From Comamonadaceae bacterium (GTDB lineage: Bacteria; Pseudomonadota; Gammaproteobacteria; Burkholderiales; Burkholderiaceae_C): a stretch of 64,000 nt of DNA. A model generated the notes under the pieces. It had not been told where the DNA came from and did no database searches. It was given only the letters and a program-made list of their open reading frames with translations. Positions 1-64,000 of this stretch are shown one piece after another (within the stretch, counting starts at the first letter, position 1; each line of letters opens with the position of its first letter). Both the position numbers and the translations under genes were made by a program. The stretch is from contig JAIXOM010000041.1 in assembly GCA_027486755.1 (NCBI GenBank), positions 62,001 through 126,000 on the forward strand. The letters run 5' to 3'.

Positions 1-1544
1 TTGTCGTTGGTCCAATAGCAACGCTTGTTTTTGGCCGGCGGATTGATCACGCCGGCAATGTGGCCCGAGGCACCCATCACAAAACGCTTCTTGCCGCTGA
101 GCAACTGGGTGCTGGCATAAGCGCCACCCACGGGCACGATATGGTCCTCGCGCGAGCCATAAATGTAGGCCGGAATGTCGATCTTGCGCAAATCGATCTT
201 CTGGCCGCAGACGGTCACCTTGCCCGGCTTGGCCAGATTGTTCTCGTGATAGGTGTTGCGCAGGTACCAGGCATAAAACGGCCCCGGCAGATTGGTCGAG
301 TCGCTGTTCCAGTACAACAGGTCAAAGGCCGGCGGCTTCTCACCCTTGAGGTAGTTCTCGACCACATAGTTCCAGACCAAGTCATTGGGCCTGAGGAAGC
401 TGAAGGTCGAGGCCAAGTCCTGACCGCGCAGCATGCCATGCTGGCCCATCTGCGTCTCGCGCAGGCGCACGGCGTTCTCGTCGATGAACACATCGAGCAC
501 GCCGGTGTCCCGGAAGTCGAGCAAGGCGGTCAGGAAGGTGACGCTGCTGACTGCTTTGTCGCCACGACCGGCCAGCACGGCCAGGGCGGTGCCCAAAATA
601 GTGCCACCAACGCAAAAGCCCAGGGTATTGATGGTGGGCGCACCCGAAATCTCCCGCACCACATGGATGGCCTGGATCGCCGCCTGCTCAATGTAGTCGT
701 CCCAGGTTTTGTCGTGCATGGACTCATCCGGGTTGCGCCAACTCACCACAAAAGTGCGATGGCCCTGCGCGACCAGGTAACGGATGAGCGAGTTATCGGG
801 CTGAAGGTCCAGGATGTAGTATTTGTTGATGCACGGCGGCACCAGCAGGAAGGGCTTTTCATAGACCTTGGCCGTCAGCGGCTTGTACTCGAGCAATTGG
901 AAAAATTCATTCTCGAACACCACCGCGCCCTCGGTGGTGGCCACATTGCGACCGACCTCAAACACGCTCTCGTCGGTCATCGACAGGTGGCCCTGCTTGA
1001 TGTCGCCCATCAGGTTGTGCAGGCCCTGGGTCAGACTCTGGCCCTGGGTGTCGAGTGCCCTTTTCTGGGCGTCGGCGTTGAGCGCCAGGAAGTTGCTCGG
1101 CGCCGACGCCGCCAGCCATTGCTCGACCGCAAAGCGGACCCGGGCGCGGGTCTTGTCATCGCCTTCAACAGCCTGGGCCAGGGCCGACAGTGCCTTGGCA
1201 TTGAGCAGATAGGTGGCAGCCGCGAAATGCGACAAGGGATTGGCGTTCCAGGCCTCCGATGCGAAGCGGCGGTCAGTCACCGGCGCGGCCTTGGCACCCA
1301 GGGTGAGCGTGGCGTTCCAGAGCGCACTGGCCTCATGCACATAGTCCTGCTGAATTTCCAGCAGCTTGGCCGGATCGATATGGACCCCAGCCATGGCCTG
1401 CGCGTTGGGCACGGTCTGCGCGAGCAAGCTGGGGGCCACCGGCACCTGACCGGGCAAAAAAGCCGCCATGGCTTTTTCGAAACTGCCTTGCAGGTTTTTT
1501 TGGAGCTGCTGGGCCGCTTGCATCCAGCCTGGGTCTGCATTCAT
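1..1544 (-). CDS. phaC: class I poly(R)-hydroxyalkanoate synthase, 3' end cut by window edge
   Basis: Polymerises (R)-3-hydroxyacyl-CoA into PHA at the granule surface. About 514 codons are visible; class I synthases run to about 560-600, so the C-terminus lies outside the window. The lipase-like box GFCVGG with the catalytic Cys is near residue 311, preceded by the family's conserved block around WRNPDES and followed by FLTALLDF and the tryptophan-rich YWNSDSTNLPG segment. The start at 1544 gives MNADPGWMQAAQQLQ; the upstream DNA is non-coding and faces a divergent gene. No phaA or phaB is visible. The long plus-strand open frame over the same DNA is a GC-rich shadow. Identification is by family motifs and is firm. 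Confidence 0.95.
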   Translation of the reverse strand, partial: MNADPGWMQAAQQLQKNLQGSFEKAMAAFLPGQVPVAPSLLAQTVPNAQAMAGVHIDPAKLLEIQQDYVHEASALWNATLTLGAKAAPVTDRRFASEAWNANPLSHFAAATYLLNAKALSALAQAVEGDDKTRARVRFAVEQWLAASAPSNFLALNADAQKRALDTQGQSLTQGLHNLMGDIKQGHLSMTDESVFEVGRNVATTEGAVVFENEFFQLLEYKPLTAKVYEKPFLLVPPCINKYYILDLQPDNSLIRYLVAQGHRTFVVSWRNPDESMHDKTWDDYIEQAAIQAIHVVREISGAPTINTLGFCVGGTILGTALAVLAGRGDKAVSSVTFLTALLDFRDTGVLDVFIDENAVRLRETQMGQHGMLRGQDLASTFSFLRPNDLVWNYVVENYLKGEKPPAFDLLYWNSDSTNLPGPFYAWYLRNTYHENNLAKPGKVTVCGQKIDLRKIDIPAYIYGSREDHIVPVGGAYASTQLLSGKKRFVMGASGHIAGVINPPAKNKRCYWTND

Positions 1545-1698
1545 GAGTCTTGACTCCTCAAGGGAAATTCTAGGTACGGGCTTTATCGCCAGCGCAGCTC
1601 AGCCGCATAAAAGCTGCGAAGATTATCAACGTGCGCCATTGCGACATCCTGACTGAATTTGGGCAGTTGCCCCTAATTTGCCGCGGAGCCATCTCCCC

Positions 1699-2013
1699 AT
1701 GTATCTGACTGTTATTGCTTGGCTTTATGTGGTACTGATGATGAGCGCCGCCGAAGCAGCAAGCCCGCAAGGCACCGTGCTCGGCGCCATCACCACCTTC
1801 ATCCTGTACGGCCTGCTGCCCCTGAGCATCCTCATCTACATCATGGGCACACCCGCTCGCAGGCGCGCGCGCAAGGCCGAGGAGGCCCGGCAAGCGCAGC
1901 TGGCCCAGGCCGAAGGCTCAGACCAGCCAGATGCAGGCGGCCATGCGTCCGCCGGTCTCACCGGGCAGGGCACCGGGCCGGGCACTGCTGCGACGGTGCG
2001 AGAAAAAAGCTGA
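1699..2013 (+). CDS. small two-helix membrane protein, function unknown
   Basis: A 104-aa protein starting MYLTVIAWLYVV. It has one hydrophobic segment at about residues 2-18, a second at about 30-50 (ITTFILYGLLPLSILIYI), then a basic stretch (RRRARKAEEARQAQ) and a polar Gly/Ala-rich tail. This indicates a small inner-membrane protein with a cytoplasmic tail. The ATG at 1699 is preferred over the upstream TTG at 1678 because GGAG lies 10 nt upstream. It is divergent from phaC. Its last 96 nt overlap the 3' end of pgeF on the other strand, so the tail may be poorly constrained. I recall similar proteins in Burkholderiales but know no function. Confidence 0.7.
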   Translation: MYLTVIAWLYVVLMMSAAEAASPQGTVLGAITTFILYGLLPLSILIYIMGTPARRRARKAEEARQAQLAQAEGSDQPDAGGHASAGLTGQGTGPGTAATVREKS

Positions 2014-2739
2014 GTTGTTCACCGTGCACCAATGGGCACTGCCGTCGTTGCCGTAGCAGGCGATAGAGCCGACCGCGCCTAGCCGGGCCCGCGCCAACGC
2101 AGGAAGATCGGCCAGATACTTGCCAGGCGCGCCGGCCACGAAGTACCGCGCAGCCGATGCATCCGCCTGCATGAAGGCCGCCCTCACCTCAGCGCCCACT
2201 TCAAAGGCTTGCGGGCCAATACAAGGCCCGAGCCAGGCCAAGAGATCAACAGCCAGTTCGGCGGCGCTGCAGCCGGCGGCCTGGGCCATCTGGGCCAGGG
2301 CCGCTTCCACCACGCCCGAGGCACGGCCTTGGGCATCGGGCACACCGGCCAGACCCCGCCAGCCGGCATGCACCGCCGCCACCAGCGGCAAGCTGCGGTG
2401 CGCCAACAAAATCGGCAGGCAATCGGCCACCAGCACCGTACAAGCCAGGCCGGGCTGCATGCTCAGGGCACCGTCGGCCTGCAGCGGGCGGTCGGCGCCA
2501 TCGCGCGATAAGCTCACCACAGTGCTGCCATGCACTTGGCGCATGAACACCGGCTGCGCGTTCAGGGCTTGCGCAAGCAAGCTGCGATTGGCCGCGACGC
2601 AGGCCACGTCATCGCCCACATGGTCACCCAGGTTCATGCTCGCAAACACGCCGCTCGAGCGGCCGCCTGCCCGGGTGGTGCAGACCGCCTTGACCCACGC
2701 AGGGGCCGGCCACTGGGGTATCAGCCAGTCGGAGGACAC
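1918..2739 (-). CDS. pgeF: PgeF/YfiH-type multicopper-like purine nucleoside phosphorylase (polyphenol oxidase family, laccase-domain)
   Basis: A 273-aa member of the YfiH/DUF152 family, whose members act on purine nucleosides and edit peptidoglycan precursors. The three metal-ligand motifs are present: QVHG (about residue 70), ADC (about 107) and HAGWRG (about 124). The family C-terminus (FFSHRR then GRMAACIWL) is also visible. I chose the GTG at 2739 because the longer open frame runs through maiA and its extra N-terminal 74 residues look like shadow sequence. It lies 7 nt downstream of the maiA stop, so the two are probably co-transcribed. Its 3' end overlaps the convergent small membrane protein gene by 96 nt. 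Confidence 0.88.
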   Translation of the reverse strand: MSSDWLIPQWPAPAWVKAVCTTRAGGRSSGVFASMNLGDHVGDDVACVAANRSLLAQALNAQPVFMRQVHGSTVVSLSRDGADRPLQADGALSMQPGLACTVLVADCLPILLAHRSLPLVAAVHAGWRGLAGVPDAQGRASGVVEAALAQMAQAAGCSAAELAVDLLAWLGPCIGPQAFEVGAEVRAAFMQADASAARYFVAGAPGKYLADLPALARARLGAVGSIACYGNDGSAHWCTVNNSAFFSHRRSSARPGALPGETGGRMAACIWLV

Positions 2740-2746
2740 CGCAGGC

Positions 2747-3382
2747 TTATTCGGCGTCGGGGCAGCGGGCCGGATCAGCCGCCTCAAAAGCCGGGTGCTG
2801 CATGCAGGCTTCGAAGATGCCCGCCACCCGCGGCAAGGTGGCGATGCTGACCTCAAAACGCAGGGCATTGGCCACCTGAGGCACCAGGCAGCAGTCGGCC
2901 AGCGTTGGGCTGTCGCCGTAGCAATAGCGCCCGCTGCCGGCACGCTCGAGCTGGCGCTCAAGCGCCTGCAGACCCTCGCGGCACCAGTGGCGGTACCACT
3001 CGTTCTTGGCCTCTTCAGTGACCTTGAGCTCGCGCACCAAATATTTGAGGACCCGCAGATTGTTCAAGGGATGGATGTCACAGGCCACCGACTGGGCCAA
3101 GGCCCGCACCCGAGCGCGGCCGAGGGCATCGGGCGGCAGCAAGGGCGGGGTCGGATGCACTTCGTCGAGGTATTCGATGATGGCCATGGACTGCGACAGG
3201 TATTGCCCCTGGTCTTCCAGCAAAGGCACGAAGCTGTCGGCCGACAGGGCGCCAAAGCCAGCCTTCCGGTGCTCACCCTTGAGCAGGTGAATCGGCATGT
3301 AGTCGTAGGGCAGCTGCTTGAGCGCCAGCGCAATGCGCACCCGGTAAGAGGCGGAGGAGCGAAAGTAGTTGTAGAGCTTCAT
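2747..3382 (-). CDS. maiA: maleylacetoacetate isomerase (zeta-class GST)
   Basis: A 211-aa zeta-class glutathione transferase that isomerises maleylacetoacetate (or maleylpyruvate) to the fumaryl form in tyrosine or gentisate breakdown. It begins MKLYNYFRSSASYRVRIAL. The SSA-Y-RVR segment is the zeta-class active-site signature (usually SSCSWRVR), here with Ala and Tyr replacing Cys and Trp. The central SQSMAIIEYLDE is the family's glutathione-binding SxAI-IEYL motif. The ATG at 3382 removes four non-family residues. No other aromatic-catabolism genes are adjacent; pgeF follows closely. Confidence 0.9.
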   Translation of the reverse strand: MKLYNYFRSSASYRVRIALALKQLPYDYMPIHLLKGEHRKAGFGALSADSFVPLLEDQGQYLSQSMAIIEYLDEVHPTPPLLPPDALGRARVRALAQSVACDIHPLNNLRVLKYLVRELKVTEEAKNEWYRHWCREGLQALERQLERAGSGRYCYGDSPTLADCCLVPQVANALRFEVSIATLPRVAGIFEACMQHPAFEAADPARCPDAE

Positions 3383-3433
3383 GCCGCGCAGCATAGCGCA
3401 GCGCTAGCCGAGCGCGCCAGCCCTGGGTCGACC

Positions 3434-4834
3434 TCAATAGTCGCCGGTGGCCAGGTTCTCGAATTTGGTGTGTCTGGCCACGAAAGCGAGCTTGGTGGTG
3501 CCGGTCGGGCCGTTACGCTGCTTGCTGATGATCACCTCCGCCACGCCGGGCTCCTTGCAAGCTTCTTTGGTGTAGTACTCGTCGCGGTAGATGAACATGA
3601 TGACGTCGGCGTCCTGCTCGATCGCGCCTGACTCGCGCAGATCGCTCATCATCGGCCGCTTGTCGGTGCGCGACTCTACGCCGCGCGAGAGCTGCGACAG
3701 AGCAATCACCGGGCACTGCAGCTCCTTGGCCAGCATCTTCAGGCCGCGCGAAATCTCGCCAACGGCAGTGGCCCGGTTTTCGTCATTCATGCTGGTCGAA
3801 ACGCTCATTAGCTGCAGGTAGTCGACCACGATCAGACCGAGCTTGCCGCACTGGCGGGCCAGCCGCCGTGCATTGGCGCGCAGCTCGCTCACAGTCAGGC
3901 CAGGCGTCTCGTCGATATGCAAGGCCACGCTGCGCAGACGCTCAATGGCCTCGGTCAGCCGCGGCCATTCTTCTTCGGTGAGCTTACCGGTGCGCAAACG
4001 GCCCTGATCGATGCGCCCGATCGAGCCCACGATACGGACCGCCAGCTGCGAGGCGCCCATTTCCATGGAAAACACCGCCACCGGCAGCTGCTCGTGCAAG
4101 GCCACATGCTCGGCGATGTTGATGGCCAATGCCGTCTTACCCATAGAGGGGCGCGCCGCCAAAATGATCAGGTCGCCCGCCTGCAGTCCTGAGGTCTGCC
4201 GGTCCAGGTCCACAAAGCCGGTGGGCACGCCGGTGATGTCATTCGGGTTGCGCGACATCTCCTCGACCCGATCGAGCAAGTCAACCACCAGGTTTTCCAT
4301 GTTCTGGAAGCCCTGCTTCATGCGCGAGCCCTGCTCGCCGATGTGGAAGATCTTCTGCTCGGCCTCATCCAGAATGGCCGAGACCGGCTGACCCTGGGTG
4401 TTGAAAGCTTTGGTGGCGATCTCATCACTGGCGGTCACCAGCTTGCGCAAGATAGACCGCTCACGCACGATCTCAGCGTAGCGCCGCACATTGGCCGCGC
4501 TGGGCACATATTGGGCGAGCGAATTCAGATAGACCAGGCCACCCGCGGTTTCGGACTTGCCCTGGTTCTGGAGGTGTTCGAACACGGTGACCACATCGGC
4601 CGGCTTGCTGGCATTGATCAGCGCGCCAATGGCGCCAAAAATCAGCTGATGCTCATGCCGATAAAAGTCGGCGTTGACCAACAAATCGCCCACCCGGTCC
4701 CAAGCGCCGTTATCGAGCAGCAAGCCGCCAAGCACACTGGCCTCGGCCTCGATCGAATGCGGCGGAATGCGCAACTGCGCGATCTGCTGATCCGGGCTGT
4801 AGCCATCATCAATTTCGGTGGGAAGGGCTGCCAT
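3434..4834 (-). CDS. dnaB: replicative DNA helicase DnaB
   Basis: A 466-aa hexameric 5'-3' helicase that opens the fork during replication. The N-terminal DnaG-interaction domain begins after PPHSIEAEASVLGG. The RecA-like C-terminal domain has Walker A ARPSMGKTALA, Walker B VVDYLQLM, and the conserved LRESGAIEQDADVI and ISKQRNGPTG blocks. The ATG at 4834 is chosen because AGGAG sits 4 nt upstream; five extra in-frame residues upstream are unlikely. It lies downstream of the rpsF-priB-rpsR-rplI operon, the usual Burkholderiales order, separated from it by an intrinsic terminator. No intein is present. Confidence 0.97.
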   Translation of the reverse strand: MAALPTEIDDGYSPDQQIAQLRIPPHSIEAEASVLGGLLLDNGAWDRVGDLLVNADFYRHEHQLIFGAIGALINASKPADVVTVFEHLQNQGKSETAGGLVYLNSLAQYVPSAANVRRYAEIVRERSILRKLVTASDEIATKAFNTQGQPVSAILDEAEQKIFHIGEQGSRMKQGFQNMENLVVDLLDRVEEMSRNPNDITGVPTGFVDLDRQTSGLQAGDLIILAARPSMGKTALAINIAEHVALHEQLPVAVFSMEMGASQLAVRIVGSIGRIDQGRLRTGKLTEEEWPRLTEAIERLRSVALHIDETPGLTVSELRANARRLARQCGKLGLIVVDYLQLMSVSTSMNDENRATAVGEISRGLKMLAKELQCPVIALSQLSRGVESRTDKRPMMSDLRESGAIEQDADVIMFIYRDEYYTKEACKEPGVAEVIISKQRNGPTGTTKLAFVARHTKFENLATGDY

Positions 4835-4959
4835 GACACTCCTGAACAATCCAGCATATTAGCGCCGCTGCTGGGCCGGCGGGGTGGACAAAGCTGTGGA
4901 TAAGCCATGTATTTGGCGAGGAGATGTGGTTTGAACCTGGGGGTAAGCCCCCCAAAAAC

Positions 4960-4983
4960 AAAAGCCGCCCGAAGGCGGCTTTT
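4960..4983 (-). terminator. intrinsic terminator after rplI
   Basis: A perfect 10-bp stem (AAAAGCCGCC / GGCGGCTTTT) with a CGAA tetraloop lies between rplI (stop at 5015) and the dnaB start. The A and T flanks on both sides make it usable in either direction. It separates the ribosomal operon from dnaB. Confidence 0.85.
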
Positions 4984-5014
4984 GGGACTGACGCCGCAGC
5001 GCCAGCTTGCGGTC

Positions 5015-5467
5015 TTAGGCGGTTTCGCCGTAGACGGTGACGGTGATGTCGACCGTCACATCGGTGTGCAGAGACACGCTGACCGGATGGTCGCCGACCA
5101 GCTTGATCGGGCCCATGGGCATGCGGACCTGCGACTTGAGCACTGGCACGCCGGTGCGAGACAGCTCGGCCGCAATGTCGGCATTGGTGACCGAACCAAA
5201 CAGACGGCCATCGACGCCGGCTTTCTGGGTCAGCTTGAGGGTGGTACCGGCGAGCTTATCGCCCTCGGCCTGGGCCTGGGCCAGCTTGGCGGCAGCGGCT
5301 TTTTCGAGTTCGGCGCGCTTGGCCTCAAATTCCTTGACCGCTGCGGCAGTAGCGCGACGCGCACGGCCGGAGGGGATCAGAAAGTTGCGGGCGTAACCGT
5401 CCTTGACCTTCACGACCTCACCGAGGGCGCCGAGGTTGACGACTTTGTCGAGCAAAATAACTTGCAT
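5015..5467 (-). CDS. rplI: 50S ribosomal protein L9
   Basis: 150 aa, full family length. It starts [19 protein letters not shown], the classic L9 N-terminal rRNA-binding domain with [13 protein letters not shown] long connecting helix of alternating Ala/Glu/Lys follows (about residues 40-75), then the C-terminal domain ending VTVYGETA. A strong GAGGAG Shine-Dalgarno lies upstream of the ATG at 5467. It is the last gene of the rpsF-priB-rpsR-rplI operon and is followed by an intrinsic terminator. Confidence 0.98.
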
Positions 5468-5478
5468 GTCCGGGCTCC

Positions 5479-5763
5479 TCAGAGGGTGCGATGCTGGTCG
5501 CTGTAGGGCAACATGGCCAGAAAGCGCGAGCGCTTGATGGCGGTGTTGAGCTGACGCTGATAGATGGCCCGGGTGCCGGTCAGGCGAGCGGGAATGATCT
5601 TGCCGTTTTCGGCGATGAAGTCGCGCAGGACGTCGATGTCCTTGTAGTCAATTTCTTCAACACCGGCCACGGTGAAGCGGCAAAAGCGCTTGCGCTTGAA
5701 CAGCAGGGATTGGGTATTGCGCTTGGGGCGCTTGTCTTTGTTAAAACGTTTCGGTCCGGGCAT
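5479..5763 (-). CDS. rpsR: 30S ribosomal protein S18
   Basis: A 94-aa S18 with the family core [20 protein letters not shown] and [19 protein letters not shown], which binds S6 and 16S rRNA on the platform of the small subunit. The N-terminus is basic ([16 protein letters not shown]), as usual in betaproteobacteria. AAGGAG lies upstream of the ATG. It sits 11 nt before rplI and 10 nt after priB in the operon. Confidence 0.98.
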
Positions 5764-5773
5764 GATGGACTCC

Positions 5774-6061
5774 TTACTGGGGGTTCAGTTCTTGAATATG
5801 AAAAACGATGCTTTTATTGGTTCGGGCGCTGGCCAGGAATCCCTTGAATCGGCAGCTGCGGCCCAGTTCGAACCGGGCCAGTTGCTCGGCCAGTGTCCCG
5901 AAGGCCACGGCCCTGATCGATAGCTTGACTTGCCGCTGGCTGCCTGCTTCGAGCTGCTCGGACTCATGTTCGAGCACCACGTTGGTCGCTGGCACACCGG
6001 CCGGCGTGTAGCGCAAAGAACTGATCTCTGCGATGCGCGCCGTCAATTCGATCTGATTCAA
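5774..6061 (-). CDS. priB: primosomal replication protein N (PriB)
   Basis: A 95-aa single-stranded-DNA-binding OB-fold protein of the PriA-dependent restart primosome. The family pattern is visible: an ELTARIAEI start, [20 protein letters not shown], then [10 protein letters not shown] and a final block ending SIVFHIQE. The start codon appears to be TTG at 6061, without a clear Shine-Dalgarno, so translation may depend on coupling or on the upstream rpsF. Its place between rpsF and rpsR is the standard position. Confidence 0.93.
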
Positions 6062-6105
6062 GGTTAAACCGACCTGAACGCCAAGGCGCTCAAGCGCAGG
6101 CTGCT

Positions 6106-6468
6106 TTAAGCGGCCTCCTGCTGCTGGGCCTTGCGCGCTTCCTCGCGCTCAACACTGCGCATCATGACCGACGGCGCGGTCTCGGCCTTTTTCTTGACCA
6201 CGGTCAGGTGGCGCAGGACGGCGTCATTGAATTTGAAGGCGTGCTCGATTTCGTCCATCACGGCCTGGCTGGCTTCGATGTTGATGCAGATGTAGTGGGC
6301 CTTGCCCAGCTTCTGAATCAGATAGGCCAGCTGGCGGCGGCCCCAATCTTCGACGCGGTGGACCTTGCCACCGCCGGCGGTGATCATGCCCTTGTAACGA
6401 TCGAGCATGGCGGGAACTTGCTCGCTTTGATCCGGATGGATCAGCAAAATGATCTCGTAGTGACGCAT
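6106..6468 (-). CDS. rpsF: 30S ribosomal protein S6
   Basis: A 120-aa S6, starting [17 protein letters not shown]. The usual [16 protein letters not shown] segment and the [10 protein letters not shown] strand are present. The ATG at 6468 is chosen over the longer frame because family proteins start MRHYE, and AAGGAG precedes it. It is the first gene of the rpsF-priB-rpsR-rplI operon. The protein pairs with S18. Its C-terminal tail is Glu/Ala/Gln-rich ([12 protein letters not shown]), a region modified by RimK in some species. Confidence 0.97.
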
Positions 6469-6588
6469 GCAAACTCCTTGTGGGTTGGAAGCTGCCCCCC
6501 GCGTCAGGAAATGGGGGTGCAGCAAGGAAAGCCCGCTAGTATAGCGCCTTGGCCGAACAGGCGGTTCCAGGCCAGCCCCTGCGGGGCA

Positions 6589-8694
6589 TCAAGCCCCGGG
6601 ATAGCGGATGCGCTCGACCAGCTCGGCCGCCCCCTTGTCCCGCTCGGGCGCCAGCAGGCTGACCAGCACGATCACCGCAAAACCCAGCGGGACGCCAAAC
6701 ACCCCGGCCGAGATCGGCTGTATGCCCCACCACAGATCCACCGGCCGGGTGATGCCCAGCACCGAACGCATCCAGGGCTGATTGACGGCCATGTAGTACA
6801 GGGTCAAGCCCAGGCCAGACAGCATGCCCAGCGAGGCGCCCAGCCCGGTGGCACGCTTCCAGAAAATGCCCAGCACCAGGGCTGGGAAAAACGCCGAGGC
6901 GGCAAAGGAAAAAGCCGCCGAGACCAGAAACAAAATATCGGCCGGCCGCTGAGCCGCAACATAGGCGGCCGCCAGCGCCACCACCAGCAACACCACCTTG
7001 GCCATCGTCACCCGACGGGCTGTAGAAGCGGCCGGATCGATCATCTTGTAATAGAGATCATGGCTGAGTGCGCTGGAAATCGTCAATAGCAGGCCATCGG
7101 CGGTCGACAGCGCCGCGGCCAGAGCGCCGGCAGCTACCAGGGCCGACACCACGTAAGGCAGACCGGCAATCGCGGGCCCGGCCAGAACGATGATGTCGCC
7201 GCCTATGGTCATCTCGTTGAGCTGCAGCACCCCGTCCTGGTTGATGTCGGTCACCGACAGCAGCGAAGGATCGACCTTGTTCCAGGCCGCCACCCACTCG
7301 GGCAATTGACTGAAGGGCGTGCCCACCACCGAGGTAAACACCTCATATTTCACCAGCACCGCCAAGGCTGGCGCTGTGACATACAGGAGCAAGATGAAAA
7401 GCACCGACCAGGCTACCGAGCGCCGCGCCTGCCGCACCGAGGGCACGGTGTAGTAGCGGATCAGGATATGCGGCAAGGCCGCCGTGCCCACCATGAGGCA
7501 AAAAACCAGGGCCAGAAAATTCAGCCTCGACAACTCGAACTCCGCTTGCTCGGCTGGGCTGCCCTGAGGATTGCCAGCAAAGGCCTGGCCATGCAAGGGC
7601 ATGCCATTTAAGGGCCGGCTTTTGGTCTCGGCCTGGGTCAGGGCCTGGCTCCACTGCTGCCGGGCGGCCTGCGCATCGCGCGGCAGGGCCGCCAAGGCTT
7701 TTTCCGCCTCAGCGATTTCGCGCGCCGGCGCTGCATTGGCGCGCAAGACAGCCAGTTGCTGCCCGGCCGCACGCCGGTCCTGGCGCAAGGCACGCGCTGG
7801 GTCCTTGAGTTTTTCAGTCAGTTGCTCGGCCCGCAGGGCGTAGGCCTTACGCACTTCGATTTCGCGGGGGTCTTCGATCAGGCTTTGCTCCATGGCAGTG
7901 ACCTTCTCGAGCTGGTAGCCATAGACCGCCTGCGGCACCGGCACCCCCGTCTGCTTGACCGATAGCCAGACCACCGGCACCAGGTAGGCGATCATCAAAA
8001 TCACATACTGAGCCACCTGGGTCCAGGTAACCGCCCGCATGCCTCCCAAAAAAGAGCACAGCAAGATCCCGCCCAAGCCCAAGAAAATTCCGACCTCGAA
8101 ATCCACGCCGGTCAGGCGCGCGGTCACGATGCCCACGCCGTAGATCTGCGCCACCACATAGACAAATGAGCAGAGGATGGCCGCAGCGATCCCAAACAGG
8201 CGCGGCAGCACGCCGCCATAGCGCTCGCCCAGGAAGTCGGAAATGGTGAACTGACCGAAGCGGCGCAGGTAGGGTGCCAGCAGCAGCGCCACCAGGCAGT
8301 AGCCCCCGGTCCAGCCCACGATGAAAGCCAGACCGCTGTAGCCGCTCAGGTAGAGCGTGCCAGCCACGCCAATGAAAGAGGCGGCCGACATCCAATCGGC
8401 GCCGGTGGCCAGACCGTTGTAGATCGCCGGCACCCGGCGCCCGGCCACGTAATACTCCACCTCGTCGGTGGTGCGGCTGAGGATGCCGATGGTGGCATAC
8501 AAGGCCAGGGTACCCATCAGAAAGATCAGCCCGATCCACAGCCGCGACAGCCCCAGCTGCTCCAAAACGGCCAGCAGCACAATGAAGGCCACCACCCCCA
8601 CGGTGTACCAGCTCACCAGGCCGTGCAGCTCGCGCGTCAAGGCTTGCTGCTCGGACGCGCCGGCCGAAGCGCCAGCCTCAGGCCGTGATGACAT
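6589..8694 (-). CDS. sodium:solute symporter, large VC_2705-type subunit
   Basis: A 701-aa SSS-family transporter related to acetate symporter ActP. About 13 hydrophobic segments are visible, with the family's TGADWMSAASFIGVAG and GMRAVTWTQVAQY regions. A 130-residue polar insertion (about residues 255-385) is rich in Ala/Arg/Glu and predicted helical. That insertion and the tight linkage to a DUF4212 gene mark the VC_2705 subfamily. Its ATG overlaps the stop of the DUF4212 gene by one base, so the two are translationally coupled. The substrate cannot be read from sequence; small carboxylates such as acetate are the family guess. Confidence 0.9.
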   Translation of the reverse strand: MSSRPEAGASAGASEQQALTRELHGLVSWYTVGVVAFIVLLAVLEQLGLSRLWIGLIFLMGTLALYATIGILSRTTDEVEYYVAGRRVPAIYNGLATGADWMSAASFIGVAGTLYLSGYSGLAFIVGWTGGYCLVALLLAPYLRRFGQFTISDFLGERYGGVLPRLFGIAAAILCSFVYVVAQIYGVGIVTARLTGVDFEVGIFLGLGGILLCSFLGGMRAVTWTQVAQYVILMIAYLVPVVWLSVKQTGVPVPQAVYGYQLEKVTAMEQSLIEDPREIEVRKAYALRAEQLTEKLKDPARALRQDRRAAGQQLAVLRANAAPAREIAEAEKALAALPRDAQAARQQWSQALTQAETKSRPLNGMPLHGQAFAGNPQGSPAEQAEFELSRLNFLALVFCLMVGTAALPHILIRYYTVPSVRQARRSVAWSVLFILLLYVTAPALAVLVKYEVFTSVVGTPFSQLPEWVAAWNKVDPSLLSVTDINQDGVLQLNEMTIGGDIIVLAGPAIAGLPYVVSALVAAGALAAALSTADGLLLTISSALSHDLYYKMIDPAASTARRVTMAKVVLLVVALAAAYVAAQRPADILFLVSAAFSFAASAFFPALVLGIFWKRATGLGASLGMLSGLGLTLYYMAVNQPWMRSVLGITRPVDLWWGIQPISAGVFGVPLGFAVIVLVSLLAPERDKGAAELVERIRYPGA

Positions 8695-8954
8695 CAGTGC
8701 GGGTCCTGGTCGAAACCATGTTCACGATCGAGCCTCTCCATGATCCAAACATAAAAGACCACGATCAGTAAAAAAATCAGCAGCGAGCCCTGGGCCGCCA
8801 TCCAAAACGAGAAAGGCCAGCCGAAAAACCGAAAGCTCAGCTCACGCGCGAAAAAATGGATGCCCAGGCCGGCCACGAACCAGACGCACATCAGCGCTGC
8901 AGTGACGCGCTGAACCCGCAGCCAATAGATACGGCGGTTCTCCCTGGACTCCAC
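8694..8954 (-). CDS. DUF4212 small subunit of sodium:solute symporter
   Basis: An 86-aa two-helix membrane protein with segments at about residues 12-35 and 48-68 and the family's FFGWPFSFWMAAQGS loop. This is the small partner (TIGR03647-like) always found beside VC_2705-type symporters. The start is taken as GTG at 8954, with GGAG five bases upstream; the longer TTG-initiated frame adds 15 atypical Pro/Ser-rich residues. Its stop overlaps the symporter start, indicating coupled translation of a two-protein transporter. Confidence 0.88.
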   Translation of the reverse strand: MESRENRRIYWLRVQRVTAALMCVWFVAGLGIHFFARELSFRFFGWPFSFWMAAQGSLLIFLLIVVFYVWIMERLDREHGFDQDPH

Positions 8955-9089
8955 CCTCGCTCCTTTTTCCCCTCGACAGGGGCTGGGGCTTGGCGACAAC
9001 TACAGCAGGTGCAGCCAAACACTTTGCGAGCTTAAACCCTGAGCGCTGCCCCAAGGGCAGCCAGGCCCTTGGTGATTTCCCGGACCCGC

Positions 9090-11483
9090 TCAGGCCTCGG
9101 CCAGCAACTTCCAGGTCTGCAACACCGTGTCCGGGTTGAGCGAGAGTGAATCGATGCCCTCCTGCTGCAGCCAGCGCGCCAAATCGGGGTGGTCACTGGG
9201 CCCTTGCCCGCAAATGCCCACATACTTGCCCTGGCGCTTGCACGCCGCAATGGCCAGCGACAGCAAGGCCTTGACCGCCGGGTCGCGCTCGTCAAAGTCC
9301 TTGGCCAATATCTCCAGACCCGAATCGCGGTCCAGCCCCAAGGTCAGTTGGGTCAGATCGTTGGATCCGATGGAAAAACCGTCGAAGAACTCCAGAAAGC
9401 GCTCGGCCAGCACCGCGTTACTCGGCACCTCGCACATCATGATCAGCCGCAGCCCCTTGTCGCCGCGCTTGAGCCCATGGCGCCCCAGCAGCTCGGTCAC
9501 CGCCTGCGCCTGCCCCAGAGTGCGCACAAAGGGCACCATCACCTCCACATTGGACAAGCCCATGTCCTGGCGCACGCGCAGCAGGGCCTCGCACTCCATC
9601 GCAAAGGCCTCGGCAAAGTCGGCGCTCAGGTAGCGCGCCGCGCCACGAAAACCGAGCATCGGATTTTCTTCCTCGGGCTCATAGCGCGAACCGCCTATGA
9701 GCTTGCGGTACTCGTTGGACTTGAAGTCCGACAGCCGCACGATCACCGGCTTGGGCCAGAAGGCCGCCGCGATCGTCGCCACGCCCTCGGCCACTTTGTC
9801 CACGTAAAAAGCGCGCGGCGAAGCATGGCCACGGGCCACACTTTCTACCGCCTTCTTCAAGTCGGCATCAACCGCCGGATAGTCCAGGATGGCCTTGGGG
9901 TGCACGCCGATGTTGTTGTTGATGATGAACTCCAGCCGTGCCAAGCCCACGCCCTGATTGGGCATCTGGGCAAAGTCAAAGGCCAGCTGGGGATTGCCCA
10001 CATTCATCATGATCTTGAGGCCCAGCGGCGGCATCTGGCCGCGCTCCACCTCGGTGACCTCGGTCTCGATCAGCCCGTCATACACATGACCGGTATCGCC
10101 CTCGGCGCAGCTAACCGTGACCAGCATATCGCTGCTCAGGTGGTCGGTGGCATTGCCACAGCCGACCACCGCCGGGATGCCCAGCTCGCGGGCGATGATG
10201 GCCGCATGGCAGGTGCGCCCGCCCCGGTTGGTCACGATGGCGCTGGCGCGCTTCATCACCGGCTCCCAGTTGGGATCGGTCATGTCGGTCACCAGCACGT
10301 CGCCGGGCTGCACCTGGTCCATATCGCCGATGTGACGCACCAGCCGCACTGGGCCGGTGCCTATCTTTTGGCCGATGGCCCGGCCTGAAGTGAGCACCGT
10401 GCCCGAACCCTTGAGCTTGTAGCGCAGCTCAGCCTGGCCCTTGGCCTGGCTTTTGACCGTCTCGGGCCGTGCCTGCAGAATGTACATCTGCCCGTCGATC
10501 CCGTCCTTGCCCCATTCAATGTCCATAGGCCGGCCATAGTGCTGCTCGATGATCAGCGCATAAGCGGCCAGTTGCTCAACCTCGGCGTCGCTCAGGCAAT
10601 AGCGGTTGCGCAGCTCAACCGGCACATCGGTGGTCTTGACCAGCTTGCCGGTGGCTTTTTTCTCCTCGGGCGTGCTGAACTCCATCTGGATCAGCTTGGA
10701 GCCCAGATTGCGGCGAATCAAAGCCCGATTGCCCGCGCGCAGCATGGGCTTGTGCACATAAAACTCATCCGGGTTGACCGCCCCTTGCACCACCGTCTCG
10801 CCCAGGCCGTAGCTGGCGGTGATGAACACCACGTCCTCGAAACCGCTTTCGGTATCGATGGTGAACATCACCCCGGCAGCGCCCAAGTCCGAGCGCACCA
10901 TGCGCTGCACGCCGGCCGACAGGGCCACGTCGGCATGGGCAAAACCCTTGTGCACCCGGTAGCTGATGGCGCGGTCGTTGTAGAGCGAGGCGAACACCTC
11001 CTTCATCTTGTGCAGCACCTCTTCGATGCCGACCACATTCAAGAAGGTCTCCTGCTGACCCGCGAACGAGGCGTCGGGCAGATCTTCGGCCGTGGCCGAG
11101 GAACGCACCGCAAAACTGGCCTGAACATTGCCGGCACTCAGCTTGGCAAATTCGCTGCGTATGGCCTGCTCCAGGTCGGCCGGAAAGGGCTGGGCCTCGA
11201 CCCAGCCGCGGATCTGGGCGCCGGCGGCGGCCAGCGCGTTGACATCATCGGTATCGAGCGTGTCGAGCTTGTCCTTGATGCGGTTGACCAGGCCGTCATG
11301 GGCGAGAAACTGGCGGAAGGCGTGAGCCGTGGTGGCAAAACCGGTGGGCACCCGCACGCCGGTGGGCAGTTGCGAGATCATCTCGCCGAGGCTGGCGTTC
11401 TTGCCGCCAACGGCCTCGACATCGCTCATCCTCAGGTTCTCAAACGCAACGACCAAGGCGGTCGCCTCGAACAGGTGGGACAT
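9090..11483 (-). CDS. ppsA: phosphoenolpyruvate synthase
   Basis: A 797-aa PEP synthase (pyruvate, water dikinase) that makes PEP from pyruvate and ATP for gluconeogenesis. It has an N-terminal ATP-grasp domain ([40 protein letters not shown]) and a central phosphohistidine domain with [21 protein letters not shown], the catalytic His lying in TCHAA. A C-terminal TIM barrel carries [10 protein letters not shown] and the catalytic Cys in [10 protein letters not shown]. It is divergent from its own regulator gene ppsR, with a 165-bp shared intergenic region. Confidence 0.97.
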
Positions 11484-11648
11484 GACAAGACTCCAGGAGG
11501 TTTAAAAACCGGTGGTCTGGCCATGGGCGGCAACGAGCCTTTTTCTTCTTCTAAGGGGCTGGGGCGGGCCATGGGCAATCAATTCGATAATTGCGGCGAT
11601 TGTAGGTCGACCCACTTCGCGCCCCTGCCCTGCGGCGCCCACCCGCCC

Positions 11649-12467
11649 ATGCCAAATCGCACCGTATTTTTCATCTCCGACGGAACCGGCATCACCGCCG
11701 AAACCTTCGGCAACGCCATCCTGGCCCAGTTCGAAATCAGGCCTCGCCATGTGCGCCTGCCCTTTGTGGACACGGTGGACAAAGCCCACCAGGCGCTGCG
11801 GCAGATCAACCACACCGCCGAGCTCGAGGGTAAGCGCCCCATCGTCTTCACCACCCTGGTCAATATGGACGTGGTGGCGGTCATCAAGGGCAGCAACGGC
11901 ATGCTGCTCGATATGTTCGGCATGTTCGTCGAGCCGCTCGAAGGCGAGCTGGGCATCAAATCCAACCACCGGGTGGGGCGTTTTTCCGACGCGTCTAAAA
12001 GCAAGGAATACGACGACCGGATCGAGGCCATCAACTTCTCGCTGGCGCATGACGACGGCCAGAGCAACACCGACCTGGAGCAGTCCGACGTGATCCTGGT
12101 GGGCGTCAGCCGCAGCGGCAAGACGCCCACTTCACTTTACCTGGCGATGCAGCACGGCTTGAAGGCCTCCAACTACCCGCTGATTCCGGAGGACTTCGAT
12201 CGCCGCCAGCTGCCGCCGGCGCTAGTGCCGCACCGCAAGAAAATCTTCGGGCTGACCATCGCGCCCGAGAGGCTGGCGCAGATCCGCAACGAGCGCCGGC
12301 CCAACTCGCGCTATGCCAGCCTCGAAAACTGCCGCCAGGAAATCCATGAGGCCGAGGCCATGATGCGGCGCGAAGGCATACGTTGGCTGTCGACCACCAC
12401 CAAGTCCATTGAGGAAATCGCCACCACCATCTTGCAGGAGATACGGCCCGAGCGGCTGGTCTACTGA
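11649..12467 (+). CDS. ppsR: PEP synthase regulatory kinase/pyrophosphorylase
   Basis: A 272-aa DUF299 (PSRP) bifunctional enzyme. It inactivates PpsA by ADP-dependent threonine phosphorylation and reactivates it by Pi-dependent dephosphorylation. It starts [19 protein letters not shown], the family N-terminus. The P-loop [11 protein letters not shown] is at about residues 152-162, followed by the conserved YPLIPEDF and GLTI-PERL-IR blocks. The ATG at 11649 is chosen because all upstream open sequence lies antisense to ppsA. The divergent pairing with ppsA confirms the role. Confidence 0.95.
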
Positions 12468-12580
12468 GGGGCCTTCGAACTCGATGGCTCTGTCAGCCCC
12501 GACCATCCGCAGCTCAAGCCCGTGGGGCTACACGCCACCCTTTGCTTGAAGCGCGCAGCTCAAATGCGATTGGCTTTGTT

Positions 12581-12599
12581 GAGAACGATTCTCATTAGC
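12581..12599 (+). promoter_or_regulatory. Fur box
   Basis: GAGAACGATTCTCATTAGC matches 15 of 19 positions of the classical GATAATGATTATCATTATC Fur operator. It lies 39 bp upstream of the iron-binding-protein start, where a promoter would be expected, so iron repression of the downstream gene is likely. Confidence 0.85.
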
Positions 12600-12637
12600 G
12601 ATATACTCCAGGCTTCGAACCGCTCAAGAGCCTCAGT

Positions 12638-13690
12638 ATGAACCGCCGCAAAACCTTCTCCAACATCCTGGCTGGCCTGACCGGGCTAGCCCTGGCCTGC
12701 AGCGCCCTGGCCCAGGACAAGGTGCTGAACATCTATTCGGCCCGCCACTACCCGACCGACGAGGCCCTTTACGGCGACTTCACCAAGGCCACCGGCATAC
12801 AAATCCGCCGGGTCGACGCCGACGACGCCGGCATCCTGGCCCGCCTGAGGGCCGAAGGGACGGCCTCGCCGGCCGATGTGATCTTGCTGGTTGACGCCGC
12901 CCGTCTCTGGCGCGCCGAGGTCGACGGCCTGTTTCGGCCCATCAAATCATCGGCGCTGGAAAACGCGATCCCCGCCCAGCTGCGCGCCAAGGCCAGCGCC
13001 GAAGGCACCGCTTGGTTCGGCCTGTCCACCCGCGCTCGTCTGATCGTCTTCAACAAGAGCCGCTGGAACGCTGGCGATGCGGACACCTATGAAAAACTGG
13101 CCGACCCCAAGTTCAAGGCTCAGTTGTGCATACGCTCGGGCTCACACCCCTACAACCTGAGCCTGTTTGGCGCCATGACCGAACACCTGGGGCCGGCCAA
13201 GACCGAAGCTTGGCTCAAAGGCCTGGTTGCCAATATGGGCCGCAGCCCCAAAGGCGGGGACACCGACCAAATCAAGGCGGTGGCCGCCGGCGAATGCACG
13301 GTCGCCGTCAGCAACTCCTACTACCTGGCCCGCCTGATGCGCTCAGACAGTGCTGCCGACAAGGCGGTGGTCGAGAAAATCGGCGTCGTCTTTCCCAACC
13401 AGGCGAGTTGGGGCACCCATATGAACATTGCTGGCGGCGCGGTGGCTCGGCACGCCAAGAACGTCGACAACGCGGTGCGCTTTCTGGAGTACCTGGCCAG
13501 CCCGAGCGCACAAAACCATTTCGCCAACGGCAACAACGAGTGGCCGGTGGCTAAAGGGGTCAGCCTGGACAACCCGGCTCTGAAAGCCATGAGCGGCGGC
13601 AGTTTCAAAAGCGAGCTGATCGCCACCAGCATCGTCGGCATGAACCAAGTCAAGGTCCAGCAAATGCTCGACCGGGTCGGCTTCAAGTAG
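12638..13690 (+). CDS. periplasmic Fe(III)-binding protein of an ABC transporter
   Basis: A 350-aa substrate-binding protein of the FbpA/FutA/AfuA family. A signal peptide covers residues 1-25 (cleavage after SALA, before QDKVLNIY). The N-lobe starts VLNIYSARHYPTDEALY. The tandem tyrosines that coordinate ferric iron are in SNSYYLARL at about residues 227-228. The C-lobe has MNIAGGAVARHAKN and LEYLASPSAQ. A Fur box precedes it. No permease or ATPase follows; the next gene is convergent, so the rest of the transporter must be elsewhere. Confidence 0.92.
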   Translation: MNRRKTFSNILAGLTGLALACSALAQDKVLNIYSARHYPTDEALYGDFTKATGIQIRRVDADDAGILARLRAEGTASPADVILLVDAARLWRAEVDGLFRPIKSSALENAIPAQLRAKASAEGTAWFGLSTRARLIVFNKSRWNAGDADTYEKLADPKFKAQLCIRSGSHPYNLSLFGAMTEHLGPAKTEAWLKGLVANMGRSPKGGDTDQIKAVAAGECTVAVSNSYYLARLMRSDSAADKAVVEKIGVVFPNQASWGTHMNIAGGAVARHAKNVDNAVRFLEYLASPSAQNHFANGNNEWPVAKGVSLDNPALKAMSGGSFKSELIATSIVGMNQVKVQQMLDRVGFK

Positions 13691-13749
13691 GGCGCAGCCC
13701 CTTCGGGTTTTACCCTGACCTATCACCCGCCCGTGCGGACTATGCCGCC

Positions 13750-14157
13750 TCAGAGCCCAAGCGCTGCAATGCCGGCCCGGGCGATCTGGGCGTCTTCGCT
13801 GGACTTAACGCCGCTGACACCGACCGCGCCCAGGCATTGCCCGTCCTTCATGATGGGCACGCCGCCTTCGAGCAGGCCCTCGACGGCCGGCGCCGTCAGG
13901 AAGGCATAGCGCCCCCCGTTAATGATGTCTTCATACACCTTGCTCTCACGCCGGCCCAGGGCCGAGGTATGGGCCTTGGCAGGAGCGATATGGGCCGACA
14001 CCGCCGCCGCGCCATCGAGGCGCTGCAGGTGCAGCAAATGACCCCCGTCATCGACGATGGCAATGCTCACCGCCCAGTTGTTCTTAAGGGCCTCAGCTTC
14101 GGCCGCTGCGGCAATCTTCTTGGCGTCAGCCAGCTCGAGGGTGGGTTTATTTTTCAT
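13750..14157 (-). CDS. GlcG/HbpS-like (DUF336) protein
   Basis: A 135-aa protein of the DUF336 family. Some members bind haem and others are associated with glycolate oxidase or cobalamin operons. Family features are AIVDDGGHLLHLQRLDGA (about residues 33-50), the KAHTSALGR segment, and the glycine-rich GGVPIMKDGQCLGAVGVSG. No signal peptide is present, so it is probably cytoplasmic. It is convergent with the Fur-regulated iron-binding gene. Haem binding is suggested by family only; the physiological role is unknown. Confidence 0.75.
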   Translation of the reverse strand: MKNKPTLELADAKKIAAAAEAEALKNNWAVSIAIVDDGGHLLHLQRLDGAAAVSAHIAPAKAHTSALGRRESKVYEDIINGGRYAFLTAPAVEGLLEGGVPIMKDGQCLGAVGVSGVKSSEDAQIARAGIAALGL

Positions 14158-14275
14158 GAATCAGTCCAGAGAAAATGGTAAGAAGTAGTAAGCGTTGGAG
14201 TTTAGCGTCCGCACCAGCGGCCGCCGCGCTCTACAGATGCCTGGGCTAAACCCGCAGAAAAAATAGGACGAGGTC

Positions 14276-14302
14276 TTGACTTTTTTGCCCCATCCCTACA
14301 AT
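14276..14302 (+). promoter_or_regulatory. possible sigma-70 promoter for the BI-1 gene
   Basis: TTGACT (14276-14281) and TACAAT (14297-14302) lie 15 bp apart, in an otherwise gene-free stretch about 77 bp upstream of the BI-1 start. The boxes are good but the spacer is two bases short, so confidence is moderate. Confidence 0.45.
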
Positions 14303-14378
14303 TGCAACCACGGCCAGACCACTGCAGCGCCTTCAGACACTACAGCGCTTCCCTGGCCCGGATTTCAAGGAGATTCAC

Positions 14379-15071
14379 ATGAACCAACCCTTCCAAACCG
14401 CTGACTACATCGACGCCCTGCCATCGGCGGCAGCGCGCAACCGCGTCCTGCGCAACACCTACTTGCTGCTGGCCCTGAGCATGGTGCCGACGGTCCTGGG
14501 GGCATGGCTGGGCGTGGCCACCGGCATCACCGCCTCCTTGGGCGGCATCATGGGCCTGGTGGTCTTCATGGTTGGCGCCTTCGGCTTTATCTTTGCCATC
14601 GAAAAAACCAAGAACTCGGCCGCTGGCGTGCCAGTGCTGCTGGCCTTCACCTTCTTCATGGGCCTGATGCTCTCACGCATGCTGGCCACGGTGCTGGGCA
14701 TGAAAAATGGCTCTGATCTGATCATGACCGCCTTCGGCGGCACGGCCGGCGTGTTCGTGCTGATGGCCAGCCTGTCGACCGTCATCAAGCGTGACCTGTC
14801 GGGCATGGGCAAGTGGCTGACGGTGGGCGCTCTGGTGCTGATGGTCGGCGCCATCATCAACGTCTTCGTTGCCTCCTCGACCGGCATGATCGTCATCAGC
14901 ATGATGGCCGTGGCCATCTTCTCGGCCTTCATCCTGTACGACCTCAAGCGCATCGTCGACGGCGGCGAAACCAACTACATCAGTGCCACGCTGGGCATCT
15001 ACCTGAGCGTGTTCAATGTCTTCCAGAGCCTGCTGGCGCTGTTGGGCATTTTTGGCGGCGAGCGCGACTGA
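14379..15071 (+). CDS. Bax inhibitor-1/YccA family membrane protein
   Basis: A 230-aa integral membrane protein with seven hydrophobic segments. It has the BI-1 signatures: an N-terminal RNRVLRNTYLLLALS, GGTAGVFVLMASLS, a FILYDLKRIVDGGETNYISATL motif in the sixth and seventh helices, and a VFQSLLALLGIFGGERD end. Family members are pH-sensitive channels or regulators of the FtsH protease complex (YccA). The start has GGAG upstream (AAGGAGATTCACATG). It is monocistronic, with a strong terminator immediately downstream. Confidence 0.92.
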   Translation: MNQPFQTADYIDALPSAAARNRVLRNTYLLLALSMVPTVLGAWLGVATGITASLGGIMGLVVFMVGAFGFIFAIEKTKNSAAGVPVLLAFTFFMGLMLSRMLATVLGMKNGSDLIMTAFGGTAGVFVLMASLSTVIKRDLSGMGKWLTVGALVLMVGAIINVFVASSTGMIVISMMAVAIFSAFILYDLKRIVDGGETNYISATLGIYLSVFNVFQSLLALLGIFGGERD

Positions 15072-15086
15072 GCTTGAAGCGGCCAC

Positions 15087-15114
15087 AAAAAAGGGACCTT
15101 CGGGTCCCTTTTTT
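15087..15114 (+). terminator. intrinsic terminator of the BI-1 gene
   Basis: The GGGACC / GGTCCC stem, extended by A6/T6, has a TTCG tetraloop and ends in a six-T tract, 15 bp after the BI-1 stop. It is a textbook rho-independent terminator. Confidence 0.93.
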
Positions 15115-15382
15115 CATGACTGCACCGCAGCGTTAAAAAGTAAACGAAATAAAAGCCGCGGTTCATATTCATATACAGATATAATCCGCTGTGATCGGAC
15201 CTTGGCCTTTGCGCTTAGACCTCCCATCAACTGCCCAGGCTGCATAAACCAAGCCCGACTCGACACCGCTCGAACTGCTGATCCCCCAAGCCCGGATCAC
15301 CTTCTCTCTTTTTGGCTAGCAACAGGCCGTCAACAGCCTGTGATTTTGGATCCCTCTGACTTCCTCATCTCAAGGGCCCACT
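15115..15382. other. gene-free leader region
   Basis: Apart from a TATAAT-like -10 box at 15180-15185, without a convincing -35, I see no gene or RNA. It probably holds the promoter and long leader for the downstream small ORF and the RRM-protein gene. Confidence 0.4.
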
Positions 15383-15598
15383 GTGGCCATCGGCAAGTTT
15401 CTTGTCGCCCCCATGAGCCATGCGACCGCGACCGGCAGCTTTGAAGCCGGCGTGACCGTCTCCAGCGGACGTGGCACCAGCTCCCACCACCGGATCTTCC
15501 GTTTTCAACGCCCCTTTGCCTCGCCTGAAGCGGCGCAACTGGTGGCCCTTACCCAAGGCTGGCTGCAAACCTGCAGCCCACGCCTGGTCCTGTGCTGA
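15383..15598 (+). CDS. small protein upstream of the RRM gene
   Basis: A 71-aa open frame starting GTG (MAIGKFLVAPMSHATATG), with AAGGG about 6 nt upstream. It has a mixed beta/alpha look: GKFLVAPM, VSSGRGTSSHHRIFRF, then PEAAQLVALTQGWLQ. I recall similar short proteins (GKFLV.P...GRGS..HDR..RF) near RNA-binding genes in Comamonadaceae, which favours a real gene; a later ATG at 15413 is possible. It lies 110 bp upstream of the RRM protein in the same direction. Function unknown. It overlaps no better candidate. Confidence 0.6.
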   Translation: MAIGKFLVAPMSHATATGSFEAGVTVSSGRGTSSHHRIFRFQRPFASPEAAQLVALTQGWLQTCSPRLVLC

Positions 15599-15708
15599 CC
15601 GCCCCATCGCGGCCTGGCATATTTCCCCAGCGGGGTCCCCTGGAACCCGCTTTTCTCCATGCCGCCCGTCCATTCGTTCGAGCGGCAATCTCTCTGAAAG
15701 GCTCTGAC

Positions 15709-15990
15709 ATGAGCAACAAAATCTATGTGGGCAACTTGCCCTACTCCATCGACGACGACGCACTGCGCCACAACTTTGCCCAGTACGGCAATGTGTCCTC
15801 GGCCAAGGTCATGATGGACCGCGACTCCGGTCGCTCCAAAGGCTTCGGCTTTGTGGAAATGACCAGCGCCGAAGAAGTTCAGGCCGCCATCACCGGACTC
15901 AACGGCATGTCGGTCGGAGGCCGCTCCATCGTGGTCAACATCTCCCGCCCCAAAGAGCCAAGCACTGGCTACGGCGGACAGCGCTACTAA
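15709..15990 (+). CDS. single-RRM RNA-binding protein
   Basis: A 93-aa protein consisting almost wholly of one RNA-recognition motif. RNP2 is IYVGNLPY (residues 4-11) and RNP1 is KGFGFVEM (about 44-51). A short tail ends GYGGQRY, like the glycine-rich tails of cyanobacterial and betaproteobacterial Rbp proteins that are often cold-induced. The ATG at 15709 is chosen because upstream in-frame sequence lacks family similarity. A strong terminator follows at 16018. Confidence 0.93.
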   Translation: MSNKIYVGNLPYSIDDDALRHNFAQYGNVSSAKVMMDRDSGRSKGFGFVEMTSAEEVQAAITGLNGMSVGGRSIVVNISRPKEPSTGYGGQRY

Positions 15991-16017
15991 AGCCTGCGCA
16001 TCGGCTCGCTGATGCCC

Positions 16018-16050
16018 AGCCGGTCCGTGTCACACGGACCGGCTTTTTTT
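16018..16050 (+). terminator. intrinsic terminator between the RRM gene and rlmD
   Basis: A perfect 12-bp stem AGCCGGTCCGTG / CACGGACCGGCT with a 3-nt loop is followed by seven T residues. It terminates the RRM transcript and sits before the convergent rlmD end. Confidence 0.93.
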
Positions 16051-16085
16051 ATGGACGCCTCAGGGCCTGGACGCGAGCGCCTCGC

Positions 16086-17618
16086 TCAACTCGGGAGCTC
16101 GAACACCGCCATGCTCTCCACGTGCGCGGTATGCGGAAACATATTGACCACCCCGGCCGCCAGGCACCGGTAACCGGCCTCGTTGACGAGAAGCCCGGCA
16201 TCGCGCGCCAGCGTGGCCGGGTTGCAGCTCACATACACAATGCGTCGAGGCGGGTGCCAGTCGGCCGGCGGGGTGACGGCGGGAATGACGAAGGCATCGG
16301 TCTTGACGCCGTCCTTGTTCACCCGCGCACGCGCCTTGCCCTGCGGATGCAGGGCCACCAGCGCCTTGATGAGTTCAAAAGCGCCCTCGCGCGGCGGATC
16401 GATCAGCCACTTGTCGGCCGCGCCATCGGCAGCCAGCAGCTCGGGCGTCATCTCGAACAAATTGCGCGCCGCAAACTTCGCCTCGCACAGCGAGCCCAGC
16501 GCAGCGCCCTGCCGGCGCTGTTGGTTGAACTGCAGGTTCTGGCGGGAGCGCTCGATCAGCGCTGCGCTGCCCTCGATGCCCAGCACCGACCGGGCCTGGG
16601 TGGCCAGCGGCAGTGTGAAATTGCCCAGACCGCAAAACCAGTCGATCACCCGCTCGTGCTTTTGCACCTGCAGCAGCCCCATGGCCCGCTCGACCAGGAC
16701 CCGGTTGATATACGGATTGACCTGGGTGAAATCGGTGGGTTTGAAGGGCATCACGATGCCAAACTCAGGCAAGTCGTAGGCCAGGGCCGGCACCTCAGCG
16801 TCAAGCAGGTGCACCGTATCGGGCCCCTTGGGCTGCAACCACCACTGCAAGCCGGGTCGGCTTGCAGCGAAGGCGCGCAGCTTGTCGCTATCGCCCTGAC
16901 TCAAGGGCTCCAAATGCCGCAAGACCAGGGCGGTGATGCGCTGCCCTCCGACCTCGCCGCAGGCCAACTCAATCTGCGGGCAGGTCTCACGCGCCTGCAG
17001 CGAGCCTATCAGTTCGCGCAGAGGCATCAGCATGCGGCTGACGTCTTCCGGCAGAACCAGGCACTGACCGATGTCGGCCACATACTGGCTCTTGCGCTCA
17101 TGAAAGCCCACCAGCACCGTCTCCTTCTTGCGCACATAACGCACCGACAGCCGGGCGCGAAAGCGGTAATGCCAGCTCGGTCCTTCCATAGGCCTGAGCA
17201 TGCGCTCGGCGCGCAAACGGCCGAGGTGCTCAAACTGATCCTCTAGCACCCGTTGCTTGACCGCCACCTGGGCGCTGGGGTTGAGATGCTGCATCTTGCA
17301 GCCGCCGCAGGCGCCCTGGTGCAAGCCAAAGTGCGGGCATGCTGGCCGCACCCGCTGCGAGGACTCGTGCAGCACATCGAGCACGGTGGCTTTTTCAAAG
17401 CTGCTCTTCTTGCGGTTGATGTTGGCCGTCACCCGCTCAAAGGGCAAAGCCCCTTCGATGAACACCACCTTGCCGTCGGCACGGTGGGCAATGCCCTGGG
17501 CGTCCATGTCGAGCGACTCGACGGCAAACACCTCAGGGCGATGGAAGTCAGGCTGCAAATAGGCGGGAGTCGGGGTATCAGCCTGCACATCCGCAGGCCG
17601 GGAAGTCGAGAAAGTCAT
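16086..17618 (-). CDS. rlmD: 23S rRNA (uracil-1939-C5)-methyltransferase RlmD
   Basis: A 510-aa radical-independent m5U methyltransferase. An N-terminal TRAM domain ([26 protein letters not shown]) is followed by the Fe-S cluster cysteines in [19 protein letters not shown] (about residues 92-112). The SAM motif is [14 protein letters not shown], and the catalytic Cys is in [13 protein letters not shown]. An unusual 20-30 residue insertion ([19 protein letters not shown]) lies before the catalytic motif. It is convergent with the RRM gene and downstream of the exonuclease gene. Confidence 0.93.
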
Positions 17619-17644
17619 GGGCTGATTGTCGCAGCCCGCCTAGC

Positions 17645-17667
17645 TCCCTCCCCCAGAGGGGGAGGGA
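17645..17667 (-). terminator. GC-rich hairpin downstream of the exonuclease gene
   Basis: A perfect 10-bp inverted repeat TCCCTCCCCC / GGGGGAGGGA with a 3-nt AGA loop. It lies between the exonuclease stop and the rlmD start. There is no T tract, so it may pause rather than terminate. Confidence 0.4.
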
Positions 17668-17723
17668 ATGGAAACCAGGTGCAAATGCGCTGACCCTCAT
17701 AATCCCCCGAAGAGGCGAGACGC

Positions 17724-18527
17724 TCAGCCCCAGGCCGCCAAATACTCCTGCCAGTGCGGCTCATTGGGCGCCAGCTGGCCCAGGGTGCTCTTCACGAAAT
17801 CTATTTCCTGCGCATATTCGGCCTCGAGCAAACCGCCGCGCATCTTCTGGAAACGGCAGTAGAGCAAATAGGTGTTCATCACGTCGGTTTCGCAGTAGCG
17901 CCGGATGTCTTCGAGCTTGCCGTCGCGGTAGGCGCCATAGACCGCGGAGCCGTCCATACCCAGCTTGCCCGGAAAGCCGCAGAGCTTGGCCAGGGCATCA
18001 AGCGGCGCGTTGTTCTTAGGGCTGTACATGGCCAGCAAATCCATCAAATCCAGATGGCGCATGTGATAGCGGCTGATGTAGTTGTTCCACTTGAACTCGC
18101 GGCTGTCATGGTCGCCGCCGTCGCCCATGTCCCAATACCTGCTCGCCACCACGCCATGTTTGAGGCCACGGTAATGCAGCACCGGCAGGTCAAAGCCACC
18201 GCCGTTCCAGCTGACCAACTGGGGGACGTGCTTTTCAACCGTGTTGAAAAACGTCTGGATGATCTTGCCCTCCTGGCTGTGCCCGTCGGACTCACGGTCA
18301 ACAAAGGAATGGATACGCAGGCCCTCCGCATTGCGAAAGACGCAAGAGATCACCAGCACCCGCTGCAAATGCAGGGGCGCAAAGTCACTTTTGCCGTCGG
18401 CCGCCCGCTGGGCCGCCCAGGCCGCATAGGCCTGAGCATCGTCCTCGCCCTGTGCCAAGCCCAGGGCACGCATGCCCGCGATGTCGGGAACGGATTCAAT
18501 GTCAAACACCATCACAGGCCAACTCAT
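17724..18527 (-). CDS. predicted 3'-5' exonuclease, PolB-like DEDDy family
   Basis: A 267-aa protein related to the exonuclease domain of family B polymerases (COG3298 type). ExoI is VFDIESVPD (Asp and Glu), ExoII is SWNGGGFDLPVLHYRG, and ExoIII is in RRYCETDVMNTYLLY. The HLDLMDLLAMYSPKN segment is also family-typical. It probably degrades single-stranded DNA in repair. It lies upstream of rlmD in the same direction with a hairpin between. REP-like repeats occupy the DNA on its 5' side. Confidence 0.88.
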   Translation of the reverse strand: MSWPVMVFDIESVPDIAGMRALGLAQGEDDAQAYAAWAAQRAADGKSDFAPLHLQRVLVISCVFRNAEGLRIHSFVDRESDGHSQEGKIIQTFFNTVEKHVPQLVSWNGGGFDLPVLHYRGLKHGVVASRYWDMGDGGDHDSREFKWNNYISRYHMRHLDLMDLLAMYSPKNNAPLDALAKLCGFPGKLGMDGSAVYGAYRDGKLEDIRRYCETDVMNTYLLYCRFQKMRGGLLEAEYAQEIDFVKSTLGQLAPNEPHWQEYLAAWG

Positions 18528-18566
18528 GGGACGCTCCTTGTTGTCAGGTCAGCAAGGATAAAGGAT

Positions 18567-18800
18567 GTGGGCGCTGCGCCTTCGCGGCCAAGCAGCGCTT
18601 GATCAAAAGCCCCATCGCGCCGGGGCGGCGCTCCTACAGGGACTGATCGAGGCTGTGGGAAGGACTGTGGGAGCTGCGCCCTCGCAGCGATGCGGCGCTT
18701 GATCAGAAGCCCCATCGCGCCGAGGCGGCGCTCCCACAAGGTCTCAGCGAGGCTTTGGGAAGGACTGTGGGAGCTGCGCCCTCGCAGCGATGCGGCACAG
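18567..18800. repeat. REP-like palindromic cluster A
   Basis: Three partly degenerate copies of a GTGGGAGC-type palindrome. A 36-bp segment starting AGGACTGTGGGAGCTGCGCC recurs at 18661 and 18761, exactly 100 bp apart. Units pair GTGGGAGC-TGCGCCCTCGC with GAGGCGGCGCTCCCAC. The same motif recurs at 23.5, 30.0 and 61.0 kb. It fills the gap between two genes and encodes nothing convincing. Confidence 0.85.
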
Positions 18801-18844
18801 GCAAGACTCGGGGGCTACTTCTCCTCCCCCGCTTCCTCGGGCGC

Positions 18845-19375
18845 TTACTTTGCCTCTTCCTTGGCGGCCAGCTTGGGCGTCTCGGGCTTGCATTCGGCCA
18901 GCACTGCCACCTTTTGCCCGCCCAGGGCCAGCGCGTTTTGAGCCGCGCAGATGACCTGCTTGCGGCTACCCCAGTCGGCAGCGGCCAGGGCTTTTTTCAG
19001 GGATTCGACCGTGGCCTCGTCGGCTTGCCCAGAAGACAGCAGGCGCAGCACACCGACCCCCAGGTGACGCTCAGGGCTGAGGCTTTTTTCCTTGGCGTAA
19101 GACGCCTCCAGATCCTTGGCAGTGACCCCATTGCTCAGGGCGGCGCGTACCGCACCGAGCTGCTGAGACTGCAGGCGCAGTGGCTCGAGTTCCTTTTGCG
19201 CGGCTTGCAGGGCCTCGGTAACTTCTTCGAGCTTCTTCTCAGCGGCTTCGCCGCGCTCGGTCATGGTCTGAACCTTGGCGGTGTCTGAGCCCACCTTGCC
19301 GTGCAAATGCCAGGCATAGCCCGCGCCCACGGCAGCGGCGATGAAGAGGAAGAGTTCCAGAAAAAGGCGTTTCAT
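18845..19375 (-). CDS. membrane-anchored coiled-coil protein, paralog of the next gene's N-terminus
   Basis: A 176-aa protein: a single N-terminal membrane anchor (residues 4-22), a Glu/Ala/Leu coiled coil (about 35-75), then a conserved domain with ASYAKEKSLSPERHLGVGVLRLL and ADWGSRKQVICAAQNALALGGQKV. It has a Lys/Glu tail. The region from the anchor to the cysteine after QKV closely matches residues 1-163 of the upstream carbonic anhydrase-like protein, so the two arose by duplication. They are 14 bp apart and probably co-transcribed. Function unknown; likely periplasmic. Confidence 0.75.
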   Translation of the reverse strand: MKRLFLELFLFIAAAVGAGYAWHLHGKVGSDTAKVQTMTERGEAAEKKLEEVTEALQAAQKELEPLRLQSQQLGAVRAALSNGVTAKDLEASYAKEKSLSPERHLGVGVLRLLSSGQADEATVESLKKALAAADWGSRKQVICAAQNALALGGQKVAVLAECKPETPKLAAKEEAK

Positions 19376-19389
19376 GCTTCGGTCCCGGA

Positions 19390-20736
19390 TCAGTTGGTCG
19401 CAATCGGCCGGCCGTTTTGCGGCTGTACCGGCCGCGAGCTGATCTTGAAGGGGTACTGCATGATCTGATCGCGCGAAATATTGATCGGCTCCTTGATCAC
19501 GTAATAACGCATATTTTCAGAGCAGGGCGGCGTGGTGAGCGATCCTTCATAGGTCAAGAAGTTCAGCTCACGCGGCAGCAAATTGGCGGGGTTGAACACG
19601 ACGCCCTCAGGCTGCACTTGCGGACCTTCCTTGGCCGGTGCGTGGCTCCACAGTTGCTTGATGCCGGGATTCTCATTGCCCTCACGCAGCAGCACCACCA
19701 GCGTCACCTGCTTGCCCGCTTTGTCTCGGTGCAGCAAATGGATGCCCATGGGGAAGGACTTGCCATCGAGCTGCTCACCGCTGGGGCGCTGAAAGGTCAT
19801 GCTGATCAGGTCATAGGGCATGCTGTCGATGCGCATCTTGCTGCCGGGCGCCACATTGACCTGCCAGGTCTTACCGTCATTGACGATGGCCAGCGGACCC
19901 GGCCGGTAATCGTGGATCAACTCATATTTGACGCGCAGTAGTGGCCCCGCCAGGTTGATCGGTGATTGGTTGCGACCGCGACCGCACATGGCGTAACGCT
20001 CGCCCCAGTTGTCCGGCCCCAGGGGACCATCGTAGGCCCAAGGTGGCATGGCGTTTGGCGGATTGGCTTCTTTCTTCTTGGCAGCTGCCGCTTCCAGGCG
20101 ACGCTCGGCCGCAGTCTTGTCGTCCGCAGCCGGCTTATCGGAAGATGCATTCTGATCGCTGGCATCCTTGCCCTGGGCGTCGGACCCGGCAGCCACCTTG
20201 GCATCGGCAGCGCCCTGCTCTGGCTTGGCCCCAGCCTCCTGGTTTTGACAGCTCGAAAGCACCTCCACCTTTTGTCCAGCCGATGCCAGGGCATTTTGGG
20301 CTGCGCAGATCACCTGTTTGCGCGTACCCCAGTCGGCCGTATCGAGCGCTTTGCGGAAGGCATCGACCGCGGCCGGATCGGCGCCGTCCTTGCTGAGCAG
20401 GCGCATAACCCCCAGGCCGAGCTGACGCTCGGGGCTAAGCGGCCCCTTTTCCTTTTTGTAGGCCGCTTCCAGGTCACGCAGGGACTCGCCATTGGCAAAC
20501 GCCGATTTGTAGGCGCTCAGCTGCTGGGCCTGTTCCTGCAGGGGGGCCAACTCATCCTGCAACTCCTGCAGGGCTTTCTCGGACTCTGCCAACTTGGTAA
20601 TAGCGCCCGCCGTCTTGGGCGTCAGCTCGGCCACCTGGGCCGCCACCCCAGCGCCAGCCTGATAGCGCATCCAGCCAAAGGCAGCGGCAGCGCCCAGGGC
20701 GATGACGAGCAGGAGGTCGAACAGGGTGCGTTTCAT
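19390..20736 (-). CDS. membrane-anchored fusion: coiled-coil domain plus alpha-carbonic-anhydrase-like domain lacking zinc ligands
   Basis: 448 aa. Residues 1-163 match the downstream paralog (anchor at 5-25, coiled coil at 45-75, Cys144 and Cys163). Residues 165-228 are a low-complexity Asp/Ala/Lys linker. Residues 231-440 are alpha-CA-like: WAYDGPLGPDNWG, NQSPINL (256-262), GKSFPMGIHLLH and SLTTPPCSE (399-407). The two zinc histidines expected in the F-H-F-H strand are Thr314 and Gln316; the third (His332) remains. Classical CO2 hydration is therefore doubtful. It could be a binding or structural domain, like vertebrate CA-related proteins. It is probably periplasmic. Confidence 0.85.
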   Translation of the reverse strand: MKRTLFDLLLVIALGAAAAFGWMRYQAGAGVAAQVAELTPKTAGAITKLAESEKALQELQDELAPLQEQAQQLSAYKSAFANGESLRDLEAAYKKEKGPLSPERQLGLGVMRLLSKDGADPAAVDAFRKALDTADWGTRKQVICAAQNALASAGQKVEVLSSCQNQEAGAKPEQGAADAKVAAGSDAQGKDASDQNASSDKPAADDKTAAERRLEAAAAKKKEANPPNAMPPWAYDGPLGPDNWGERYAMCGRGRNQSPINLAGPLLRVKYELIHDYRPGPLAIVNDGKTWQVNVAPGSKMRIDSMPYDLISMTFQRPSGEQLDGKSFPMGIHLLHRDKAGKQVTLVVLLREGNENPGIKQLWSHAPAKEGPQVQPEGVVFNPANLLPRELNFLTYEGSLTTPPCSENMRYYVIKEPINISRDQIMQYPFKISSRPVQPQNGRPIATN

Positions 20737-20797
20737 GGATCAGGAAACCGGGGTTGGTCGTAGAAGGTCGGATCGGAGGAGTGAAACTTGAGGCCTA

Positions 20798-21652
20798 CTA
20801 GCGGCTGGCCCTAAAGCTGATACCGCTGCCCAAGGGGTCTGTGGCCATTAAATCGAGCTGCCAGGTCTTACCGGGATCGGTACTGGACCTGAGAATCGCC
20901 ACGCCGCTCAACTGACTCGTGCGCCGACTGCAAATTGTGGCGGGGGCAAACTTGAGCTCCACACTAAAGGCGGGCAGACCAGTCAGGCGGTTCAGGCGCG
21001 AGCTACCGTCAGACGACTGGGCACAGTCGGTGAAGGCAGAAAAACTCAGCTGCCCACTGCTTTGGATGGTCAGCGTAGCATTCAAAGCCGAATCAGTCGG
21101 GCCATCGCGCCAAGTGCCGGTCCATGTGCCCACCAAGGGGGTCAAGCCATCAAAACTCGCTGCAGGCTGCGCTGACAGTGTGCCGCTGTGCACTTCCTCG
21201 GCCAAGGCTGGCGTGGTCACGCGGTTGAGGCTCAGGCTTGCGGAATAGCCGCGGCTTGAGATGCCGGTGAGGCCGGCCTGACCGGTTCGCGTTGACCCGT
21301 TCTTGAAGGCCACGAGCGAAGAAATGGACCCGGTGGGAGGGCTTTGAGCCCAGCTCCCCGAATACAAAGCCACCTCGCCGCCGGCAGTCTGCTCCCAGCC
21401 GTACCACTTGTTGCCGGACGTGGAATCGGTGGTCAAAAGCGTCACCCAGGGATGCGAGGATCCGGTGCCCTGAACCGCCAGGCTGCCGGTGTAGATGCCC
21501 GCCTCAAGTGGGGAGTACACCGTGGCCGGCGTATTTGAGGGTGCAGGCCCTCCACCCCCGCCCCCACCCCCACCGCAAGCGGCCAGCAGGCAAGCCAGCG
21601 CCGCCGCAGGCAGGGCTTTGGAAAAACGAGGCGTCAACAAAAATGAAGTCAT
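20798..21652 (-). CDS. putative lipoprotein with polyglycine after the lipidated cysteine
   Basis: A 284-aa protein with a signal peptide ending in lipobox LAAC (Cys26), followed at once by nine glycines and a Pro/Ser linker. The remainder is beta-rich with repeats such as GIYTGSL, VGTWTGTWRDG and LTIQSSGQLSFSAF. These resemble short surface-lipoprotein beta domains; the overall fold is unrecognised. Two cysteines (in FTDCAQ and ATICSRR) could form a disulfide. It lies between the carbonic anhydrase-like gene and fliJ, all on the minus strand, with no sign of flagellar function. Confidence 0.75.
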   Translation of the reverse strand: MTSFLLTPRFSKALPAAALACLLAACGGGGGGGGGPAPSNTPATVYSPLEAGIYTGSLAVQGTGSSHPWVTLLTTDSTSGNKWYGWEQTAGGEVALYSGSWAQSPPTGSISSLVAFKNGSTRTGQAGLTGISSRGYSASLSLNRVTTPALAEEVHSGTLSAQPAASFDGLTPLVGTWTGTWRDGPTDSALNATLTIQSSGQLSFSAFTDCAQSSDGSSRLNRLTGLPAFSVELKFAPATICSRRTSQLSGVAILRSSTDPGKTWQLDLMATDPLGSGISFRASR

Positions 21653-21693
21653 GCTGAAATTTTAGGAGGCTGCAGGCACCGGGCCGGTGGCAT

Positions 21694-22140
21694 TCACACA
21701 CCGCCACTCAGGTTAAAGCGCATGGTGCCCATCTCGTCAAGCTGGCGCTGCTCGCGCAGCCGCGTGCTGGCCTTGACCTGCTGTGCGTCCTGATCGACCA
21801 GGGCCTGCATCTTCATGCGCTCGCGCTCGGCCGCCAGCAAGCGTGCTCGGGTCTGTGCGGTGATCTGCTCGACCTGGGCCTTGTCTCGCTCGACCCGGTC
21901 AATCAAGACCAGGATCTGATCGGCAAACTGGCGGCGGTTGAGCGTCTCCAGCATACCGGTGCTCACCTCGCCCGCCTGCGGCGGCCGCAGATAGTCTTGG
22001 TGCAGCTGTTGCAAGCGCTGGGCGCTGGCCTGCAGGCTGAGCATGCGCTCGCGCAGCTGCTGCAGTTCGGCCTGGATGCGGCCGACCTCCTCCTGCGCCT
22101 TGTTGAGCAGCACACCCCAGCAGCTACGGACTTGATTCAT
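21694..22140 (-). CDS. fliJ: flagellar export chaperone FliJ
   Basis: A 148-aa, almost wholly helical coiled-coil protein (EEVGRIQAELQQLRERMLSLQ, then DRVERDKAQVEQITAQTRARLLAAERER). FliJ couples the FliI ATPase ring to FlhA in the export gate. Identification rests on length, heptad pattern and position as last gene of the fliE-F-G-H-I-J cluster. It starts 39 bp after the fliI stop. Confidence 0.88.
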   Translation of the reverse strand: MNQVRSCWGVLLNKAQEEVGRIQAELQQLRERMLSLQASAQRLQQLHQDYLRPPQAGEVSTGMLETLNRRQFADQILVLIDRVERDKAQVEQITAQTRARLLAAERERMKMQALVDQDAQQVKASTRLREQRQLDEMGTMRFNLSGGV

Positions 22141-22178
22141 GAATGGCTTTCCTTGGGTTCAATCGAATTTATCGGGCC

Positions 22179-23504
22179 TCAATGGCCCATCAACAATCGG
22201 TGCAGACCTTCGCGGGTCGCGCCTTCGTTTTCGCCCAGGTGCATGTCCTGGCGCAAAAAGTTTTCCATGGCCGGCCGCAGCTGTATGGCTTCGTCCAATT
22301 CGGGGTTGCTGCCCGCCTCATAAGCGCCCACCTGAATCAGGTCCAGGTTTTGTTGGTACAGAGACCACAGGCGCCGAAAGCGGTTGGCCGTCTTGAGCTG
22401 GTCGGGCGCCAGCAGAGACTGCATCAGGCGCGAGATCGAGCCATTGAGGTCTATGGCCGGGTAGTGGGCCGCATCGGCCAGCTTGCGCGAGAGCATGACC
22501 TGTCCGTCCAGCGATGCACGGGCGATGTCCACAATCGGGTCCTGCGCATCGTCACCCTCGGCCAGCACCGTGTAAATCGCGGTGATCGAGCCATGACCGT
22601 GCCGCCCGGGGCCGGCACGCTCGATCAAATTGGGCAGCAGCGCAAACACAGAGGGCGGATAGCCCTTGGCGGTCGGCGGCTCGCCGATGGCCAGGCCCAC
22701 CTCGCGCTGCGCATGCGCTACCCGGGTCAGGCTGTCGACCAGCATCAATACATCTTTGCCCTGATCGCGAAAATATTCGGCGATCAGGTGCGTCATCTGA
22801 GCCGCTTTCAGGCGCAGTACCGGCGAAACGTTGGCCGGCGATGCCACCACCACCGCCTTGGCCAGACCCTCCGGGCCCAGGGTTTCCTGGATGAAGGCTT
22901 GGACCTCCCGGCCGCGCTCACCGATCAGGCCGATAACCACCACATCGGCCTCGGTAAATCGGGTCAGCATGCCCAGCAAAACGCTCTTGCCTACTCCGGA
23001 GCCGGCCACCAGGCCTATGCGCTGCCCCCGGCCCAGGGTCAGCAGGCCGTTGATGGCTTTGACGCCGACGTCCAGCACCTTGTTGATCGGGCCACGCTCC
23101 ATGGGGTTGACCGGCAAGCCATGCATGGACAGACGGGTATCGCACTTGGGCGCAGGCAGGCCGTCGAGCGGCTCGCCTCGGCCGTCGATCACCCGGCCCA
23201 GCAAGGCATGGCCCAGGCAAACCTGGCCGGCGCCGGGCATGATGCGCACCGATGCGCCCGGGCCTATGCCCACAGGATCGGTAAAGGGCATCAAGAAAAG
23301 CGTCTTGTCCTGAAAGCCGACCACCTCGGCCTCAATGCGTTGGCCATCACGGCCCATCACCTCGCAGCAGGTGCCGATCGGCGCCATGATGCCGCGCGCC
23401 TCCAGCCGCAGGCCAACCAGCCGCACCAGGGTGCCGCAACGCTCAGGCCTGGGCGCACGAATGGTGGCCAGGCTGCGTTCGACGTCTTCGGCAAAATCGA
23501 TCAT
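22179..23504 (-). CDS. fliI: flagellum-specific ATPase FliI
   Basis: A 441-aa F1-beta-like ATPase of the type III flagellar export apparatus. Walker A is GLVAGSGVGKSVL, Walker B is VLMLVDSLTRVAHAQRE, and the FliI/YscN block PPSVFALLPNLIERAG and GSITAIYTVLAEGDD are present. The N-terminal beta domain includes LVRLVGLRLEARGIMAP. It is slightly short against typical 450-480-aa homologs. It is separated from fliH by about 380 bp of REP repeats, unusual inside this operon. Confidence 0.96.
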   Translation of the reverse strand: MIDFAEDVERSLATIRAPRPERCGTLVRLVGLRLEARGIMAPIGTCCEVMGRDGQRIEAEVVGFQDKTLFLMPFTDPVGIGPGASVRIMPGAGQVCLGHALLGRVIDGRGEPLDGLPAPKCDTRLSMHGLPVNPMERGPINKVLDVGVKAINGLLTLGRGQRIGLVAGSGVGKSVLLGMLTRFTEADVVVIGLIGERGREVQAFIQETLGPEGLAKAVVVASPANVSPVLRLKAAQMTHLIAEYFRDQGKDVLMLVDSLTRVAHAQREVGLAIGEPPTAKGYPPSVFALLPNLIERAGPGRHGHGSITAIYTVLAEGDDAQDPIVDIARASLDGQVMLSRKLADAAHYPAIDLNGSISRLMQSLLAPDQLKTANRFRRLWSLYQQNLDLIQVGAYEAGSNPELDEAIQLRPAMENFLRQDMHLGENEGATREGLHRLLMGH

Positions 23505-23548
23505 GGTGTTATGGGTGGGTGAGGGAAACAGCCGGTTTTAATGAGGCG

Positions 23549-23853
23549 TGTGGGAGCCGCGCCGGGGTAAGGCATGTGGGAGCCGCGCCCTCGCGGCGAT
23601 GCGGCCACTGATCGGGCGCTGCTTCGCGGCGATGCGGCCTCTGATCGAGCGCTGCTTCGCGCCGAGGCGGCGCTCCCACAGGACAGTGAAAGCTGCGCCC
23701 AGATGAGGCATGTGGGAGCCTTGCCGGGATGAGGGGTGTGGGAGCCGCGCCCTCGCGGCGATGCGGCCTCTGATCGGGCGCTGCTTCGCGCCGAGGCGGC
23801 GCTCCCACAATCGGCGCTCCCACAATCGGCGCTCCCACATGAGGAGCTCCCAC
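23549..23853. repeat. REP-like palindromic cluster B inside the fli operon
   Basis: At least five copies of the GTGGGAGC / GCTCCCAC palindrome family lie in the fliH-fliI gap, including GTGGGAGCCGCGCCCTCGC, GGCGATGCGGCC-TGATCGGGCGCTGCTTCGCG and a triplet of short CGGCGCTCCCACA units at 23812-23840. All six frames look open because of the GC composition, but the translations are low-complexity Arg/Ala/Gly and not credible proteins. Confidence 0.9.
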
Positions 23854-23886
23854 AACTGAGGCCTTCACAAGTCAGGCTTGCACAGC

Positions 23887-24951
23887 TCATGGGGTCGAAT
23901 CCGGGTCTGGCTCGTGCAGCTCGGGGCTGGGCAAAGCCGATTCAGGATCGACCGTGTCGACGGTGGACGCCTGCGCATCAATCACCGGGCCAAAGCGGCT
24001 GCTGCGGGGCGTTGGGGCCATGCGGGGCTGGGCATCGAGCACCTGGGTCACCTCGGCGCGCCGCGCGGCGACACGATCGCTGCGCATGGCCGACTGATCA
24101 CTGGCCCGCGCAGGAGAAACCAAGAGCTGACGCGCCAGCGCATCGAGCCTGTGTTCAATCAAATCAGACACCACCGCGTCATTCGCGCTGGCCCTGACGC
24201 TGCCTGGTATGAGTGCAGCGTTGGCCTGCAATATCCAGGCTGGGGCTGACTTGGCCGAATCGCTGGCGTCGGCGCCTTCGGGGTGCAAAGACTTCATCAA
24301 GGCCTGCATGGCTGCGAGGTCATCCGGATGAAGCTCTACCACCACCTGAGAGCCGCGCTGGGCGTCGAGCTCTTCTACGCAGCGCCGCACTAGCCTTTCG
24401 ATGGCCTGGGGCGACACCGACAATTCGCCAATCACCAGTTGCTCAGCCAAATGCAGGGCCAGCCGCTTCAGGGGCTCGTACATGCGCTCGCCAGACTGGG
24501 TCAATTCCAGTACCCCGCGCTCCAGCGATTCGATCCTGGCGACCGCCTCCTGCTGCCGCCGGCCGGCTTCGTTGCGGGCCTGATCCAGCGCCTCGCGCAA
24601 GCCGTGCTGCTTGCCCTGTTCATAGGCTTCGAGCCGGGCCTGCTCCAGGTCCTCCTGGCTGAACAGTCCGCTGGCTTGGGCAGGCGCATCGACCGGGGCC
24701 GGCAGCGCCAGGGCTGCTTCGGCCAACAAGGCGTCGTCGGCGGCCGCAGGCGCCACCGGCTCTTCTTGCGTCTCAGGCGGTATCAAAGAGGGCACCGAAA
24801 ACCGGGCCACCTTGCCTGAGCGCCAAGCCTGGGGCTGGAACGCCGTGCCAGCACTGCCGCCACGCTGAAAGTCAGCGGACTGCCAGACCCGAGCGGTACG
24901 CTCAGGCGTGCGGTCCTTGCGCAGTACATCAGACAAAATCGGCGCCCCCAC
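23887..24951 (-). CDS. fliH: flagellar assembly protein FliH
   Basis: A 354-aa peripheral stator of the export ATPase; it regulates FliI. The core has the helical GxxxG-like region EQARLEAYEQGKQHGLREAL. The C-terminal V-ATPase-E-like domain holds HLAEQLVIGELSVSPQAIERLVRR and VVVELHPDDLAAMQALM. It is longer than usual FliH (about 230-260 aa), with a Pro/Ala-rich N-terminal 110 residues and a Ser/Asp-rich tail of about 100 residues. Its start overlaps the fliG 3' end by 23 bp. Confidence 0.88.
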   Translation of the reverse strand: MGAPILSDVLRKDRTPERTARVWQSADFQRGGSAGTAFQPQAWRSGKVARFSVPSLIPPETQEEPVAPAAADDALLAEAALALPAPVDAPAQASGLFSQEDLEQARLEAYEQGKQHGLREALDQARNEAGRRQQEAVARIESLERGVLELTQSGERMYEPLKRLALHLAEQLVIGELSVSPQAIERLVRRCVEELDAQRGSQVVVELHPDDLAAMQALMKSLHPEGADASDSAKSAPAWILQANAALIPGSVRASANDAVVSDLIEHRLDALARQLLVSPARASDQSAMRSDRVAARRAEVTQVLDAQPRMAPTPRSSRFGPVIDAQASTVDTVDPESALPSPELHEPDPDSTP

Positions 24952-25981
24952 CGAGCATCAACTCGCCCGCATCGGCCAGCTTGCGTGCAGTACGCATGAT
25001 CTTCTTTTGCGCCTCTTCCACATCGGTGATGCGCATCGGACCCTTGGCTTCCATATCGTCCTTGAACATGCTGCGTGCACGCTCGGACATATTTCCGAAG
25101 AATTTGTCCTTCACCGCCTCGGTCGCTCCCTTGAGCGCGATCATCAGTTGGTCGGTATCGACGTTGCGCATCAACACCTGTATGCCACGGTTGTCCATGG
25201 TGGTCAGGTTCTCGAAGGTGAACATATTGTCCTGAATGCGCAGCGTCAGGTCGGCATCCAGCTTGTTCAGGCCCAGCATGACCGAAGCCTCCAGCTCCGT
25301 CTTGGTCAGGTTCATGATGCGCGCCGCAGCCTTGACACCGCCAAAACTCGAGGACTTGCTCGACGAGTTGTTGGAGAACTGTTTCTTCATGATGGATTCA
25401 AGCTCGGTCATCGCAGACGGCTGCACTGTCTCCAGGCTGGCCACCCGCTGCATGATCTCAGGCCTGGATTCGTCAGGCAGGTAGGTCAGCACATCGGCCG
25501 CCACCTGGTGCTCGAGCACCGACAAGATGATGGCAATGACCTGCGGATGTTCGCCAAAAATCATCTCAGCGATCGAGCGGGCGTCCATCCACGACAAGAT
25601 GTCCAGCCCCTTGGTGCTCTGGCCGGGCATGATGCGGTTGAGCACCGATGCGGCCTTGTCGTCGCCGAGGGCGCGCTTGAGCACTTTTTCCACATAGTCG
25701 GTGGTTCCCAAGCCCAGATTCGTCTGCTTCTTAATGGTCAACACAAACTCGTCAAGCACCGCGTTAACAGCCTCTTGAGAAAGGTCGGCCACCGAGACCA
25801 TGGCCGCGCCCAGCGCCTGGACTTCCTTGGGATTGAGGTAGCGAATGATCTCGGCGGCCTGCTGCTCACCGAGCAGCAGCATCAGCACTGCGGCGCGCTG
25901 GGTGCCACTGAGTTCAGCCATCTCCTTGTCCAGGGCCAGTTGCAGCTCCTGGGCCTTGGCGTCTTTGACTTCCTCTGCCAT
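24929..25981 (-). CDS. fliG: flagellar motor switch protein FliG
   Basis: A 350-aa C-ring protein that interacts with FliF, FliM and the stator. Visible are LSGTQRAAVLMLLLGEQQAAEIIRYL (N domain), GEHPQVIAIILSVLEHQVAADVL (middle domain with the EHPQ motif), and FENLTTMDNRGIQVLMRNVDTDQLMIALKG with the charged torque helix. It has an 18-residue N-terminal extension (MAEEVKDAKAQELQLAL) and ends GGGADFV. It lies between fliF and fliH. Confidence 0.97.
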   Translation of the reverse strand: MAEEVKDAKAQELQLALDKEMAELSGTQRAAVLMLLLGEQQAAEIIRYLNPKEVQALGAAMVSVADLSQEAVNAVLDEFVLTIKKQTNLGLGTTDYVEKVLKRALGDDKAASVLNRIMPGQSTKGLDILSWMDARSIAEMIFGEHPQVIAIILSVLEHQVAADVLTYLPDESRPEIMQRVASLETVQPSAMTELESIMKKQFSNNSSSKSSSFGGVKAAARIMNLTKTELEASVMLGLNKLDADLTLRIQDNMFTFENLTTMDNRGIQVLMRNVDTDQLMIALKGATEAVKDKFFGNMSERARSMFKDDMEAKGPMRITDVEEAQKKIMRTARKLADAGELMLGGGADFV

Positions 25982-26005
25982 GATGATCTCCGTATTTGGC
26001 GGCCT

Positions 26006-27856
26006 TTAGCCGGCCTTGATCATGTTCTTGAGCACGCTCGCCACCCGCGCCGAATCTTCGGCCACGATCATGCGAACCAGCGCCACCTTGTCGTCATAAG
26101 AATTGGCAGTGTCCAACATTTCCATCGAGATGGTCGACTTCTTGGGTTTGAGCTTGGCCTTGAGCTGCTCCAGGGTCTCGCCCTCGCCCAGCTGGATGGC
26201 GTTGATTTCATCCGGCGTCAGCTCGCCGTCGGCCATCGGCTTGGCCAGGGCCAGGGCGGCGGCCTCTTGCGCCTCTTTCTCGCCGTTGATGGAGTGCATG
26301 ACCGCCGGACGAACAATCAGCAGCAGGAAAGCCACGAAGGCCAGACCGAGCAAGCCGCTCTTGAGGTTGCTCATGACGCTCTCGTCCTTGTACCAGGGGA
26401 TGCTGTAATCGGGCTGCACCTCGGGCTCGAACTTGGCTGCCATCACCGTGACCACATCACCCCTGGCCTCGTTGTAGCCGACCACGCTGCGCACCAGATT
26501 TTGCATGCGCTCCAGCTCCTCGGGCTTGTAGGGGTTAGGCTGAGGTTCGGGCGACTCGCCCTTGTCGTTCTTGGGGCCCACCGTCGGCGCCCGCTCATTG
26601 ATGATGACAGCCACCGTCAGGCGCTCGACGGTGCCGGTGGCACTGCGCACATGGCGCACCGAGCGGTCGAGCTCGTAATTGCGGCTCTGGCGCTGCGAGG
26701 TCACATTGCGCTCCTGGCCAGCAGCCGGGACACTGGCCGAACTGTTGGTCGATGTGGTGGGCGCGGCAGGCGGCGTGTTGGACAAGGCGCCGGGTACGCC
26801 CATCGCGTCCTTGGATGCGTTTCGTTCCTCAGCCAGTACCTCAGAGCGTGTCTTGGGGCCTTTGTCGCGGTTGTCAAAGGCTTCGGTCGTGGTCTCTGAC
26901 TGGCTGAAGTCGAGCGACAGATTCACCTGCGAGCGCACATTGGCTTCACCGGCCATGGGAGCGAGCAGATCATTGACCCGCTGCCTGAGCAATTCTTCCA
27001 TCTTGCTTTTGTGATCGGCCTGGGCCGAGGTCAGGCCCAGGGGCTTGAGGTCGGCCGATTCGGTGATGAGTTTCCCTTGGTTGTCGACCACCGCCACATG
27101 CTCGGGCGTGAGCAGCGGCACACTGGAGGCCACCAGGTTCACAATGGCCTGCACTTGCTGCGGCGTCATGACCCGACCTGGATGCGGCGTGACCACCACC
27201 GAGGCCTTGGGCGGCGTGCGGTCGCGCACAAAGGCCGATTGCTTGGGCATGGCCAAATGCACGCGGGCGGTATGCACCGCCTGAATGGCCATGATGCTGC
27301 GCGCCAGCTCTTGCTCCATCGCGGCCACATAGCGCACCTGCTCCATGAACTGGCTGGTGGTCATGGCCGACTGATCCTTGAGCGATTCCAGTCCGGTCGG
27401 TGCCGACTTCGGGATGCCCTTGGACGCCAGGAGAATACGGGCCTCGTGATAGCGCTGACTGGGCACCGTCACCTGGCCGGTGGCAGGGTCGAGCACCGGC
27501 TTGAAGTCAGTGCCCTTGAGGGCTTCCATCGCGGCCTGGGTGTCGGACTCGCTCATGCCGGCGCTGATGGAACGGTAAGTCGGCGCGTTGATGGCCATAT
27601 ACATGGCCACAAACAGCATGACGATGACCGCGACGATCAGGAAGGGCAAAGCCTTCTTAACCGCAGGCTGATCGACCACCTGGCGCAGCGGGCCAAAAGG
27701 ACCATCCGGGGCGAAAAGTCGCCCGGCCAAGCCGGGCCGGGCGGCAGAAACGTCAGCGGCGGGCGCATTCGGCCCGGTGGTGGTCAGGGCGCCGCCTGTG
27801 GCTGCGGGCGCGGCCATGCCGGGCATGGGGGCTGTAGCGGTTGCAGAAGTGGCCAT
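26006..27856 (-). CDS. fliF: flagellar MS-ring protein FliF
   Basis: A 616-aa basal-body ring protein with two membrane spans (about residues 70-90 and 500-520). The ring-building motifs are YRSISAGMSESDTQAAMEAL, ARILLASKGIPKS, EQELARSIMAIQAVHTARVHLAMP and VVTPHPGRVMTPQQVQAIVNLVASS. An Ala/Pro-rich N-terminal extension of about 55 residues precedes the first span. The C-terminal cytoplasmic end binds FliG, whose gene follows after 24 bp. Confidence 0.97.
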   Translation of the reverse strand: MATSATATAPMPGMAAPAATGGALTTTGPNAPAADVSAARPGLAGRLFAPDGPFGPLRQVVDQPAVKKALPFLIVAVIVMLFVAMYMAINAPTYRSISAGMSESDTQAAMEALKGTDFKPVLDPATGQVTVPSQRYHEARILLASKGIPKSAPTGLESLKDQSAMTTSQFMEQVRYVAAMEQELARSIMAIQAVHTARVHLAMPKQSAFVRDRTPPKASVVVTPHPGRVMTPQQVQAIVNLVASSVPLLTPEHVAVVDNQGKLITESADLKPLGLTSAQADHKSKMEELLRQRVNDLLAPMAGEANVRSQVNLSLDFSQSETTTEAFDNRDKGPKTRSEVLAEERNASKDAMGVPGALSNTPPAAPTTSTNSSASVPAAGQERNVTSQRQSRNYELDRSVRHVRSATGTVERLTVAVIINERAPTVGPKNDKGESPEPQPNPYKPEELERMQNLVRSVVGYNEARGDVVTVMAAKFEPEVQPDYSIPWYKDESVMSNLKSGLLGLAFVAFLLLIVRPAVMHSINGEKEAQEAAALALAKPMADGELTPDEINAIQLGEGETLEQLKAKLKPKKSTISMEMLDTANSYDDKVALVRMIVAEDSARVASVLKNMIKAG

Positions 27857-27897
27857 GGTCAGTGATCTTTTCAGCGTGTGTCAGTGGCAAGCAGCGC

Positions 27898-28233
27898 TCA
27901 CACCGGCATATTGAGAATTTCTTCGTAGGCCTTGAGCACCTTGTTGCGGACCTGCAAGGTCGCTTCAAAACTCAGGGAAGACTTTTGCATGGCCAGCACC
28001 ACGTCGGTCAGCGGCACTTCCTCACCACGCTCGTAGGCTTCTGCCATGGAGCGCGACTTGGTCTGCGCCTCGTTGACTTGGTTGAGCAGCGCCTTAACCG
28101 AGTCGCCGAAGTCGGCTTTGGGGATTGCCGGCGTCTCCAGCGCCTGAGCGCCACCGGCCGCTTGCGCCTGATGGGCGCGCAGCGTTGCCAGCATGGACTG
28201 GATGTTGGCATTGGATGTGGCTTTTTCGATCAT
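27898..28233 (-). CDS. fliE: flagellar hook-basal body protein FliE
   Basis: A 111-aa rod-junction protein linking the MS ring to the rod. The C-terminal family signature FEATLQVRNKVLKAYEEILNMPV is exact, preceded by LTDVVLAMQKSSLS. The N-terminal part is Ala/Gln-rich. It lies 15 bp downstream of the sigma-54 regulator gene and 41 bp upstream of fliF, so it is probably expressed from the regulator's sigma-54 promoter. Confidence 0.95.
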   Translation of the reverse strand: MIEKATSNANIQSMLATLRAHQAQAAGGAQALETPAIPKADFGDSVKALLNQVNEAQTKSRSMAEAYERGEEVPLTDVVLAMQKSSLSFEATLQVRNKVLKAYEEILNMPV

Positions 28234-28248
28234 GGCATGCTCCGGTGA

Positions 28249-29757
28249 TCAGGCCTCGAGCGCCAGGCCGCTCTCGCGCAGCTTGGCAATCTTGTAGCGC
28301 AGGGTGCGTGGGCTGATGCCCAGCTTGCGGGCTGCGTCCATGCGGCTGAGCGTGCTCTGAATCGCCGACAGGATCAGCTGGTGTTCATTGATCTGCACCG
28401 CCTGCTGCAAGCTGGCTGGCTCGGTCACTGCTTCGGTCACTTGAGGGCTGGCTGCACTGGGCTGCCAGGGCGCCGGCTGGGGCTCAAAAGCCGCCGGCCG
28501 TGCGGCCATGCCGCCATCGCTGTAGGTAGAAGGGGTGGTAGGCTGGGACGGAGCTGCTGCTTGGGCCGGCATCATTTCAGGGGCCGAGGGCACCTGCAAC
28601 TCGGCTGGCTCGTCAAACATCAGATGGGCTGGGGTGATGACATCACCGGTGCACAACACCACCGCTCGCAGCACCACGTTCTCGAGCTCGCGCACATTGC
28701 CCGGCCAGCGATGGGCCTGCAGGCAAGCCTGTGCCTCGGGGCTGACCGCCAGCACCCGCCCGTCCTGGGCGTGGCGAGCCAGCAGGCGCGCCACCAGGGG
28801 CAAGATATCACCGGGCCGGTCGCGCAGCGGCGGCACGCGCAGCTTGAAGGTCGAGAGGCGAAAGTAAAGGTCTTCGCGAAACTCGCGTTGGGCCATGGCC
28901 ACCCGCAAATCCTTGTTGGTCGCAGCCAGCACCCGAACGTCAAGCTCGATCGCGCGCTCGCCGCCCAGGCGCACCAGCTGGCGCTCCTGCAGCACGCGCA
29001 GCAGCTTGGTCTGCAGATGCATGGGCATTTCGGCAATTTCGTCCAAGAAGATGGTGCCGCCCTGGGCCTGCTCAAACAAGCCACGGTGCTCCTTGACCGC
29101 ACCTGTAAAAGCGCCCTTCTCGTGGCCGAACAGCATGTCTTCAATCAGATGGTCGGGCAAGGCCGCGCAATTGAGAGCCACGAAAGGCCCACGCGCCCGA
29201 TCCGAAGACTCATGCACCACCCGCGCCAGCACCTCTTTGCCAGCGCCTGTGGGGCCTTCAATCAAAACGCTCACCGGTGCCTTGGCCACCCGCTGAGCCA
29301 GCGCCAACAGATGACGGCTGGCCGCATCCACATACACCACGGTACGCGGTGCAGAGACCTTGGCCAGCACCTGCGCCGCAGCCGGCGCACTGCTTGCGCG
29401 CGGGCTGGCTGCCTGCCAGGCCGGGGCAGAAAACTCATCGGCAGCAATCACATGGACTGCACCGGCGCGCATGGCAGCAACGGCCAGCTCCAGGTCGCGA
29501 CGCTCGACCCGGCAAATGATGGGAACGCTAGAGCCCTGCTCGGCCAGCAAAGCCTTGACCTCGGTCAGCAAGGCTGTGCCGCCTTCCAGGCGCAAAGCCA
29601 CCAGATCGGCATGCGAGCCGAGTTGCTTGAGCTCTTCCAGCGTGGCCACAGCCTGGGCCACTAAGCCAGCGGCAGCCAGTTGGGCCTGCTCAGGACCGCT
29701 CAAACTCCGGAAGGGATCGAGCCACAGCAGCTGTTGGGTGATCGGCGAATTGCTCAT
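28249..29757 (-). CDS. sigma-54-dependent flagellar activator, FleR/FlrC-like with degenerate receiver
   Basis: A 502-aa AAA+ activator of RNA polymerase-sigma-54. Residues 1-110 resemble a receiver, but the phospho-acceptor strand reads DLVALRLEG (about 51-59), with Arg where Asp belongs, and the conserved Lys is missing. The AAA+ core has Walker A EGPTGAGKE (about 168-175), GAFTGA (about 215-220) and Walker B GGTIFLDEIAEM. A Fis-type helix-turn-helix ends the protein (AARKLGISPRTLRYKIAKL). The ATG at 29757 is preferred to a longer frame that crosses its own sigma-54 promoter. Position next to fliE and the nearby sigma-54 promoters imply control of flagellar genes. Confidence 0.9.
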   Translation of the reverse strand: MSNSPITQQLLWLDPFRSLSGPEQAQLAAAGLVAQAVATLEELKQLGSHADLVALRLEGGTALLTEVKALLAEQGSSVPIICRVERRDLELAVAAMRAGAVHVIAADEFSAPAWQAASPRASSAPAAAQVLAKVSAPRTVVYVDAASRHLLALAQRVAKAPVSVLIEGPTGAGKEVLARVVHESSDRARGPFVALNCAALPDHLIEDMLFGHEKGAFTGAVKEHRGLFEQAQGGTIFLDEIAEMPMHLQTKLLRVLQERQLVRLGGERAIELDVRVLAATNKDLRVAMAQREFREDLYFRLSTFKLRVPPLRDRPGDILPLVARLLARHAQDGRVLAVSPEAQACLQAHRWPGNVRELENVVLRAVVLCTGDVITPAHLMFDEPAELQVPSAPEMMPAQAAAPSQPTTPSTYSDGGMAARPAAFEPQPAPWQPSAASPQVTEAVTEPASLQQAVQINEHQLILSAIQSTLSRMDAARKLGISPRTLRYKIAKLRESGLALEA

Positions 29758-29794
29758 AACAGGTGACCTTAAAGTCGACAGATGCAAGCTGATC

Positions 29795-29810
29795 TGCAAG
29801 CTCTGTGCCA
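29795..29810 (-). promoter_or_regulatory. sigma-54 (-24/-12) promoter of the regulator-fliEFGHIJ operon
   Basis: On the minus strand TGGCAC-AGAGC-TTGCA has GG and GC separated by exactly 10 bp and matches the TGGCACG-N4-TTGCA consensus at nearly every position. It lies about 40 bp upstream of the regulator start, as expected for RpoN-dependent class II flagellar genes. Confidence 0.88.
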
Positions 29811-29930
29811 CCTGCGGCAATCCCCTTCCGCCCTGCGGCAAAGCGGCAATTCGACGGAAACCCGACAGCAAGTCATTGCCGCTGGGGGGCTAAGGACCGG
29901 TCAAGATGGGGGTGGGAGCTACCACTCAAC

Positions 29931-30019
29931 CAGGCAGAGCGGCTGTATGGGGGAGCTCACACCAATCAGGCAGAGCGGCTGGATGGGGTGTAGGAGCTGC
30001 GCCCTCGCAGCGATGGGGC
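29931..30019. repeat. short direct repeat and partial REP unit (cluster C)
   Basis: A segment CAGGCAGAGCGGCTG-ATGGGG occurs at 29931 and 29968, 37 bp apart. A partial REP unit GTAGGAGCTGCGCCCTCGCA follows at 29990-30009. It lies between the regulator and the four-cysteine protein gene. Confidence 0.6.
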
Positions 30020-30043
30020 GGTCGATCAAGCAGCCACAGCTGC

Positions 30044-30319
30044 TCAGCAGTAGCGGGAAAAAAGATGGCTGCTCGGTCCTGGCAGCGATGGCCCAGGTCG
30101 CTGAGCCAGCGGTGGCACTGCGGGAGCGGCAGTCTCTTTAGCGGCAAAGCCCTGGCAAAACACGCCGTCGGCGCGCAACACCTCGATGGCCGGCAGCGCG
30201 CGAGACTTGAAGCCCATGAGGCGGCAAGAGTAAGGCAAAGATGGGTCCCAGCTGACCGCGAAATGGCGGCACTGGAAACAGTTGGGTCCACGATCGGCCG
30301 GAGGCTTTTCTTCGGTCAT
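30044..30319 (-). CDS. small four-cysteine protein in the flagellar cluster
   Basis: 91 aa. The core CFQCRHFAVSWDPSLPYSC then LMGFKSRALPAIEVLRADGVFCQGF carries four cysteines (C-x2-C ... C ... C), likely a zinc site. The C-terminal third is Pro-rich and poorly constrained. I recall similar short proteins (CxxCxHF..TWD...P..CR..GFKS) next to flagellar genes in other beta- and gammaproteobacteria, sometimes mislabelled uracil-DNA glycosylase; no glycosylase motif is present. It lies between flagellin and the sigma-54 regulator, same strand. Function unknown. Confidence 0.7.
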   Translation of the reverse strand: MTEEKPPADRGPNCFQCRHFAVSWDPSLPYSCRLMGFKSRALPAIEVLRADGVFCQGFAAKETAAPAVPPLAQRPGPSLPGPSSHLFSRYC

Positions 30320-30363
30320 GGAAACCCATCAGGCAGTCAAGTCGGCACAGCAAGCTGCAGGGA

Positions 30364-31533
30364 TTACTGCAGCAGCTTGAGCACAGTCTGCGTCTGTTGG
30401 TTGGCCTGGGCCAGCACAGCAGTGGCCGCCTGCTGAATGATCTGGGTGCGCGCCAACTCCGAGCTGGCTTTGGCGTAGTCAGCGTCCTGAATGGTGCTTC
30501 GTGAAGCGCTGGTGTACTGCGACACATTGGTCAGGTTGTCGACCGCATAGGTCAGGCGGTTAATCATCGCGCCGATGTCGGCACGTGCGCTGTTGATGGT
30601 GTCAATGCCTAAGTCCAAGGCAGCCAGAGCCTCGCTGGCCTTGGGCGTGGTCGCAATATCCAGGTCCTGGATGCCCGCCAGAGCGGCTTCGTCGCCGACG
30701 ACGGTTCGGCTGACGGTGGCGGCCAAATCAACGGCATTCGCTGCGGCTGTATAGGTGATGACTGCGCCAGACACAGTCGAAGTGGCCGTGCCTGCCGGGA
30801 TCTGTGTCTTCAGCTTCGCAGCAATCGCGGCCAAATTGGTATCGTTGTCGTCCGAGGCGACGTCTGCAGCCAATACGGTGTAGCTGTAGGCGGTCCCACT
30901 GAGGTTCACGCTGACGGAGTCGCCCGCCGCATAGGTACCCGACAAGGTGATCGTGCCCCGCTGCGCGACCGCGGTTGCCGGCTCCCTGGTTACCTCGGTC
31001 TCAATGACCGCTTTGCGAAAACCAATATCGCCCAAGGTGTGGGTGACCGTCTGACCCTCATTGGCACCGATCTGGAAGGCAAATTTGCCCGCCACACCCT
31101 CATCGCCTACGAACGAGCCATCAAGAATATTCATGCCGTTCCACTGGGTGGCGCGGCTGACGCGGTGGATCTCATCCTTGAGCTGTTGGAATTCCTGATC
31201 CAGATAGCCACGGTCTTGCGGCGCGTAGGTATCGTTGGCCGCCTGTACGGAAAGTTCACGCATGCGCTGCAGCATATTGGTCACCTCAATCAAGGCGCCC
31301 TCAGCGGTTTGCAGCATGGAAATGCCGTCGTTACCGTTGCGCACCGCCTGGTCCAGGCCGCGAATCTGTGCCGTCATCCGCGAGGCGATCGCCAAGCCGG
31401 CCGCATCGTCCTTGGCCGAATTGATCCGCTTGCCAGTAGACAACTGCTCCATCGCTGCCGACAGCGCGCGGTTGTTCTTGCTCAAGGCATTTTGCGAGAT
31501 CAACGACTTAACGTTGGTATTGATGACGGTCAT
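30364..31533 (-). CDS. fliC: flagellin 1 (long form)
   Basis: A 389-aa flagellin. The D0/D1 termini are classical: [21 protein letters not shown] at the start and the closing [39 protein letters not shown] is a TLR5-type D1 motif, here the alpha/gamma-canonical form. The central region (about residues 175-290) is Thr/Ala/Val-rich and gives a domain absent from the two shorter flagellins near 59-60 kb. It lies 46 bp downstream of the TPR-like gene, with no room for its own promoter except inside that gap; the sigma-54 promoter at 32131 probably drives both. Confidence 0.96.
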   Translation of the reverse strand: MTVINTNVKSLISQNALSKNNRALSAAMEQLSTGKRINSAKDDAAGLAIASRMTAQIRGLDQAVRNGNDGISMLQTAEGALIEVTNMLQRMRELSVQAANDTYAPQDRGYLDQEFQQLKDEIHRVSRATQWNGMNILDGSFVGDEGVAGKFAFQIGANEGQTVTHTLGDIGFRKAVIETEVTREPATAVAQRGTITLSGTYAAGDSVSVNLSGTAYSYTVLAADVASDDNDTNLAAIAAKLKTQIPAGTATSTVSGAVITYTAAANAVDLAATVSRTVVGDEAALAGIQDLDIATTPKASEALAALDLGIDTINSARADIGAMINRLTYAVDNLTNVSQYTSASRSTIQDADYAKASSELARTQIIQQAATAVLAQANQQTQTVLKLLQ

Positions 31534-31579
31534 TGAATGACTCCTCTAGAAATTAGGGGCGTAGGCTGCAGCTGAGCGC

Positions 31580-32056
31580 TCAGTGCCGGGTATCGCTGGA
31601 TGGCATGGGCTGGGCATCACCAATTTGTGCCTTGAGCGAATACAACTCGCTCAGCAGCGCAGCATGGCCGGGGTAAAACTCGAGGGCGCGCTCGGTGATC
31701 ATCAGCGCCGACTGCCATTCACACAGGCAACGCAGCACGCGGATGTAGTGCTGCCAGCTCGCCACCGGCGCAGCGGCGCCCTGCTTGAGCAGCAGCTTGG
31801 CCAACATTTCTTCGGCCACTGTCCAGTCCTGACGCGACTCAGCGAGCAAGGCGGCCATGGCCAGCATGTCTTCCGTGTCCGGGTACAGGCTGATGCCAGC
31901 GTCGCCCAGAGCGCTGGCCAGATCCATACGGCCCTGGACCACCAGGTCAGCAATCGCCTCACGGATTTCCTGGGCAGAAAAGCGCGAGACCTCGCGCTCG
32001 CTCAACATCCGACCCAAAGAGGCTTCGGACATCAAGGCTTGGCTGAGTTGGCTCAT
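31580..32056 (-). CDS. TPR-like protein linked to flagellin 1
   Basis: 158 aa, all helical. It has TPR-like repeats around LVVQGRMDLASALGDAGISLYP, LLAESRQDWTVAEEMLAKLLL and WQSALMITERALEFYPGHAALL. The C-terminal half aligns with the 153-aa protein at 57914-58375 (shared pattern W-x-x-(Y/V)-RVLRCL then A...AL..YPG). Both lie beside flagellin genes. The ATG at 32056 has AGGAG upstream; a longer frame crosses the sigma-54 promoter. It may be a secretion chaperone or an assembly or glycosylation adaptor for flagellin; this is inference from position and TPR character. Confidence 0.75.
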   Translation of the reverse strand: MSQLSQALMSEASLGRMLSEREVSRFSAQEIREAIADLVVQGRMDLASALGDAGISLYPDTEDMLAMAALLAESRQDWTVAEEMLAKLLLKQGAAAPVASWQHYIRVLRCLCEWQSALMITERALEFYPGHAALLSELYSLKAQIGDAQPMPSSDTRH

Positions 32057-32130
32057 GGTGAGGCTCCTGTTCAAAGTGTCAAAAAGTCGTCGGACAAAAT
32101 TTGCCGGGGACATCGAATGAGCAGGTAGTC

Positions 32131-32145
32131 GCAAAGGCCGTGCCA
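32131..32145 (-). promoter_or_regulatory. sigma-54 promoter of the TPR-flagellin 1 pair
   Basis: On the minus strand TGGCACGGCCTTTGC is a perfect -24/-12 element (GG-N10-GC). It lies 75 bp upstream of the TPR-like gene and reads toward it and flagellin 1. The rest of the 345-bp gap (32057-32401) contains GC-rich inverted repeats but no gene. Confidence 0.9.
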
Positions 32146-32354
32146 GGCATTTCCGGCACTGTTGGGAGCGGTTTTTGTGGGCCTGCGGCCCGACCCTGAA
32201 AATCCCCCTTTTCATTGGGGAAATACCCTTTTCCGAGGGCCAGAAATGCCGGTGCCGAATCCGTGCGGCAATCGCTTGCCGGCGGGTGTGGCCAAAGTCT
32301 TCGCGGCTTGCAGAGCCAGGCCTCAGGCCTGGATGATCCGAGCAAAGGACATTG

Positions 32355-32400
32355 ATTTACTCAATGCGAAGTGATAAATTACTCAATACAAAGAGTAAAT
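32355..32400 (+). promoter_or_regulatory. repeat operator upstream of the DUF4143 ATPase
   Basis: ATTTACTCAAT (32355-32365) and AATTACTCAAT (32377-32387) are direct repeats 22 bp apart, about two helical turns. An inverted AGAGTAAAT (32392-32400) abuts the start codon. Such arrays usually bind an autoregulator. Confidence 0.55.
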
Positions 32401-32401
32401 C

Positions 32402-33604
32402 ATGACCATAGAACGTGAAGCCCTGACCCCGCTGGTCGCCCGCCTGCGCGAGCCCCGTCGCTTTTTGCAGGTGGTGGCCGGCCCTAGGCAGGTGGGCAAG
32501 ACCACGCTGGTCCGGCAGGCCTTGCAAATCCTGAAAGCATCGACAAGCCAGCCCCTGGCCCAGCACAGTGTGAGCGCCGACGGGACGGGTCTGATCGGCC
32601 GAAGCTGGCTCAGCGCGCAATGGGAAGCGGCCCGGGTCCTGGCCGCACAGGCAGGCAGTTGCCTGCTGGTCATTGATGAAATCCAAAAGGTGACCGACTG
32701 GACCGGCGAGGTCAAGCGTCTTTGGGACGAAGACACGGCTGCCCTGCGCGATGTGAGGGTGGTGATTCTGGGCTCAGCCCCGCTGCTCATCGCCCACGGC
32801 CTGAGCGAGAGCATGACCGGGCGATTTGAGGTCACCCGCTTGGGGCACTGGCGCTATGCCGAGATGCGGCAGGCCTTTGGTCTGAGCCTGGATGAATTCA
32901 TTTTCTTCGGCGGCTATCCGGGCGCGGCGCCGCTCATTCACGACGAGCAGCGCTGGGCAGCCTATGTCAGCGACGCACTGATAGAAACCACCATCAGCAA
33001 AGACGTGCTGCAACTGGCCCCGGTCCAAAAGCCCGCGCTGCTGCGGCGGGTGCTGGACCTGGCCTGCGCCTACAGCGGCCAAATGCTCAGCTACCAAAAA
33101 ATGCTGGGTCAGCTCGACGATGCCGGCAACACCACCACCCTGGCGCACTACCTGGATCTTCTGGAGGGTGCCGGAATGGCCTGCGGTCTGCCCAAATACA
33201 TGGGGCAGGTGGTGCGCCAAAGGGCTTCAAGCCCCAAGCTGCAGGTCTACAACAATGCGCTTCTCGGCTGCCACTGGCTGGCTCAGGGTCTAGGCCTGGC
33301 CCAGGCCCAAGCCCGCCCCGAGATTTGGGGCCGGCTGGTCGAAAGCGCAGTCGGCGCCGATCTGCTGGCCCGGCAACTCAAGCACAGCATCGGCCAGCCA
33401 CAGGTCTTTTACTGGAATAAGGGCCAAAAAGAGGTCGACTACATTCTGAACGCAGGGGGCGAGCTCTGGGCCCTGGAAGTCAAAAGCGGCAAAGCCCCCG
33501 GCAAATTGCCCGGGCTTGACGCCTTCTGCAATCTCCACCCCGAAGCCCGGCCACTGATCGTCGGCAGCGGCGGCATGGATTTGGAAACCTGGCTGATGCG
33601 CTGA
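32402..33604 (+). CDS. AAA+ ATPase with DUF4143 nuclease-like C-terminus
   Basis: A 400-aa member of the widespread AAA_14/DUF4143 family. Walker A is GPRQVGKTTLV (about residues 26-36), Walker B is LLVIDEIQKV (about 86-95), followed by a sensor ILGSAPLL. The C-terminal half has the PD-(D/E)XK-like pattern ending KEVDYILNAGGELWALEVKSG. These proteins are found in accessory regions; their role is not established, with links to phage defence and toxin-antitoxin islands. It is the first gene of the TA island, with its own repeat operator upstream. Confidence 0.85.
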   Translation: MTIEREALTPLVARLREPRRFLQVVAGPRQVGKTTLVRQALQILKASTSQPLAQHSVSADGTGLIGRSWLSAQWEAARVLAAQAGSCLLVIDEIQKVTDWTGEVKRLWDEDTAALRDVRVVILGSAPLLIAHGLSESMTGRFEVTRLGHWRYAEMRQAFGLSLDEFIFFGGYPGAAPLIHDEQRWAAYVSDALIETTISKDVLQLAPVQKPALLRRVLDLACAYSGQMLSYQKMLGQLDDAGNTTTLAHYLDLLEGAGMACGLPKYMGQVVRQRASSPKLQVYNNALLGCHWLAQGLGLAQAQARPEIWGRLVESAVGADLLARQLKHSIGQPQVFYWNKGQKEVDYILNAGGELWALEVKSGKAPGKLPGLDAFCNLHPEARPLIVGSGGMDLETWLMR

Positions 33605-33655
33605 GCCGGGCGACCTTCTTGACACTCGGCCGAAACTTTCAGGCAGCATGACTGA

Positions 33656-33665
33656 TATGATCATA
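33656..33665 (+). promoter_or_regulatory. palindromic operator-like site of phd-PIN module
   Basis: TATGATCATA is a perfect 10-bp palindrome 20 bp upstream of the antitoxin start, with a second half-site CGATCA beside it. Antitoxins of the Phd family typically bind such palindromes to repress their own operon. Confidence 0.5.
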
Positions 33666-33685
33666 ACGATCAAAAGGATTCGATC

Positions 33686-33973
33686 ATGATTACCCAGACC
33701 AGCGCTGTCAGTTTTCGACAGAATCTTGGCGAAATGCTCAATCAGGTGCAGTACCGGCGAGACAGCGTCCTGATCAACAAAGACGGCAAGCCTGTGGCCG
33801 CCTTGATTGATGCGCGCTTGTTCGAACGGATCCGCCGCATGCAAGGCCGCTTTGACACCTTGTGTCAGCGCATTGAGGAAGGCTTTTCCTCTGTGCCCGA
33901 GGCAGAAGGTATGGCTGAGATTGACGCGGCCCTTGCCGCGGAGCGTCGCGCCAGCCCAAGCGGCCCCGCCTGA
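33686..33973 (+). CDS. Phd/YefM-type antitoxin
   Basis: A 95-aa protein. The N-terminal DNA-binding fold is typical (SAVSFRQNLGEMLNQVQYRRDSVLINKDGKPVAALIDARLFERI). The C-terminal helix and the Ala/Pro-rich tail would wrap the toxin. The start ATG is preceded by AAAGGA. The stop is two bases from the start of the PIN toxin, indicating coupled expression. Confidence 0.88.
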   Translation: MITQTSAVSFRQNLGEMLNQVQYRRDSVLINKDGKPVAALIDARLFERIRRMQGRFDTLCQRIEEGFSSVPEAEGMAEIDAALAAERRASPSGPA

Positions 33974-33975
33974 GC

Positions 33976-34425
33976 ATGGCCCATACGCTGCGCCTGGTGC
34001 TCGACACCAAGGTTCTGCTTTCTGGGGTCGCCTACCCGGGCAGCATTCCCGGCAAGATCCTGACAGCCTGGCGCAACGGGTCGGTTGAAGTGGTCCTGTC
34101 GCCCTTCATCCTCGATGAGCTGCGCCGCGTGTTGCCGCGCCTGAAGCATCGCCACGGATTGTCGGCCGCTGACATCGATGATCTGGTCGACGCCCTAAGC
34201 TTCCAAGTTGAAGTCATCGAAGCGCAGGCCGAGCTTGGCCCTGAAAAGGATCTGCGAGACGCCAATGATCAGCCCATCCTGGCAACCTTGCTGAACGCCC
34301 AAAGAGCGGGCGGGGCCGATTACCTGATCACAGGCGACAAAGACCTGCTCGCACTGGCCGATCGCTTTGCAATCATCACCCCGGCGGCGTTCTGGGCCGC
34401 GCATGGTGGGCCAGGTTCGGACTAG
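33976..34425 (+). CDS. PIN-domain toxin (COG1569 family)
   Basis: A 149-aa putative RNase toxin. PIN motifs visible are LVLDTKVLLSG (first Asp; Lys replaces the usual Asn), PFILDELRRVL (Glu), then RDANDQPILATL and the GADYLITGDKDLLAL block of the COG1569 subfamily. It is paired with the Phd antitoxin two bases upstream. Its last 12 codons lie in a 77-bp segment repeated at 36307, just past the HipBA module. Confidence 0.87.
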   Translation: MAHTLRLVLDTKVLLSGVAYPGSIPGKILTAWRNGSVEVVLSPFILDELRRVLPRLKHRHGLSAADIDDLVDALSFQVEVIEAQAELGPEKDLRDANDQPILATLLNAQRAGGADYLITGDKDLLALADRFAIITPAAFWAAHGGPGSD

Positions 34426-34466
34426 CTCGCAGCGGCTCAAGGAACGACCGGCTTCACCCGGTCCAG
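34390..34466. repeat. 77-bp flanking repeat, copy A
   Basis: Covers the last codons of the PIN gene and a truncated 3' end of a hepT gene on the other strand (the TCAAGGAACGACCGGCTTCA segment). It is about 90% identical to 36307-36384. It lies on the left side of the HipBA insert. Confidence 0.9.
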
Positions 34467-34548
34467 CCACACGCCCTGCCAGCAGCCCCTTGAATCCAGA
34501 CCCTCAACTCAGCCTCCAATGATTTATTAAAATTTTATAAATGACTTC

Positions 34549-34561
34549 TTATATGATATAA
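34549..34561 (+). promoter_or_regulatory. AT-rich near-palindrome upstream of hipB
   Basis: TTATATGATATAA is a 13-bp near-palindrome in a strikingly AT-rich 60-bp stretch, 21 bp upstream of the HTH gene. It is probably the promoter and HipB operator. Confidence 0.5.
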
Positions 34562-34581
34562 ACAACCGTAAAAAGTGTTTT

Positions 34582-34917
34582 ATGAAGGCTGAATCCCCTG
34601 CACCACTTCCCGTCATGCGCAGCCTGACCCGCTTGGGGCAGGCGATCTCGCTTGCGCGGCGGCGCCGGCATCTGACGCAGCAGGACTTGGCACAGCGCAT
34701 AGGCAGTTCTGCCAACACCGTGCGGCGCATGGAGGCGGGCCATCCGGGCACGGCCCTGGTTCACGTTGCCAGGGCGATGCAGGTGTTCGGCGAGCTCGGC
34801 CAGCTCGATCAATTGCTCGACACCCCGCAAGACAGCATAGGCCTGACCCTGATGGATGAGAAACTGCCTCAGCGCGTGCGCAAGTCCCGCAAGACGCCGG
34901 AATCTGGAGCGTTTTGA
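34582..34917 (+). CDS. HipB-like HTH antitoxin
   Basis: A 111-aa protein with an XRE-type helix-turn-helix at about residues 14-70 (LGQAISLARRRRHLTQQDLAQRIG, then TVRRMEAG). It is followed by ALVHVARAMQVFGELGQLDQLLD, a pattern typical of HipB partners. It overlaps the HipA gene by one base (stop TGA over start ATG), a sign of translational coupling. It is expected to repress its own promoter and neutralise the kinase. Confidence 0.87.
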   Translation: MKAESPAPLPVMRSLTRLGQAISLARRRRHLTQQDLAQRIGSSANTVRRMEAGHPGTALVHVARAMQVFGELGQLDQLLDTPQDSIGLTLMDEKLPQRVRKSRKTPESGAF

Positions 34918-36200
34918 TGGCCACCAAAGCCGCCGCAAAGCCGGCTCCCACTCGCACGCCCTTCGATGTCTGCCTGGGTAAGGCCGAAAAGCCGCTGGGG
35001 CGGCTCATCTTCGTCAAGGACGGCCAGCGGGAGTTTTCTCAGCTCGCCTACAGCGAGGAATGGCTGTCAGATACCCAGTTCTTCGACGTCTCCCCCGATC
35101 TCCATCGACAAAGCGGCTACCAGCTGCGCAAGCCACCCACCCCAAACGACAGCTGCTTCTTCTTGGCGCTGGCCGACACAGAGCCGGACGCTTGGGGAAG
35201 GCGGGTGATTGCACGCGCACATGCGAAGGCCCGGGCCAAGGATGCCACGCTTGGACCACTGACCGAAGCAGACTACCTCTCCTGCGTGGACGATTTCAGC
35301 CGGGTGGGCGCGCTACGCCTGCGCGATGAGGATGGCCACTACCTGCGCCGCGCGGCCGATGGTGCGCGCTCAACGCCCGCATTTCTGGAGCTGGAAAAAA
35401 TTCTGCTGGCGTCCCGAGCGGTGGAAATGAGCCAGGAAACAGCCGAAGATCTGGCCTACCTCCAAGGCAAAGCCACATCCCTGGGCGGCATGCGCCCCAA
35501 GTGCACCATCCTAGATTCAGATGGTGCCTTGTCGCTGGGCAAGTTTCCCAGCGTGAACGATGAACGCTCTGTGACGCGCGGCGAGGTGCTGGCACTGCGG
35601 CTGGCGCAGACGGCAGGCATCGCCAGCGCGCAGGCACGGATCGTGATGGTGCAAGACCAGCCGGTGGCCGTGATTCGCCGCTTTGATCGCACGCCCGAGC
35701 AAAATCGCATCCCGTACATCTCGGGCGCCACCTTATTGCAGGCTAGGCGCGATGACGAGCATTCGTACACTGAAATCGTCGACGTGATGCGCGCCAAGTG
35801 CGAGAACTTCATCGATGACGCTCAGCAGCTGTGGCGACGACTGGTGTTCAACCACCTGATCACCAACGTAGACGACCACCTGCAGAACATCGGGTTCCTG
35901 TATAGCGGCCGAAACCAGTGGCGACTGTCGCCCGCTTTTGACTTGAACCCATTCCCCGACAAGGACTCGGAGTCCAAGACCTGGCTCAGTGAGGACAGCG
36001 GCCCGATCACATCGATCAAGCAACTGATGGGTCAAGCAGCCCGCTTTGAGTTGTCGAATTCACAAGCGCAGACCGTGTTCGAGGAAGTGGCCACAGCAGT
36101 CAAGCGCTGGAAAGAGGTGGCCCTCTCCCCAGCGGTGGGACTGCAGGCGCACGACATCAATGACTTCAAGCCTGCATTTGAAAGCAAGGCTTTCAGATAG
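34917..36200 (+). CDS. HipA-like serine/threonine kinase toxin
   Basis: A 427-aa HipA-family kinase. The glycine loop region is KATSLGGMRPKCTILDSDG, the ATP-binding Lys lies in LSLGKFPS, the catalytic loop is HLITNVDDHLQNIGFLYS, and the metal-binding loop is SPAFDLNPFPD. Family members phosphorylate a translation factor such as a tRNA synthetase and induce dormancy. The N-terminal domain (residues 18-110) is the HipA_N type. It is coupled to the HipB-like gene. Confidence 0.88.
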   Translation: MATKAAAKPAPTRTPFDVCLGKAEKPLGRLIFVKDGQREFSQLAYSEEWLSDTQFFDVSPDLHRQSGYQLRKPPTPNDSCFFLALADTEPDAWGRRVIARAHAKARAKDATLGPLTEADYLSCVDDFSRVGALRLRDEDGHYLRRAADGARSTPAFLELEKILLASRAVEMSQETAEDLAYLQGKATSLGGMRPKCTILDSDGALSLGKFPSVNDERSVTRGEVLALRLAQTAGIASAQARIVMVQDQPVAVIRRFDRTPEQNRIPYISGATLLQARRDDEHSYTEIVDVMRAKCENFIDDAQQLWRRLVFNHLITNVDDHLQNIGFLYSGRNQWRLSPAFDLNPFPDKDSESKTWLSEDSGPITSIKQLMGQAARFELSNSQAQTVFEEVATAVKRWKEVALSPAVGLQAHDINDFKPAFESKAFR

Positions 36201-36202
36201 TG

Positions 36203-36250
36203 CCCTCTTCCTGAGTGTGCTGACCCAGGGCGAGTTGCGCAAGGGCATAA
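36203..36250 (+). pseudogene. vapC (PIN toxin) fragment
   Basis: The frame reading LFLSVLTQGELRKGI matches LFLSVLTLGELSKGI of the intact vapC at 38147-38560. Only about 16 codons survive. They are followed directly by a GGTATCTGACC segment that also follows the intact vapC at 38589, so the copy lost its interior. Confidence 0.75.
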
Positions 36251-36263
36251 AAGAATCGGTATC

Positions 36264-36308
36264 TGACCCCGATTTTTGACCTGACCCCGATTTTTGACCC
36301 CGATTTTT
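36264..36308. repeat. three copies of TGACCCCGATTTTT
   Basis: Perfect 14-mers start at 36264, 36282 and 36295. A variant TGACCTCCGATTTTT follows the intact vapC at 38594. They resemble insertion-sequence tips or a short repeat mobilised with the TA cassette; no transposase is nearby. Confidence 0.75.
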
Positions 36309-36384
36309 CTGGGCCGCGCACGTGGGCCAGATTCGGACTCACTCGAGCAGCGGCTCAAGGAACGACCGGCTTCACCCGGTCCAG
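36307..36384. repeat. 77-bp flanking repeat, copy B
   Basis: About 90% identical to 34390-34466. It joins a degenerate PIN tail (FWAAH...) to the intact hepT 3' end. It lies on the right side of the HipBA-vapC-fragment segment. Confidence 0.9.
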
Positions 36385-36816
36385 AAGGTCACCCAGTACA
36401 GTCACCGCCTGGACTGCATCATTCAAATAGGCTGCCTCCAAAGCATCATCGATGGGGTAGTCATGGGTCAGCCGATTCCGGATCACGCGCAAGGTTTGCC
36501 ACTGCTCTGCGCTCGTCAGGTAACCCATTTTTTCCAGGCGGTTGAGCTTGTCCAGCATGGGGCGGTCTTCATAGGGCTCCTGCAAATGGGCCAAAAGAGC
36601 CGGGTAAAGCTGCGCACCGACTGCATCTTGTAACTTGGTAAAGCGCAGGATGAATTGGTCCCAATCCTGCACCTGCTCGTCGTCCAGCTGTGCGAGACCT
36701 TGTCCCTGTATGGGCAGCGACGGGCGCAGCGCCTGCAGGGCATGCTGCATATGGTGCCAATGGCGCTGGCATGTTTGCCAAGCCTGCTGTAAGGCCCAGG
36801 CAGCTGGGTCACTCAC
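36355..36816 (-). CDS. hepT: HepT-like HEPN toxin
   Basis: A 153-aa helical HEPN-family RNase. The catalytic and modification motif RX4HXY is present as RNRLTHDY (about residues 114-121). In the Shewanella HepT-MntA pair this tyrosine is AMPylated by the partner. The start overlaps the MntA-like stop by four bases. It ends LLDRVKPVVP, a segment of which is duplicated 1.9 kb to the left. Confidence 0.88.
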   Translation of the reverse strand: MSDPAAWALQQAWQTCQRHWHHMQHALQALRPSLPIQGQGLAQLDDEQVQDWDQFILRFTKLQDAVGAQLYPALLAHLQEPYEDRPMLDKLNRLEKMGYLTSAEQWQTLRVIRNRLTHDYPIDDALEAAYLNDAVQAVTVLGDLLDRVKPVVP

Positions 36817-37115
36817 AGCAACACCCCTAACTTGGCCACTTGGTAAATGGGCGCCTGGCTCTGGCGCGTGGGGTAGTCGATCAGAACATCGATTTTCTGC
36901 TCGCCCAAAGCCATGTAGACACGGGCCAGGAACTGGGCATGGGCCCGGGCAATCTGGGCCGGGTCTTGAAGTTGGGTTTCGATCAAAAGATCGATGTCCC
37001 CACCTTTGCGCGCATCGTCAGCGCGCGAGCCGAACAAACGCACCTGCACCGCCGGGTCAAAACAGTCGCGGGCGGTTTGAGTCAAAACCTGCCTCTGGTG
37101 GGGGGTCAGCCGCAT
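36813..37115 (-). CDS. mntA: MntA-like minimal nucleotidyltransferase antitoxin
   Basis: A 100-aa MNT-fold protein. The signature VRLFGSRADDARKGGDIDLLI has GS and DxD nine residues apart, followed by QKIDVLID with the third acidic residue. It likely AMPylates the tyrosine of the HepT toxin encoded immediately downstream. It is first in the two-gene operon and divergent from the next phd gene, with 97 bp between. Confidence 0.9.
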   Translation of the reverse strand: MRLTPHQRQVLTQTARDCFDPAVQVRLFGSRADDARKGGDIDLLIETQLQDPAQIARAHAQFLARVYMALGEQKIDVLIDYPTRQSQAPIYQVAKLGVLL

Positions 37116-37212
37116 GGTGTCATTATAGAAGTGGGGCCTTCACCGGCACCAACCGGTCCCAAAGTTGCTGAAACAGCCATAATAGACGTTACCGCCATTA
37201 AAGGACTACAAA

Positions 37213-37518
37213 ATGTTGACCATGACCTCGCTGGCTGCCCAAAATCAATTCGGCACGCTCATCGACGCCTCTCAGCGTCAGCCGGTGACCGTCACGCGGC
37301 ATGGCCGGCCGGTGGCTGTTGTTCTGTCTTATGAAGACTACCAAGCCGTCACCCAAACCCTCCCGTTTCATGTAGCGACACTCATCAGCGAAAGCTATCC
37401 GCTACGGGGCAAAGAGGCCGGTGACTCGATGCGCCAACACCTAGCCAAGATGAGCAACAAAGCGGCCGACGAGGGCCTGACTGAAGATGACTTGACGCGC
37501 ATGCTCAGTGAAGACTAA
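37213..37518 (+). CDS. Phd/YefM-type antitoxin without an intact toxin
   Basis: A 101-aa protein. The N-terminal fold is typical: SLAAQNQFGTLIDASQRQPVTVTRHGRPVAVVLSYEDY. The C-terminal region (MRQHLAKMSNKAADEGLTEDDLTRMLSED) is toxin-binding. AAAGGA lies upstream of the ATG. The DNA after its stop encodes, in the same frame, only the C-terminal part of a PIN protein, so it may now be an orphan antitoxin. Confidence 0.85.
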   Translation: MLTMTSLAAQNQFGTLIDASQRQPVTVTRHGRPVAVVLSYEDYQAVTQTLPFHVATLISESYPLRGKEAGDSMRQHLAKMSNKAADEGLTEDDLTRMLSED

Positions 37519-37758
37519 GCGGGCCTACATCGCCTGAAACACTCAGTCAAAATTGCCCAATCCGTCGAGCGCTTCGAGATGTCCGCCGAAGTGACCATCA
37601 GCCGCGACCCAAGCGACGATAAATTCATCGCTCTGGCCATGGACTCGGGAGCCGGCATCGTCATCTCGGGTGACCCAGACCTGCAACAGCTTGGCATGCA
37701 CCGCGGCGTAGAAACTCTGTCGCCCGCGCTGTTCTTCGAGCGCGACAAGCCGCAGTAA
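37519..37758 (+). pseudogene. truncated COG1569-type PIN toxin
   Basis: Starting right after the antitoxin stop and in the same frame, about 79 codons end ...SRDPSDDKFIALAMDSGAGIVISGDPDLQQL then LSPALFFERDKPQ. This is the C-terminal half of a COG1569 PIN domain. The N-terminal half with LDTN is missing, so a deletion fused the antitoxin 3' end to the toxin tail. Confidence 0.78.
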
Positions 37759-37898
37759 GGGCGGCGGCCACCGCAGTAATGCTGCCGAGGGTGGGCCTGC
37801 CCCGGACCCGCCGCCAAGCTGGCTCCCCCACTTGCTCGATACCCCAACAATCGCTATGTTCTGACCAGGATAGTTCGAAACCAACCAGAGATCCTCAA

Positions 37899-38150
37899 AT
37901 GCGCGCCTGGCAATTGCAAGAAGCTAAAGCCCGCCTTTCAGAAGTGGTCAAGTGCGCCGAGCGGGAAGGCCCACAAAACATCACCCTGCATGGCCAATCG
38001 GTGGCGGTGCTGGTCTCCCGCGCCATGTTCGACCGGCTGACCGGCAATGAAGTCTCTCTGGTGGAGTTCATGCAAAGATCGCCCCTGTGCGGGGCTGAGG
38101 ACATCGTTCTTGAGCGAGACACCAGCACCATCCGCGAAGTGGAACTGTGA
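37899..38150 (+). CDS. Phd-type antitoxin VapB
   Basis: An 83-aa Phd/YefM-fold antitoxin: MRAWQLQEAKARLSEVVKCAEREGPQNITLHGQSVAVLVSRAMFDRL, then a toxin-binding tail. The ATG at 37899 matches the family start (W-LQEAKARLSE). The stop overlaps the GTG start of the toxin by four bases (GTGA), so translation is coupled. Confidence 0.9.
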   Translation: MRAWQLQEAKARLSEVVKCAEREGPQNITLHGQSVAVLVSRAMFDRLTGNEVSLVEFMQRSPLCGAEDIVLERDTSTIREVEL

Positions 38151-38560
38151 GCTACCTGCTCGACACCAAGGTGGTGTCGCAGCTGCGCCGAAAACTGCAC
38201 AACCCCAGCGTGGTCAGCTGGTTTTCGGACCGACCGGCCTCCACCCTCTTCCTCAGTGTGCTGACCCTGGGCGAGTTGAGCAAGGGCATTGATGGCGCCG
38301 CAGACCCCGCCCGGCGTATGGCCCTATCGGACTGGCTGGAAACTGAACTGCCCAGCTTTTTTGCAGGGCGTATTTTGAATGTAGACGCCCAAACCGCAGA
38401 CCGTTGGGGCCGCCTGGTCGCGGCCGCCGGCCGCCCCCTACCAGCCATCGACAGCCTGCTGGCTGCTACTGCGGCACAGCATGGCCTGCGCCTGGTCACC
38501 CGCAATGCCCGGGACTTTGAGGGGCTGGGCGTTGAGGTGATCAACCCGTGGGGCGGGTGA
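38147..38560 (+). CDS. vapC: VapC-family PIN RNase toxin
   Basis: A 137-aa PIN toxin. The motifs are YLLDTKVVSQLRR (Asp; Lys in place of Asn), LFLSVLTLGELSKGI (Glu), PAIDSLLAATAAQHGLRLVTRNARDF (Asp and the conserved TRN-x-DF). GTG start. It is probably the source of the 36203-36250 fragment or a close relative. No promoter separates it from its antitoxin. Confidence 0.92.
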   Translation: MSYLLDTKVVSQLRRKLHNPSVVSWFSDRPASTLFLSVLTLGELSKGIDGAADPARRMALSDWLETELPSFFAGRILNVDAQTADRWGRLVAAAGRPLPAIDSLLAATAAQHGLRLVTRNARDFEGLGVEVINPWGG

Positions 38561-38773
38561 GATCAAGGTAGCAGGGGCTTAAAGAGCCGGTATCTGACCT
38601 CCGATTTTTCTTCAAGGCCTACCTGAGGCGGCGGCAAGGTCTTGCCGCAAAAGTGGCAAGTTCACTCTAAAGCAGCGCCCGCCCAAGCGCTGCAGGCCCT
38701 GAAAACCGTCAAATTCTCATGGCATACCAATTGCTGGACTGCCCCACCACTCCGTTAGACCAAGTCCAAAGCC

Positions 38774-41227
38774 ATGACGATACGTATCCACTTGAGCATC
38801 ATTCAGCCAGTCGGCTACATACATTCCCAAGGCTTCCTGGATCAGGCTCGGTATGCGCGCTACCAATTCCGCCGCTTGGGCGCTGAAGTCACCATAGGCA
38901 AGAACCGCCTGCGCGAGGATTCGGTCAATATCATTTTTGGTGCCCACCTGGGCTTTGATGCTGACCTGAAGCAACGCCACACCTGCGTGTTCTTCAACCT
39001 AGAACAACTCGGTGAGGGTGGCGCCCGTGTCAGTCAGCACTATATGAACCTGCTCAGCTCGTCGGCAGTGATCGACTACGACGAGCGCAACCTGGCCGCC
39101 TACGGCTGCCAGCCGGGCGATGTGCCCGTGGTCTCCTTCCAATATGCGCCCTACCTGGCCGCAACCCCTACCCTGCCCCTGCAAGATCGCCCGATCGACC
39201 TGCTGTTTTTTGGCAGCATCAACGAAAGGCGCAAAGACATCTTCTCGCGCATTGAGGCCTGCGGCTGGAGCGTCTCCATGTTCGACCTTCCGCTTTATGG
39301 CGAGGAGCGCGACCAGTTCGTACGCCAAGCCAAAGCTGTTTTCAACTGCCACTTTTATGAAAGCAGCCGTTTTGAGCAGGCGCGGGCTTTTCAGACGCTG
39401 TCGCTGGGAACGCCCGTGATTTCAGAGCGCACCGAGCGCACCACGCCCCCACCGGCCTTTGAAGATGCAGTGAGCTGGGTGCGCGAGGAGGACCTGGAAG
39501 CTTTTTTTCGCGATGAGTTCATGACACCGAGCTGGATCGATCGCTCAGAAGTTCAACTGCGCAATTTCGCAGCGAAGGACGCCCTACCGGCTTGGGCTGT
39601 GGTTTACGACTATTGCCTTGCCGTGCAAGAGATGCAGCCGGCGGCGCCCGATTCGTGGCGGCCCATGCGAATGAGCATCGGCTCGGGCTCGGGCGAGCAT
39701 TACAAACTGGGCTGGCTTAATGTGGATGCACAACCCAAGGCCCAAGCCGATTTGCGAATCGACTGGAACGAGCCTAAGGAATTTCCACTGCGTACAAAAA
39801 CGACAGCCGGGACTCCGGTCATCCTGAATGAGAACCAACTGGAATACATCTACACCCGGCAAGACCTGACACTTGGAAGTAATTCTTCCACTCTACTGGG
39901 CAACATGCTTCGGCTGCTCAAACCAGAAGGCCGGCTGGAGATGGAAATACCCTGCGATACCTTGGCCGGTTTGACCCAGGAGCCTGGCAAACCTCCTCCG
40001 GTCAATACGGCCAACTGGCAACGCGTCAGCCAGCGTTTCTGGGAGCTAGGCAGCCTAGAGCACCGGTTTGAAATTCTGGAATGCGGTTTTGTAGACGCCA
40101 ACTCCATGCCTTGCGAGCCACAAGGTGCTGCCAGCTTACGCCTCACCTGGAGCAAGACCGAAACGAGCGCACGGGAAAGAACCTTAGCTCGGATCTATCT
40201 GCCGGACTTCGGGGGCACTGATGACGACGACAAAGCCTTGGCGCCGATGCAGGAACCGCATCAGAGCCGCCCGGAAAAACTGAGCCCCGAAAGTACACCG
40301 AGTCATAAACGCCCTTTGAATTTCATCTTTTACACGCCGCACTATGACGACAACTCGGGTGGTCTGATCGCCATCTACAAGCTCGCGCACATGCTCAATG
40401 AAAACGGCCATGTCGCAAAAATTTGGCACTGGACGCGCTTGCACGAAAACGAAGTCCGGATGATCAATGGCAAGGTCGCCAAAGAGTTTTTGATTCCCCC
40501 TAACGTGTCCCTGGCCGATATAGATTGCCCCTACCCCATTATTGAAGCTGCAGCCGAAGACATCAGAGACTCGATCGTCGTCTACCCTGAAATCATCGAA
40601 GGCAACCCACTGGGCGCAAAGAAGGTAGTTCGCTGGCTGCTGAACAAGCCGGGGGCTATCACCGGCACGAGCTCTTACGGGTTTGGTGACTTGATTTTTT
40701 ACTACGCGGAACACTTCCTTCCGGAGGGCTTTGTCGCAGACGAGTCGTTTCGTCTGAAGATTGCGGACATGAAGACGCACATCTATAAAGACAATCATGC
40801 GGGGCAACGTGAGGGCGTGTACTACATGGTCAGAAAGGGCCGGGATGTGCCGCATACCTATCACCCAGAAAATTCCTTGCAGGTCGACGGCAAAAGCCAC
40901 GCGGAGCTGGCTGAAATTTTTGCCAAAGCACAGATGTTCATCAGCTACGACCTGCACACGGCATACTCTCTTTTTGCGTCCTTGTGCGGCTGCGACTCAG
41001 TGGTTGTGCCACGCCCGAGCATGAGCAAGGAGCAATGGAAGATCGGCAAGGACCAATCCGACTTGGATGGCATTGCCTATGGCTACGAGGACATCGAGCG
41101 AGCTAGGAAAACCCGCCACGCCATGATCGCCCGAGTCCATCAAGGGCAGGCTCTCAATGTTGAGGCAATGAACAGTTTTTTGGCGACCTGCGAGCGTTAC
41201 CTGACCTGCCCGGGCAGGTCATCATGA
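38774..41227 (+). CDS. three-domain glycosyltransferase/methyltransferase-like protein
   Basis: An 817-aa cytoplasmic protein. Residues 1-285 resemble CgeB/spore-type glycosyltransferases (LLFFGSINERRKDIFSRIEACG, RAFQTLSLGTPVISERTE). Residues 295-450 look like a small SAM-methyltransferase-type domain (SIGSGSGEHYKLGWLNVD, MLRLLKPEGRLEMEIPCD). Residues 495-805 match WavQ/WsaF-like transferases (FIFYTPHYDDNSGGLIAIYKLAHMLNENGH). It lies between the TA island and the lux-like operon and is convergent with the latter. Its last seven codons run into a 20-bp palindrome, so the native C-terminus may have been replaced. Likely role: building the flagellar or surface glycan. Confidence 0.82.
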   Translation: MTIRIHLSIIQPVGYIHSQGFLDQARYARYQFRRLGAEVTIGKNRLREDSVNIIFGAHLGFDADLKQRHTCVFFNLEQLGEGGARVSQHYMNLLSSSAVIDYDERNLAAYGCQPGDVPVVSFQYAPYLAATPTLPLQDRPIDLLFFGSINERRKDIFSRIEACGWSVSMFDLPLYGEERDQFVRQAKAVFNCHFYESSRFEQARAFQTLSLGTPVISERTERTTPPPAFEDAVSWVREEDLEAFFRDEFMTPSWIDRSEVQLRNFAAKDALPAWAVVYDYCLAVQEMQPAAPDSWRPMRMSIGSGSGEHYKLGWLNVDAQPKAQADLRIDWNEPKEFPLRTKTTAGTPVILNENQLEYIYTRQDLTLGSNSSTLLGNMLRLLKPEGRLEMEIPCDTLAGLTQEPGKPPPVNTANWQRVSQRFWELGSLEHRFEILECGFVDANSMPCEPQGAASLRLTWSKTETSARERTLARIYLPDFGGTDDDDKALAPMQEPHQSRPEKLSPESTPSHKRPLNFIFYTPHYDDNSGGLIAIYKLAHMLNENGHVAKIWHWTRLHENEVRMINGKVAKEFLIPPNVSLADIDCPYPIIEAAAEDIRDSIVVYPEIIEGNPLGAKKVVRWLLNKPGAITGTSSYGFGDLIFYYAEHFLPEGFVADESFRLKIADMKTHIYKDNHAGQREGVYYMVRKGRDVPHTYHPENSLQVDGKSHAELAEIFAKAQMFISYDLHTAYSLFASLCGCDSVVVPRPSMSKEQWKIGKDQSDLDGIAYGYEDIERARKTRHAMIARVHQGQALNVEAMNSFLATCERYLTCPGRSS
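41202..41221. repeat. perfect 20-bp palindrome
   Basis: TGACCTGCCCGGGCAGGTCA overlaps the 3' end of the 817-aa gene. Its halves equal the tip (TGACCTGCCC) of the 59-bp inverted repeats that flank the lux-like operon, so it looks like two such ends fused head to head. Confidence 0.85.
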
Positions 41228-41240
41228 GCAAAGAAATCGA

Positions 41241-41299
41241 TTAACCTTCAACTTGGACTTCCTTCCTTTTGATTGGTACGCCGAAAGGGGGCAGGTCAC
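41241..41299 (+). repeat. left 59-bp inverted repeat bounding the lux-like operon
   Basis: Begins TTAACCTTCAACTTGG and ends GGGGGCAGGTCAC. It matches the reverse complement of 52018-52076 at 52 of 59 positions. It lies 109 bp beyond the luxC-like stop. The terminal TGACCTGCCCCC is similar in style to IS3-family ends, but no transposase is present. Confidence 0.92.
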
Positions 41300-41407
41300 A
41301 AGAGGTGAAGCGGAAAACAGCATTCTTCATCTCTCCAGCCACCACAAGATGGGTTGACCTGATGGCCATGAAGTGGGGACAAGCGGTGGACGTCCCTGGG
41401 TGATGCA

Positions 41408-42631
41408 TCAGAGATGGATGGCGACCTGGCGCGTGAACACGTTTAGCAGGTTGTAGCCATCCCAGACGTGGCCGAAGTCGAGCGCCTGGCCGATCTTCGT
41501 CACGCGGTCGATCGTACGCAGGGGGAGTACCCGCAGGTATTCCGCCATTTCAAGCGCCTCAACGCCAAAGACAGACAGCGTCTGCTCGCGGTCGCTCAGG
41601 GTCTGGAGGAAGTCGGGGACGGTGGCAAAAGCCTGTTCGTAGAACAGGCCATTACCGCAATGGACATGCTTGATGCCCGAGAGCGCCTCGCTGCCAAGCA
41701 GGATGCGCGTCGGGAATGAAAGCGCGCTGGTCTCGCGGTGCAGCGGGTCGGTCGCGACCAGACAGGCTGTGACTAGGCGGTCCATAACCATGCCCGCAGA
41801 ATTCTCGTAGCTCTTGTCCTTCAGCTGCGCTTCGAAAGCGTTCCAAAAACGTTCGCGAGCCGCTGTACAGCTGTCAGGTGGACCGACCCAGGCGACTAGA
41901 CGCGGCGACGAGCAGGCCTGCTGGGCGAACCATATCGAGTCATTGAAGAAGCGGGTGGACAGCTGCTCCAGCGCGCGTTCATCACAGGCCAGCACACTTT
42001 CTGCGTGCAGCATCGCGGCCGAGAAGCGGTCTGGGAAGCACAGCTCTGCAGCCGTCGGGCGCAGCGGCAGCGAGCGGATCTTCTTCACCGTCTCGTCGCC
42101 GCCCCAGACCACACGCAGATGACAGAAGCTGGAAATGAGCGAGGTGACGGCGTCGCTGTGCTCATACGTGAGCACGAAGAAGCGGTTTGCCAGCGCGGCG
42201 TGCTCGTGCGCTAGCAGCTTCGCTAGCTTATCGAGGATGAAGCTCACTTGGTCACCAGAGCCGCGAGAGATGCGAATCAGGTTCACGTTCCCGCACAGCA
42301 TGGACAAAAGGCTCGAATACAGGAAGATCGAATCCACATTCGAGGGTGCGATGTGGTAGACGATACCGCGCGCCGCGCTAACCGCAGGACTGCTTACAAG
42401 CATTTCCTGCTTGAGCTTCGACACGTTGCCAGCCTTAAAGAAATTGGCCAGGACAATCAGTTCCGGAAAGGCACGCGACGTGCGGTCGAGTAGGATGGAC
42501 TTGGCGAAATCGTTGACGAAATCGACGAGGGCAGGATCGAACGGTGCCAACGGACGGGTGCTCGATGCTGCCATCAAGACCGTGTCGAGTTCCCTCTCCT
42601 CTCTAGTCGGAAGGAAGAACTGTACGCCCAT
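41408..42631 (-). CDS. LuxC-like acyl reductase
   Basis: A 407-aa acyl-CoA/acyl-protein reductase of the LuxC family, which reduces an activated acyl group to an aldehyde with NADPH. Family features are GIVYHIAPSNVDSIFLYSSL, LIRISRGSG, VVWGGDETVKKIR and the catalytic Cys in FAQQACSSPRLVAWVG (about residue 240). It is the last gene of the 12-gene operon; its start overlaps the LuxE-like stop by one base. luxAB are absent, so light emission is not the purpose. Comparable luxC genes occur in Aeromonas flagellar glycosylation islands. Confidence 0.9.
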   Translation of the reverse strand: MGVQFFLPTREERELDTVLMAASSTRPLAPFDPALVDFVNDFAKSILLDRTSRAFPELIVLANFFKAGNVSKLKQEMLVSSPAVSAARGIVYHIAPSNVDSIFLYSSLLSMLCGNVNLIRISRGSGDQVSFILDKLAKLLAHEHAALANRFFVLTYEHSDAVTSLISSFCHLRVVWGGDETVKKIRSLPLRPTAAELCFPDRFSAAMLHAESVLACDERALEQLSTRFFNDSIWFAQQACSSPRLVAWVGPPDSCTAARERFWNAFEAQLKDKSYENSAGMVMDRLVTACLVATDPLHRETSALSFPTRILLGSEALSGIKHVHCGNGLFYEQAFATVPDFLQTLSDREQTLSVFGVEALEMAEYLRVLPLRTIDRVTKIGQALDFGHVWDGYNLLNVFTRQVAIHL

Positions 42632-43716
42632 CAGAAATGCCTAACATCGCTGCAGCCACGCACTTCGGCCGACTTCAGGCGGCCATTTACGCGGAAGTAT
42701 TTACCCATGCGCCCGCAGGCGCAGTCGTCTTCGCCGAGCAGAACGCCCACGTCTTCCGTCAGCAGGCTGTGGCCCGGATAGCTGGTCGGAAGGAGGCTGA
42801 GGACCTGGATAAGACCTTCTTCGCCGAACCCGCAGGGTTTGAAATCGATTGCGTCACGGATGATCACGTCCGAATAGTTCGAACTGTGCAGGTGCCCGTG
42901 CTCGCACTCCATGTATATGGAACCGGTCTGCTCAACCATACCGTAGTAGTTGTGCACGCGGCGAAGTCCGGCCCGTTCTAACAAGCCCATCTTGAAGGCA
43001 TCATTAGACACGCTCTCATCTTGCAGCTTCTTCCAGCCGCCGCCGTGGATCAGCATGCTGCGCGGCCCGAAATCGAGCCGGGCGCCTGTTTTCTCCAGTG
43101 CCTGGTACAGGAACTTCCAGATCACGAAGGTGAAACCGAAGGCGGAGATGCCGTTCTCGCTGTACTTTTTGCAATAGGATTGGAGTGCTTCAAGCTTCAG
43201 CCCCATGTCGCGGTCGAGCGCATAGGCATGGTCGCGGCCATACATCGAAAATCCCAGAACGCCCGCCGCGCGCGCATTGAACTTTCTGCGGTCGTTAAGT
43301 ATGTCTTCGGCGTCGACCACGACCATCGGAACGCGGTGCTTACCTAAGAAACTGGACACGATGGAGCCGAGCACCTTGGTCTGCATCGCCGCGTTATCGC
43401 GCGACAGGAAGATGCGCGAGACGGCCTGGCCGCTCGTCCCGCTCGAAGTCAGGGTTTTGAACACCTGCTCGCGCGGTACGCTGAGAAGGTCCAGATGCTT
43501 AAACAGGCGGACCGGGAGGAACGGCAGGTCTTCGAGCTTCTGCGCGGCGATCGCATGCGGAAGGCTCGCGACGATCTTCGCGTAAGGCTCCGACTGCCCA
43601 CGGTGATGCGCACCCAGTTCGTTCAGCAGGTCCAGGAAAAGCCGGACCTTATCGGCCGCACTCAGCGAATAGGGATGGTCGAAATCGAGCTCCTTGAAGT
43701 GGTCGTAGTAGATCAT
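42631..43716 (-). CDS. LuxE-like acyl-protein synthetase
   Basis: A 361-aa member of the LuxE/PaaK-like AMP-forming family, which activates a fatty acid and passes it to a Cys for reduction by LuxC. The phosphate-binding loop is LTSSGTSGQAVSRIF, with YYGMVEQTGSIY and LLTEDVGVLLGEDDCACGRMGKYF following. The acyl-acceptor Cys sits near the end (RGCSD, about residue 355), as in Vibrio LuxE. The ATG at 43716 overlaps the hydrolase stop by four bases; the longer open frame is a shadow of the hydrolase. Confidence 0.9.
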   Translation of the reverse strand: MIYYDHFKELDFDHPYSLSAADKVRLFLDLLNELGAHHRGQSEPYAKIVASLPHAIAAQKLEDLPFLPVRLFKHLDLLSVPREQVFKTLTSSGTSGQAVSRIFLSRDNAAMQTKVLGSIVSSFLGKHRVPMVVVDAEDILNDRRKFNARAAGVLGFSMYGRDHAYALDRDMGLKLEALQSYCKKYSENGISAFGFTFVIWKFLYQALEKTGARLDFGPRSMLIHGGGWKKLQDESVSNDAFKMGLLERAGLRRVHNYYGMVEQTGSIYMECEHGHLHSSNYSDVIIRDAIDFKPCGFGEEGLIQVLSLLPTSYPGHSLLTEDVGVLLGEDDCACGRMGKYFRVNGRLKSAEVRGCSDVRHF

Positions 43717-44303
43717 GCGGCAAGTTTGCTTCCAATGTCCGCCACAGCTTCGGCAATCTCGAAATGGTCGCCGCTGAACCAACGCGCGTCGTGACTCGTC
43801 TGATAAGAAAAATAGCGGTCGGCGTCTGGAAGATAGATCGTGGACGTTTTCCGCGCCTGCGCGCGCAGGCGGTGCGCATCTATGGCGTCGTCCACTTCCG
43901 CAAGCAGGGCGCGGATGCCGTCCTGCGAAAGGGTCGATCGCGCCTTCCGCCCGATCTCCCCGACGAATTCGTCCTGCTCGCGTCGCGCCGCACAGTACAC
44001 CGGGCAGACCTCGAAGCTGGCCCCGCGAGCTTGGTGCGGCAGGAGGCTGGCCAGCAGGCAACCGAGTGAGTGTGCGATCACAGCGTCCACCTTGCCCCCC
44101 GCCTGCTCGCCAATGATCTCGTCGATACCCTCCAAATAGGCATCGACGTCGCGGATGCCGCGGTAATCGATATCGGGAATGAGCATGCGGTAGTCTTTAA
44201 GGCTCTTGAGGTAAGGCAGCCAATAGCCAGCGCTGGTGAACAGCCCGTGCACCAGCAGCAGCGTCCTCGGCTTGGACTTGTTGAGAACGGTCGAGCGGAT
44301 CAT
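43713..44303 (-). CDS. alpha/beta hydrolase (thioesterase-like)
   Basis: A 196-aa compact hydrolase. VHGLFTSAGYW is the oxyanion region, nucleophile Ser79 lies in AHSLGC, with the acid in YLPDADRYF and the His in SGDHFEI. By position it could be a LuxD-like thioesterase that releases the acyl group from ACP for LuxE. It has no signal peptide. It overlaps LuxE by four bases and lies one base from the NeuB-like gene. Confidence 0.8.
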   Translation of the reverse strand: MIRSTVLNKSKPRTLLLVHGLFTSAGYWLPYLKSLKDYRMLIPDIDYRGIRDVDAYLEGIDEIIGEQAGGKVDAVIAHSLGCLLASLLPHQARGASFEVCPVYCAARREQDEFVGEIGRKARSTLSQDGIRALLAEVDDAIDAHRLRAQARKTSTIYLPDADRYFSYQTSHDARWFSGDHFEIAEAVADIGSKLAA

Positions 44304-45326
44304 TTACTGGATCATGGAGGGATAGATCACTTCGTCCGCTGGAATGTCCTGCATAGCGGTCTTGCCGACTACCAAGTCCGCCTGGGTCGGGCTGTAGCCA
44401 TCGCCGGGGCGCTTGAAGTCGATGTCCTCCATCATGATTGTCGTGCCGGCTCCGATGGCGCGTTTGGCGACGATGCTGCGGCGCATGTTGGTGCGTTGGG
44501 CCAGCTCAGCCTCGGATACGGTGCGTTCGGCGGAGCCCAGCGAAGCCCAAGCCACACGGCAGGATGCGATCATGGCGCCGAAGGCATCCGGCTCCATTGC
44601 CATCTGGTTGTCCATGCCGATCCTCTTCGCGTCCAGCGTGAAGTGTTTTTCGATGATGGGCGTGCCCAGGGCCACCGCTGCTATAGGGGTTTCGATGCCG
44701 ATGGTGTGGTCGGAATAGCCGATCGTCAGGCCATCGTACTGCCGGCGCATAGACAGGATGTTATTCAGATTAATGGTGGATGGCTCTGCCGGATAGATCG
44801 ACACGCAGTGCAGTACCGCAACATTGTCGTTGCCCGCCGCGCGGATACAGCTCAGGGCGCGCGCGATCTCCTCTTGGTCAGCCATGCCAGTCGACAGGAT
44901 GATCGCGGTCCCGGTCTTGGCGATGTAATCCAAGTATGGAAGGTTGTTGATCTCCATCGAGGCAATCTTGATGAAGGGAACTGCGCACTCATTCAGCAGG
45001 AAGTCCACTTCGCCGGGCGAATACGGCGTCGAGGCGAAGGCTATACCGCGGCCGTGCGCATAGTCGGCCAGCTGCTTGAGCTGCTCCGACGAGAAACTGA
45101 ATTTGTCGACGAAACGACGGGCTACTGGGTTCTGGCGATAGTAGGTGTTCGAATACAAGGTCTTGGCCGACCACGACTGGAACTTCACGCAGTCGCAATC
45201 CGCATCCTTGGCGGCATCGATCATCTCCATAGCGGTCTCGACCTTGCCGAAGTGGCTGGTATTGAGCTCGGCGATGAAATATGGCCGGCCATGGTTTTCT
45301 ATGACAACGCCATTGTTTAGCTTCAT
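44304..45326 (-). CDS. NeuB-family PEP-dependent aldolase (nonulosonate synthase-like)
   Basis: A 340-aa TIM barrel plus C-terminal SAF domain, as in sialic, legionaminic and pseudaminic acid synthases, which condense PEP with an aldose. Seen: PYFIAELNTSHFG, CVKFQSW, KIASMEINNLPYLD, GYSDHTIGIETPIAAVALGTPIIEKHFTLD and the SAF start IVAKRAIGAGT. Metal histidines (SDH, KHF) are kept. The usual GINHNG is NTSHFG and GPDH is GMDNQ, so the substrate pocket differs from standard NeuB or PseI. No neuC, pseB/C/G or CMP-transferase gene accompanies it. The aldehyde acceptor may come from LuxC. Confidence 0.85.
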   Translation of the reverse strand: MKLNNGVVIENHGRPYFIAELNTSHFGKVETAMEMIDAAKDADCDCVKFQSWSAKTLYSNTYYRQNPVARRFVDKFSFSSEQLKQLADYAHGRGIAFASTPYSPGEVDFLLNECAVPFIKIASMEINNLPYLDYIAKTGTAIILSTGMADQEEIARALSCIRAAGNDNVAVLHCVSIYPAEPSTINLNNILSMRRQYDGLTIGYSDHTIGIETPIAAVALGTPIIEKHFTLDAKRIGMDNQMAMEPDAFGAMIASCRVAWASLGSAERTVSEAELAQRTNMRRSIVAKRAIGAGTTIMMEDIDFKRPGDGYSPTQADLVVGKTAMQDIPADEVIYPSMIQ

Positions 45327-45335
45327 GTTGGTCCC

Positions 45336-47105
45336 CTATTGATCAATCGGTTCCACAATCATCTCGGAGGTGAATACCTCCCGCTCGAGGAATGGCCACT
45401 GGTCTTCCAAAGGCCGGCGCACGAACTTACCGGCGCTGTTCTTCGCATGCGACACCTCAACGTATTCCTGATCTTCTTTGCCCATCACTTCACACAGTAC
45501 AGGACCGTCCGCGCGCATCAGCTGCGCCAGGCCACCTTCCAGGCTCTCAATGTCTTCAATGCGCTGGTATTCCAACCCGAACAGCCCCGCCACCTTCTCG
45601 AAGTCGGGCACTGTGACGCCATTGGCCGGATCAGTACCGATGGTGCGGTTGCGGAATAGCTCCTTCTGGCGCCGGCGTATGATCGAATACACGTTGTTGC
45701 TTACCACGATGAGTTTGACCGGGATTCTCTGCGCGCGAATGGTCTCTAATTCCTGCATGTTCATCATGAAGGAGCCATCGCCCACTACGACCACGACCTG
45801 GCGACCCTCGCCCGCCACGCCCAGTACGGCTGGTAGCGCAAAGCCCATAGCGCCCTGCGACACCGGGTGAATAGCGCGGCGGCGTGGGCCGAAGTCCAGG
45901 TTTGAAGGCAGGATCACTTCGATCAGGCCGGAGTCTGTGATCACGATCGCGTCTTCATCCAGTTTGGAGGAAAGCACATGCGTCAGGTCATACAGGTCGA
46001 CGCGATCCTTTGATGCGAAGTAAGGTTCGCGAGCAAAGCGCGTCTTCCAGTGACGGCATTTGTTGACCCAGGCCGAAATGTCTCCGCTTATGCGGTCTTG
46101 GCCGAGGCGTGTGAACAGCGCGTTTAGGTCCTGCACCACGATGCGGTCTACCTTGAGCTCGTTCTTACGGTGTTCCTGCTCGTCGATATCGACCACGATC
46201 AGCCTGGCTTCGCGCGCAAACTTGCACAGGTCGACCCCAGTGGTAATGGTGGAAAGGCGGTTGCCCAGTACAAGCACGCAGTCCGCGTTCTGCACCGCGA
46301 GCGCTCCGGCGCGAGAGCAACCCATGGTGCCAAGCGAACCAACCGACAGGGCTTTGGACAACGGATAGCAGTCCGCCGAGCTGGGGGTGTAGACAACCGG
46401 GATCTGGTTCGTCTGTGCAAAGGCAGCGAAGGGTTCCAGGACACCTGCCGAACGCAGGCCCGACCCGATAAGGAGCACCGGCCGCTGCGCCGCACCGATT
46501 GCGTCACGCAGGTAGGTGATTTCGGAGTCCGGCGCCGCACATGAGACGACGGGCACGTCGAATCCAGGCAGTTCGGTCGGTTCGATCTGGGCGCTTTGCA
46601 GGTCAAGCGGGATGTCGATCCACACCGGGCCTTTCTTGCCTTCGTTCGCCAAGTAGATCGCCTGCTCCAGGTGCTGGCGGATTGTTCGCGGATCGGTAAT
46701 CGTCACTGCATACTTTGTGATTGGCTTGACAATCTCTACGATATTCGCTTCCTGCTGGCCATAAGTGCGGATGGGATGACGAGTGAAATAGGTTGTCTCC
46801 TGCAGCACGTTTTGACCGGAGATGATGAGTACGGGCAGCCCATCCTGATACGCACTGAGAACGCCAGTAATGGCATTGGTCGAAGCGCAACCGGTTGAGA
46901 TCAGGCACACGCCCAGGGTGTTGTGCAATTGGGCGCGTGCAGTCGCTGCGTAGGCCGCGGCCTGTTCGTGGTGGGTGCAGACGGGACGTAGGCGCTTGGA
47001 CTTGGCAACGGCGTCCGTGAGGAACAGAGCACCGCGCCCCGTTACGAGGAAGACGGTATCCGAGTAATCGGCGACCGTCTCCACCAGGTAATCGGCCAGC
47101 CTCAT
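45336..47105 (-). CDS. ThDP-dependent acetolactate-synthase-like enzyme
   Basis: A 589-aa ThDP enzyme with three domains. The catalytic Glu47 is in CTHHEQAAAYA, the central binding domain has PVLLIGSGLRSAG, and the ThDP/Mg motif starts VVVVGDGSFMMNMQELETI and ends VVSNN (about residues 440-470). It could decarboxylate a 2-oxo acid or join it to an aldehyde. Acetolactate synthase proper is unlikely: no small subunit is present and the gene is embedded in an acyl/sugar operon. Its start overlaps the dehydratase stop by four bases. Confidence 0.85.
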   Translation of the reverse strand: MRLADYLVETVADYSDTVFLVTGRGALFLTDAVAKSKRLRPVCTHHEQAAAYAATARAQLHNTLGVCLISTGCASTNAITGVLSAYQDGLPVLIISGQNVLQETTYFTRHPIRTYGQQEANIVEIVKPITKYAVTITDPRTIRQHLEQAIYLANEGKKGPVWIDIPLDLQSAQIEPTELPGFDVPVVSCAAPDSEITYLRDAIGAAQRPVLLIGSGLRSAGVLEPFAAFAQTNQIPVVYTPSSADCYPLSKALSVGSLGTMGCSRAGALAVQNADCVLVLGNRLSTITTGVDLCKFAREARLIVVDIDEQEHRKNELKVDRIVVQDLNALFTRLGQDRISGDISAWVNKCRHWKTRFAREPYFASKDRVDLYDLTHVLSSKLDEDAIVITDSGLIEVILPSNLDFGPRRRAIHPVSQGAMGFALPAVLGVAGEGRQVVVVVGDGSFMMNMQELETIRAQRIPVKLIVVSNNVYSIIRRRQKELFRNRTIGTDPANGVTVPDFEKVAGLFGLEYQRIEDIESLEGGLAQLMRADGPVLCEVMGKEDQEYVEVSHAKNSAGKFVRRPLEDQWPFLEREVFTSEMIVEPIDQ

Positions 47106-47575
47106 ACCGCGCCCTTGGGCTTGAACTGGTCGAGCACGTCCGGGACGGCGACAACGAAGTCGGCTGAGCAGGCCGGTTCATCGCTCACGAAGCTGACTGC
47201 GGTGCCGGTGGCGATGCCTCGGCGGTAGGACTGAAGCGTCGCGTGGATGATCAGGGTGTTGCCCGGAACGATCTTGCGCTTGAACTTCACGTTGTTAATC
47301 CCCAAGAAACTGGTTTTCTTACCCCGCAGTTCGTCCTTCGAAAGAAAGCTCATAATGAAGGTCTGCACCAGCGATTCGACTTGAATGAAGCCTGGCACAT
47401 TTGGCTCGTCGTCGAAATGTGCGGGGAAGAACCATTCGTTGTAAGAAAAGCACTTCAGACCCGAAGCCCTCTCTCCCGGAACCACGTCGAAAACACGGTC
47501 GACGAACAGTAGCGGGTGCCGATTACGCTGACACTCCTTGATGCCATTGATATCGAAATGCAGGGGTGAATCCAT
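47102..47575 (-). CDS. FabZ/FabA-like hot-dog dehydratase
   Basis: 157 aa. The hot-dog active site is visible: NRHPLLFVDRV (His20), FPAHFDDEPNVPGF (His53) and QVESLVQ (Glu67), matching the FabZ His/Glu dyad. KKTSFLGINNVKFKRKIVPG is the following family strand. It likely dehydrates a 3-hydroxyacyl-ACP made by the KAS III and SDR of the same operon. It is one base from ACP-2 and overlaps the ThDP gene. Confidence 0.85.
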   Translation of the reverse strand: MDSPLHFDINGIKECQRNRHPLLFVDRVFDVVPGERASGLKCFSYNEWFFPAHFDDEPNVPGFIQVESLVQTFIMSFLSKDELRGKKTSFLGINNVKFKRKIVPGNTLIIHATLQSYRRGIATGTAVSFVSDEPACSADFVVAVPDVLDQFKPKGAV

Positions 47576-47809
47576 TTAGATCTCTACCTTGTACTTTGCG
47601 AGGATGGAAATACCCTTTTTGAAGCTCGAAAAGTCAATGATGTCATCAACATCCAATTCAATTCCGAAGGTCTCTTCCAGCGCCGCCATCAATTGCATGT
47701 GGCCGACGCTGTCCCACTCCCCGATACCCTGGTATTCGAGCTGCTCAACATCACCCTCATACTGAAAGGATTCCTTGAAAACACTTTGGTATTTATCGCG
47801 ATTGCTCAT
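47576..47809 (-). CDS. acyl carrier protein 2
   Basis: A 77-aa acidic helical carrier. The phosphopantetheine Ser34 lies in EWDSVGHMQL, followed by LMAALEETFGIELDVDDIID. It carries the growing or finished acyl group as a thioester. It is divergent in sequence from ACP-1, suggesting separate partners. The DNA here is visibly more AT-rich than the flanking flagellar genes. Confidence 0.9.
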   Translation of the reverse strand: MSNRDKYQSVFKESFQYEGDVEQLEYQGIGEWDSVGHMQLMAALEETFGIELDVDDIIDFSSFKKGISILAKYKVEI

Positions 47810-47811
47810 GT

Positions 47812-48042
47812 TTATCTCTCCATAACCTTGAATATGTCGTCAACCGTCTTCATGTGCCTGATCTGTGTCCCGTCGATATCCGAGCGGCCGAAATGCTCTT
47901 CCAGGAGAGCAATCAGCGACAGAGCCGCCATCGAGTCCCAGCTTGAAAGGGATTCCAACTCCTTGTCGGCCTTAACTTCCGAGATATCTACTTCGAGCAT
48001 CTCTGCGAGTAGTCGAGTTTTTTCTGCAATGTCCATCTTCAC
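47812..48042 (-). CDS. acyl carrier protein 1
   Basis: A 76-aa carrier with Ser37 in SSWDSMAALSLIALLEEHFG. The start ATG is preceded by AAGGAG. It is two bases from ACP-2. A tandem ACP pair in one operon, next to its own KAS and dehydratase, points to a dedicated acyl pathway separate from fatty-acid synthesis. Confidence 0.9.
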   Translation of the reverse strand: MKMDIAEKTRLLAEMLEVDISEVKADKELESLSSWDSMAALSLIALLEEHFGRSDIDGTQIRHMKTVDDIFKVMER

Positions 48043-48045
48043 TCC

Positions 48046-48693
48046 TTATCCAATGATTCTTGCTGGGTTGCCCATCAATTTCGAAGCCACGAGAACATCC
48101 TTGAACACCACCGCGCCGGCGCATAGGTAACTGTTCGGGGCAATCGTGGTTGAGGGGATAATTTTGGACCCAGTACCGACGAAACTCGACTCACCTAGTA
48201 CAGCCCCACCGGCTAGGTCGCAGTAACTCATGATGGAACAGTAGTCACCTACCCGAGCATCATGGCCGACTCCGGAATGTGCGTTCATCATGGCGCCATC
48301 GCCTATAGTGGCGTTTGCTGCGACCACGCAGTTCGACTGGATCAGGATCGCCTCACCTAGAGCGGCAAAGCCAGAAACTAGGGCGGTCGGATGGATGATG
48401 TTAGGGAAGGTGAAATTGCCCCTGTATCTCTGATGCAGTTTCTTGCGCACTTCGGACAGTGAAATGCCGAGTATCACGCCGACCTTGCCGTGCATAGCCT
48501 CCAGTTCCGCGGACCCGCCCAGCACGGGCAGACCGTTGACGGTCGTGCCCGGCGCCTTGACCTCATCGATGAAGCCACGCACGGTATAGGCTGGTCCGCG
48601 CGCATTGATAGTCAGGAGCGTGTCGTATATTTCGCGACCCAATCCGCCGGCGCCGAAGATCACCACATCCATTGTTTGTGCCGTACTAGGCAT
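48046..48693 (-). CDS. NeuD/PglD-like sugar acyltransferase
   Basis: A 215-aa protein with an N-terminal Rossmann-like part (MDVVIFGAGGLGREIYDTL) and a left-handed beta-helix of hexapeptide repeats (VSGFAALGEAILIQSNCVVAANATIGDGAMMNAHSGVGHDARVGDY). Family enzymes acylate amino or hydroxy sugars. The catalytic His is in HSGVGHDARVG. The start may be the ATG at 48672, seven codons later. It overlaps the KAS III 3' end and could use acyl-ACP from the neighbouring genes instead of acetyl-CoA. Confidence 0.85.
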   Translation of the reverse strand: MPSTAQTMDVVIFGAGGLGREIYDTLLTINARGPAYTVRGFIDEVKAPGTTVNGLPVLGGSAELEAMHGKVGVILGISLSEVRKKLHQRYRGNFTFPNIIHPTALVSGFAALGEAILIQSNCVVAANATIGDGAMMNAHSGVGHDARVGDYCSIMSYCDLAGGAVLGESSFVGTGSKIIPSTTIAPNSYLCAGAVVFKDVLVASKLMGNPARIIG

Positions 48694-49807
48694 TGACCAA
48701 GCTCCGGGTCTCGTTGTGCAGATTGCCGATGTCGTCTTCGAAGACGCTCGCGCAGCTTCGCACCTTAAACACCTGTGTGTCCTTCAGCGCAAGCACGGCC
48801 ACGCCCAGCGACAGGCCGATGCCGAACCCGCACGCCGAAATCGTTTCGTTGACAGTAGCGTCGCCGTCTCGTGCATAGTGGTCGCAGATTGTCAACGGAA
48901 TCGTCGCCGCGCCAGTGTTCCCGTAGCGATCTATGCTGACGGGCATCTTGCCTTCCACAATCCCCACCCTCTTGGCGATATTCTTCATGATGAACGCGTT
49001 GGCCTGATGCAGGATATGGCAATCGACTTGGTCGTAATCGATGCCGAAATCGTTCTTAAAGTCCTTGATCAGTTTGGGCACTTCGGTAATCGAGAACTTG
49101 AACACATCGGCACCGTTCATGTAGCCGTCGTAGTCATTGCGCACCACGTCCGGCTCGCGCAGGGTACGTTCAAGCGAGCCGATTCGGTGGCGATAGCCGC
49201 CGTAGGGTACGATCAAGCTGCGGTAGCCGGCGCCGATGGTGCGCAGCTTCAAATAGGCTTGATCCGTGGAATTCATGTCTTTGTCGATCAGTACGGCCGT
49301 GCCCGCGTCGTAGGAAAGCATCACCAGTCCGCGGTCCTCGGGCGAGCAATGCTTGGAGACAGTGTCGCCGCACAGCAGCAGCACGCGCTTAATGCCACTG
49401 TTGCTCAAGTAAGAGAGCGCCGCGCTCAGGCCATATACGAAGCCCGAGCAGGCCAGGTTGATGTCGTAGGCGAGGCAGTCAACCGACAGGCCGAGGCGCA
49501 TCTGAAGAACGCAAGCGGTCGAAGGGGCGACGTAGTCCGGCGTCTGGCTGACGAACAGTAGCGCGTCGATCGAATCGCGTTCGATGCTGAGTTCTTCGAT
49601 GATGGTCTTGGCTGCGTGCTCACAAAGGTCGGACGTTGTGGTGCTCTCGTCTGCAACGTAGCCCTGTACGACTCCGACGTTCTTGATGATCTTGTCAACA
49701 ACATCCTGGCCGTACTTTTCCGCAAAATCCTGGCTAGTGCGCAGTCGCGCGGGCACGCTGCTTGCCATCGCCACGATCCGGTAGTTGGAGAAAGTCAGAT
49801 TTGGCAT
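48686..49807 (-). CDS. 3-oxoacyl-ACP synthase III (FabH-like)
   Basis: A 373-aa thiolase-fold KAS III. The triad is complete: Cys120 in NLACSGFVYG, His267 in LHQANAFIMK, Asn297 in RYGNTGAATIP. Start MPNLTFSNYRI; GGAAAGG lies upstream. The insertion around PYGGYRHRIGSLERTL is longer than in housekeeping FabH. It probably begins or extends a dedicated acyl chain on the operon's ACPs. Confidence 0.9.
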   Translation of the reverse strand: MPNLTFSNYRIVAMASSVPARLRTSQDFAEKYGQDVVDKIIKNVGVVQGYVADESTTTSDLCEHAAKTIIEELSIERDSIDALLFVSQTPDYVAPSTACVLQMRLGLSVDCLAYDINLACSGFVYGLSAALSYLSNSGIKRVLLLCGDTVSKHCSPEDRGLVMLSYDAGTAVLIDKDMNSTDQAYLKLRTIGAGYRSLIVPYGGYRHRIGSLERTLREPDVVRNDYDGYMNGADVFKFSITEVPKLIKDFKNDFGIDYDQVDCHILHQANAFIMKNIAKRVGIVEGKMPVSIDRYGNTGAATIPLTICDHYARDGDATVNETISACGFGIGLSLGVAVLALKDTQVFKVRSCASVFEDDIGNLHNETRSLVNA

Positions 49808-49808
49808 C

Positions 49809-50564
49809 TCAAAACACCTTTCCTGAAGATCCGCCACCGTCGATCTTGATTTGGGTGCCGGCGATATGCTGCGACTGGTCTGACAGTAAAAAGGCGATCA
49901 GATCGGCGATTTCGCCCGGCTGTGCGATACCGTTCAGTTGCATGGCGTTGACGTCGGCGATGTCGGCGACGCCGATCTTGCGCATCCAGCGGCGCGTCAT
50001 CTCAGTGTCAACAATGCCTGGCTTGATCGCGTTGATCCGGATCCGTTTTGCCGCCAGTTCTTTGGTTAGCACTCGCACCGCCGCCTCCAGCGCCGCCTTG
50101 GAGGCCGCGTACATGGTCTGCCCCACTCCGCCGCCCTCCGACGCGATTGACGAGACCGCCACGACGCTGGTGGAATAGTCGTCCGTACGCTTCTTGTTCT
50201 TCTCGATAATCTTCAGCAACTCAACGAAGGAGTACACATGCAGGCGCATGACGCGGTCGAATTTTTCGTAGGTCACGAGCTTGATCGGCTCAACTGATTC
50301 CACACCGGCTGCATGTACGAAGCCATAGATACGGGCTGGCAGCTGCGGGGCCAGCGCCGCGATGCCTTCGACGTTGAATAGGTTGACGGCCAGCACAGTC
50401 GTCGACACGCGCAATTGCCCGGCGAGTTCCGTGAGCTTCTCCTGCGAACGGCCAATCAGCACCAGATGATGCGCGTCGTCGTCGAGCTTTGAGACGAGGG
50501 ATCGCCCGATACCAGAAGTCGCACCGGTGATAACGATGATTTTCTTGCCTGCAAGTTCACTCAT
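49809..50564 (-). CDS. SDR-family oxidoreductase (FabG-like)
   Basis: A 251-aa Rossmann reductase: TGATSGIGRSL (cofactor), HAAGV, VAVSSIASEGGG (Ser), TMYAASKAAL (Tyr and Lys), INAIKPGIVDTEM, ending GTQIKIDGGGSSG. The Arg in LVLIGRS suggests NADPH preference. By context it reduces a 3-oxoacyl-ACP, though a sugar-keto substrate is possible. It overlaps the AMP-ligase stop by four bases and lies one base from KAS III. Confidence 0.9.
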   Translation of the reverse strand: MSELAGKKIIVITGATSGIGRSLVSKLDDDAHHLVLIGRSQEKLTELAGQLRVSTTVLAVNLFNVEGIAALAPQLPARIYGFVHAAGVESVEPIKLVTYEKFDRVMRLHVYSFVELLKIIEKNKKRTDDYSTSVVAVSSIASEGGGVGQTMYAASKAALEAAVRVLTKELAAKRIRINAIKPGIVDTEMTRRWMRKIGVADIADVNAMQLNGIAQPGEIADLIAFLLSDQSQHIAGTQIKIDGGGSSGKVF

Positions 50565-51973
50565 GGCTGCTCGATATGCTGCTCAAGAGCAACATAATTG
50601 ACTTTTCCGTTACTCAATCGCGGGATTTCACTGAGTAATGTGCACCTAATCGCGCTACGGTGTATGGACAGTTTTCGTGAGACAAATGTAACCAATTCAC
50701 TCTCGTTAACGTTACCAACAAAAGAAATTCGCAGACTGTCATCCTGACCGAAGCAGATGAATTCGGCCTCCTTGAAACCAGCACACAAGAGCACTTCGAT
50801 CTCGTCGAGCGACACCCGGTTTCCAAACAGCTTAACGAAACGCTTTAGGCGACCGGCGATATAGTAACAGTCGTCTTCGTCCCGATAGGCTAGGTCGCCG
50901 GTGGGAAGGCGTCCGTTCCACTCGTCGCCCTTGGCCAGATCGGCGCGCGTGGTGGCGTAGCCGAGCGTGACGTTGGATCCGTAGTAGACCAACTCCCCCT
51001 TCTCGTAAGCTGCCGCGCATACCTGGCCTAATTCACTCACGATCTCGAAGTGTCCGCCAGGGATCGCGCGACCAATGCTGGCCGACTTCTGGGCCAGCCA
51101 CGCGGGCGGCAGGTAGGACATCCGCGCCGTCGCTTCCGTCTGCCCGTACATCAAGAAGCACGGCCATCCGCGCTCCTGCGAGACACGAGCTAAGTAAGCA
51201 CGGCCCTCATCGGTCATGCGTCCGCCCGCCTGCGACAGGTAGCGCAGAGCATCGAGCTGGAAGCGCTCGAACTTTATCCGCCTGAGCATATCCCAGGTGT
51301 AGGGCACGCCCGATAGCGAGGTGACGCGCTTGCTCTCGACCAGGGTCCAGAACTCGCGGTTTAGGGGCGTAAGCTCGGTCACTTGTATCGCCGCGCCGGC
51401 TAGGAGATGCGTGTTGACAATGGACAAGCCAAACGAATAATTGAAGGGCATTGTCGTAACCGCCACATCGTCGGGACGGATGCCGAGAAATTCAATAATG
51501 GAAGCAGCGTTAGCCTTCAGGTTACTGCAGCTTAAGCGGACAAACTTGCTGCTGCCGGTGGATCCCGAGGTAGTTAGCAACAGTTGCAGGTCAGAGTGCA
51601 GTGCAATGCTTTGGCGGCTTGGCAGCCGAACTAGCACGTAGTGATCGAAACGGTGCACTGGCTCGCCAAGCGAAAGATCCGCATTACGCGACTCCGGCAA
51701 CCAGACGTAGTCCGGGCCATAATCCTCGACGATGCGCTGCAGGGCTGCTGAATGCTGTCCCGCATCAATTAGGATCGGCACCTGCCCGTGGACCATGAAA
51801 CCGATATAGCCGATCAGCGCAGGCACGGAGTTCTCGCACAGGCATAGGATCAGACTACGCCCATCAAAGCTTGGGCGCATCAACTCCACGGCTTGGTGCA
51901 CGTCTAGGTAGGACAGCGCCCGACTGTTCCCCTCAAGGCAGGGCTTGCCGCCATATTGAATCAAGTCGAACAT
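50561..51973 (-). CDS. AMP-forming acyl-ACP/CoA ligase
   Basis: A 470-aa ANL-superfamily adenylate-forming enzyme. P-loop TTSGSTGSSKFVRLS, adenine motif MYGQTEATARM, GDLAYRDEDDCYYIAGRLKRFVKLFG (A8), and the catalytic Lys in LSNGKVNYVAL. It is shorter at the N-terminus than most acyl-CoA ligases and resembles ligases that load a starter acid on a stand-alone ACP. It is the first gene of the 12-gene operon, 45 bp inside the right inverted repeat. Confidence 0.88.
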   Translation of the reverse strand: MFDLIQYGGKPCLEGNSRALSYLDVHQAVELMRPSFDGRSLILCLCENSVPALIGYIGFMVHGQVPILIDAGQHSAALQRIVEDYGPDYVWLPESRNADLSLGEPVHRFDHYVLVRLPSRQSIALHSDLQLLLTTSGSTGSSKFVRLSCSNLKANAASIIEFLGIRPDDVAVTTMPFNYSFGLSIVNTHLLAGAAIQVTELTPLNREFWTLVESKRVTSLSGVPYTWDMLRRIKFERFQLDALRYLSQAGGRMTDEGRAYLARVSQERGWPCFLMYGQTEATARMSYLPPAWLAQKSASIGRAIPGGHFEIVSELGQVCAAAYEKGELVYYGSNVTLGYATTRADLAKGDEWNGRLPTGDLAYRDEDDCYYIAGRLKRFVKLFGNRVSLDEIEVLLCAGFKEAEFICFGQDDSLRISFVGNVNESELVTFVSRKLSIHRSAIRCTLLSEIPRLSNGKVNYVALEQHIEQP

Positions 51974-52017
51974 CGTTTAAATGGTCGGTCCTGAGCCGAC
52001 TATTCACCAAAATCAGA

Positions 52018-52076
52018 GTGACCTGCCCCCTTCCGGAGTACCAATTTGAAGGAAGGAAGTCCGTGTTGAAGGTTAA
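52018..52076 (-). repeat. right 59-bp inverted repeat bounding the lux-like operon
   Basis: Begins GTGACCTGCCCCCTTCCGG and ends GAAGGTTAA. It is the inverted partner of 41241-41299 (7 mismatches in 59). It lies 45 bp upstream of the first operon gene. The TGACCTGCCCCC tip faces the operon on both sides, so each copy could be the residue of an IS lying outside the operon. Confidence 0.92.
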
Positions 52077-52179
52077 GGAAGGTCTGCACAACAGCCGCTG
52101 AAATGACTGTTGAAGCGTGATTGTTCAAATGATGAAACCGCAGCTGAATTTGCCGCCAATTCCGTTCGTTTTAGGCCCT

Positions 52180-52518
52180 CTACAGCCTGTTTTCGGGCCT
52201 GTGCTTTCGGCCTGTATACGAGGCGCCAATTCGAAAACTATGATGCCCGGCCAAACGATAGCAAATCAGTCTTTTAAATATATCCCTGCTAGCCATATTT
52301 GAGAAAATCTGATAAGCCTCAAATAACTTCTCGAAATTCTCATAAAACCAATTGAAATAGAATATTCGCTCCCCCGTTTGAAAAATATGCGAATTATCCT
52401 GACCGCACAGAGCGTCAAATGTCTCGCTATCATAGTTATCGGTGAATGTATTGAACTTTAGAGACTCATCAACTTGACCAATAATTACATCCCGAAATTC
52501 AAAGGCATTTTTTTCCAT
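52180..52518 (-). pseudogene. N-terminal fragment of an FkbM-like methyltransferase gene
   Basis: A 112-codon frame in notably AT-rich DNA. Residues 50-95 (FYFNWFYENFEKLFEAYQIFSNMASRDIFKRLICYRLAGHH) match the helical leader that precedes the catalytic domain of FkbM methyltransferases in glycan clusters. The SAM-binding domain is absent: after RIGAS the sequence runs into unrelated residues and a stop close to the right inverted repeat. It is probably the remnant of a glycan methyltransferase cut by the insertion event. A Shine-Dalgarno-like AGAGG precedes the start. Confidence 0.6.
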
Positions 52519-52856
52519 ATCCGACCTCTTGGGTTAGTTGAATGAAGAATCAGTCCGCGACGGCATAAAGTTCACGCGAGAGGGCAAGGCTGCAAGAATG
52601 CTCCAAATCGCGTTCGTACTTTGAGCTGCGGGCTACAACATTTGCCGGCTACTGCGGCCCGCCGCACGCGAGGGCTTGAATATTCTTTTGCGCCTGTTGT
52701 CGACTGCGCCCATCACCCACTTGATGCGCCTGATCGCGCAATCTGCACCCATCTTTACGCCTGGGGCGGCTCGAACACTGCGCGCTACAGTTTGAAGTTG
52801 AATTTTTCAAAGGCCACCACCTCCCTCGAAGTGCGGTTTAGGTTGACGGCAAGGTC
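52519..52856. other. gene-free region
   Basis: Open frames here are short and lack codon bias or family resemblance. I see no RNA gene, repeat or convincing promoter. It lies between the FkbM fragment and the aminotransferase 3' end. Confidence 0.4.
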
Positions 52857-54116
52857 TTACTTGACCGCGGCCGCATCCATCAGAGACGGCGGTGCAAAAC
52901 TGTAGACCGCTCCAAGATTGGAGAATCTCTCAAATGGGTCGAAAGCATTGAGGCCGCTTGGCGCAGCGTCGGCAAGATCAATGGGTTCAACTTGAATCGT
53001 CAATTTCTTGGCCGGTGAGGCCAATACCTGCACGATGCTTTGGGCCTGTGCATCGCTGAGCCCCGGATAGATGGGCAGGCAAATCACTCGATCGGCCAGT
53101 TGCCGCGCATTGGGCAAGTGAGCGCTCTGCGCAGAAGGCAGATGCCGATACATCGGAAAGTCTGAAATCAGGGGGTAAAAATAGCGTCTGCCATGGATGT
53201 TATGGTGCTTGAGATGCTCGTACAGCTGGTCGCGCGACAAGGGGTAATCGGGCGCCACCATGATCGGGAAGTACGACTGGTTCAAATGATCGCCCTCGGG
53301 CGTCATCGGTACGAGTCCAGCGATCTTGCGTAGCTGCTCTCGGTAATAGCGGTCAATTTGCCGGCGCCGCTCGAGCGCGCGGTCAATGTGCTTGAGTTGC
53401 AACAGGCCCAACGCGGCATTGAACTCGCTCATTTTGCCGTTGATCCCGGTGGCAATAACCGTGGTTTCGTTAGCAAAGCCGAAGTTCTTCAGGTAGTCAA
53501 TGCGTTGCTTGGTTCGCTCATCCTGACAGATGATGGCTCCACCTTCAAATGTATTGAACACCTTGGTCGCATGGAAGCTGAGGATCGACATGTCTCCATG
53601 CTGCAAAACGCTTTGACCCTTGTGGCGCACGCCAAAGGCATGGGCAGCGTCGTAGATCACCTTGAGTCCGTAGGTGTCTGCGATATCTTGGATTTTCTCA
53701 ACATCGCATGGCCGCCCGTAACAGTGGACCGGCATGATGGCCGTGGTCTCTGGAGTGATCATCTCCTCTATCCGTGCTGGATCAAGATTGCAGGTTTGCG
53801 GGTCAACGTCTGCAAAGACTGGCTTGATGTTGTTCCACATCAGAGAATGGGCCGTAGCCACAAAGGAATAAGGCGTGGTGATCACTTCGCCCGAGATCCG
53901 CAAAGCCTGCAAGGCAGTAATCAGTGCCAGCGTGGCATTGGTAAACAGACTCAGGTGCTTTACGCCCAAATACTGCCCGAGGGCCGCCTCGAGTTCCTGA
54001 TGGAAAGGCCCGTTATTGGTCAGGATCTTGTTGCCCCAGATCTTTTCCAGATAGGGCACGAACTCTTCCAGCGGCGGCAGGTAGGGTTGCGTCACGAAGA
54101 CGGGCTGATTCGACAT
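52857..54116 (-). CDS. DegT/DnrJ/EryC1/StrS-family sugar aminotransferase
   Basis: A 419-aa PLP enzyme that aminates a nucleotide-linked keto sugar (VioA/WecE-like). Seen: NKILTNNGPFHQELEAALGQYLG, TTPYSFVATAHSLMW, YDAAHAFGV, the PLP Lys in SFHATKVFNTFEGGA, and NGKMSEFNAALGLLQL. A 50-residue C-terminal extension (ends SFAPPSLMDAAAVK) is not usual for the family. The ATG at 54116 has AGGAG upstream. VioA is the first gene in the P. aeruginosa a-type flagellin island, so a flagellin amino-sugar role fits. Confidence 0.92.
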   Translation of the reverse strand: MSNQPVFVTQPYLPPLEEFVPYLEKIWGNKILTNNGPFHQELEAALGQYLGVKHLSLFTNATLALITALQALRISGEVITTPYSFVATAHSLMWNNIKPVFADVDPQTCNLDPARIEEMITPETTAIMPVHCYGRPCDVEKIQDIADTYGLKVIYDAAHAFGVRHKGQSVLQHGDMSILSFHATKVFNTFEGGAIICQDERTKQRIDYLKNFGFANETTVIATGINGKMSEFNAALGLLQLKHIDRALERRRQIDRYYREQLRKIAGLVPMTPEGDHLNQSYFPIMVAPDYPLSRDQLYEHLKHHNIHGRRYFYPLISDFPMYRHLPSAQSAHLPNARQLADRVICLPIYPGLSDAQAQSIVQVLASPAKKLTIQVEPIDLADAAPSGLNAFDPFERFSNLGAVYSFAPPSLMDAAAVK

Positions 54117-54445
54117 GGGGCTCTCCTGGATCGAAGGGGCTGGGCGGGCCAGATAGGCCTTGGCGCAACACACCTCAATGCGGTTAAAGCATGTTCCATG
54201 CCACTTAAATACGGCAACTTTCTGCCGAACTGCGACCCAAGTCCGCGCCGGAAATTCGACAGTACCGACGGGCATTCGCTTCAAGTGCGCGCAAATCTTC
54301 AGTAACATCCCGATTGGGAAGCTGATTAGGAGTTGTGCGGGTGGAAAGCGAAGCGGCACTGAAAATTGCCATGCCGTTTTTCTGCGGATCGGTCGGGCTT
54401 AGATAAGCCCCCGAGCCCTGGCGGCAAACCATTGCCGGCAGCGCC
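54117..54445. other. long intergenic region between the aminotransferase and GT2 genes
   Basis: 329 bp without a credible gene. It probably contains the aminotransferase promoter, but I could not assign sigma-70, sigma-54 or sigma-28 boxes with confidence. Confidence 0.4.
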
Positions 54446-55561
54446 TCAAACCCCCTGACCCGCTTCAGCCGGCTCAACTGCGTACTTGAGTTGCTCCGCC
54501 AAACCCCGATAAAGCTCTGCCTGCACTGAGTCACCCAGTTGGCTAAAGACCACTTGCAGGTTGAGCGCCGCCAAGAAGCTCCCCCTCCCCTGCATGGAGC
54601 CCTCCAACTCAGGCTGATCACCGATTTCCAGGCAGCGCTGCCAGCTTTGCACTGCGCGGGGCAGCCAAAGCTGCAGGGCCTGAGCTGGGTCGCTGACGCC
54701 CTTATTCAAGTAGGCATTGCCTGCCGCAAAGTGGAAATCGGGCGAATGCTGGTAGCGGCCCGCCCATTGCTCGATCATCATCAGGGCTTCATCAATGCGG
54801 CCGGCCTGGCTGAGGCAATGAATGGTGCGGACCAGCAGGCTGTGCTCGTAGCTCGCACGCACGGTCAACAGCGCCAGTGCCTTCTGGTAAAGATCAGCCG
54901 CTGCGGCATATTCTTTGGCCCCCTCATGCTCCGTACCGAACTGGTACAAAAGGTAGGGATCATCGGGCTCAGCTTGCAGGGCCTGTGCTAGGAGGCGGCG
55001 GTTGCGTCCCTGCTTTTTCTGGAGCTGCTCCTTCAGGTAGCCATCGTGCAAAACCGTCAGTCCCAACCTGGCGCGGGGCAGTTGGGACGCCGGTTGCTCA
55101 TGAATCCGCCCTTCATAGCGCACGCCGCGTGGCAACAAGCGCGGCAACCAGGAAGAAACCGGCAAATCCATGCCGCTCGACTGGTCGAGGTTCATCATTC
55201 GGACCAAACCCAGCTGAGCTTGGCTGGCCTTAGCGGGCCAATGGAACCCGGACTGGGGGTCTATCCATTCATCGGCATCGAGAAACAGGCTCCAATCGGC
55301 GTCTGCCAGTTCAAGCGCCCGGTTGCGGGCTGCCGAAAAGTCGTCAATCCAGTCAAAAAAATGGACCTCTGCGCCGCAGGCACGCGCCAGCTCAGGCGTA
55401 CCGTCGGTGGAGCCGGTGTCAAGCACCAGCATGCGGCCGACGTAGGGCTGCGCGCTGCGCAGGCAACGCTCAATGCAGCGGCTCTCGTTTTTTGCAATCA
55501 CCAACAAGGTGGGCGCGGCAACGGCGCGGATGGCTGAAGACTCAATCATGGTCACCGGCAC
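54446..55561 (-). CDS. GT2-family glycosyltransferase with TPR tail
   Basis: 371 aa. The N-terminal GT-A domain has LLVIAKNESRCIERCLRSA, VLDTGSTDGTPELA, and the metal-binding DADEW in WSLFLDADEWID (about residue 95). The C-terminal 180 residues form TPR-like repeats (PYLLYQFGTEHEGAKEYAAAADLYQKAL, HFAAGNAYLNKG). The start may be MIESS four codons later. It lies 26 bp downstream of the OGT-like gene and probably extends or starts the flagellin glycan. Confidence 0.88.
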   Translation of the reverse strand: MPVTMIESSAIRAVAAPTLLVIAKNESRCIERCLRSAQPYVGRMLVLDTGSTDGTPELARACGAEVHFFDWIDDFSAARNRALELADADWSLFLDADEWIDPQSGFHWPAKASQAQLGLVRMMNLDQSSGMDLPVSSWLPRLLPRGVRYEGRIHEQPASQLPRARLGLTVLHDGYLKEQLQKKQGRNRRLLAQALQAEPDDPYLLYQFGTEHEGAKEYAAAADLYQKALALLTVRASYEHSLLVRTIHCLSQAGRIDEALMMIEQWAGRYQHSPDFHFAAGNAYLNKGVSDPAQALQLWLPRAVQSWQRCLEIGDQPELEGSMQGRGSFLAALNLQVVFSQLGDSVQAELYRGLAEQLKYAVEPAEAGQGV

Positions 55562-55587
55562 CCGATTGGTCCAGCACGTCCACGCAA

Positions 55588-57912
55588 TCAGGCAAAGGCA
55601 GCGTTTTGCAGCTGAGCCACGTCCAGGTCTTGGGGCTTGGCGCCTTCTCGCTGGAGCTCATAAGCCTCAACCAATGCTCGCTCAAAATGCCGGGCATAAG
55701 TCTCGGCGTCGTACAGAGGGCCGTGGGCGATGCCATCTTTGACTGTTTGCTTGAGCCGCTGGTGGTAGGCACGATCATGGTAGATCTTCAAGGCCAAGGC
55801 TTCGTAGGCTTCCTCGGAATCCACAATCAACTCCTGCAAGCCAACCGTCTGCAAAATGCTACCGGCCACCCGGCTGGCGAAGGTCTGCCCCGAACGGGTG
55901 ATGATGGGCACACCTGCCCACAAAGCATCCGATGCGGTGGTGTGCGCATTGCAGGGAAAGCTGTCCATGAACAGATCGGCATGCACAAAGCGCTTGAGGT
56001 GGTCGGCCTCAACGAGCATGGGGGCAAATACCACCCGCGAAGGGTCCATGCCAGCTGCCTTGATGCAGGCCAGCAGGTTGGCCTCGGCCTGTTCGGTGGT
56101 CTTGAGCATCCACAAAACGCTGTCGGGCGCCTGTTTAAGGATGCGCAGCCACAGGTCGAACACTTTGGGGGTGAGCTTGTAGGTGTTGTTGAAGCTGCAG
56201 AAGACGAATTTTGAATCGGGCAGTTCAGCTGGCCTGTCGCCACCCTGCCCCGCGCTGGGCCGCTCTGGGTTGTTGGGCTGATAGCAGTCGGGCATGTAGA
56301 TGATTTTTTCATCAAAGTACTGCCGGTTCTCGGGCGTGACGGTGTAGTGGTCGGCCACCATGTAGTCCATGTAGGGTGCGCCCATGCTGCCCGGAAAGCC
56401 CAGGTAGTTGATCTGCACCGGCGCTGCGCGTTCGGCAAAGATGCCGGTGCGGCTGCCCTCGGTAAAGCCTTTGAGGTCAATGGCAATGTCGACCTCGAGT
56501 TGGCGCGACAGCAGCGCAACCGCCCCGTCACTCAGACGGCTGACATCATGGTAGTGGTCAAACAGAGCGCGCACCCGGTCGGTGTAGCCGTCTTGCTTGG
56601 CGAAGTCCAGCGAAAAGGCGTAAATCTCAAAGCGACTGCGGTCATGGGCGCGCAGCATGCCCTCGATCAGCATCACCGTGGCGTGATGGTAAAAATCCGA
56701 AGAGTAGTAGCCAATTCGGATTTTCTCGTGGCGGCTATAGGGCTTGAGGTCACCCAGAACATAGGTGGGGCTGAACTTGCCTTTGATGGTATTTCGCGCC
56801 GATGCAACATTGGCTTCGGCGCTGTTTTCGAAAATGACCGACGGAAAGGTTCGCGATGCGGTATGCGTGTTGTCAGACTCCATAGTCCGCAGAACTCTAT
56901 CGTGCTCTTGCCAGTCGCAAATGAAAGACATCGTGTAAAGGTACGAGCCGGCAATTTCATATCCGTTTGGGTTGATCGCATAGGACTTGCGATAGCAATT
57001 GTTTGCCCGGATGAAGTCACGTTTCGCGCCGTAAATATTCCCCATGTTCAGCCATGTCATGGCGTCATCCGGATGGCGCTTGAGAATTTTTTCAAACAGC
57101 GGCAGTGCCTCGTCATAGCGCTTCAATGCCAGTAACAGCGAGCCGTAACAGGTGAGCGCGCGACGGTTTTGAGGCTCAAGCGCCAAAGCCTGAAGATACT
57201 TGGCCTCACTGGCCACACCTCGCCGCACATGAGCGAGTAACTCGGCATGGTCGATCAGATAGTCAAGCTGCGGCGCATGCATCTGTTCTAGGAGCTCAAA
57301 TTTCTGCAGCGCGGCCGATGGCATGCCCTGGTAGGTCAAGAGCTTGGCCTGGCAATGCAGGAGCTGTATGGAATCCGGGTTGATGGCCAGCGCCAAGTCC
57401 AGGAGTTCTATCGTTTCTTGGTAGCGCCCCATGTCGTGCAAGAGCAAGGCGGTACGTAAGTACGCATCGACCATCTTGGGGTTGTTCGAAATAACGCGCT
57501 GCAAGATCTCCAGCGCCTCCGAGCGTGATCCCAACTCCTGATGGCAAAACCCCAAACTGTAGGCAATGTCTTCGGTCCAACCCCTCAAAGCCTCGCAGTG
57601 CTTCAAGTAGGGCAAGGCGTCCTGGTACTTTCTACCGTGCATCAGCAAAGTGGCAATGTCCTCGGCCACCTGCGCGTTACTCAGGTCCAGCTCAAGGCGT
57701 TTTTGCAGGCAGACAATGGCCTCGTCGATCTGCCCCAGCTTAAGGTGGGCCTGCCCGCACAGCACCAAGGCATCATGGTGGCCTGGGGCCGAGCGTAAAA
57801 CTGTCTCGCAAGCTTGTAGGCACTGCCTGAACTGACGCTGCGCCAAAGCTTTGCGGGCGCGTTGCAGATGGCCCGCGGCGGCCGGGCTCACACGAGCGGC
57901 GGGGGCGCCCAA
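55588..57912 (-). CDS. OGT/SPINDLY-type TPR glycosyltransferase (GT41)
   Basis: 774 aa. Residues 10-330 are TPR repeats (HHDALVLCGQAHLKLGQIDEAIVCLQKRLELD and others). Residues 390-750 are the GT41 catalytic domain: IRIGYYSSDFYHHA, IDLKGFTEG, INYLGFPGSMGAPYMDYMVAD, VFCSFNNTYKLTPKVFDLW, DSFPCNAHTTASDALWAGVPIIT. GT41 enzymes add GlcNAc or fucose-type sugars to Ser/Thr of proteins. It starts two bases from the TPR-like paralog stop and follows flagellin 2, so flagellin is the likely acceptor. Confidence 0.93.
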   Translation of the reverse strand: MGAPAARVSPAAAGHLQRARKALAQRQFRQCLQACETVLRSAPGHHDALVLCGQAHLKLGQIDEAIVCLQKRLELDLSNAQVAEDIATLLMHGRKYQDALPYLKHCEALRGWTEDIAYSLGFCHQELGSRSEALEILQRVISNNPKMVDAYLRTALLLHDMGRYQETIELLDLALAINPDSIQLLHCQAKLLTYQGMPSAALQKFELLEQMHAPQLDYLIDHAELLAHVRRGVASEAKYLQALALEPQNRRALTCYGSLLLALKRYDEALPLFEKILKRHPDDAMTWLNMGNIYGAKRDFIRANNCYRKSYAINPNGYEIAGSYLYTMSFICDWQEHDRVLRTMESDNTHTASRTFPSVIFENSAEANVASARNTIKGKFSPTYVLGDLKPYSRHEKIRIGYYSSDFYHHATVMLIEGMLRAHDRSRFEIYAFSLDFAKQDGYTDRVRALFDHYHDVSRLSDGAVALLSRQLEVDIAIDLKGFTEGSRTGIFAERAAPVQINYLGFPGSMGAPYMDYMVADHYTVTPENRQYFDEKIIYMPDCYQPNNPERPSAGQGGDRPAELPDSKFVFCSFNNTYKLTPKVFDLWLRILKQAPDSVLWMLKTTEQAEANLLACIKAAGMDPSRVVFAPMLVEADHLKRFVHADLFMDSFPCNAHTTASDALWAGVPIITRSGQTFASRVAGSILQTVGLQELIVDSEEAYEALALKIYHDRAYHQRLKQTVKDGIAHGPLYDAETYARHFERALVEAYELQREGAKPQDLDVAQLQNAAFA

Positions 57913-57913
57913 T

Positions 57914-58375
57914 TTAAGCCCCAGCTCGGGCAGACTTGGCTGCCAAAATGGAATTGAGGGTTTGCGACTCAGACTCCAGCATCACATCGCCGGGGTACAT
58001 CTTGAGTGCATTGCCGGCCAATCGGGCGGCGCGCCCCATCTCCCCTAGACAACGCAGCACCCTCACCCAATGGCTGAGGGTTTCGGCGGTTACGCCACTG
58101 CCCTGCAGGCGCACCAGACGCTCCAGATAAAAAGAGGCTTTGGTCCAATCCTGCCTGGCCTCTGAAATCAAAGCCAGTAACGAGACCAGTTCTTGCGAGT
58201 CAGGGTGCTGGCGCACAGCGCCTTCCACCAAGGCGAAGGCCTGAGAGAGTTGATTGCGGGCCACCAAATCGACTGCCGTCTGCCGCACATGCTGGGGGGA
58301 GACAGGCATCTGCTCCGGCGGCGAACTGAAACCGGCGTCAAGAGCGGCAGGTGAAACGGCAAGAGCTTGCAGCAT
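57914..58375 (-). CDS. TPR-like protein linked to flagellin 2 (paralog of 31580-32056)
   Basis: 153 aa, mostly helical: VDLVARNQLSQAFALVEGAVRQHPDSQELVSLLALISEARQDW, then LSHWVRVLRCLGEMGRAARLAGNALKMYPGDVML. It resembles the flagellin-1-linked TPR protein in length, order of repeats and the LISEARQDW / RVLRCL / YPG landmarks. It lies between flagellin 2 and the OGT gene, so it might present flagellin for export or glycosylation. AGGAG precedes the ATG. Confidence 0.78.
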   Translation of the reverse strand: MLQALAVSPAALDAGFSSPPEQMPVSPQHVRQTAVDLVARNQLSQAFALVEGAVRQHPDSQELVSLLALISEARQDWTKASFYLERLVRLQGSGVTAETLSHWVRVLRCLGEMGRAARLAGNALKMYPGDVMLESESQTLNSILAAKSARAGA

Positions 58376-58392
58376 AAGGAACTCCTAATGAA

Positions 58393-58422
58393 GTTCCAGC
58401 GGCAACAGCTTGCCACTGGAAC
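58393..58422 (-). terminator. hairpin between flagellin 2 and the TPR gene
   Basis: Interrupted stem GTTCCAG-c-GGCAA, loop CAGC, TTGCC-a-CTGGAAC (12 paired bases). It lacks a long T tract and sits 18 bp upstream of the TPR start, so it may attenuate read-through from the strongly expressed flagellin into the modification genes. Confidence 0.55.
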
Positions 58423-58479
58423 GAGGCAAGCAAATAAAGCAAGTAACGGGCCCGGCATAAACAGCCGGCAGCGGGAAGA

Positions 58480-59298
58480 TCAGCTCAAGAGTTGCAAGAC
58501 CATGACGCCCTGCTGGTTGGCCTGGGAAAGCATGGCCGTGCCCGCAGCCTGCATGATCTGGGCACGCGCCAAGTCAGCCGTGGCTTTGGCATAGTCAGCG
58601 TCCAGCAACTGACTCTTTGATGAACTCAGGTTCATCGAGACATTCGCGGAACTGTCGGCGGCGTGGGAGAGCCGGTTCATGGCCGCGCCCCAGGTCGCTC
58701 TGTTGGAGTTGATGGTGGTCAGATCAGCCTCGGTGTTGTCCAGTGCCGTCAGCGCATTTGTTCGCGTGGTCAAGCCGGTGGCACTGAGTACCGTCAAACT
58801 ACTTAGGCTCGCGAAATTGACGGCGATGCCATCCGTGGTCACCCCTGCGGCGCCCACCTTGTAATTGGCTGTGGCGGTGCTCCCATCGAGCAAGCCCTGG
58901 CCGTTCCACTTGGTGTTTTGAATGATGGAAGACATGGCGTTTTTCAGTTCGCCAAACTCCGTATTCAGGGCGCTGCGGTCCGTGGTTCCATAGGTATCGC
59001 TCGCGGCCTGAATGGCCAATTCGCGCATGCGCCCCAGCATATCGGCCATGACTTGCGTCGCCCCATCGGCGGTTTGCACCATCGCAATACCGTCGTTCGC
59101 ATTGCGAACCGCCTGATTCAAGCTGAGGATTTTGGCCGACATCTGGCTGCCAATGGCCGAACTGGCTGCATCGTCAGCGGCCGAATTAACCCGCAACCCG
59201 GTGGAGAGCTGCGCCATAGACTTAGACAAGCCTATGTTATTGGTGGTCAACGCATGTTGTGCCTTCAGCGCATCGATATTCGTATTGAAACTGGGCAT
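58480..59298 (-). CDS. flagellin 2 (short form)
   Basis: A 272-aa flagellin with D0/D1 only: MPSFNTNIDALKAQHALTTNN start and MLSQANQQGVMVLQLLS end, RMRELAIQAASDTYGTTDR in D1. A compact centre of about 50 residues holds surface Ser/Thr. The N-terminus is divergent from flagellins 1 and 3 (INTNVKS). The cysteine-free sequence and terminal heptads are intact, so it is probably functional. Confidence 0.95.
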   Translation of the reverse strand: MPSFNTNIDALKAQHALTTNNIGLSKSMAQLSTGLRVNSAADDAASSAIGSQMSAKILSLNQAVRNANDGIAMVQTADGATQVMADMLGRMRELAIQAASDTYGTTDRSALNTEFGELKNAMSSIIQNTKWNGQGLLDGSTATANYKVGAAGVTTDGIAVNFASLSSLTVLSATGLTTRTNALTALDNTEADLTTINSNRATWGAAMNRLSHAADSSANVSMNLSSSKSQLLDADYAKATADLARAQIMQAAGTAMLSQANQQGVMVLQLLS

Positions 59299-59362
59299 GA
59301 GCAGGCTCCTGGCAAAACGGTGCGCAGCTTGAGTAAGCTTTTGCCGAGTCTAGGGTCCAAAA

Positions 59363-59389
59363 GAATCGGCATCGACCACATAAGCTGCA
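59363..59389 (-). promoter_or_regulatory. weak sigma-28-like site of flagellin 2
   Basis: On the minus strand TGCAGCTT-N11-GCCGATTC has a good -10 but a poor -35. It is about 65 bp upstream of the start. The spacing equals that of the better sites nearby. Confidence 0.4.
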
Positions 59390-59408
59390 TCTGAGAGAGG
59401 GTCAAACG

Positions 59409-59435
59409 GGTTGATCCGGACGAGCCGGATCAACC
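59409..59435 (-). terminator. hairpin downstream of flagellin 3
   Basis: A perfect 11-bp stem GGTTGATCCGG / CCGGATCAACC with a 5-nt loop, 19 bp after the flagellin 3 stop. Only a short T run follows (CGTTTG), but the position fits transcript termination or 3'-end protection. Confidence 0.65.
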
Positions 59436-59454
59436 TGCTTCAGTCAGCCGCCCA

Positions 59455-60276
59455 TCACCGCAGGAGCGAGAGCACTGCCTGTGGCTGCTGGTTGGCCTGA
59501 GCCAGCATCGCAGTGGCCGCCTGCTGAATGATCTGCGTGCGTGCCAGCTCCGTGGTAGCCGCTGCGTAGTCGGTATCCTGGATGCGGCTGCGCGAAGCAG
59601 CGGTATTCATCGAGATGTTCGCCAGGTTATCCACCGAGGATTCCATACGGTTGATCTTGGCACCCAGGGTGGCACGGAAGGTGTCTACGGTCTGAATAGC
59701 GGCATCGACGCTGCTGATGGCGGAAGTCGCACCACCGTAGCTGATCATGCTGAGCGACTGCACACCGAGCGCAGTGGCCGACATAGCAGAGAAAGTGACG
59801 CTCACCGAAGAGGTGGAGGTCGATCCAGAGCCAACCTGGTAGGTATAAGTGGAAGCGTCGGCGCCGAGAATCTTCCGGCCGTTCCACTCAGAATTGGTAG
59901 CGACGCGATCAATCTCTTCTTTGAGCTGGGTGATCTCTGTTCCGATGGCGTTGCGGTCCTGGGTGGCATAGGTATCGTTGGCCGCCTGGACAGACAGTTC
60001 GCGCATACGCTGCAGCATATTGCTGATTTCCTTGGTCGCGCCCTCTGCGGTCTGGATCATAGAAATCGCGTCGTTGGCATTGCGCACGCCTTGGTCCAGG
60101 CCGCGAATCTGTGCTTCCATCTTGCTGGCAATCGCCAAGCCGGCAGCGTCGTCAGCAGCGCCGTTGATGCGCTTGCCGGTCGACAGCTGTTCCATCGCCT
60201 TGCTCAGGCTGCGGTTGTTCACCGACAAGGCGTTTTGCGCCATGATGGACTTCACGTTGGTATTAATCACTGACAT
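59455..60276 (-). CDS. flagellin 3 (short form)
   Basis: A 273-aa flagellin closer to flagellin 1 in its termini ([38 protein letters not shown]) but lacking the long central domain. D1 has [19 protein letters not shown]. The central 50 residues are Ser/Thr-rich ([18 protein letters not shown]), possible O-glycosylation targets. AAGGAG precedes the ATG, with a sigma-28 promoter about 106 bp upstream. Confidence 0.96.
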
Positions 60277-60381
60277 GGTCTTACTCCTTCAAGAGATGTT
60301 TCACAAGGGTTGGCAGGGACCGAAAGGGAGTAGGACCTGCCTGTTGTCACAGAAAAACTTTTTGAATTCCTGTTGAGATAT

Positions 60382-60408
60382 GAATCGGTGCATCTGGAAA
60401 GAACTTGA
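60382..60408 (-). promoter_or_regulatory. sigma-28 (FliA) promoter of flagellin 3
   Basis: TCAAGTTC-N11-ACCGATTC on the minus strand matches the FliA consensus TAAAGTTT-N11-GCCGATAA at the key positions. It leaves a leader of about 100 nt, common for flagellin genes. Confidence 0.8.
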
Positions 60409-60435
60409 GGCCTGGGCCATTAAATTCTTTTAGAT

Positions 60436-60849
60436 TCACGAGGTCTTGTCATGGACCAGGCCTTTGAGCTGCTCCATGTTGTGGGCCACACGCAGTACCG
60501 CCTCGCTGGGGATCTGCCGAATCACCTCACCAGTCTCTGCCTTACGCACGGTGATCACCATCCGGTCGGTCACCTCGTCCATGGCGAAGTTCAGCTTGCG
60601 ACCATCCTTAATGGCCTGCTGATTCATGCGTTCGATAGCCTGCTTCAATTCGCTTCGCTGGGCCTCGGCCTCGGCGCGGCGCTCGGCCTGCGAGGGGACT
60701 TCCTGTTTGGGGGCGGCTTTTGCAGCCGCGGCGGCGGGCGCAGCGGCGGGAGCAGCCTCCTTAGCCTTTTCAACGGGCCGCGCAGGCGCCAAAGCCTCCG
60801 GCGCCGGGCGCGGCGGGGGCTGGGTCACTCGGCTGATTTCATTACTCAT
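60436..60849 (-). CDS. flaG: FlaG family protein
   Basis: A 137-aa protein. The C-terminal FlaG domain is clear (LNFAMDEVTDRMVITVRKAETGEVIRQIPSEAVLRVAHNME). It is preceded by an Ala/Pro-rich linker (residues 20-60) and a charged helix. FlaG influences filament length and is usually next to fliD. The ATG at 60849 has a sigma-28 promoter about 90 bp upstream; the longer frame adds non-family residues. Confidence 0.9.
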   Translation of the reverse strand: MSNEISRVTQPPPRPAPEALAPARPVEKAKEAAPAAAPAAAAAKAAPKQEVPSQAERRAEAEAQRSELKQAIERMNQQAIKDGRKLNFAMDEVTDRMVITVRKAETGEVIRQIPSEAVLRVAHNMEQLKGLVHDKTS

Positions 60850-60939
60850 GGCAAGTCCTTTCCAGGAAAGTGCTGCTGGTGCCTGGCCTAAACCCTGAAA
60901 AAGGGGTCGGCTCAGCCCAAACACCGCGCTGTGTCACTC

Positions 60940-60966
60940 GATTCGGCGCGGCGGCGGCAAACTTTA
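60940..60966 (-). promoter_or_regulatory. sigma-28 (FliA) promoter of flaG
   Basis: TAAAGTTT-N11-GCCGAATC on the minus strand: a perfect -35 and a near-perfect -10 of the FliA consensus with correct spacing. Confidence 0.88.
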
Positions 60967-61003
60967 GCCGCTGGCTGAAAAATATTTTGCGGTGATCAAG
61001 TTT

Positions 61004-61092
61004 GTGGGAGTGCCGCCCCCGGCACGATGGGCCTTTGAAGGGGCGGCGGTGGCTGATCCACCGCCGCATCGCCGCGAGGGCGCGGCTCCCAC
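61004..61092. repeat. REP-like unit (cluster D)
   Basis: An 89-bp element with GTGGGAG at one end and CTCCCAC at the other. Internal pairing includes GGGGCGGCGGTGG / CCACCGCCGC. It belongs to the same family as the clusters at 18.6, 23.6 and 30.0 kb. It lies between fliD and flaG. Confidence 0.85.
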
Positions 61093-61189
61093 ACCTTTTT
61101 ATTCAGCTTGCCAAATGCAAGGGTTTACCCTTGGCTGGGGCCCTGGCACTCATGGCGGACCTATAGAGCCAAGCGCAGAGTTGCCTGAC

Positions 61190-62932
61190 TCAGTTGGTGT
61201 ACATCGCCATCAGCCCCTTGAAGCTGTTGGTCAGGCCGGTGCGGGTGCTGGTGCTTTCACCGACGATGCTTTCCATCACGGTAAATTGTTCGGTGTAGCG
61301 CTCGAGCAAGTTGCTCATGCGCTCTTCGAGCTGGGTCAAATCTTTTTTGTATTGCTCGATTTTCTTGGTGGCGCTTTTGGTCTGGGCATCAATAATGCCC
61401 GTCGAGCGCAGCATCTTGTCGATGTTCTTGACCGCGTCGCCGGCCAGGCCGCCGGGGGCCGGGCTGTAAAGGCTCTGGTCGTTCTTGTTGGCGGTGAGCA
61501 TAGTCACCACCTGATCGAAATTTGTGCTCAAGGCGCTGTCGAGCTTGGTCTCGTCCAGCGTTAACTTGCCGGTGCGGTCGAAGCTCAGGCCTATGTGCCG
61601 CGCGGCATAGACATCAGGGTTGAGCGGACTTTGGGTGCTGTCGTCGCCCGGGTAGGCCTTGCCGTCTTTGGTGAACATGGCGCGAATTTGGCTGCGCACC
61701 ATGGTGATGATGCTGTCACCAGCCAGCGCGCCGCCAAACTCTTCTACCTTGCTGTCCTTGTCGGCCAAGACCTTCAAGCTCTCATCGAACTGGTTATAGG
61801 CATCGACCACAGCCTTGATGTTGTCCTTGATGGTGCTGGTCTGACGGTTCAGGTCGAGACGTGCCGGCGTGCCGCTGGTGGTGGGGGCAAACAGATCCAG
61901 AGTCACGCCATCGATGACATCGGTCACCTGATTTTTAGCACTGGTCACCGCAAGGCCATTGACGGTGAGCTCGGCATCCTGAGCCGACTCCAGGGCCGAC
62001 CCGCGCATGAGCATTCCTGTCGGTAGGTTGGACAAGGCAAAAGCGTTGGCTGCACCGGTCTGGCCAGAAAAAGTGATGCTGAAGCCGCTCCCGGTATTGA
62101 CCATCTGGGCGCTGACGCCGGTGGTGCTGCTGGCCGCATTGACCGCCCGCAGCAGTCCAGCCGGCGTGGCCGTGCTGACCGTGATTTTCTGAGTGCTGCC
62201 CAACGTGGGCTGCGCTGGGGCCGGCACACTGGCGCCGTCACCGGCCGTGCTGACGCTCACCGCCGTGGTGCTAGCTGGCGTGCTGGTCAAACTAAGGTGA
62301 GCGCCCGAGGCGGCGTCAACGCTCCAGTCCGCCAAGTTACCCGACAAGGCGTAGGCATTGCCACTGGTGGTTGCTGGCGTACTGAAGGCGGTTGCCACCT
62401 CGTCGGCAGTCATGCTGCCCGAAGCGGTCAGGGTCAGGCCAGCCACCGTCACCGACTGGCCCGCGCTTAAGGCGGAAAAGGTCACGGTCTGCTGCCCGCC
62501 CACCGGCCCGCCCGCTTTATTGACCCACAAATCAAAGGCGTTGCCGCTGTTCAGGCTGACGCCGGTTCCCGTGAAATTGGTGGTCGCCAGACGGGTGGCC
62601 TTGGCGATCCGACTGACCTCCACGCTGTAGTTGCCCGACTGCGCGCTCGAATTGGCCGTGGCACCAAAAGCCGCAGGCTGGCTGTTGCTGGGCGTGATCG
62701 AGGTGAATTCCTTGGCGTCATTGAGGCTGGACATGACGGTCTGCAACTGGACCAGCAAGGACTTGATGGCCCCATGCCCAGTAATGCGGGACTCTTCTTT
62801 TTGGATCTTTCCGTCAAGAATCTCCTGGCGCGGAGCGCGCTCGGCCTCGACCAGGTTTTTAGCCAGGGCCTTGATGTCGATGCCGGAGCCGGCACCGAGG
62901 CTATTGACGATATTGACGTTACTGGTAGCCAT
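61190..62932 (-). CDS. fliD: flagellar filament cap protein FliD
   Basis: A 580-aa hook-associated protein 2. The N-terminal VNSLGAGSGIDIKALAKNLVEAERAPRQ and the C-terminal coiled coil (TKKIEQYKKDLTQLEERMSNLLERYTEQFTVMESIVG) are typical, with NGLAVTSAKNQVTDVIDGVTLDL in the middle. The central D2/D3 region is Ser/Thr/Ala-rich and longer than in enteric FliD. The ATG at 62932 is chosen (MATSNVNI). A sigma-28 promoter lies about 33 bp upstream. Confidence 0.95.
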   Translation of the reverse strand: MATSNVNIVNSLGAGSGIDIKALAKNLVEAERAPRQEILDGKIQKEESRITGHGAIKSLLVQLQTVMSSLNDAKEFTSITPSNSQPAAFGATANSSAQSGNYSVEVSRIAKATRLATTNFTGTGVSLNSGNAFDLWVNKAGGPVGGQQTVTFSALSAGQSVTVAGLTLTASGSMTADEVATAFSTPATTSGNAYALSGNLADWSVDAASGAHLSLTSTPASTTAVSVSTAGDGASVPAPAQPTLGSTQKITVSTATPAGLLRAVNAASSTTGVSAQMVNTGSGFSITFSGQTGAANAFALSNLPTGMLMRGSALESAQDAELTVNGLAVTSAKNQVTDVIDGVTLDLFAPTTSGTPARLDLNRQTSTIKDNIKAVVDAYNQFDESLKVLADKDSKVEEFGGALAGDSIITMVRSQIRAMFTKDGKAYPGDDSTQSPLNPDVYAARHIGLSFDRTGKLTLDETKLDSALSTNFDQVVTMLTANKNDQSLYSPAPGGLAGDAVKNIDKMLRSTGIIDAQTKSATKKIEQYKKDLTQLEERMSNLLERYTEQFTVMESIVGESTSTRTGLTNSFKGLMAMYTN

Positions 62933-62964
62933 GACCAACCTTTAAGGCACCCTGAACCATCTGA

Positions 62965-62991
62965 TCATCGGCGCGAGACTAAAAAACTTGA
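62965..62991 (-). promoter_or_regulatory. sigma-28 (FliA) promoter of fliD
   Basis: TCAAGTTT-N11-GCCGATGA on the minus strand, in the 77-bp gap after flgL. Both boxes match the FliA consensus at seven and six of eight bases. Confidence 0.88.
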
Positions 62992-63009
62992 GGAACCACA
63001 TCTCAAGGC

Positions 63010-63942
63010 TTATCGCAGGTACTGGAACAAGGACATCTGCGAGATCTTGGAAAAGCTGCTTTGCGCGGCCTCCAGGGACATCATTTGCTTGTTCATGTCG
63101 GCAATGGCCTTGGCGTAGTCCAGATCCTGTACGCTTGAGAGGGTTTGCCTGAGAGTGATCAGGGTGTCTTCCGTGCTGAAGCCTTGGTGGTCCAAGATGG
63201 CCATGTCGGTACCAATATTGGCCTGGGCCAGAGTCAGGCCTTCTATCATCTGGTCAATCTCACCATTAGCCCGCTGCATTTTTGGGTTGTCTGAGGTCTT
63301 GATCGCCTCGATGATGCCGTCAAAGGCTTCAAAAAACCCCACCCCCTGGCTCTGACCAGAGGTGTCGGTGCGCAGCACGCGCACAAAGACCTCAGAGCCT
63401 GGACGGTTGATGGGCAGCGAACGCTGGTCGCCAATCATCACCTCCATCCGGGTTTGGTCGCCTTGATAAATCGGTGAAGCCAAGGGGTCGTCGGCCGGTG
63501 GATCGAATGGCGGCTGCCCTACCCGGCTGCCCGCAAACAGGTAGTTGCCGTTGGTGTCCTGGCTATTGGCCAAACTCAACATTTGTTGGCGTATGCCCTT
63601 GAGCTCGGTGGCAATGGCCATGCGATCGGGCGCGCTGGTGGTGTCGCTGCTGGCCTGCACCACCAGCTCTTTAGCCCGGTACATCAGCGTGGTCGAGTTG
63701 GCCACGGCGCCCTCTTCGGTTTCAAAGCGGGACTTGAGCAGGTTCATATTGCCCAGGTAATTGTCATAGCGGGCCTGCAGCGAATTGAGCCTGGTAATGG
63801 TGGCCACCTGGTTGGGCGCGTCACTGGGCTTGACCACCTGTTTGCCGGTGGCGAGCTGGTCTTGCGACTTGACCAATTGCTCCTGGACCGAACTCATGCG
63901 GTCGGAGGCCCGGTTAAACAGAAGGGAGGTGGAAATTTTCAT
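63010..63942 (-). CDS. flgL: flagellar hook-filament junction protein FlgL
   Basis: A 310-aa HAP3. The flagellin-like termini are present: MKISTSLLFNRASDRMSSVQEQL, QLATGKQVVKPSDAPNQVATI, and the C-terminal DLDYAKAIADMNKQMMSLEAAQSSFSKI ending QMSLFQYLR. SLANSQDTNGNYLFAGSRV is the usual domain boundary. It lies 14 bp after the flgK stop. Confidence 0.95.
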   Translation of the reverse strand: MKISTSLLFNRASDRMSSVQEQLVKSQDQLATGKQVVKPSDAPNQVATITRLNSLQARYDNYLGNMNLLKSRFETEEGAVANSTTLMYRAKELVVQASSDTTSAPDRMAIATELKGIRQQMLSLANSQDTNGNYLFAGSRVGQPPFDPPADDPLASPIYQGDQTRMEVMIGDQRSLPINRPGSEVFVRVLRTDTSGQSQGVGFFEAFDGIIEAIKTSDNPKMQRANGEIDQMIEGLTLAQANIGTDMAILDHQGFSTEDTLITLRQTLSSVQDLDYAKAIADMNKQMMSLEAAQSSFSKISQMSLFQYLR

Positions 63943-63956
63943 GAAGGTCTCTCCGA

Positions 63957-64000
63957 TCAGGCGATCTGCAGCACCGCATCAAACAACTGCGACGCCGTCT
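63957..64000 (-). CDS. flgK: C-terminal end of FlgK (cut by window edge)
   Basis: Only 13 codons and the stop are visible, reading ...TASQLFDAVLQIA. This fits the terminal helix of hook-associated protein FlgK (pattern S..FD.LL.I). Position directly upstream of flgL, with 14 bp between, supports the call. A longer sequence would be needed for certainty. Confidence 0.7.
   Translation of the reverse strand, partial: TASQLFDAVLQIA

Follow-up and report, generated by a model that had tools for sequence, protein, structure and literature searches.

The analyzed window is a stretch of 64,000 nt of contig JAIXOM010000041.1 (GCA_027486755.1) from a Comamonadaceae bacterium, covering positions 62,001 to 126,000 of the forward strand. 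The twelve minus-strand genes that the initial annotation had placed in this window at 41408–51973 were all found uninterrupted and in the order given there, with flagellin genes on either side (Table 1). Their packing was as tight as claimed: with the preferred start sites for LuxE (43716) and KAS III (49807), the tightest junction was KAS III/NeuD, where the genes overlap by 8 bp, and the widest was ThDP/NeuB, with 9 bp in between. The proposed family assignments were borne out by domain searches of all twelve proteins, and the expected active-site residues, described earlier as intact, were indeed present and mostly kept in relatives. Gene content, catalytic residues, conserved neighbourhood and family relationships are what the analysis shows. 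The gene set is beyond chance, as Massilia sp. 9I, Duganella levis, and one Oxalobacteraceae MAG have all twelve genes in an identical order.

Table 1. Genes of the operon and of its surroundings (window coordinates).
Feature	Position	Strand	Evidence
Candidate transferase beyond the operon end, role uncertain	38774..41227	+	weak Glyco_trans_1_2, E 0.089
LuxC-like acyl reductase	41408..42631	-	PF05893, 2e-23
LuxE-like acyl-protein synthetase	42631..43716	-	PF04443, 2e-49
Alpha/beta hydrolase, thioesterase-like	43713..44303	-	PF12697 (Abhydrolase_6)
NeuB-family PEP-condensing synthase, separate group	44304..45326	-	PF03102, 9e-76, + SAF
ThDP-dependent carboligase, YerE/JanthE-like	45336..47105	-	three TPP_enzyme domains
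FabZ-like dehydratase/hydratase	47102..47575	-	PF07977, 4e-17 (FabA-like)
Acyl carrier protein 2 (ACP2), partner of AMP/LuxE/LuxC genes	47576..47809	-	PF00550
Acyl carrier protein 1 (ACP1)	47812..48042	-	PF00550
Hexapeptide acyltransferase ("NeuD"), VioB/PerB-like	48046..48693	-	PglD_N + Hexapep; TIGR03570 NeuD/PglB/VioB over cut-off
KAS III, putative VioS-like role	48686..49807	-	ACP_syn_III domains; best PDB 4efi
SDR ketoreductase, putative VioR-like role	49809..50564	-	PF13561, 1e-38
AMP-forming ligase	50561..51973	-	PF00501, 1e-33
DegT aminotransferase, DesI/VioA-like (predicted dTDP-4-keto-6-deoxyglucose to dTDP-viosamine)	52857..54116	-	~880 bp upstream of operon
GT2 glycosyltransferase	54446..55561	-	PF00535, 2e-13
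TPR + GT41 (OGT-like) glycosyltransferase, a candidate for modifying flagellin	55588..57912	-	PF13844, 3e-82

Residue conservation was counted over the 29 loci given, the denominators being the relatives that cover the respective position. The LuxC profile retrieved the LuxC of 7xc6 (E 1.6e-14) with the active-site Cys aligned, and C240 was kept in 23/23 relatives. LuxE aligned with the LuxE of 7xc6, the C-terminal Cys included; C355 was kept in all 23 relatives, and Thr90 in only 17 of 24. An acyl-Cys LuxE and a LuxC with a catalytic Cys are common to this operon and the LuxCDE fatty acid reductase of luminous bacteria, and the alpha/beta hydrolase (S79 kept in 5/5) possibly takes the role of LuxD; however, identity is low, and the acyl group here is likely another one. 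Luciferase genes (LuxA/LuxB) were not found by the domain search among the twelve genes. The AMP ligase (T135 in 26/26, K457 in 24/24), the gene of which adjoins ACP2/LuxE in relatives, probably charges ACP2 with a carboxylic acid. The phosphopantetheine-type carriers themselves kept S37 (ACP1, 7/7) and S34 (ACP2, 26/26), and the ACP2 gene adjoined AMP–LuxE–LuxC in both Proteobacteria and Bacillota; several Bacillota loci had a different, thioesterase-looking gene (named by eye) between AMP and LuxE. H53/E67 of the FabZ-like enzyme (16/16), Y152/K156 of the SDR (17/17), and C120 and N297 of KAS III (7/7) were conserved as well, while His267 of KAS III was found in 5/7 relatives and replaced by Tyr in the other two. 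FabG-type families were among the best 25 matches of the SDR, none of those listed being over cut-off.

Judged by sequence similarity, the ThDP enzyme is YerE/JanthE-like and closer to JanthE than to acetolactate synthases: its best PDB match was JanthE (8rph, 296 bits, versus 212 bits for the best acetolactate synthase), with E47 kept in 15/15 relatives and G442 and D443 kept too. It differs from the YerE-like carboligases (YerE, ErwE, JanthE) in the motif, which is CDG in JanthE and GDG here, and in its partners, which are CDP-sugar genes there and Lux/ACP genes here. ErwE accepts 4-hydroxy-2-oxo acids as donors (PMC12247030). Outside the operon, 18 loci with a YerE-like ThDP gene were compared, and 13 of them contained an aldolase-type gene (NeuB-family in 7, MhpE + MhpF in 3, HpcH-type in 3); by analogy, the MhpF + MhpE pair would follow the same logic as LuxE/LuxC + NeuB.

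The NeuB-family protein has genuine NeuB and SAF domains, and all PEP/metal positions examined were kept, with 22 columns differing from ordinary NeuB proteins. It scored below the equivalog cut-offs for NnaB (308 of 399.65 bits) and PseI (254 of 340.25 bits), and the operon-type proteins formed one group in the tree (SH-aLRT 94). Equivalents of Gln55, Tyr186, Asp247, and Arg314, which contact the sugar in the meningococcal enzyme, were retained; therefore, a sugar-like aldehyde fits as well as an acyl aldehyde. Close relatives of this NeuB were looked for in 200 genomes from the same family as the host: 51 genomes (own included) gave matches at E <= 1e-30, and only the own match exceeded 43% identity.

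The genes around this core resemble a viosamine route. RmlB was encoded in the genome (496 bits, cut-off 365), so dTDP-4-keto-6-deoxyglucose can be made. The best NCBIfam match of the DegT aminotransferase was TIGR04427 DesI (300 bits, below the cut-off of 650), and its best PDB match was 2po3; the "NeuD" protein matched best the perosamine N-acetyltransferase 4ea7, then VioB 7txp, with His144 kept in 10/11 relatives and His139 in 5/11. Together, the two enzymes point to an N-acylated 4-amino-4,6-dideoxyglucose. The flagellin of P. syringae carries N-(3-hydroxybutyryl)-2-O-methylviosamine, for which vioA/vioB/vioS/vioR/acp are used (PMC3927599). DegT, a VioB-like acyltransferase, KAS III, SDR, ACP, and the flagellin context are common to our locus and the viosamine island of Pseudomonas syringae and glycosylation island of P. 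aeruginosa PAK, a likeness at the family level, whereas eight genes here are extra: AMP, ACP2, FabZ-like, ThDP, NeuB, hydrolase, LuxE, and LuxC. No counterpart of vioM or vioT was recognised among the annotated genes. A DegT relative (64–69%) was found in 4/5 other proteobacterial operon genomes searched (that of L065 left out), compared with 34/300 genomes across the whole order (this one counted) when matches up to E <= 1e-120 were accepted; kinship of the hosts alone may account for this excess. The Sphingomonadales operon genome had no DegT relative, and the one in Massilia lies <1 kb from a flagellin gene with the operon elsewhere in the genome.

Five further proteobacterial genomes have the eight non-viosamine genes as well, and ten Bacillota loci, gut Lachnospiraceae among the carriers, have largely the same set minus the hydrolase. 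ThDP and NeuB genes were adjacent in 16/16 related loci, with the FabZ-like gene alongside in 14 and LuxE in 11; within the sequence covered, a NeuD- or hexapeptide-type acyltransferase occurred in 9 and an MBOAT in 2 (Pfam-tested for one per new type). Lux modules inside pseudaminic acid loci lacked this NeuB + ThDP pair.

The link to the flagellum proposed initially holds for this genome by position only: a flagellin gene less than 20 kb away from the operon was seen in 1/16 other genomes, five of those contigs being <12 kb and too short to tell. A general association of the operon with flagellin was not seen, so the pathway does not appear to be specific to the flagellum. A scan for sigma-28-like promoters with one consensus (spacers 10–12) gave three matches in the window against a shuffle mean of 1.4, none of them upstream of the operon. 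The product of the plus-strand gene beyond the operon end matched no Pfam or NCBIfam family over cut-off and is only a candidate vioT-type transferase; a distant relative adjoins a lux/transketolase cluster (L125).

Two described systems come close to parts of the operon. The sfmABCDE genes of Shewanella oneidensis (NeuB, ThDP, SDR, methyltransferase, ATP-grasp), compared by their description in the available text, share the adjacent NeuB-family and ThDP genes and the SDR; in contrast, that operon is described there without Lux, ACP, ligase, or acyltransferase genes, and PseB/PseC homologues are present in S. oneidensis. The initial annotation had considered a known product of an orthologous operon, and a related system does exist, sfmAB being required for flagellin modification, but the outer moiety of 236–264 Da was left unsolved in PMC3765264. 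The group II module of the Aeromonas flagellin glycosylation island (acp, 3-oxoacyl-ACP reductase, AMP synthetase, luxE, luxC) shares ACP, SDR, AMP ligase, LuxE, and LuxC; it differs in lying in a pseudaminic acid locus and, as far as the excerpted source goes, in having no ThDP, KAS III, or FabZ-like gene. The A. piscicola AH-3 glycan terminates in a 102 Da moiety left unexplained in PMC7874193. For the 376.14 Da pseudaminic derivative of the same strain, mono-N-acetyl-Pse (274.116) plus C4H6O3 (102.032) sums to 376.148. An acyl group of the dihydroxybutyryl type, supplied by the lux module, would fit this sum, as might other compositions. No paper on a NeuB + ThDP + LuxCE operon was recognised among the open-licence PMC papers that the searches listed, nor was a description of the whole acyl/aldehyde/ThDP/NeuB set, in agreement with the earlier view that the assembled chemistry seems undescribed.

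We propose tentatively, at somewhat less than even confidence, that the acyl group built by the operon is an unusual one and serves to acylate dTDP-viosamine at its 4-amino group, the N-acylated sugar here probably decorating flagellin. In the input half, which is the new part, LuxE and LuxC would convert an acid to an aldehyde, and the NeuB-family enzyme would form a 4-hydroxy-2-oxo acid from this aldehyde and phosphoenolpyruvate. The 2-oxo acid would be decarboxylated by the YerE-like ThDP enzyme and the remainder coupled to another carbonyl compound; the FabZ-like enzyme would perform a dehydration, and the AMP ligase would charge ACP2 with the completed acid, to be used as primer or donor. 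The alpha/beta hydrolase may clear or release acyl chains. In the output half, KAS III, SDR, and ACP1 would provide a 3-hydroxy two-carbon extension, RmlB (encoded at another genomic site) and the DegT next to the operon would yield dTDP-viosamine, and the VioB-like acyltransferase would move the acyl group onto it. Substrates, step order, second acceptor, final structure, and flagellin link are what we infer. The output half is supported by the DesI-like DegT, the VioB/perosamine-type acyltransferase, RmlB, the P. syringae precedent, the DegT relatives in other operon genomes, and the acyltransferases of related loci, and the input half by the constant ThDP–NeuB adjacency with FabZ-like and LuxE genes mostly alongside, the aldolase-type genes of other ThDP loci, the ErwE donors, and the PEP/metal residues of NeuB. 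The sugar-contacting residues retained by NeuB, the Lux modules without the NeuB–ThDP pair in pseudaminic loci, the DegT score below the DesI cut-off, and the Sphingomonadales genome lacking DegT argue against this reading; the rarity of flagellin near the operon and the lack of a sigma-28-like promoter argue against its flagellin part.

A C-branched sugar with a tertiary alcohol might instead arise if the ThDP enzyme, like YerE and ErwE, acted on a nucleotide 4-keto-sugar and attached the unit made by NeuB to it; this we consider rather unlikely. It would suit the YerE/JanthE-like character of the enzyme, the available dTDP-4-keto-6-deoxyglucose, and the 18 related ThDP loci, of which 10 carried genes for the CDP-glucose pathway (RfbF, RfbG and/or RfbH-type, with three cut off at a contig or stretch edge) and 7, as noted, a NeuB-family gene. 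The Shewanella NeuB–ThDP pair serves a flagellin modification with an outer moiety apparently N-free and O-methylated (PMC3765264), and operon locus L058 encodes a CDP-glucose 4,6-dehydratase over cut-off, which favours branching at that locus. However, an RfbG-type gene was present in 1/16 operon loci, CDP-sugar branching was rejected for this genome as no CDP-glucose 4,6-dehydratase exceeded the cut-off, and ACPs, AMP ligase, KAS III, and N-acyltransferase would be left without explanation.

A diffusible acyloin, hydroxy-ketone, or lipid in place of a glycan component appears improbable as the operon product. Acyloins suit LuxC/LuxE and ThDP chemistry, and inspection by eye of the genes flanking the Massilia and Duganella operons revealed none for sugars; yet both of these genomes encode DegT relatives, the operon acyltransferase belongs to a sugar N-acyltransferase family, and several related loci lie in glycan loci, one adjoining flagellin. 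Least probable of all, and very much so, is that NeuB joins PEP to a sugar-like or branched aldehyde and that the product itself is a flagellar sugar acid. The genuine NeuB + SAF protein with its usual catalytic and several sugar-contacting residues and the flagellar neighbourhood agree with such an acid, but this NeuB is the only one in the genome, stands apart from NnaB and PseI, and has the ThDP gene beside it in every related locus. KdsB was the sole CTP_transf_3 match over cut-off in the genome (a second match, 20.3 bits, was below it), so no CMP-nonulosonate cytidylyltransferase was found, and PF01973 had no match. Hence, the nonulosonate-like end product suggested initially was not upheld, and a nonulosonate pathway was ruled out as the leading reading; the accompanying remark that the flagellar region shows no UDP-sugar nonulosonate pathway stands, Leg/Pse/Neu genes having been searched in part.

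Beyond the N-acylated viosamine that we prefer for this genome, it is possible, with more doubt, that the core is a hitherto undescribed carbon-chain assembly line common to Proteobacteria and gut Bacillota, in which the NeuB-family enzyme and PEP extend a LuxC-made acyl aldehyde and the YerE-like ThDP enzyme makes the next C–C bond, the acyl group being destined for amino-sugar N-acylation. Were this true, the NeuB family of sialic-acid-type synthases would also include a chain extender on acyl aldehydes, and a function could be assigned to the lux genes reported from flagellin glycosylation islands, the supply of unusual acyl groups for amino sugars. This would also offer a testable route to the flagellin masses that the Shewanella and Aeromonas papers cited here left unexplained.

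The operon of twelve minus-strand genes is real, conserved and functionally coherent. All twelve genes were intact, and their names and order in the initial annotation agreed with the domain searches; with 43716 taken as the start of LuxE and 49807 as that of KAS III, neighbouring genes overlap by up to 8 bp or are separated by up to 9 bp. Active-site residues were counted among the 29 related loci given, each position only in the loci covering it. Invariant were LuxC C240 and LuxE C355 (23/23 each), ACP1 S37 (7/7), ACP2 S34 (26/26), H53 and E67 of the FabZ-like protein (16/16), E47 (15/15) and G442/D443 (16/16) of the ThDP enzyme, SDR Y152/K156 (17/17), T135 (26/26) and K457 (24/24) of the AMP ligase, and KAS III C120 and N297 (7/7). 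Less conserved were LuxE T90 (17/24) and KAS III H267 (5/7); in NeuD, H139 was kept in 5/11 and H144 in 10/11. The catalytic His of KAS III was replaced by Tyr in two of seven relatives, most likely the Lachnospiraceae loci L062 and L063, where copies of the core adjoin MBOAT and SGNH-like genes.

Relatives were sought with six exact peptide patterns in a genome collection holding one genome per species (84,980 species); the scan detects close relatives only, and its counts are lower bounds. It yielded 19 loci, three of which (L073–L075, 31–36% identity, no adjoining ThDP gene) were excluded. The 16 retained (L057–L072) comprised six proteobacterial and ten Bacillota loci, the latter from Lachnospiraceae or Oscillospiraceae by title or lineage. 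Binning error is an unlikely cause, since ten Bacillota contigs agree. The same twelve genes in the same order were found in Massilia sp. 9I, an Oxalobacteraceae MAG and Duganella levis, and rearranged versions in Herbaspirillum aquaticum and a Sphingomonadales MAG. The ThDP gene adjoined NeuB in all 16 loci, with a FabZ-like gene before the pair in 14; ACP2 and the AMP ligase were each present in 13 and LuxE in 11, six of them Bacillota, and the alpha/beta hydrolase was matched in the proteobacterial loci only. In four of the five loci lacking LuxE (L061, L064, L066, L069) the contig ends within or soon after the stretch, and in L065 LuxE was not seen within the 3.4 kb examined downstream. 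A quick tree built from 56 NeuB proteins placed all 16 sequences from the operon (the window and 15 others; L071 was omitted, its NeuB being split across two frames) in one group with an SH-aLRT of 94, slightly below the tool's mark of 95. In L069, a Ruminococcus MAG contig, split transketolase genes lie directly before the ThDP–NeuB pair (542-5197).

Our tentative interpretation, given somewhat less than an even chance, is that the operon encodes an N-acyl-viosamine pathway with a LuxEC–NeuB–ThDP acyl-building core. Its output half resembles a described system. NeuD passed the threshold of the sugar acetyltransferase model for NeuD/PglB/VioB, and its best solved relatives were perosamine N-acetyltransferase and VioB. 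Together with KAS III, the SDR and ACP1 it forms a set similar, at family level rather than sequence to sequence, to the viosamine island of P. syringae pv. tabaci. According to PMC3927599, this island consists of vioA, vioB, vioS (KAS III), vioR (SDR), acp, vioM and vioT, places N-(3-hydroxybutyryl)-2-O-methylviosamine on flagellin, and leaves the modified viosamine absent when vioR is mutated.

The sugar itself may be considered from the genes around the operon and elsewhere in the genome. The best family of the upstream DegT aminotransferase was DesI, a dTDP-4-dehydro-6-deoxyglucose aminotransferase, with 300 bits where the model's cut-off is 650, and its best solved relative was 2po3, titled 4-dehydrase, which we take to be DesI. 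Since RmlB was found over the cut-off, dTDP-4-keto-6-deoxyglucose can be made by the genome. The nonulosonate-like acid also envisaged in the initial annotation is unlikely. No complete nonulosonate route was visible by searches for NeuB, CTP_transf_3 and PF01973, because the operon's own NeuB is the only one in the genome, the single CTP_transf_3 match over the cut-off is KdsB (a second, at 20.3 bits, falls below), and PF01973 had no match. The last family, named MptE-like by the tool, presumably takes in the Maf flagellin transferases.

We compared the operon NeuB proteins with 36 others (7 PseI-type and 29 family rows). Equivalents of meningococcal E25, K53, K129, S132, S213, H215 and H236, whose roles in that enzyme we take as given, were identical in 16/16 operon sequences, as were those of Q55, Y186, D247 and R314. 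A further 22 columns were invariant in the operon group and carried the same residue in at most two of the 36 comparison sequences; these include a Tyr in place of Phe112 (Phe in 36/36 others) and a block around Asp247. This pattern suggests that the reaction is unchanged but the acceptor differs, and since the polar contacts are kept, the acceptor could possibly still be hydroxylated.

The best solved relative of the ThDP enzyme was JanthE (8rph, 296 bits), followed by acetolactate synthase (212 bits). JanthE is a YerE-like enzyme accepting short to long 2-oxo acids (PMC12188165), and ErwE, also YerE-like, prefers 4-hydroxy-2-oxo acids and joins one to a CDP-keto-sugar (PMC12247030). The latter activity bears on the main rival reading, a C-branched sugar as product, which we consider rather unlikely. 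ThDP matches at E <= 1e-80 occurred in 19 of 398 phylum genomes, its own included, and CDP-glucose pathway genes were found in 10 of the 18 other loci (L095–L112), three of them cut at an end and several stretches being short. The operon relative L058 was confirmed to carry a CDP-glucose 4,6-dehydratase gene; none was found over the cut-off in the genome under study. The same 18 loci, several of them short stretches, contained no match to LuxE or LuxC (0/18). A NeuB-family gene was found in seven, MhpE with MhpF in three (L095, L105, L111) and an HpcH-type gene, its seed a weak Pfam match, in three (L106–L108); an aldol-type enzyme was present in 13/18, a raw count without a random-locus baseline and with several stretches short. 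The families of the seed sequences behind these counts were confirmed. A YerE-like enzyme near a 2-oxo acid producer thus recurs. MhpF, converting acyl-CoA to aldehyde, and MhpE are analogous to LuxE/LuxC and NeuB of the operon. It is mainly on this recurrence and analogy that the step order proposed for the N-acyl-viosamine pathway is based: an aldehyde from LuxE/LuxC would be condensed with PEP by NeuB, and the product extended by the ThDP enzyme.

Some of these loci deserve mention in their own right. A long NeuB-family protein lies near the YerE-like ThDP gene in L096, L098 (with a cupin domain), L099, L100, L101, L102 and L110, accompanied by CDP-glucose pathway genes in L096, L099 and L101; such loci are a candidate route to branched sugars. 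CDP-sugar genes also lie near the ThDP gene and the homologues of MhpF (acylating aldehyde dehydrogenase) and MhpE (4-hydroxy-2-oxovalerate aldolase) in L095, L105 and L111, where these two might supply the hydroxy-oxo acids used as donors in branched-sugar synthesis.

Relatives of LuxE were found in 25 of 398 phylum genomes, its own included, and stretches from 22 of the 24 others were examined (L113–L134). In 13 of them (L113–L125, LuxE 42–55% identical) the AMP ligase and LuxC were always present, and so was ACP2 (12/13 in one search, the remaining case in another); among the other nine (L126–L134) only L126 had a lux module. Seven of the 13 modules lie in pseudaminic acid loci, adjoining a PseH-like GNAT gene (PseB, PseF, PseG and PseI were confirmed in L119), and PMC7874193 describes the same five genes (acp, a 3-oxoacyl-ACP reductase gene, an AMP synthetase gene, luxE and luxC) in Aeromonas FGI group II. 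The published 376.14 Da Aeromonas pseudaminic derivative fits mono-N-acetyl-Pse plus C4H6O3 by arithmetic, which is not proof. Four modules adjoin a NeuD/VioB-like gene, three of them (L113, L114, L125) with a split transketolase. Transketolase is another ThDP carboligase. In total, a likely amino-sugar N-acyltransferase is encoded close to 11 of the 13 modules, which fits a role in acyl-group supply. A GMC oxidoreductase gene was also present in L113 and L125. The LuxE homologues of L127 and L129–L133 are about 820 aa, roughly double the usual length, and an AMP-ligase-like gene follows in L127 and L129–L131.

Features surrounding the operon in the window
Feature	Coordinates	Basis or remark
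Flagellin gene	30364-31533	Pfam-tested
Three small gene pairs or partial pairs	33686-38560	by eye antitoxin/PIN-type toxin-like; near the first flagellin gene
817-aa unusual protein	38774-41227	no family over cut-off
Short ORF, minus strand	52180-52518	between DegT and operon; no family match; by eye FkbM-type methyltransferase start, possibly a remnant
DegT aminotransferase	52857-54116	~880 bp upstream of operon
Candidate GT2 glycosyltransferase	54446-55561	domain search
Candidate TPR + GT41 glycosyltransferase	55588-57912	domain search
Flagellin gene	58480-59298	Pfam-tested
Flagellin gene	59455-60276	by sequence

In the window the operon is flanked on both sides by flagellin genes. The 817-aa protein has, by eye, glycosyltransferase-like ends and a methyltransferase-like middle, and a distant relative adjoins the lux/transketolase cluster of L125. 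Flagellin was matched in 12 of the 16 operon genomes; with NeuB located on its contig in 15 (the split copy of L071 fell below the threshold), flagellin lay within 20 kb on the same contig in L070 only, five contigs shorter than 12 kb being uninformative. In Massilia the flagellin gene nearest to the operon is 394 kb away, and a DegT relative lies less than 1 kb from a flagellin gene; the sugar may therefore be used on flagellin even in hosts whose acyl operon sits elsewhere. No flagellin was seen in the 20 kb taken around DegT in Duganella. DegT relatives of 64–69% identity were present in four of the five other proteobacterial operon genomes searched, the exception being the Sphingomonadales MAG. 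The comparison figure for the window's order is 34 of 300 genomes, its own included, and the hosts' common descent may account for some or all of the excess.

The involvement of NeuB with a ThDP enzyme in flagellin modification is already known. According to PMC3765264, deletion of sfmA (NeuB) or sfmB (ThDP) in S. oneidensis gives flagellin of approximately unmodified mass, the modification being a 274 Da mono-acetyl-Pse-like unit with an outer moiety of 236/250/264 Da, apparently nitrogen-free and bearing O-methyl groups. Subtraction from its ion formulae gives C9H16O7 plus methyls for the outer moiety. Compared by description, the two systems share the NeuB–ThDP pair. Neither the combination of this pair with LuxC/LuxE, two ACPs, a ligase and an N-acyltransferase nor its occurrence in Bacillota was recognised among the open-licence PMC papers that the literature searches listed. 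Several Bacillota loci adjoin glycan-type genes, mostly recognised by eye (MBOAT, UDP-sugar acid or PglC/PglD-like). We favour viewing the pathway as one of surface-glycan acylation, here situated within a flagellar locus.
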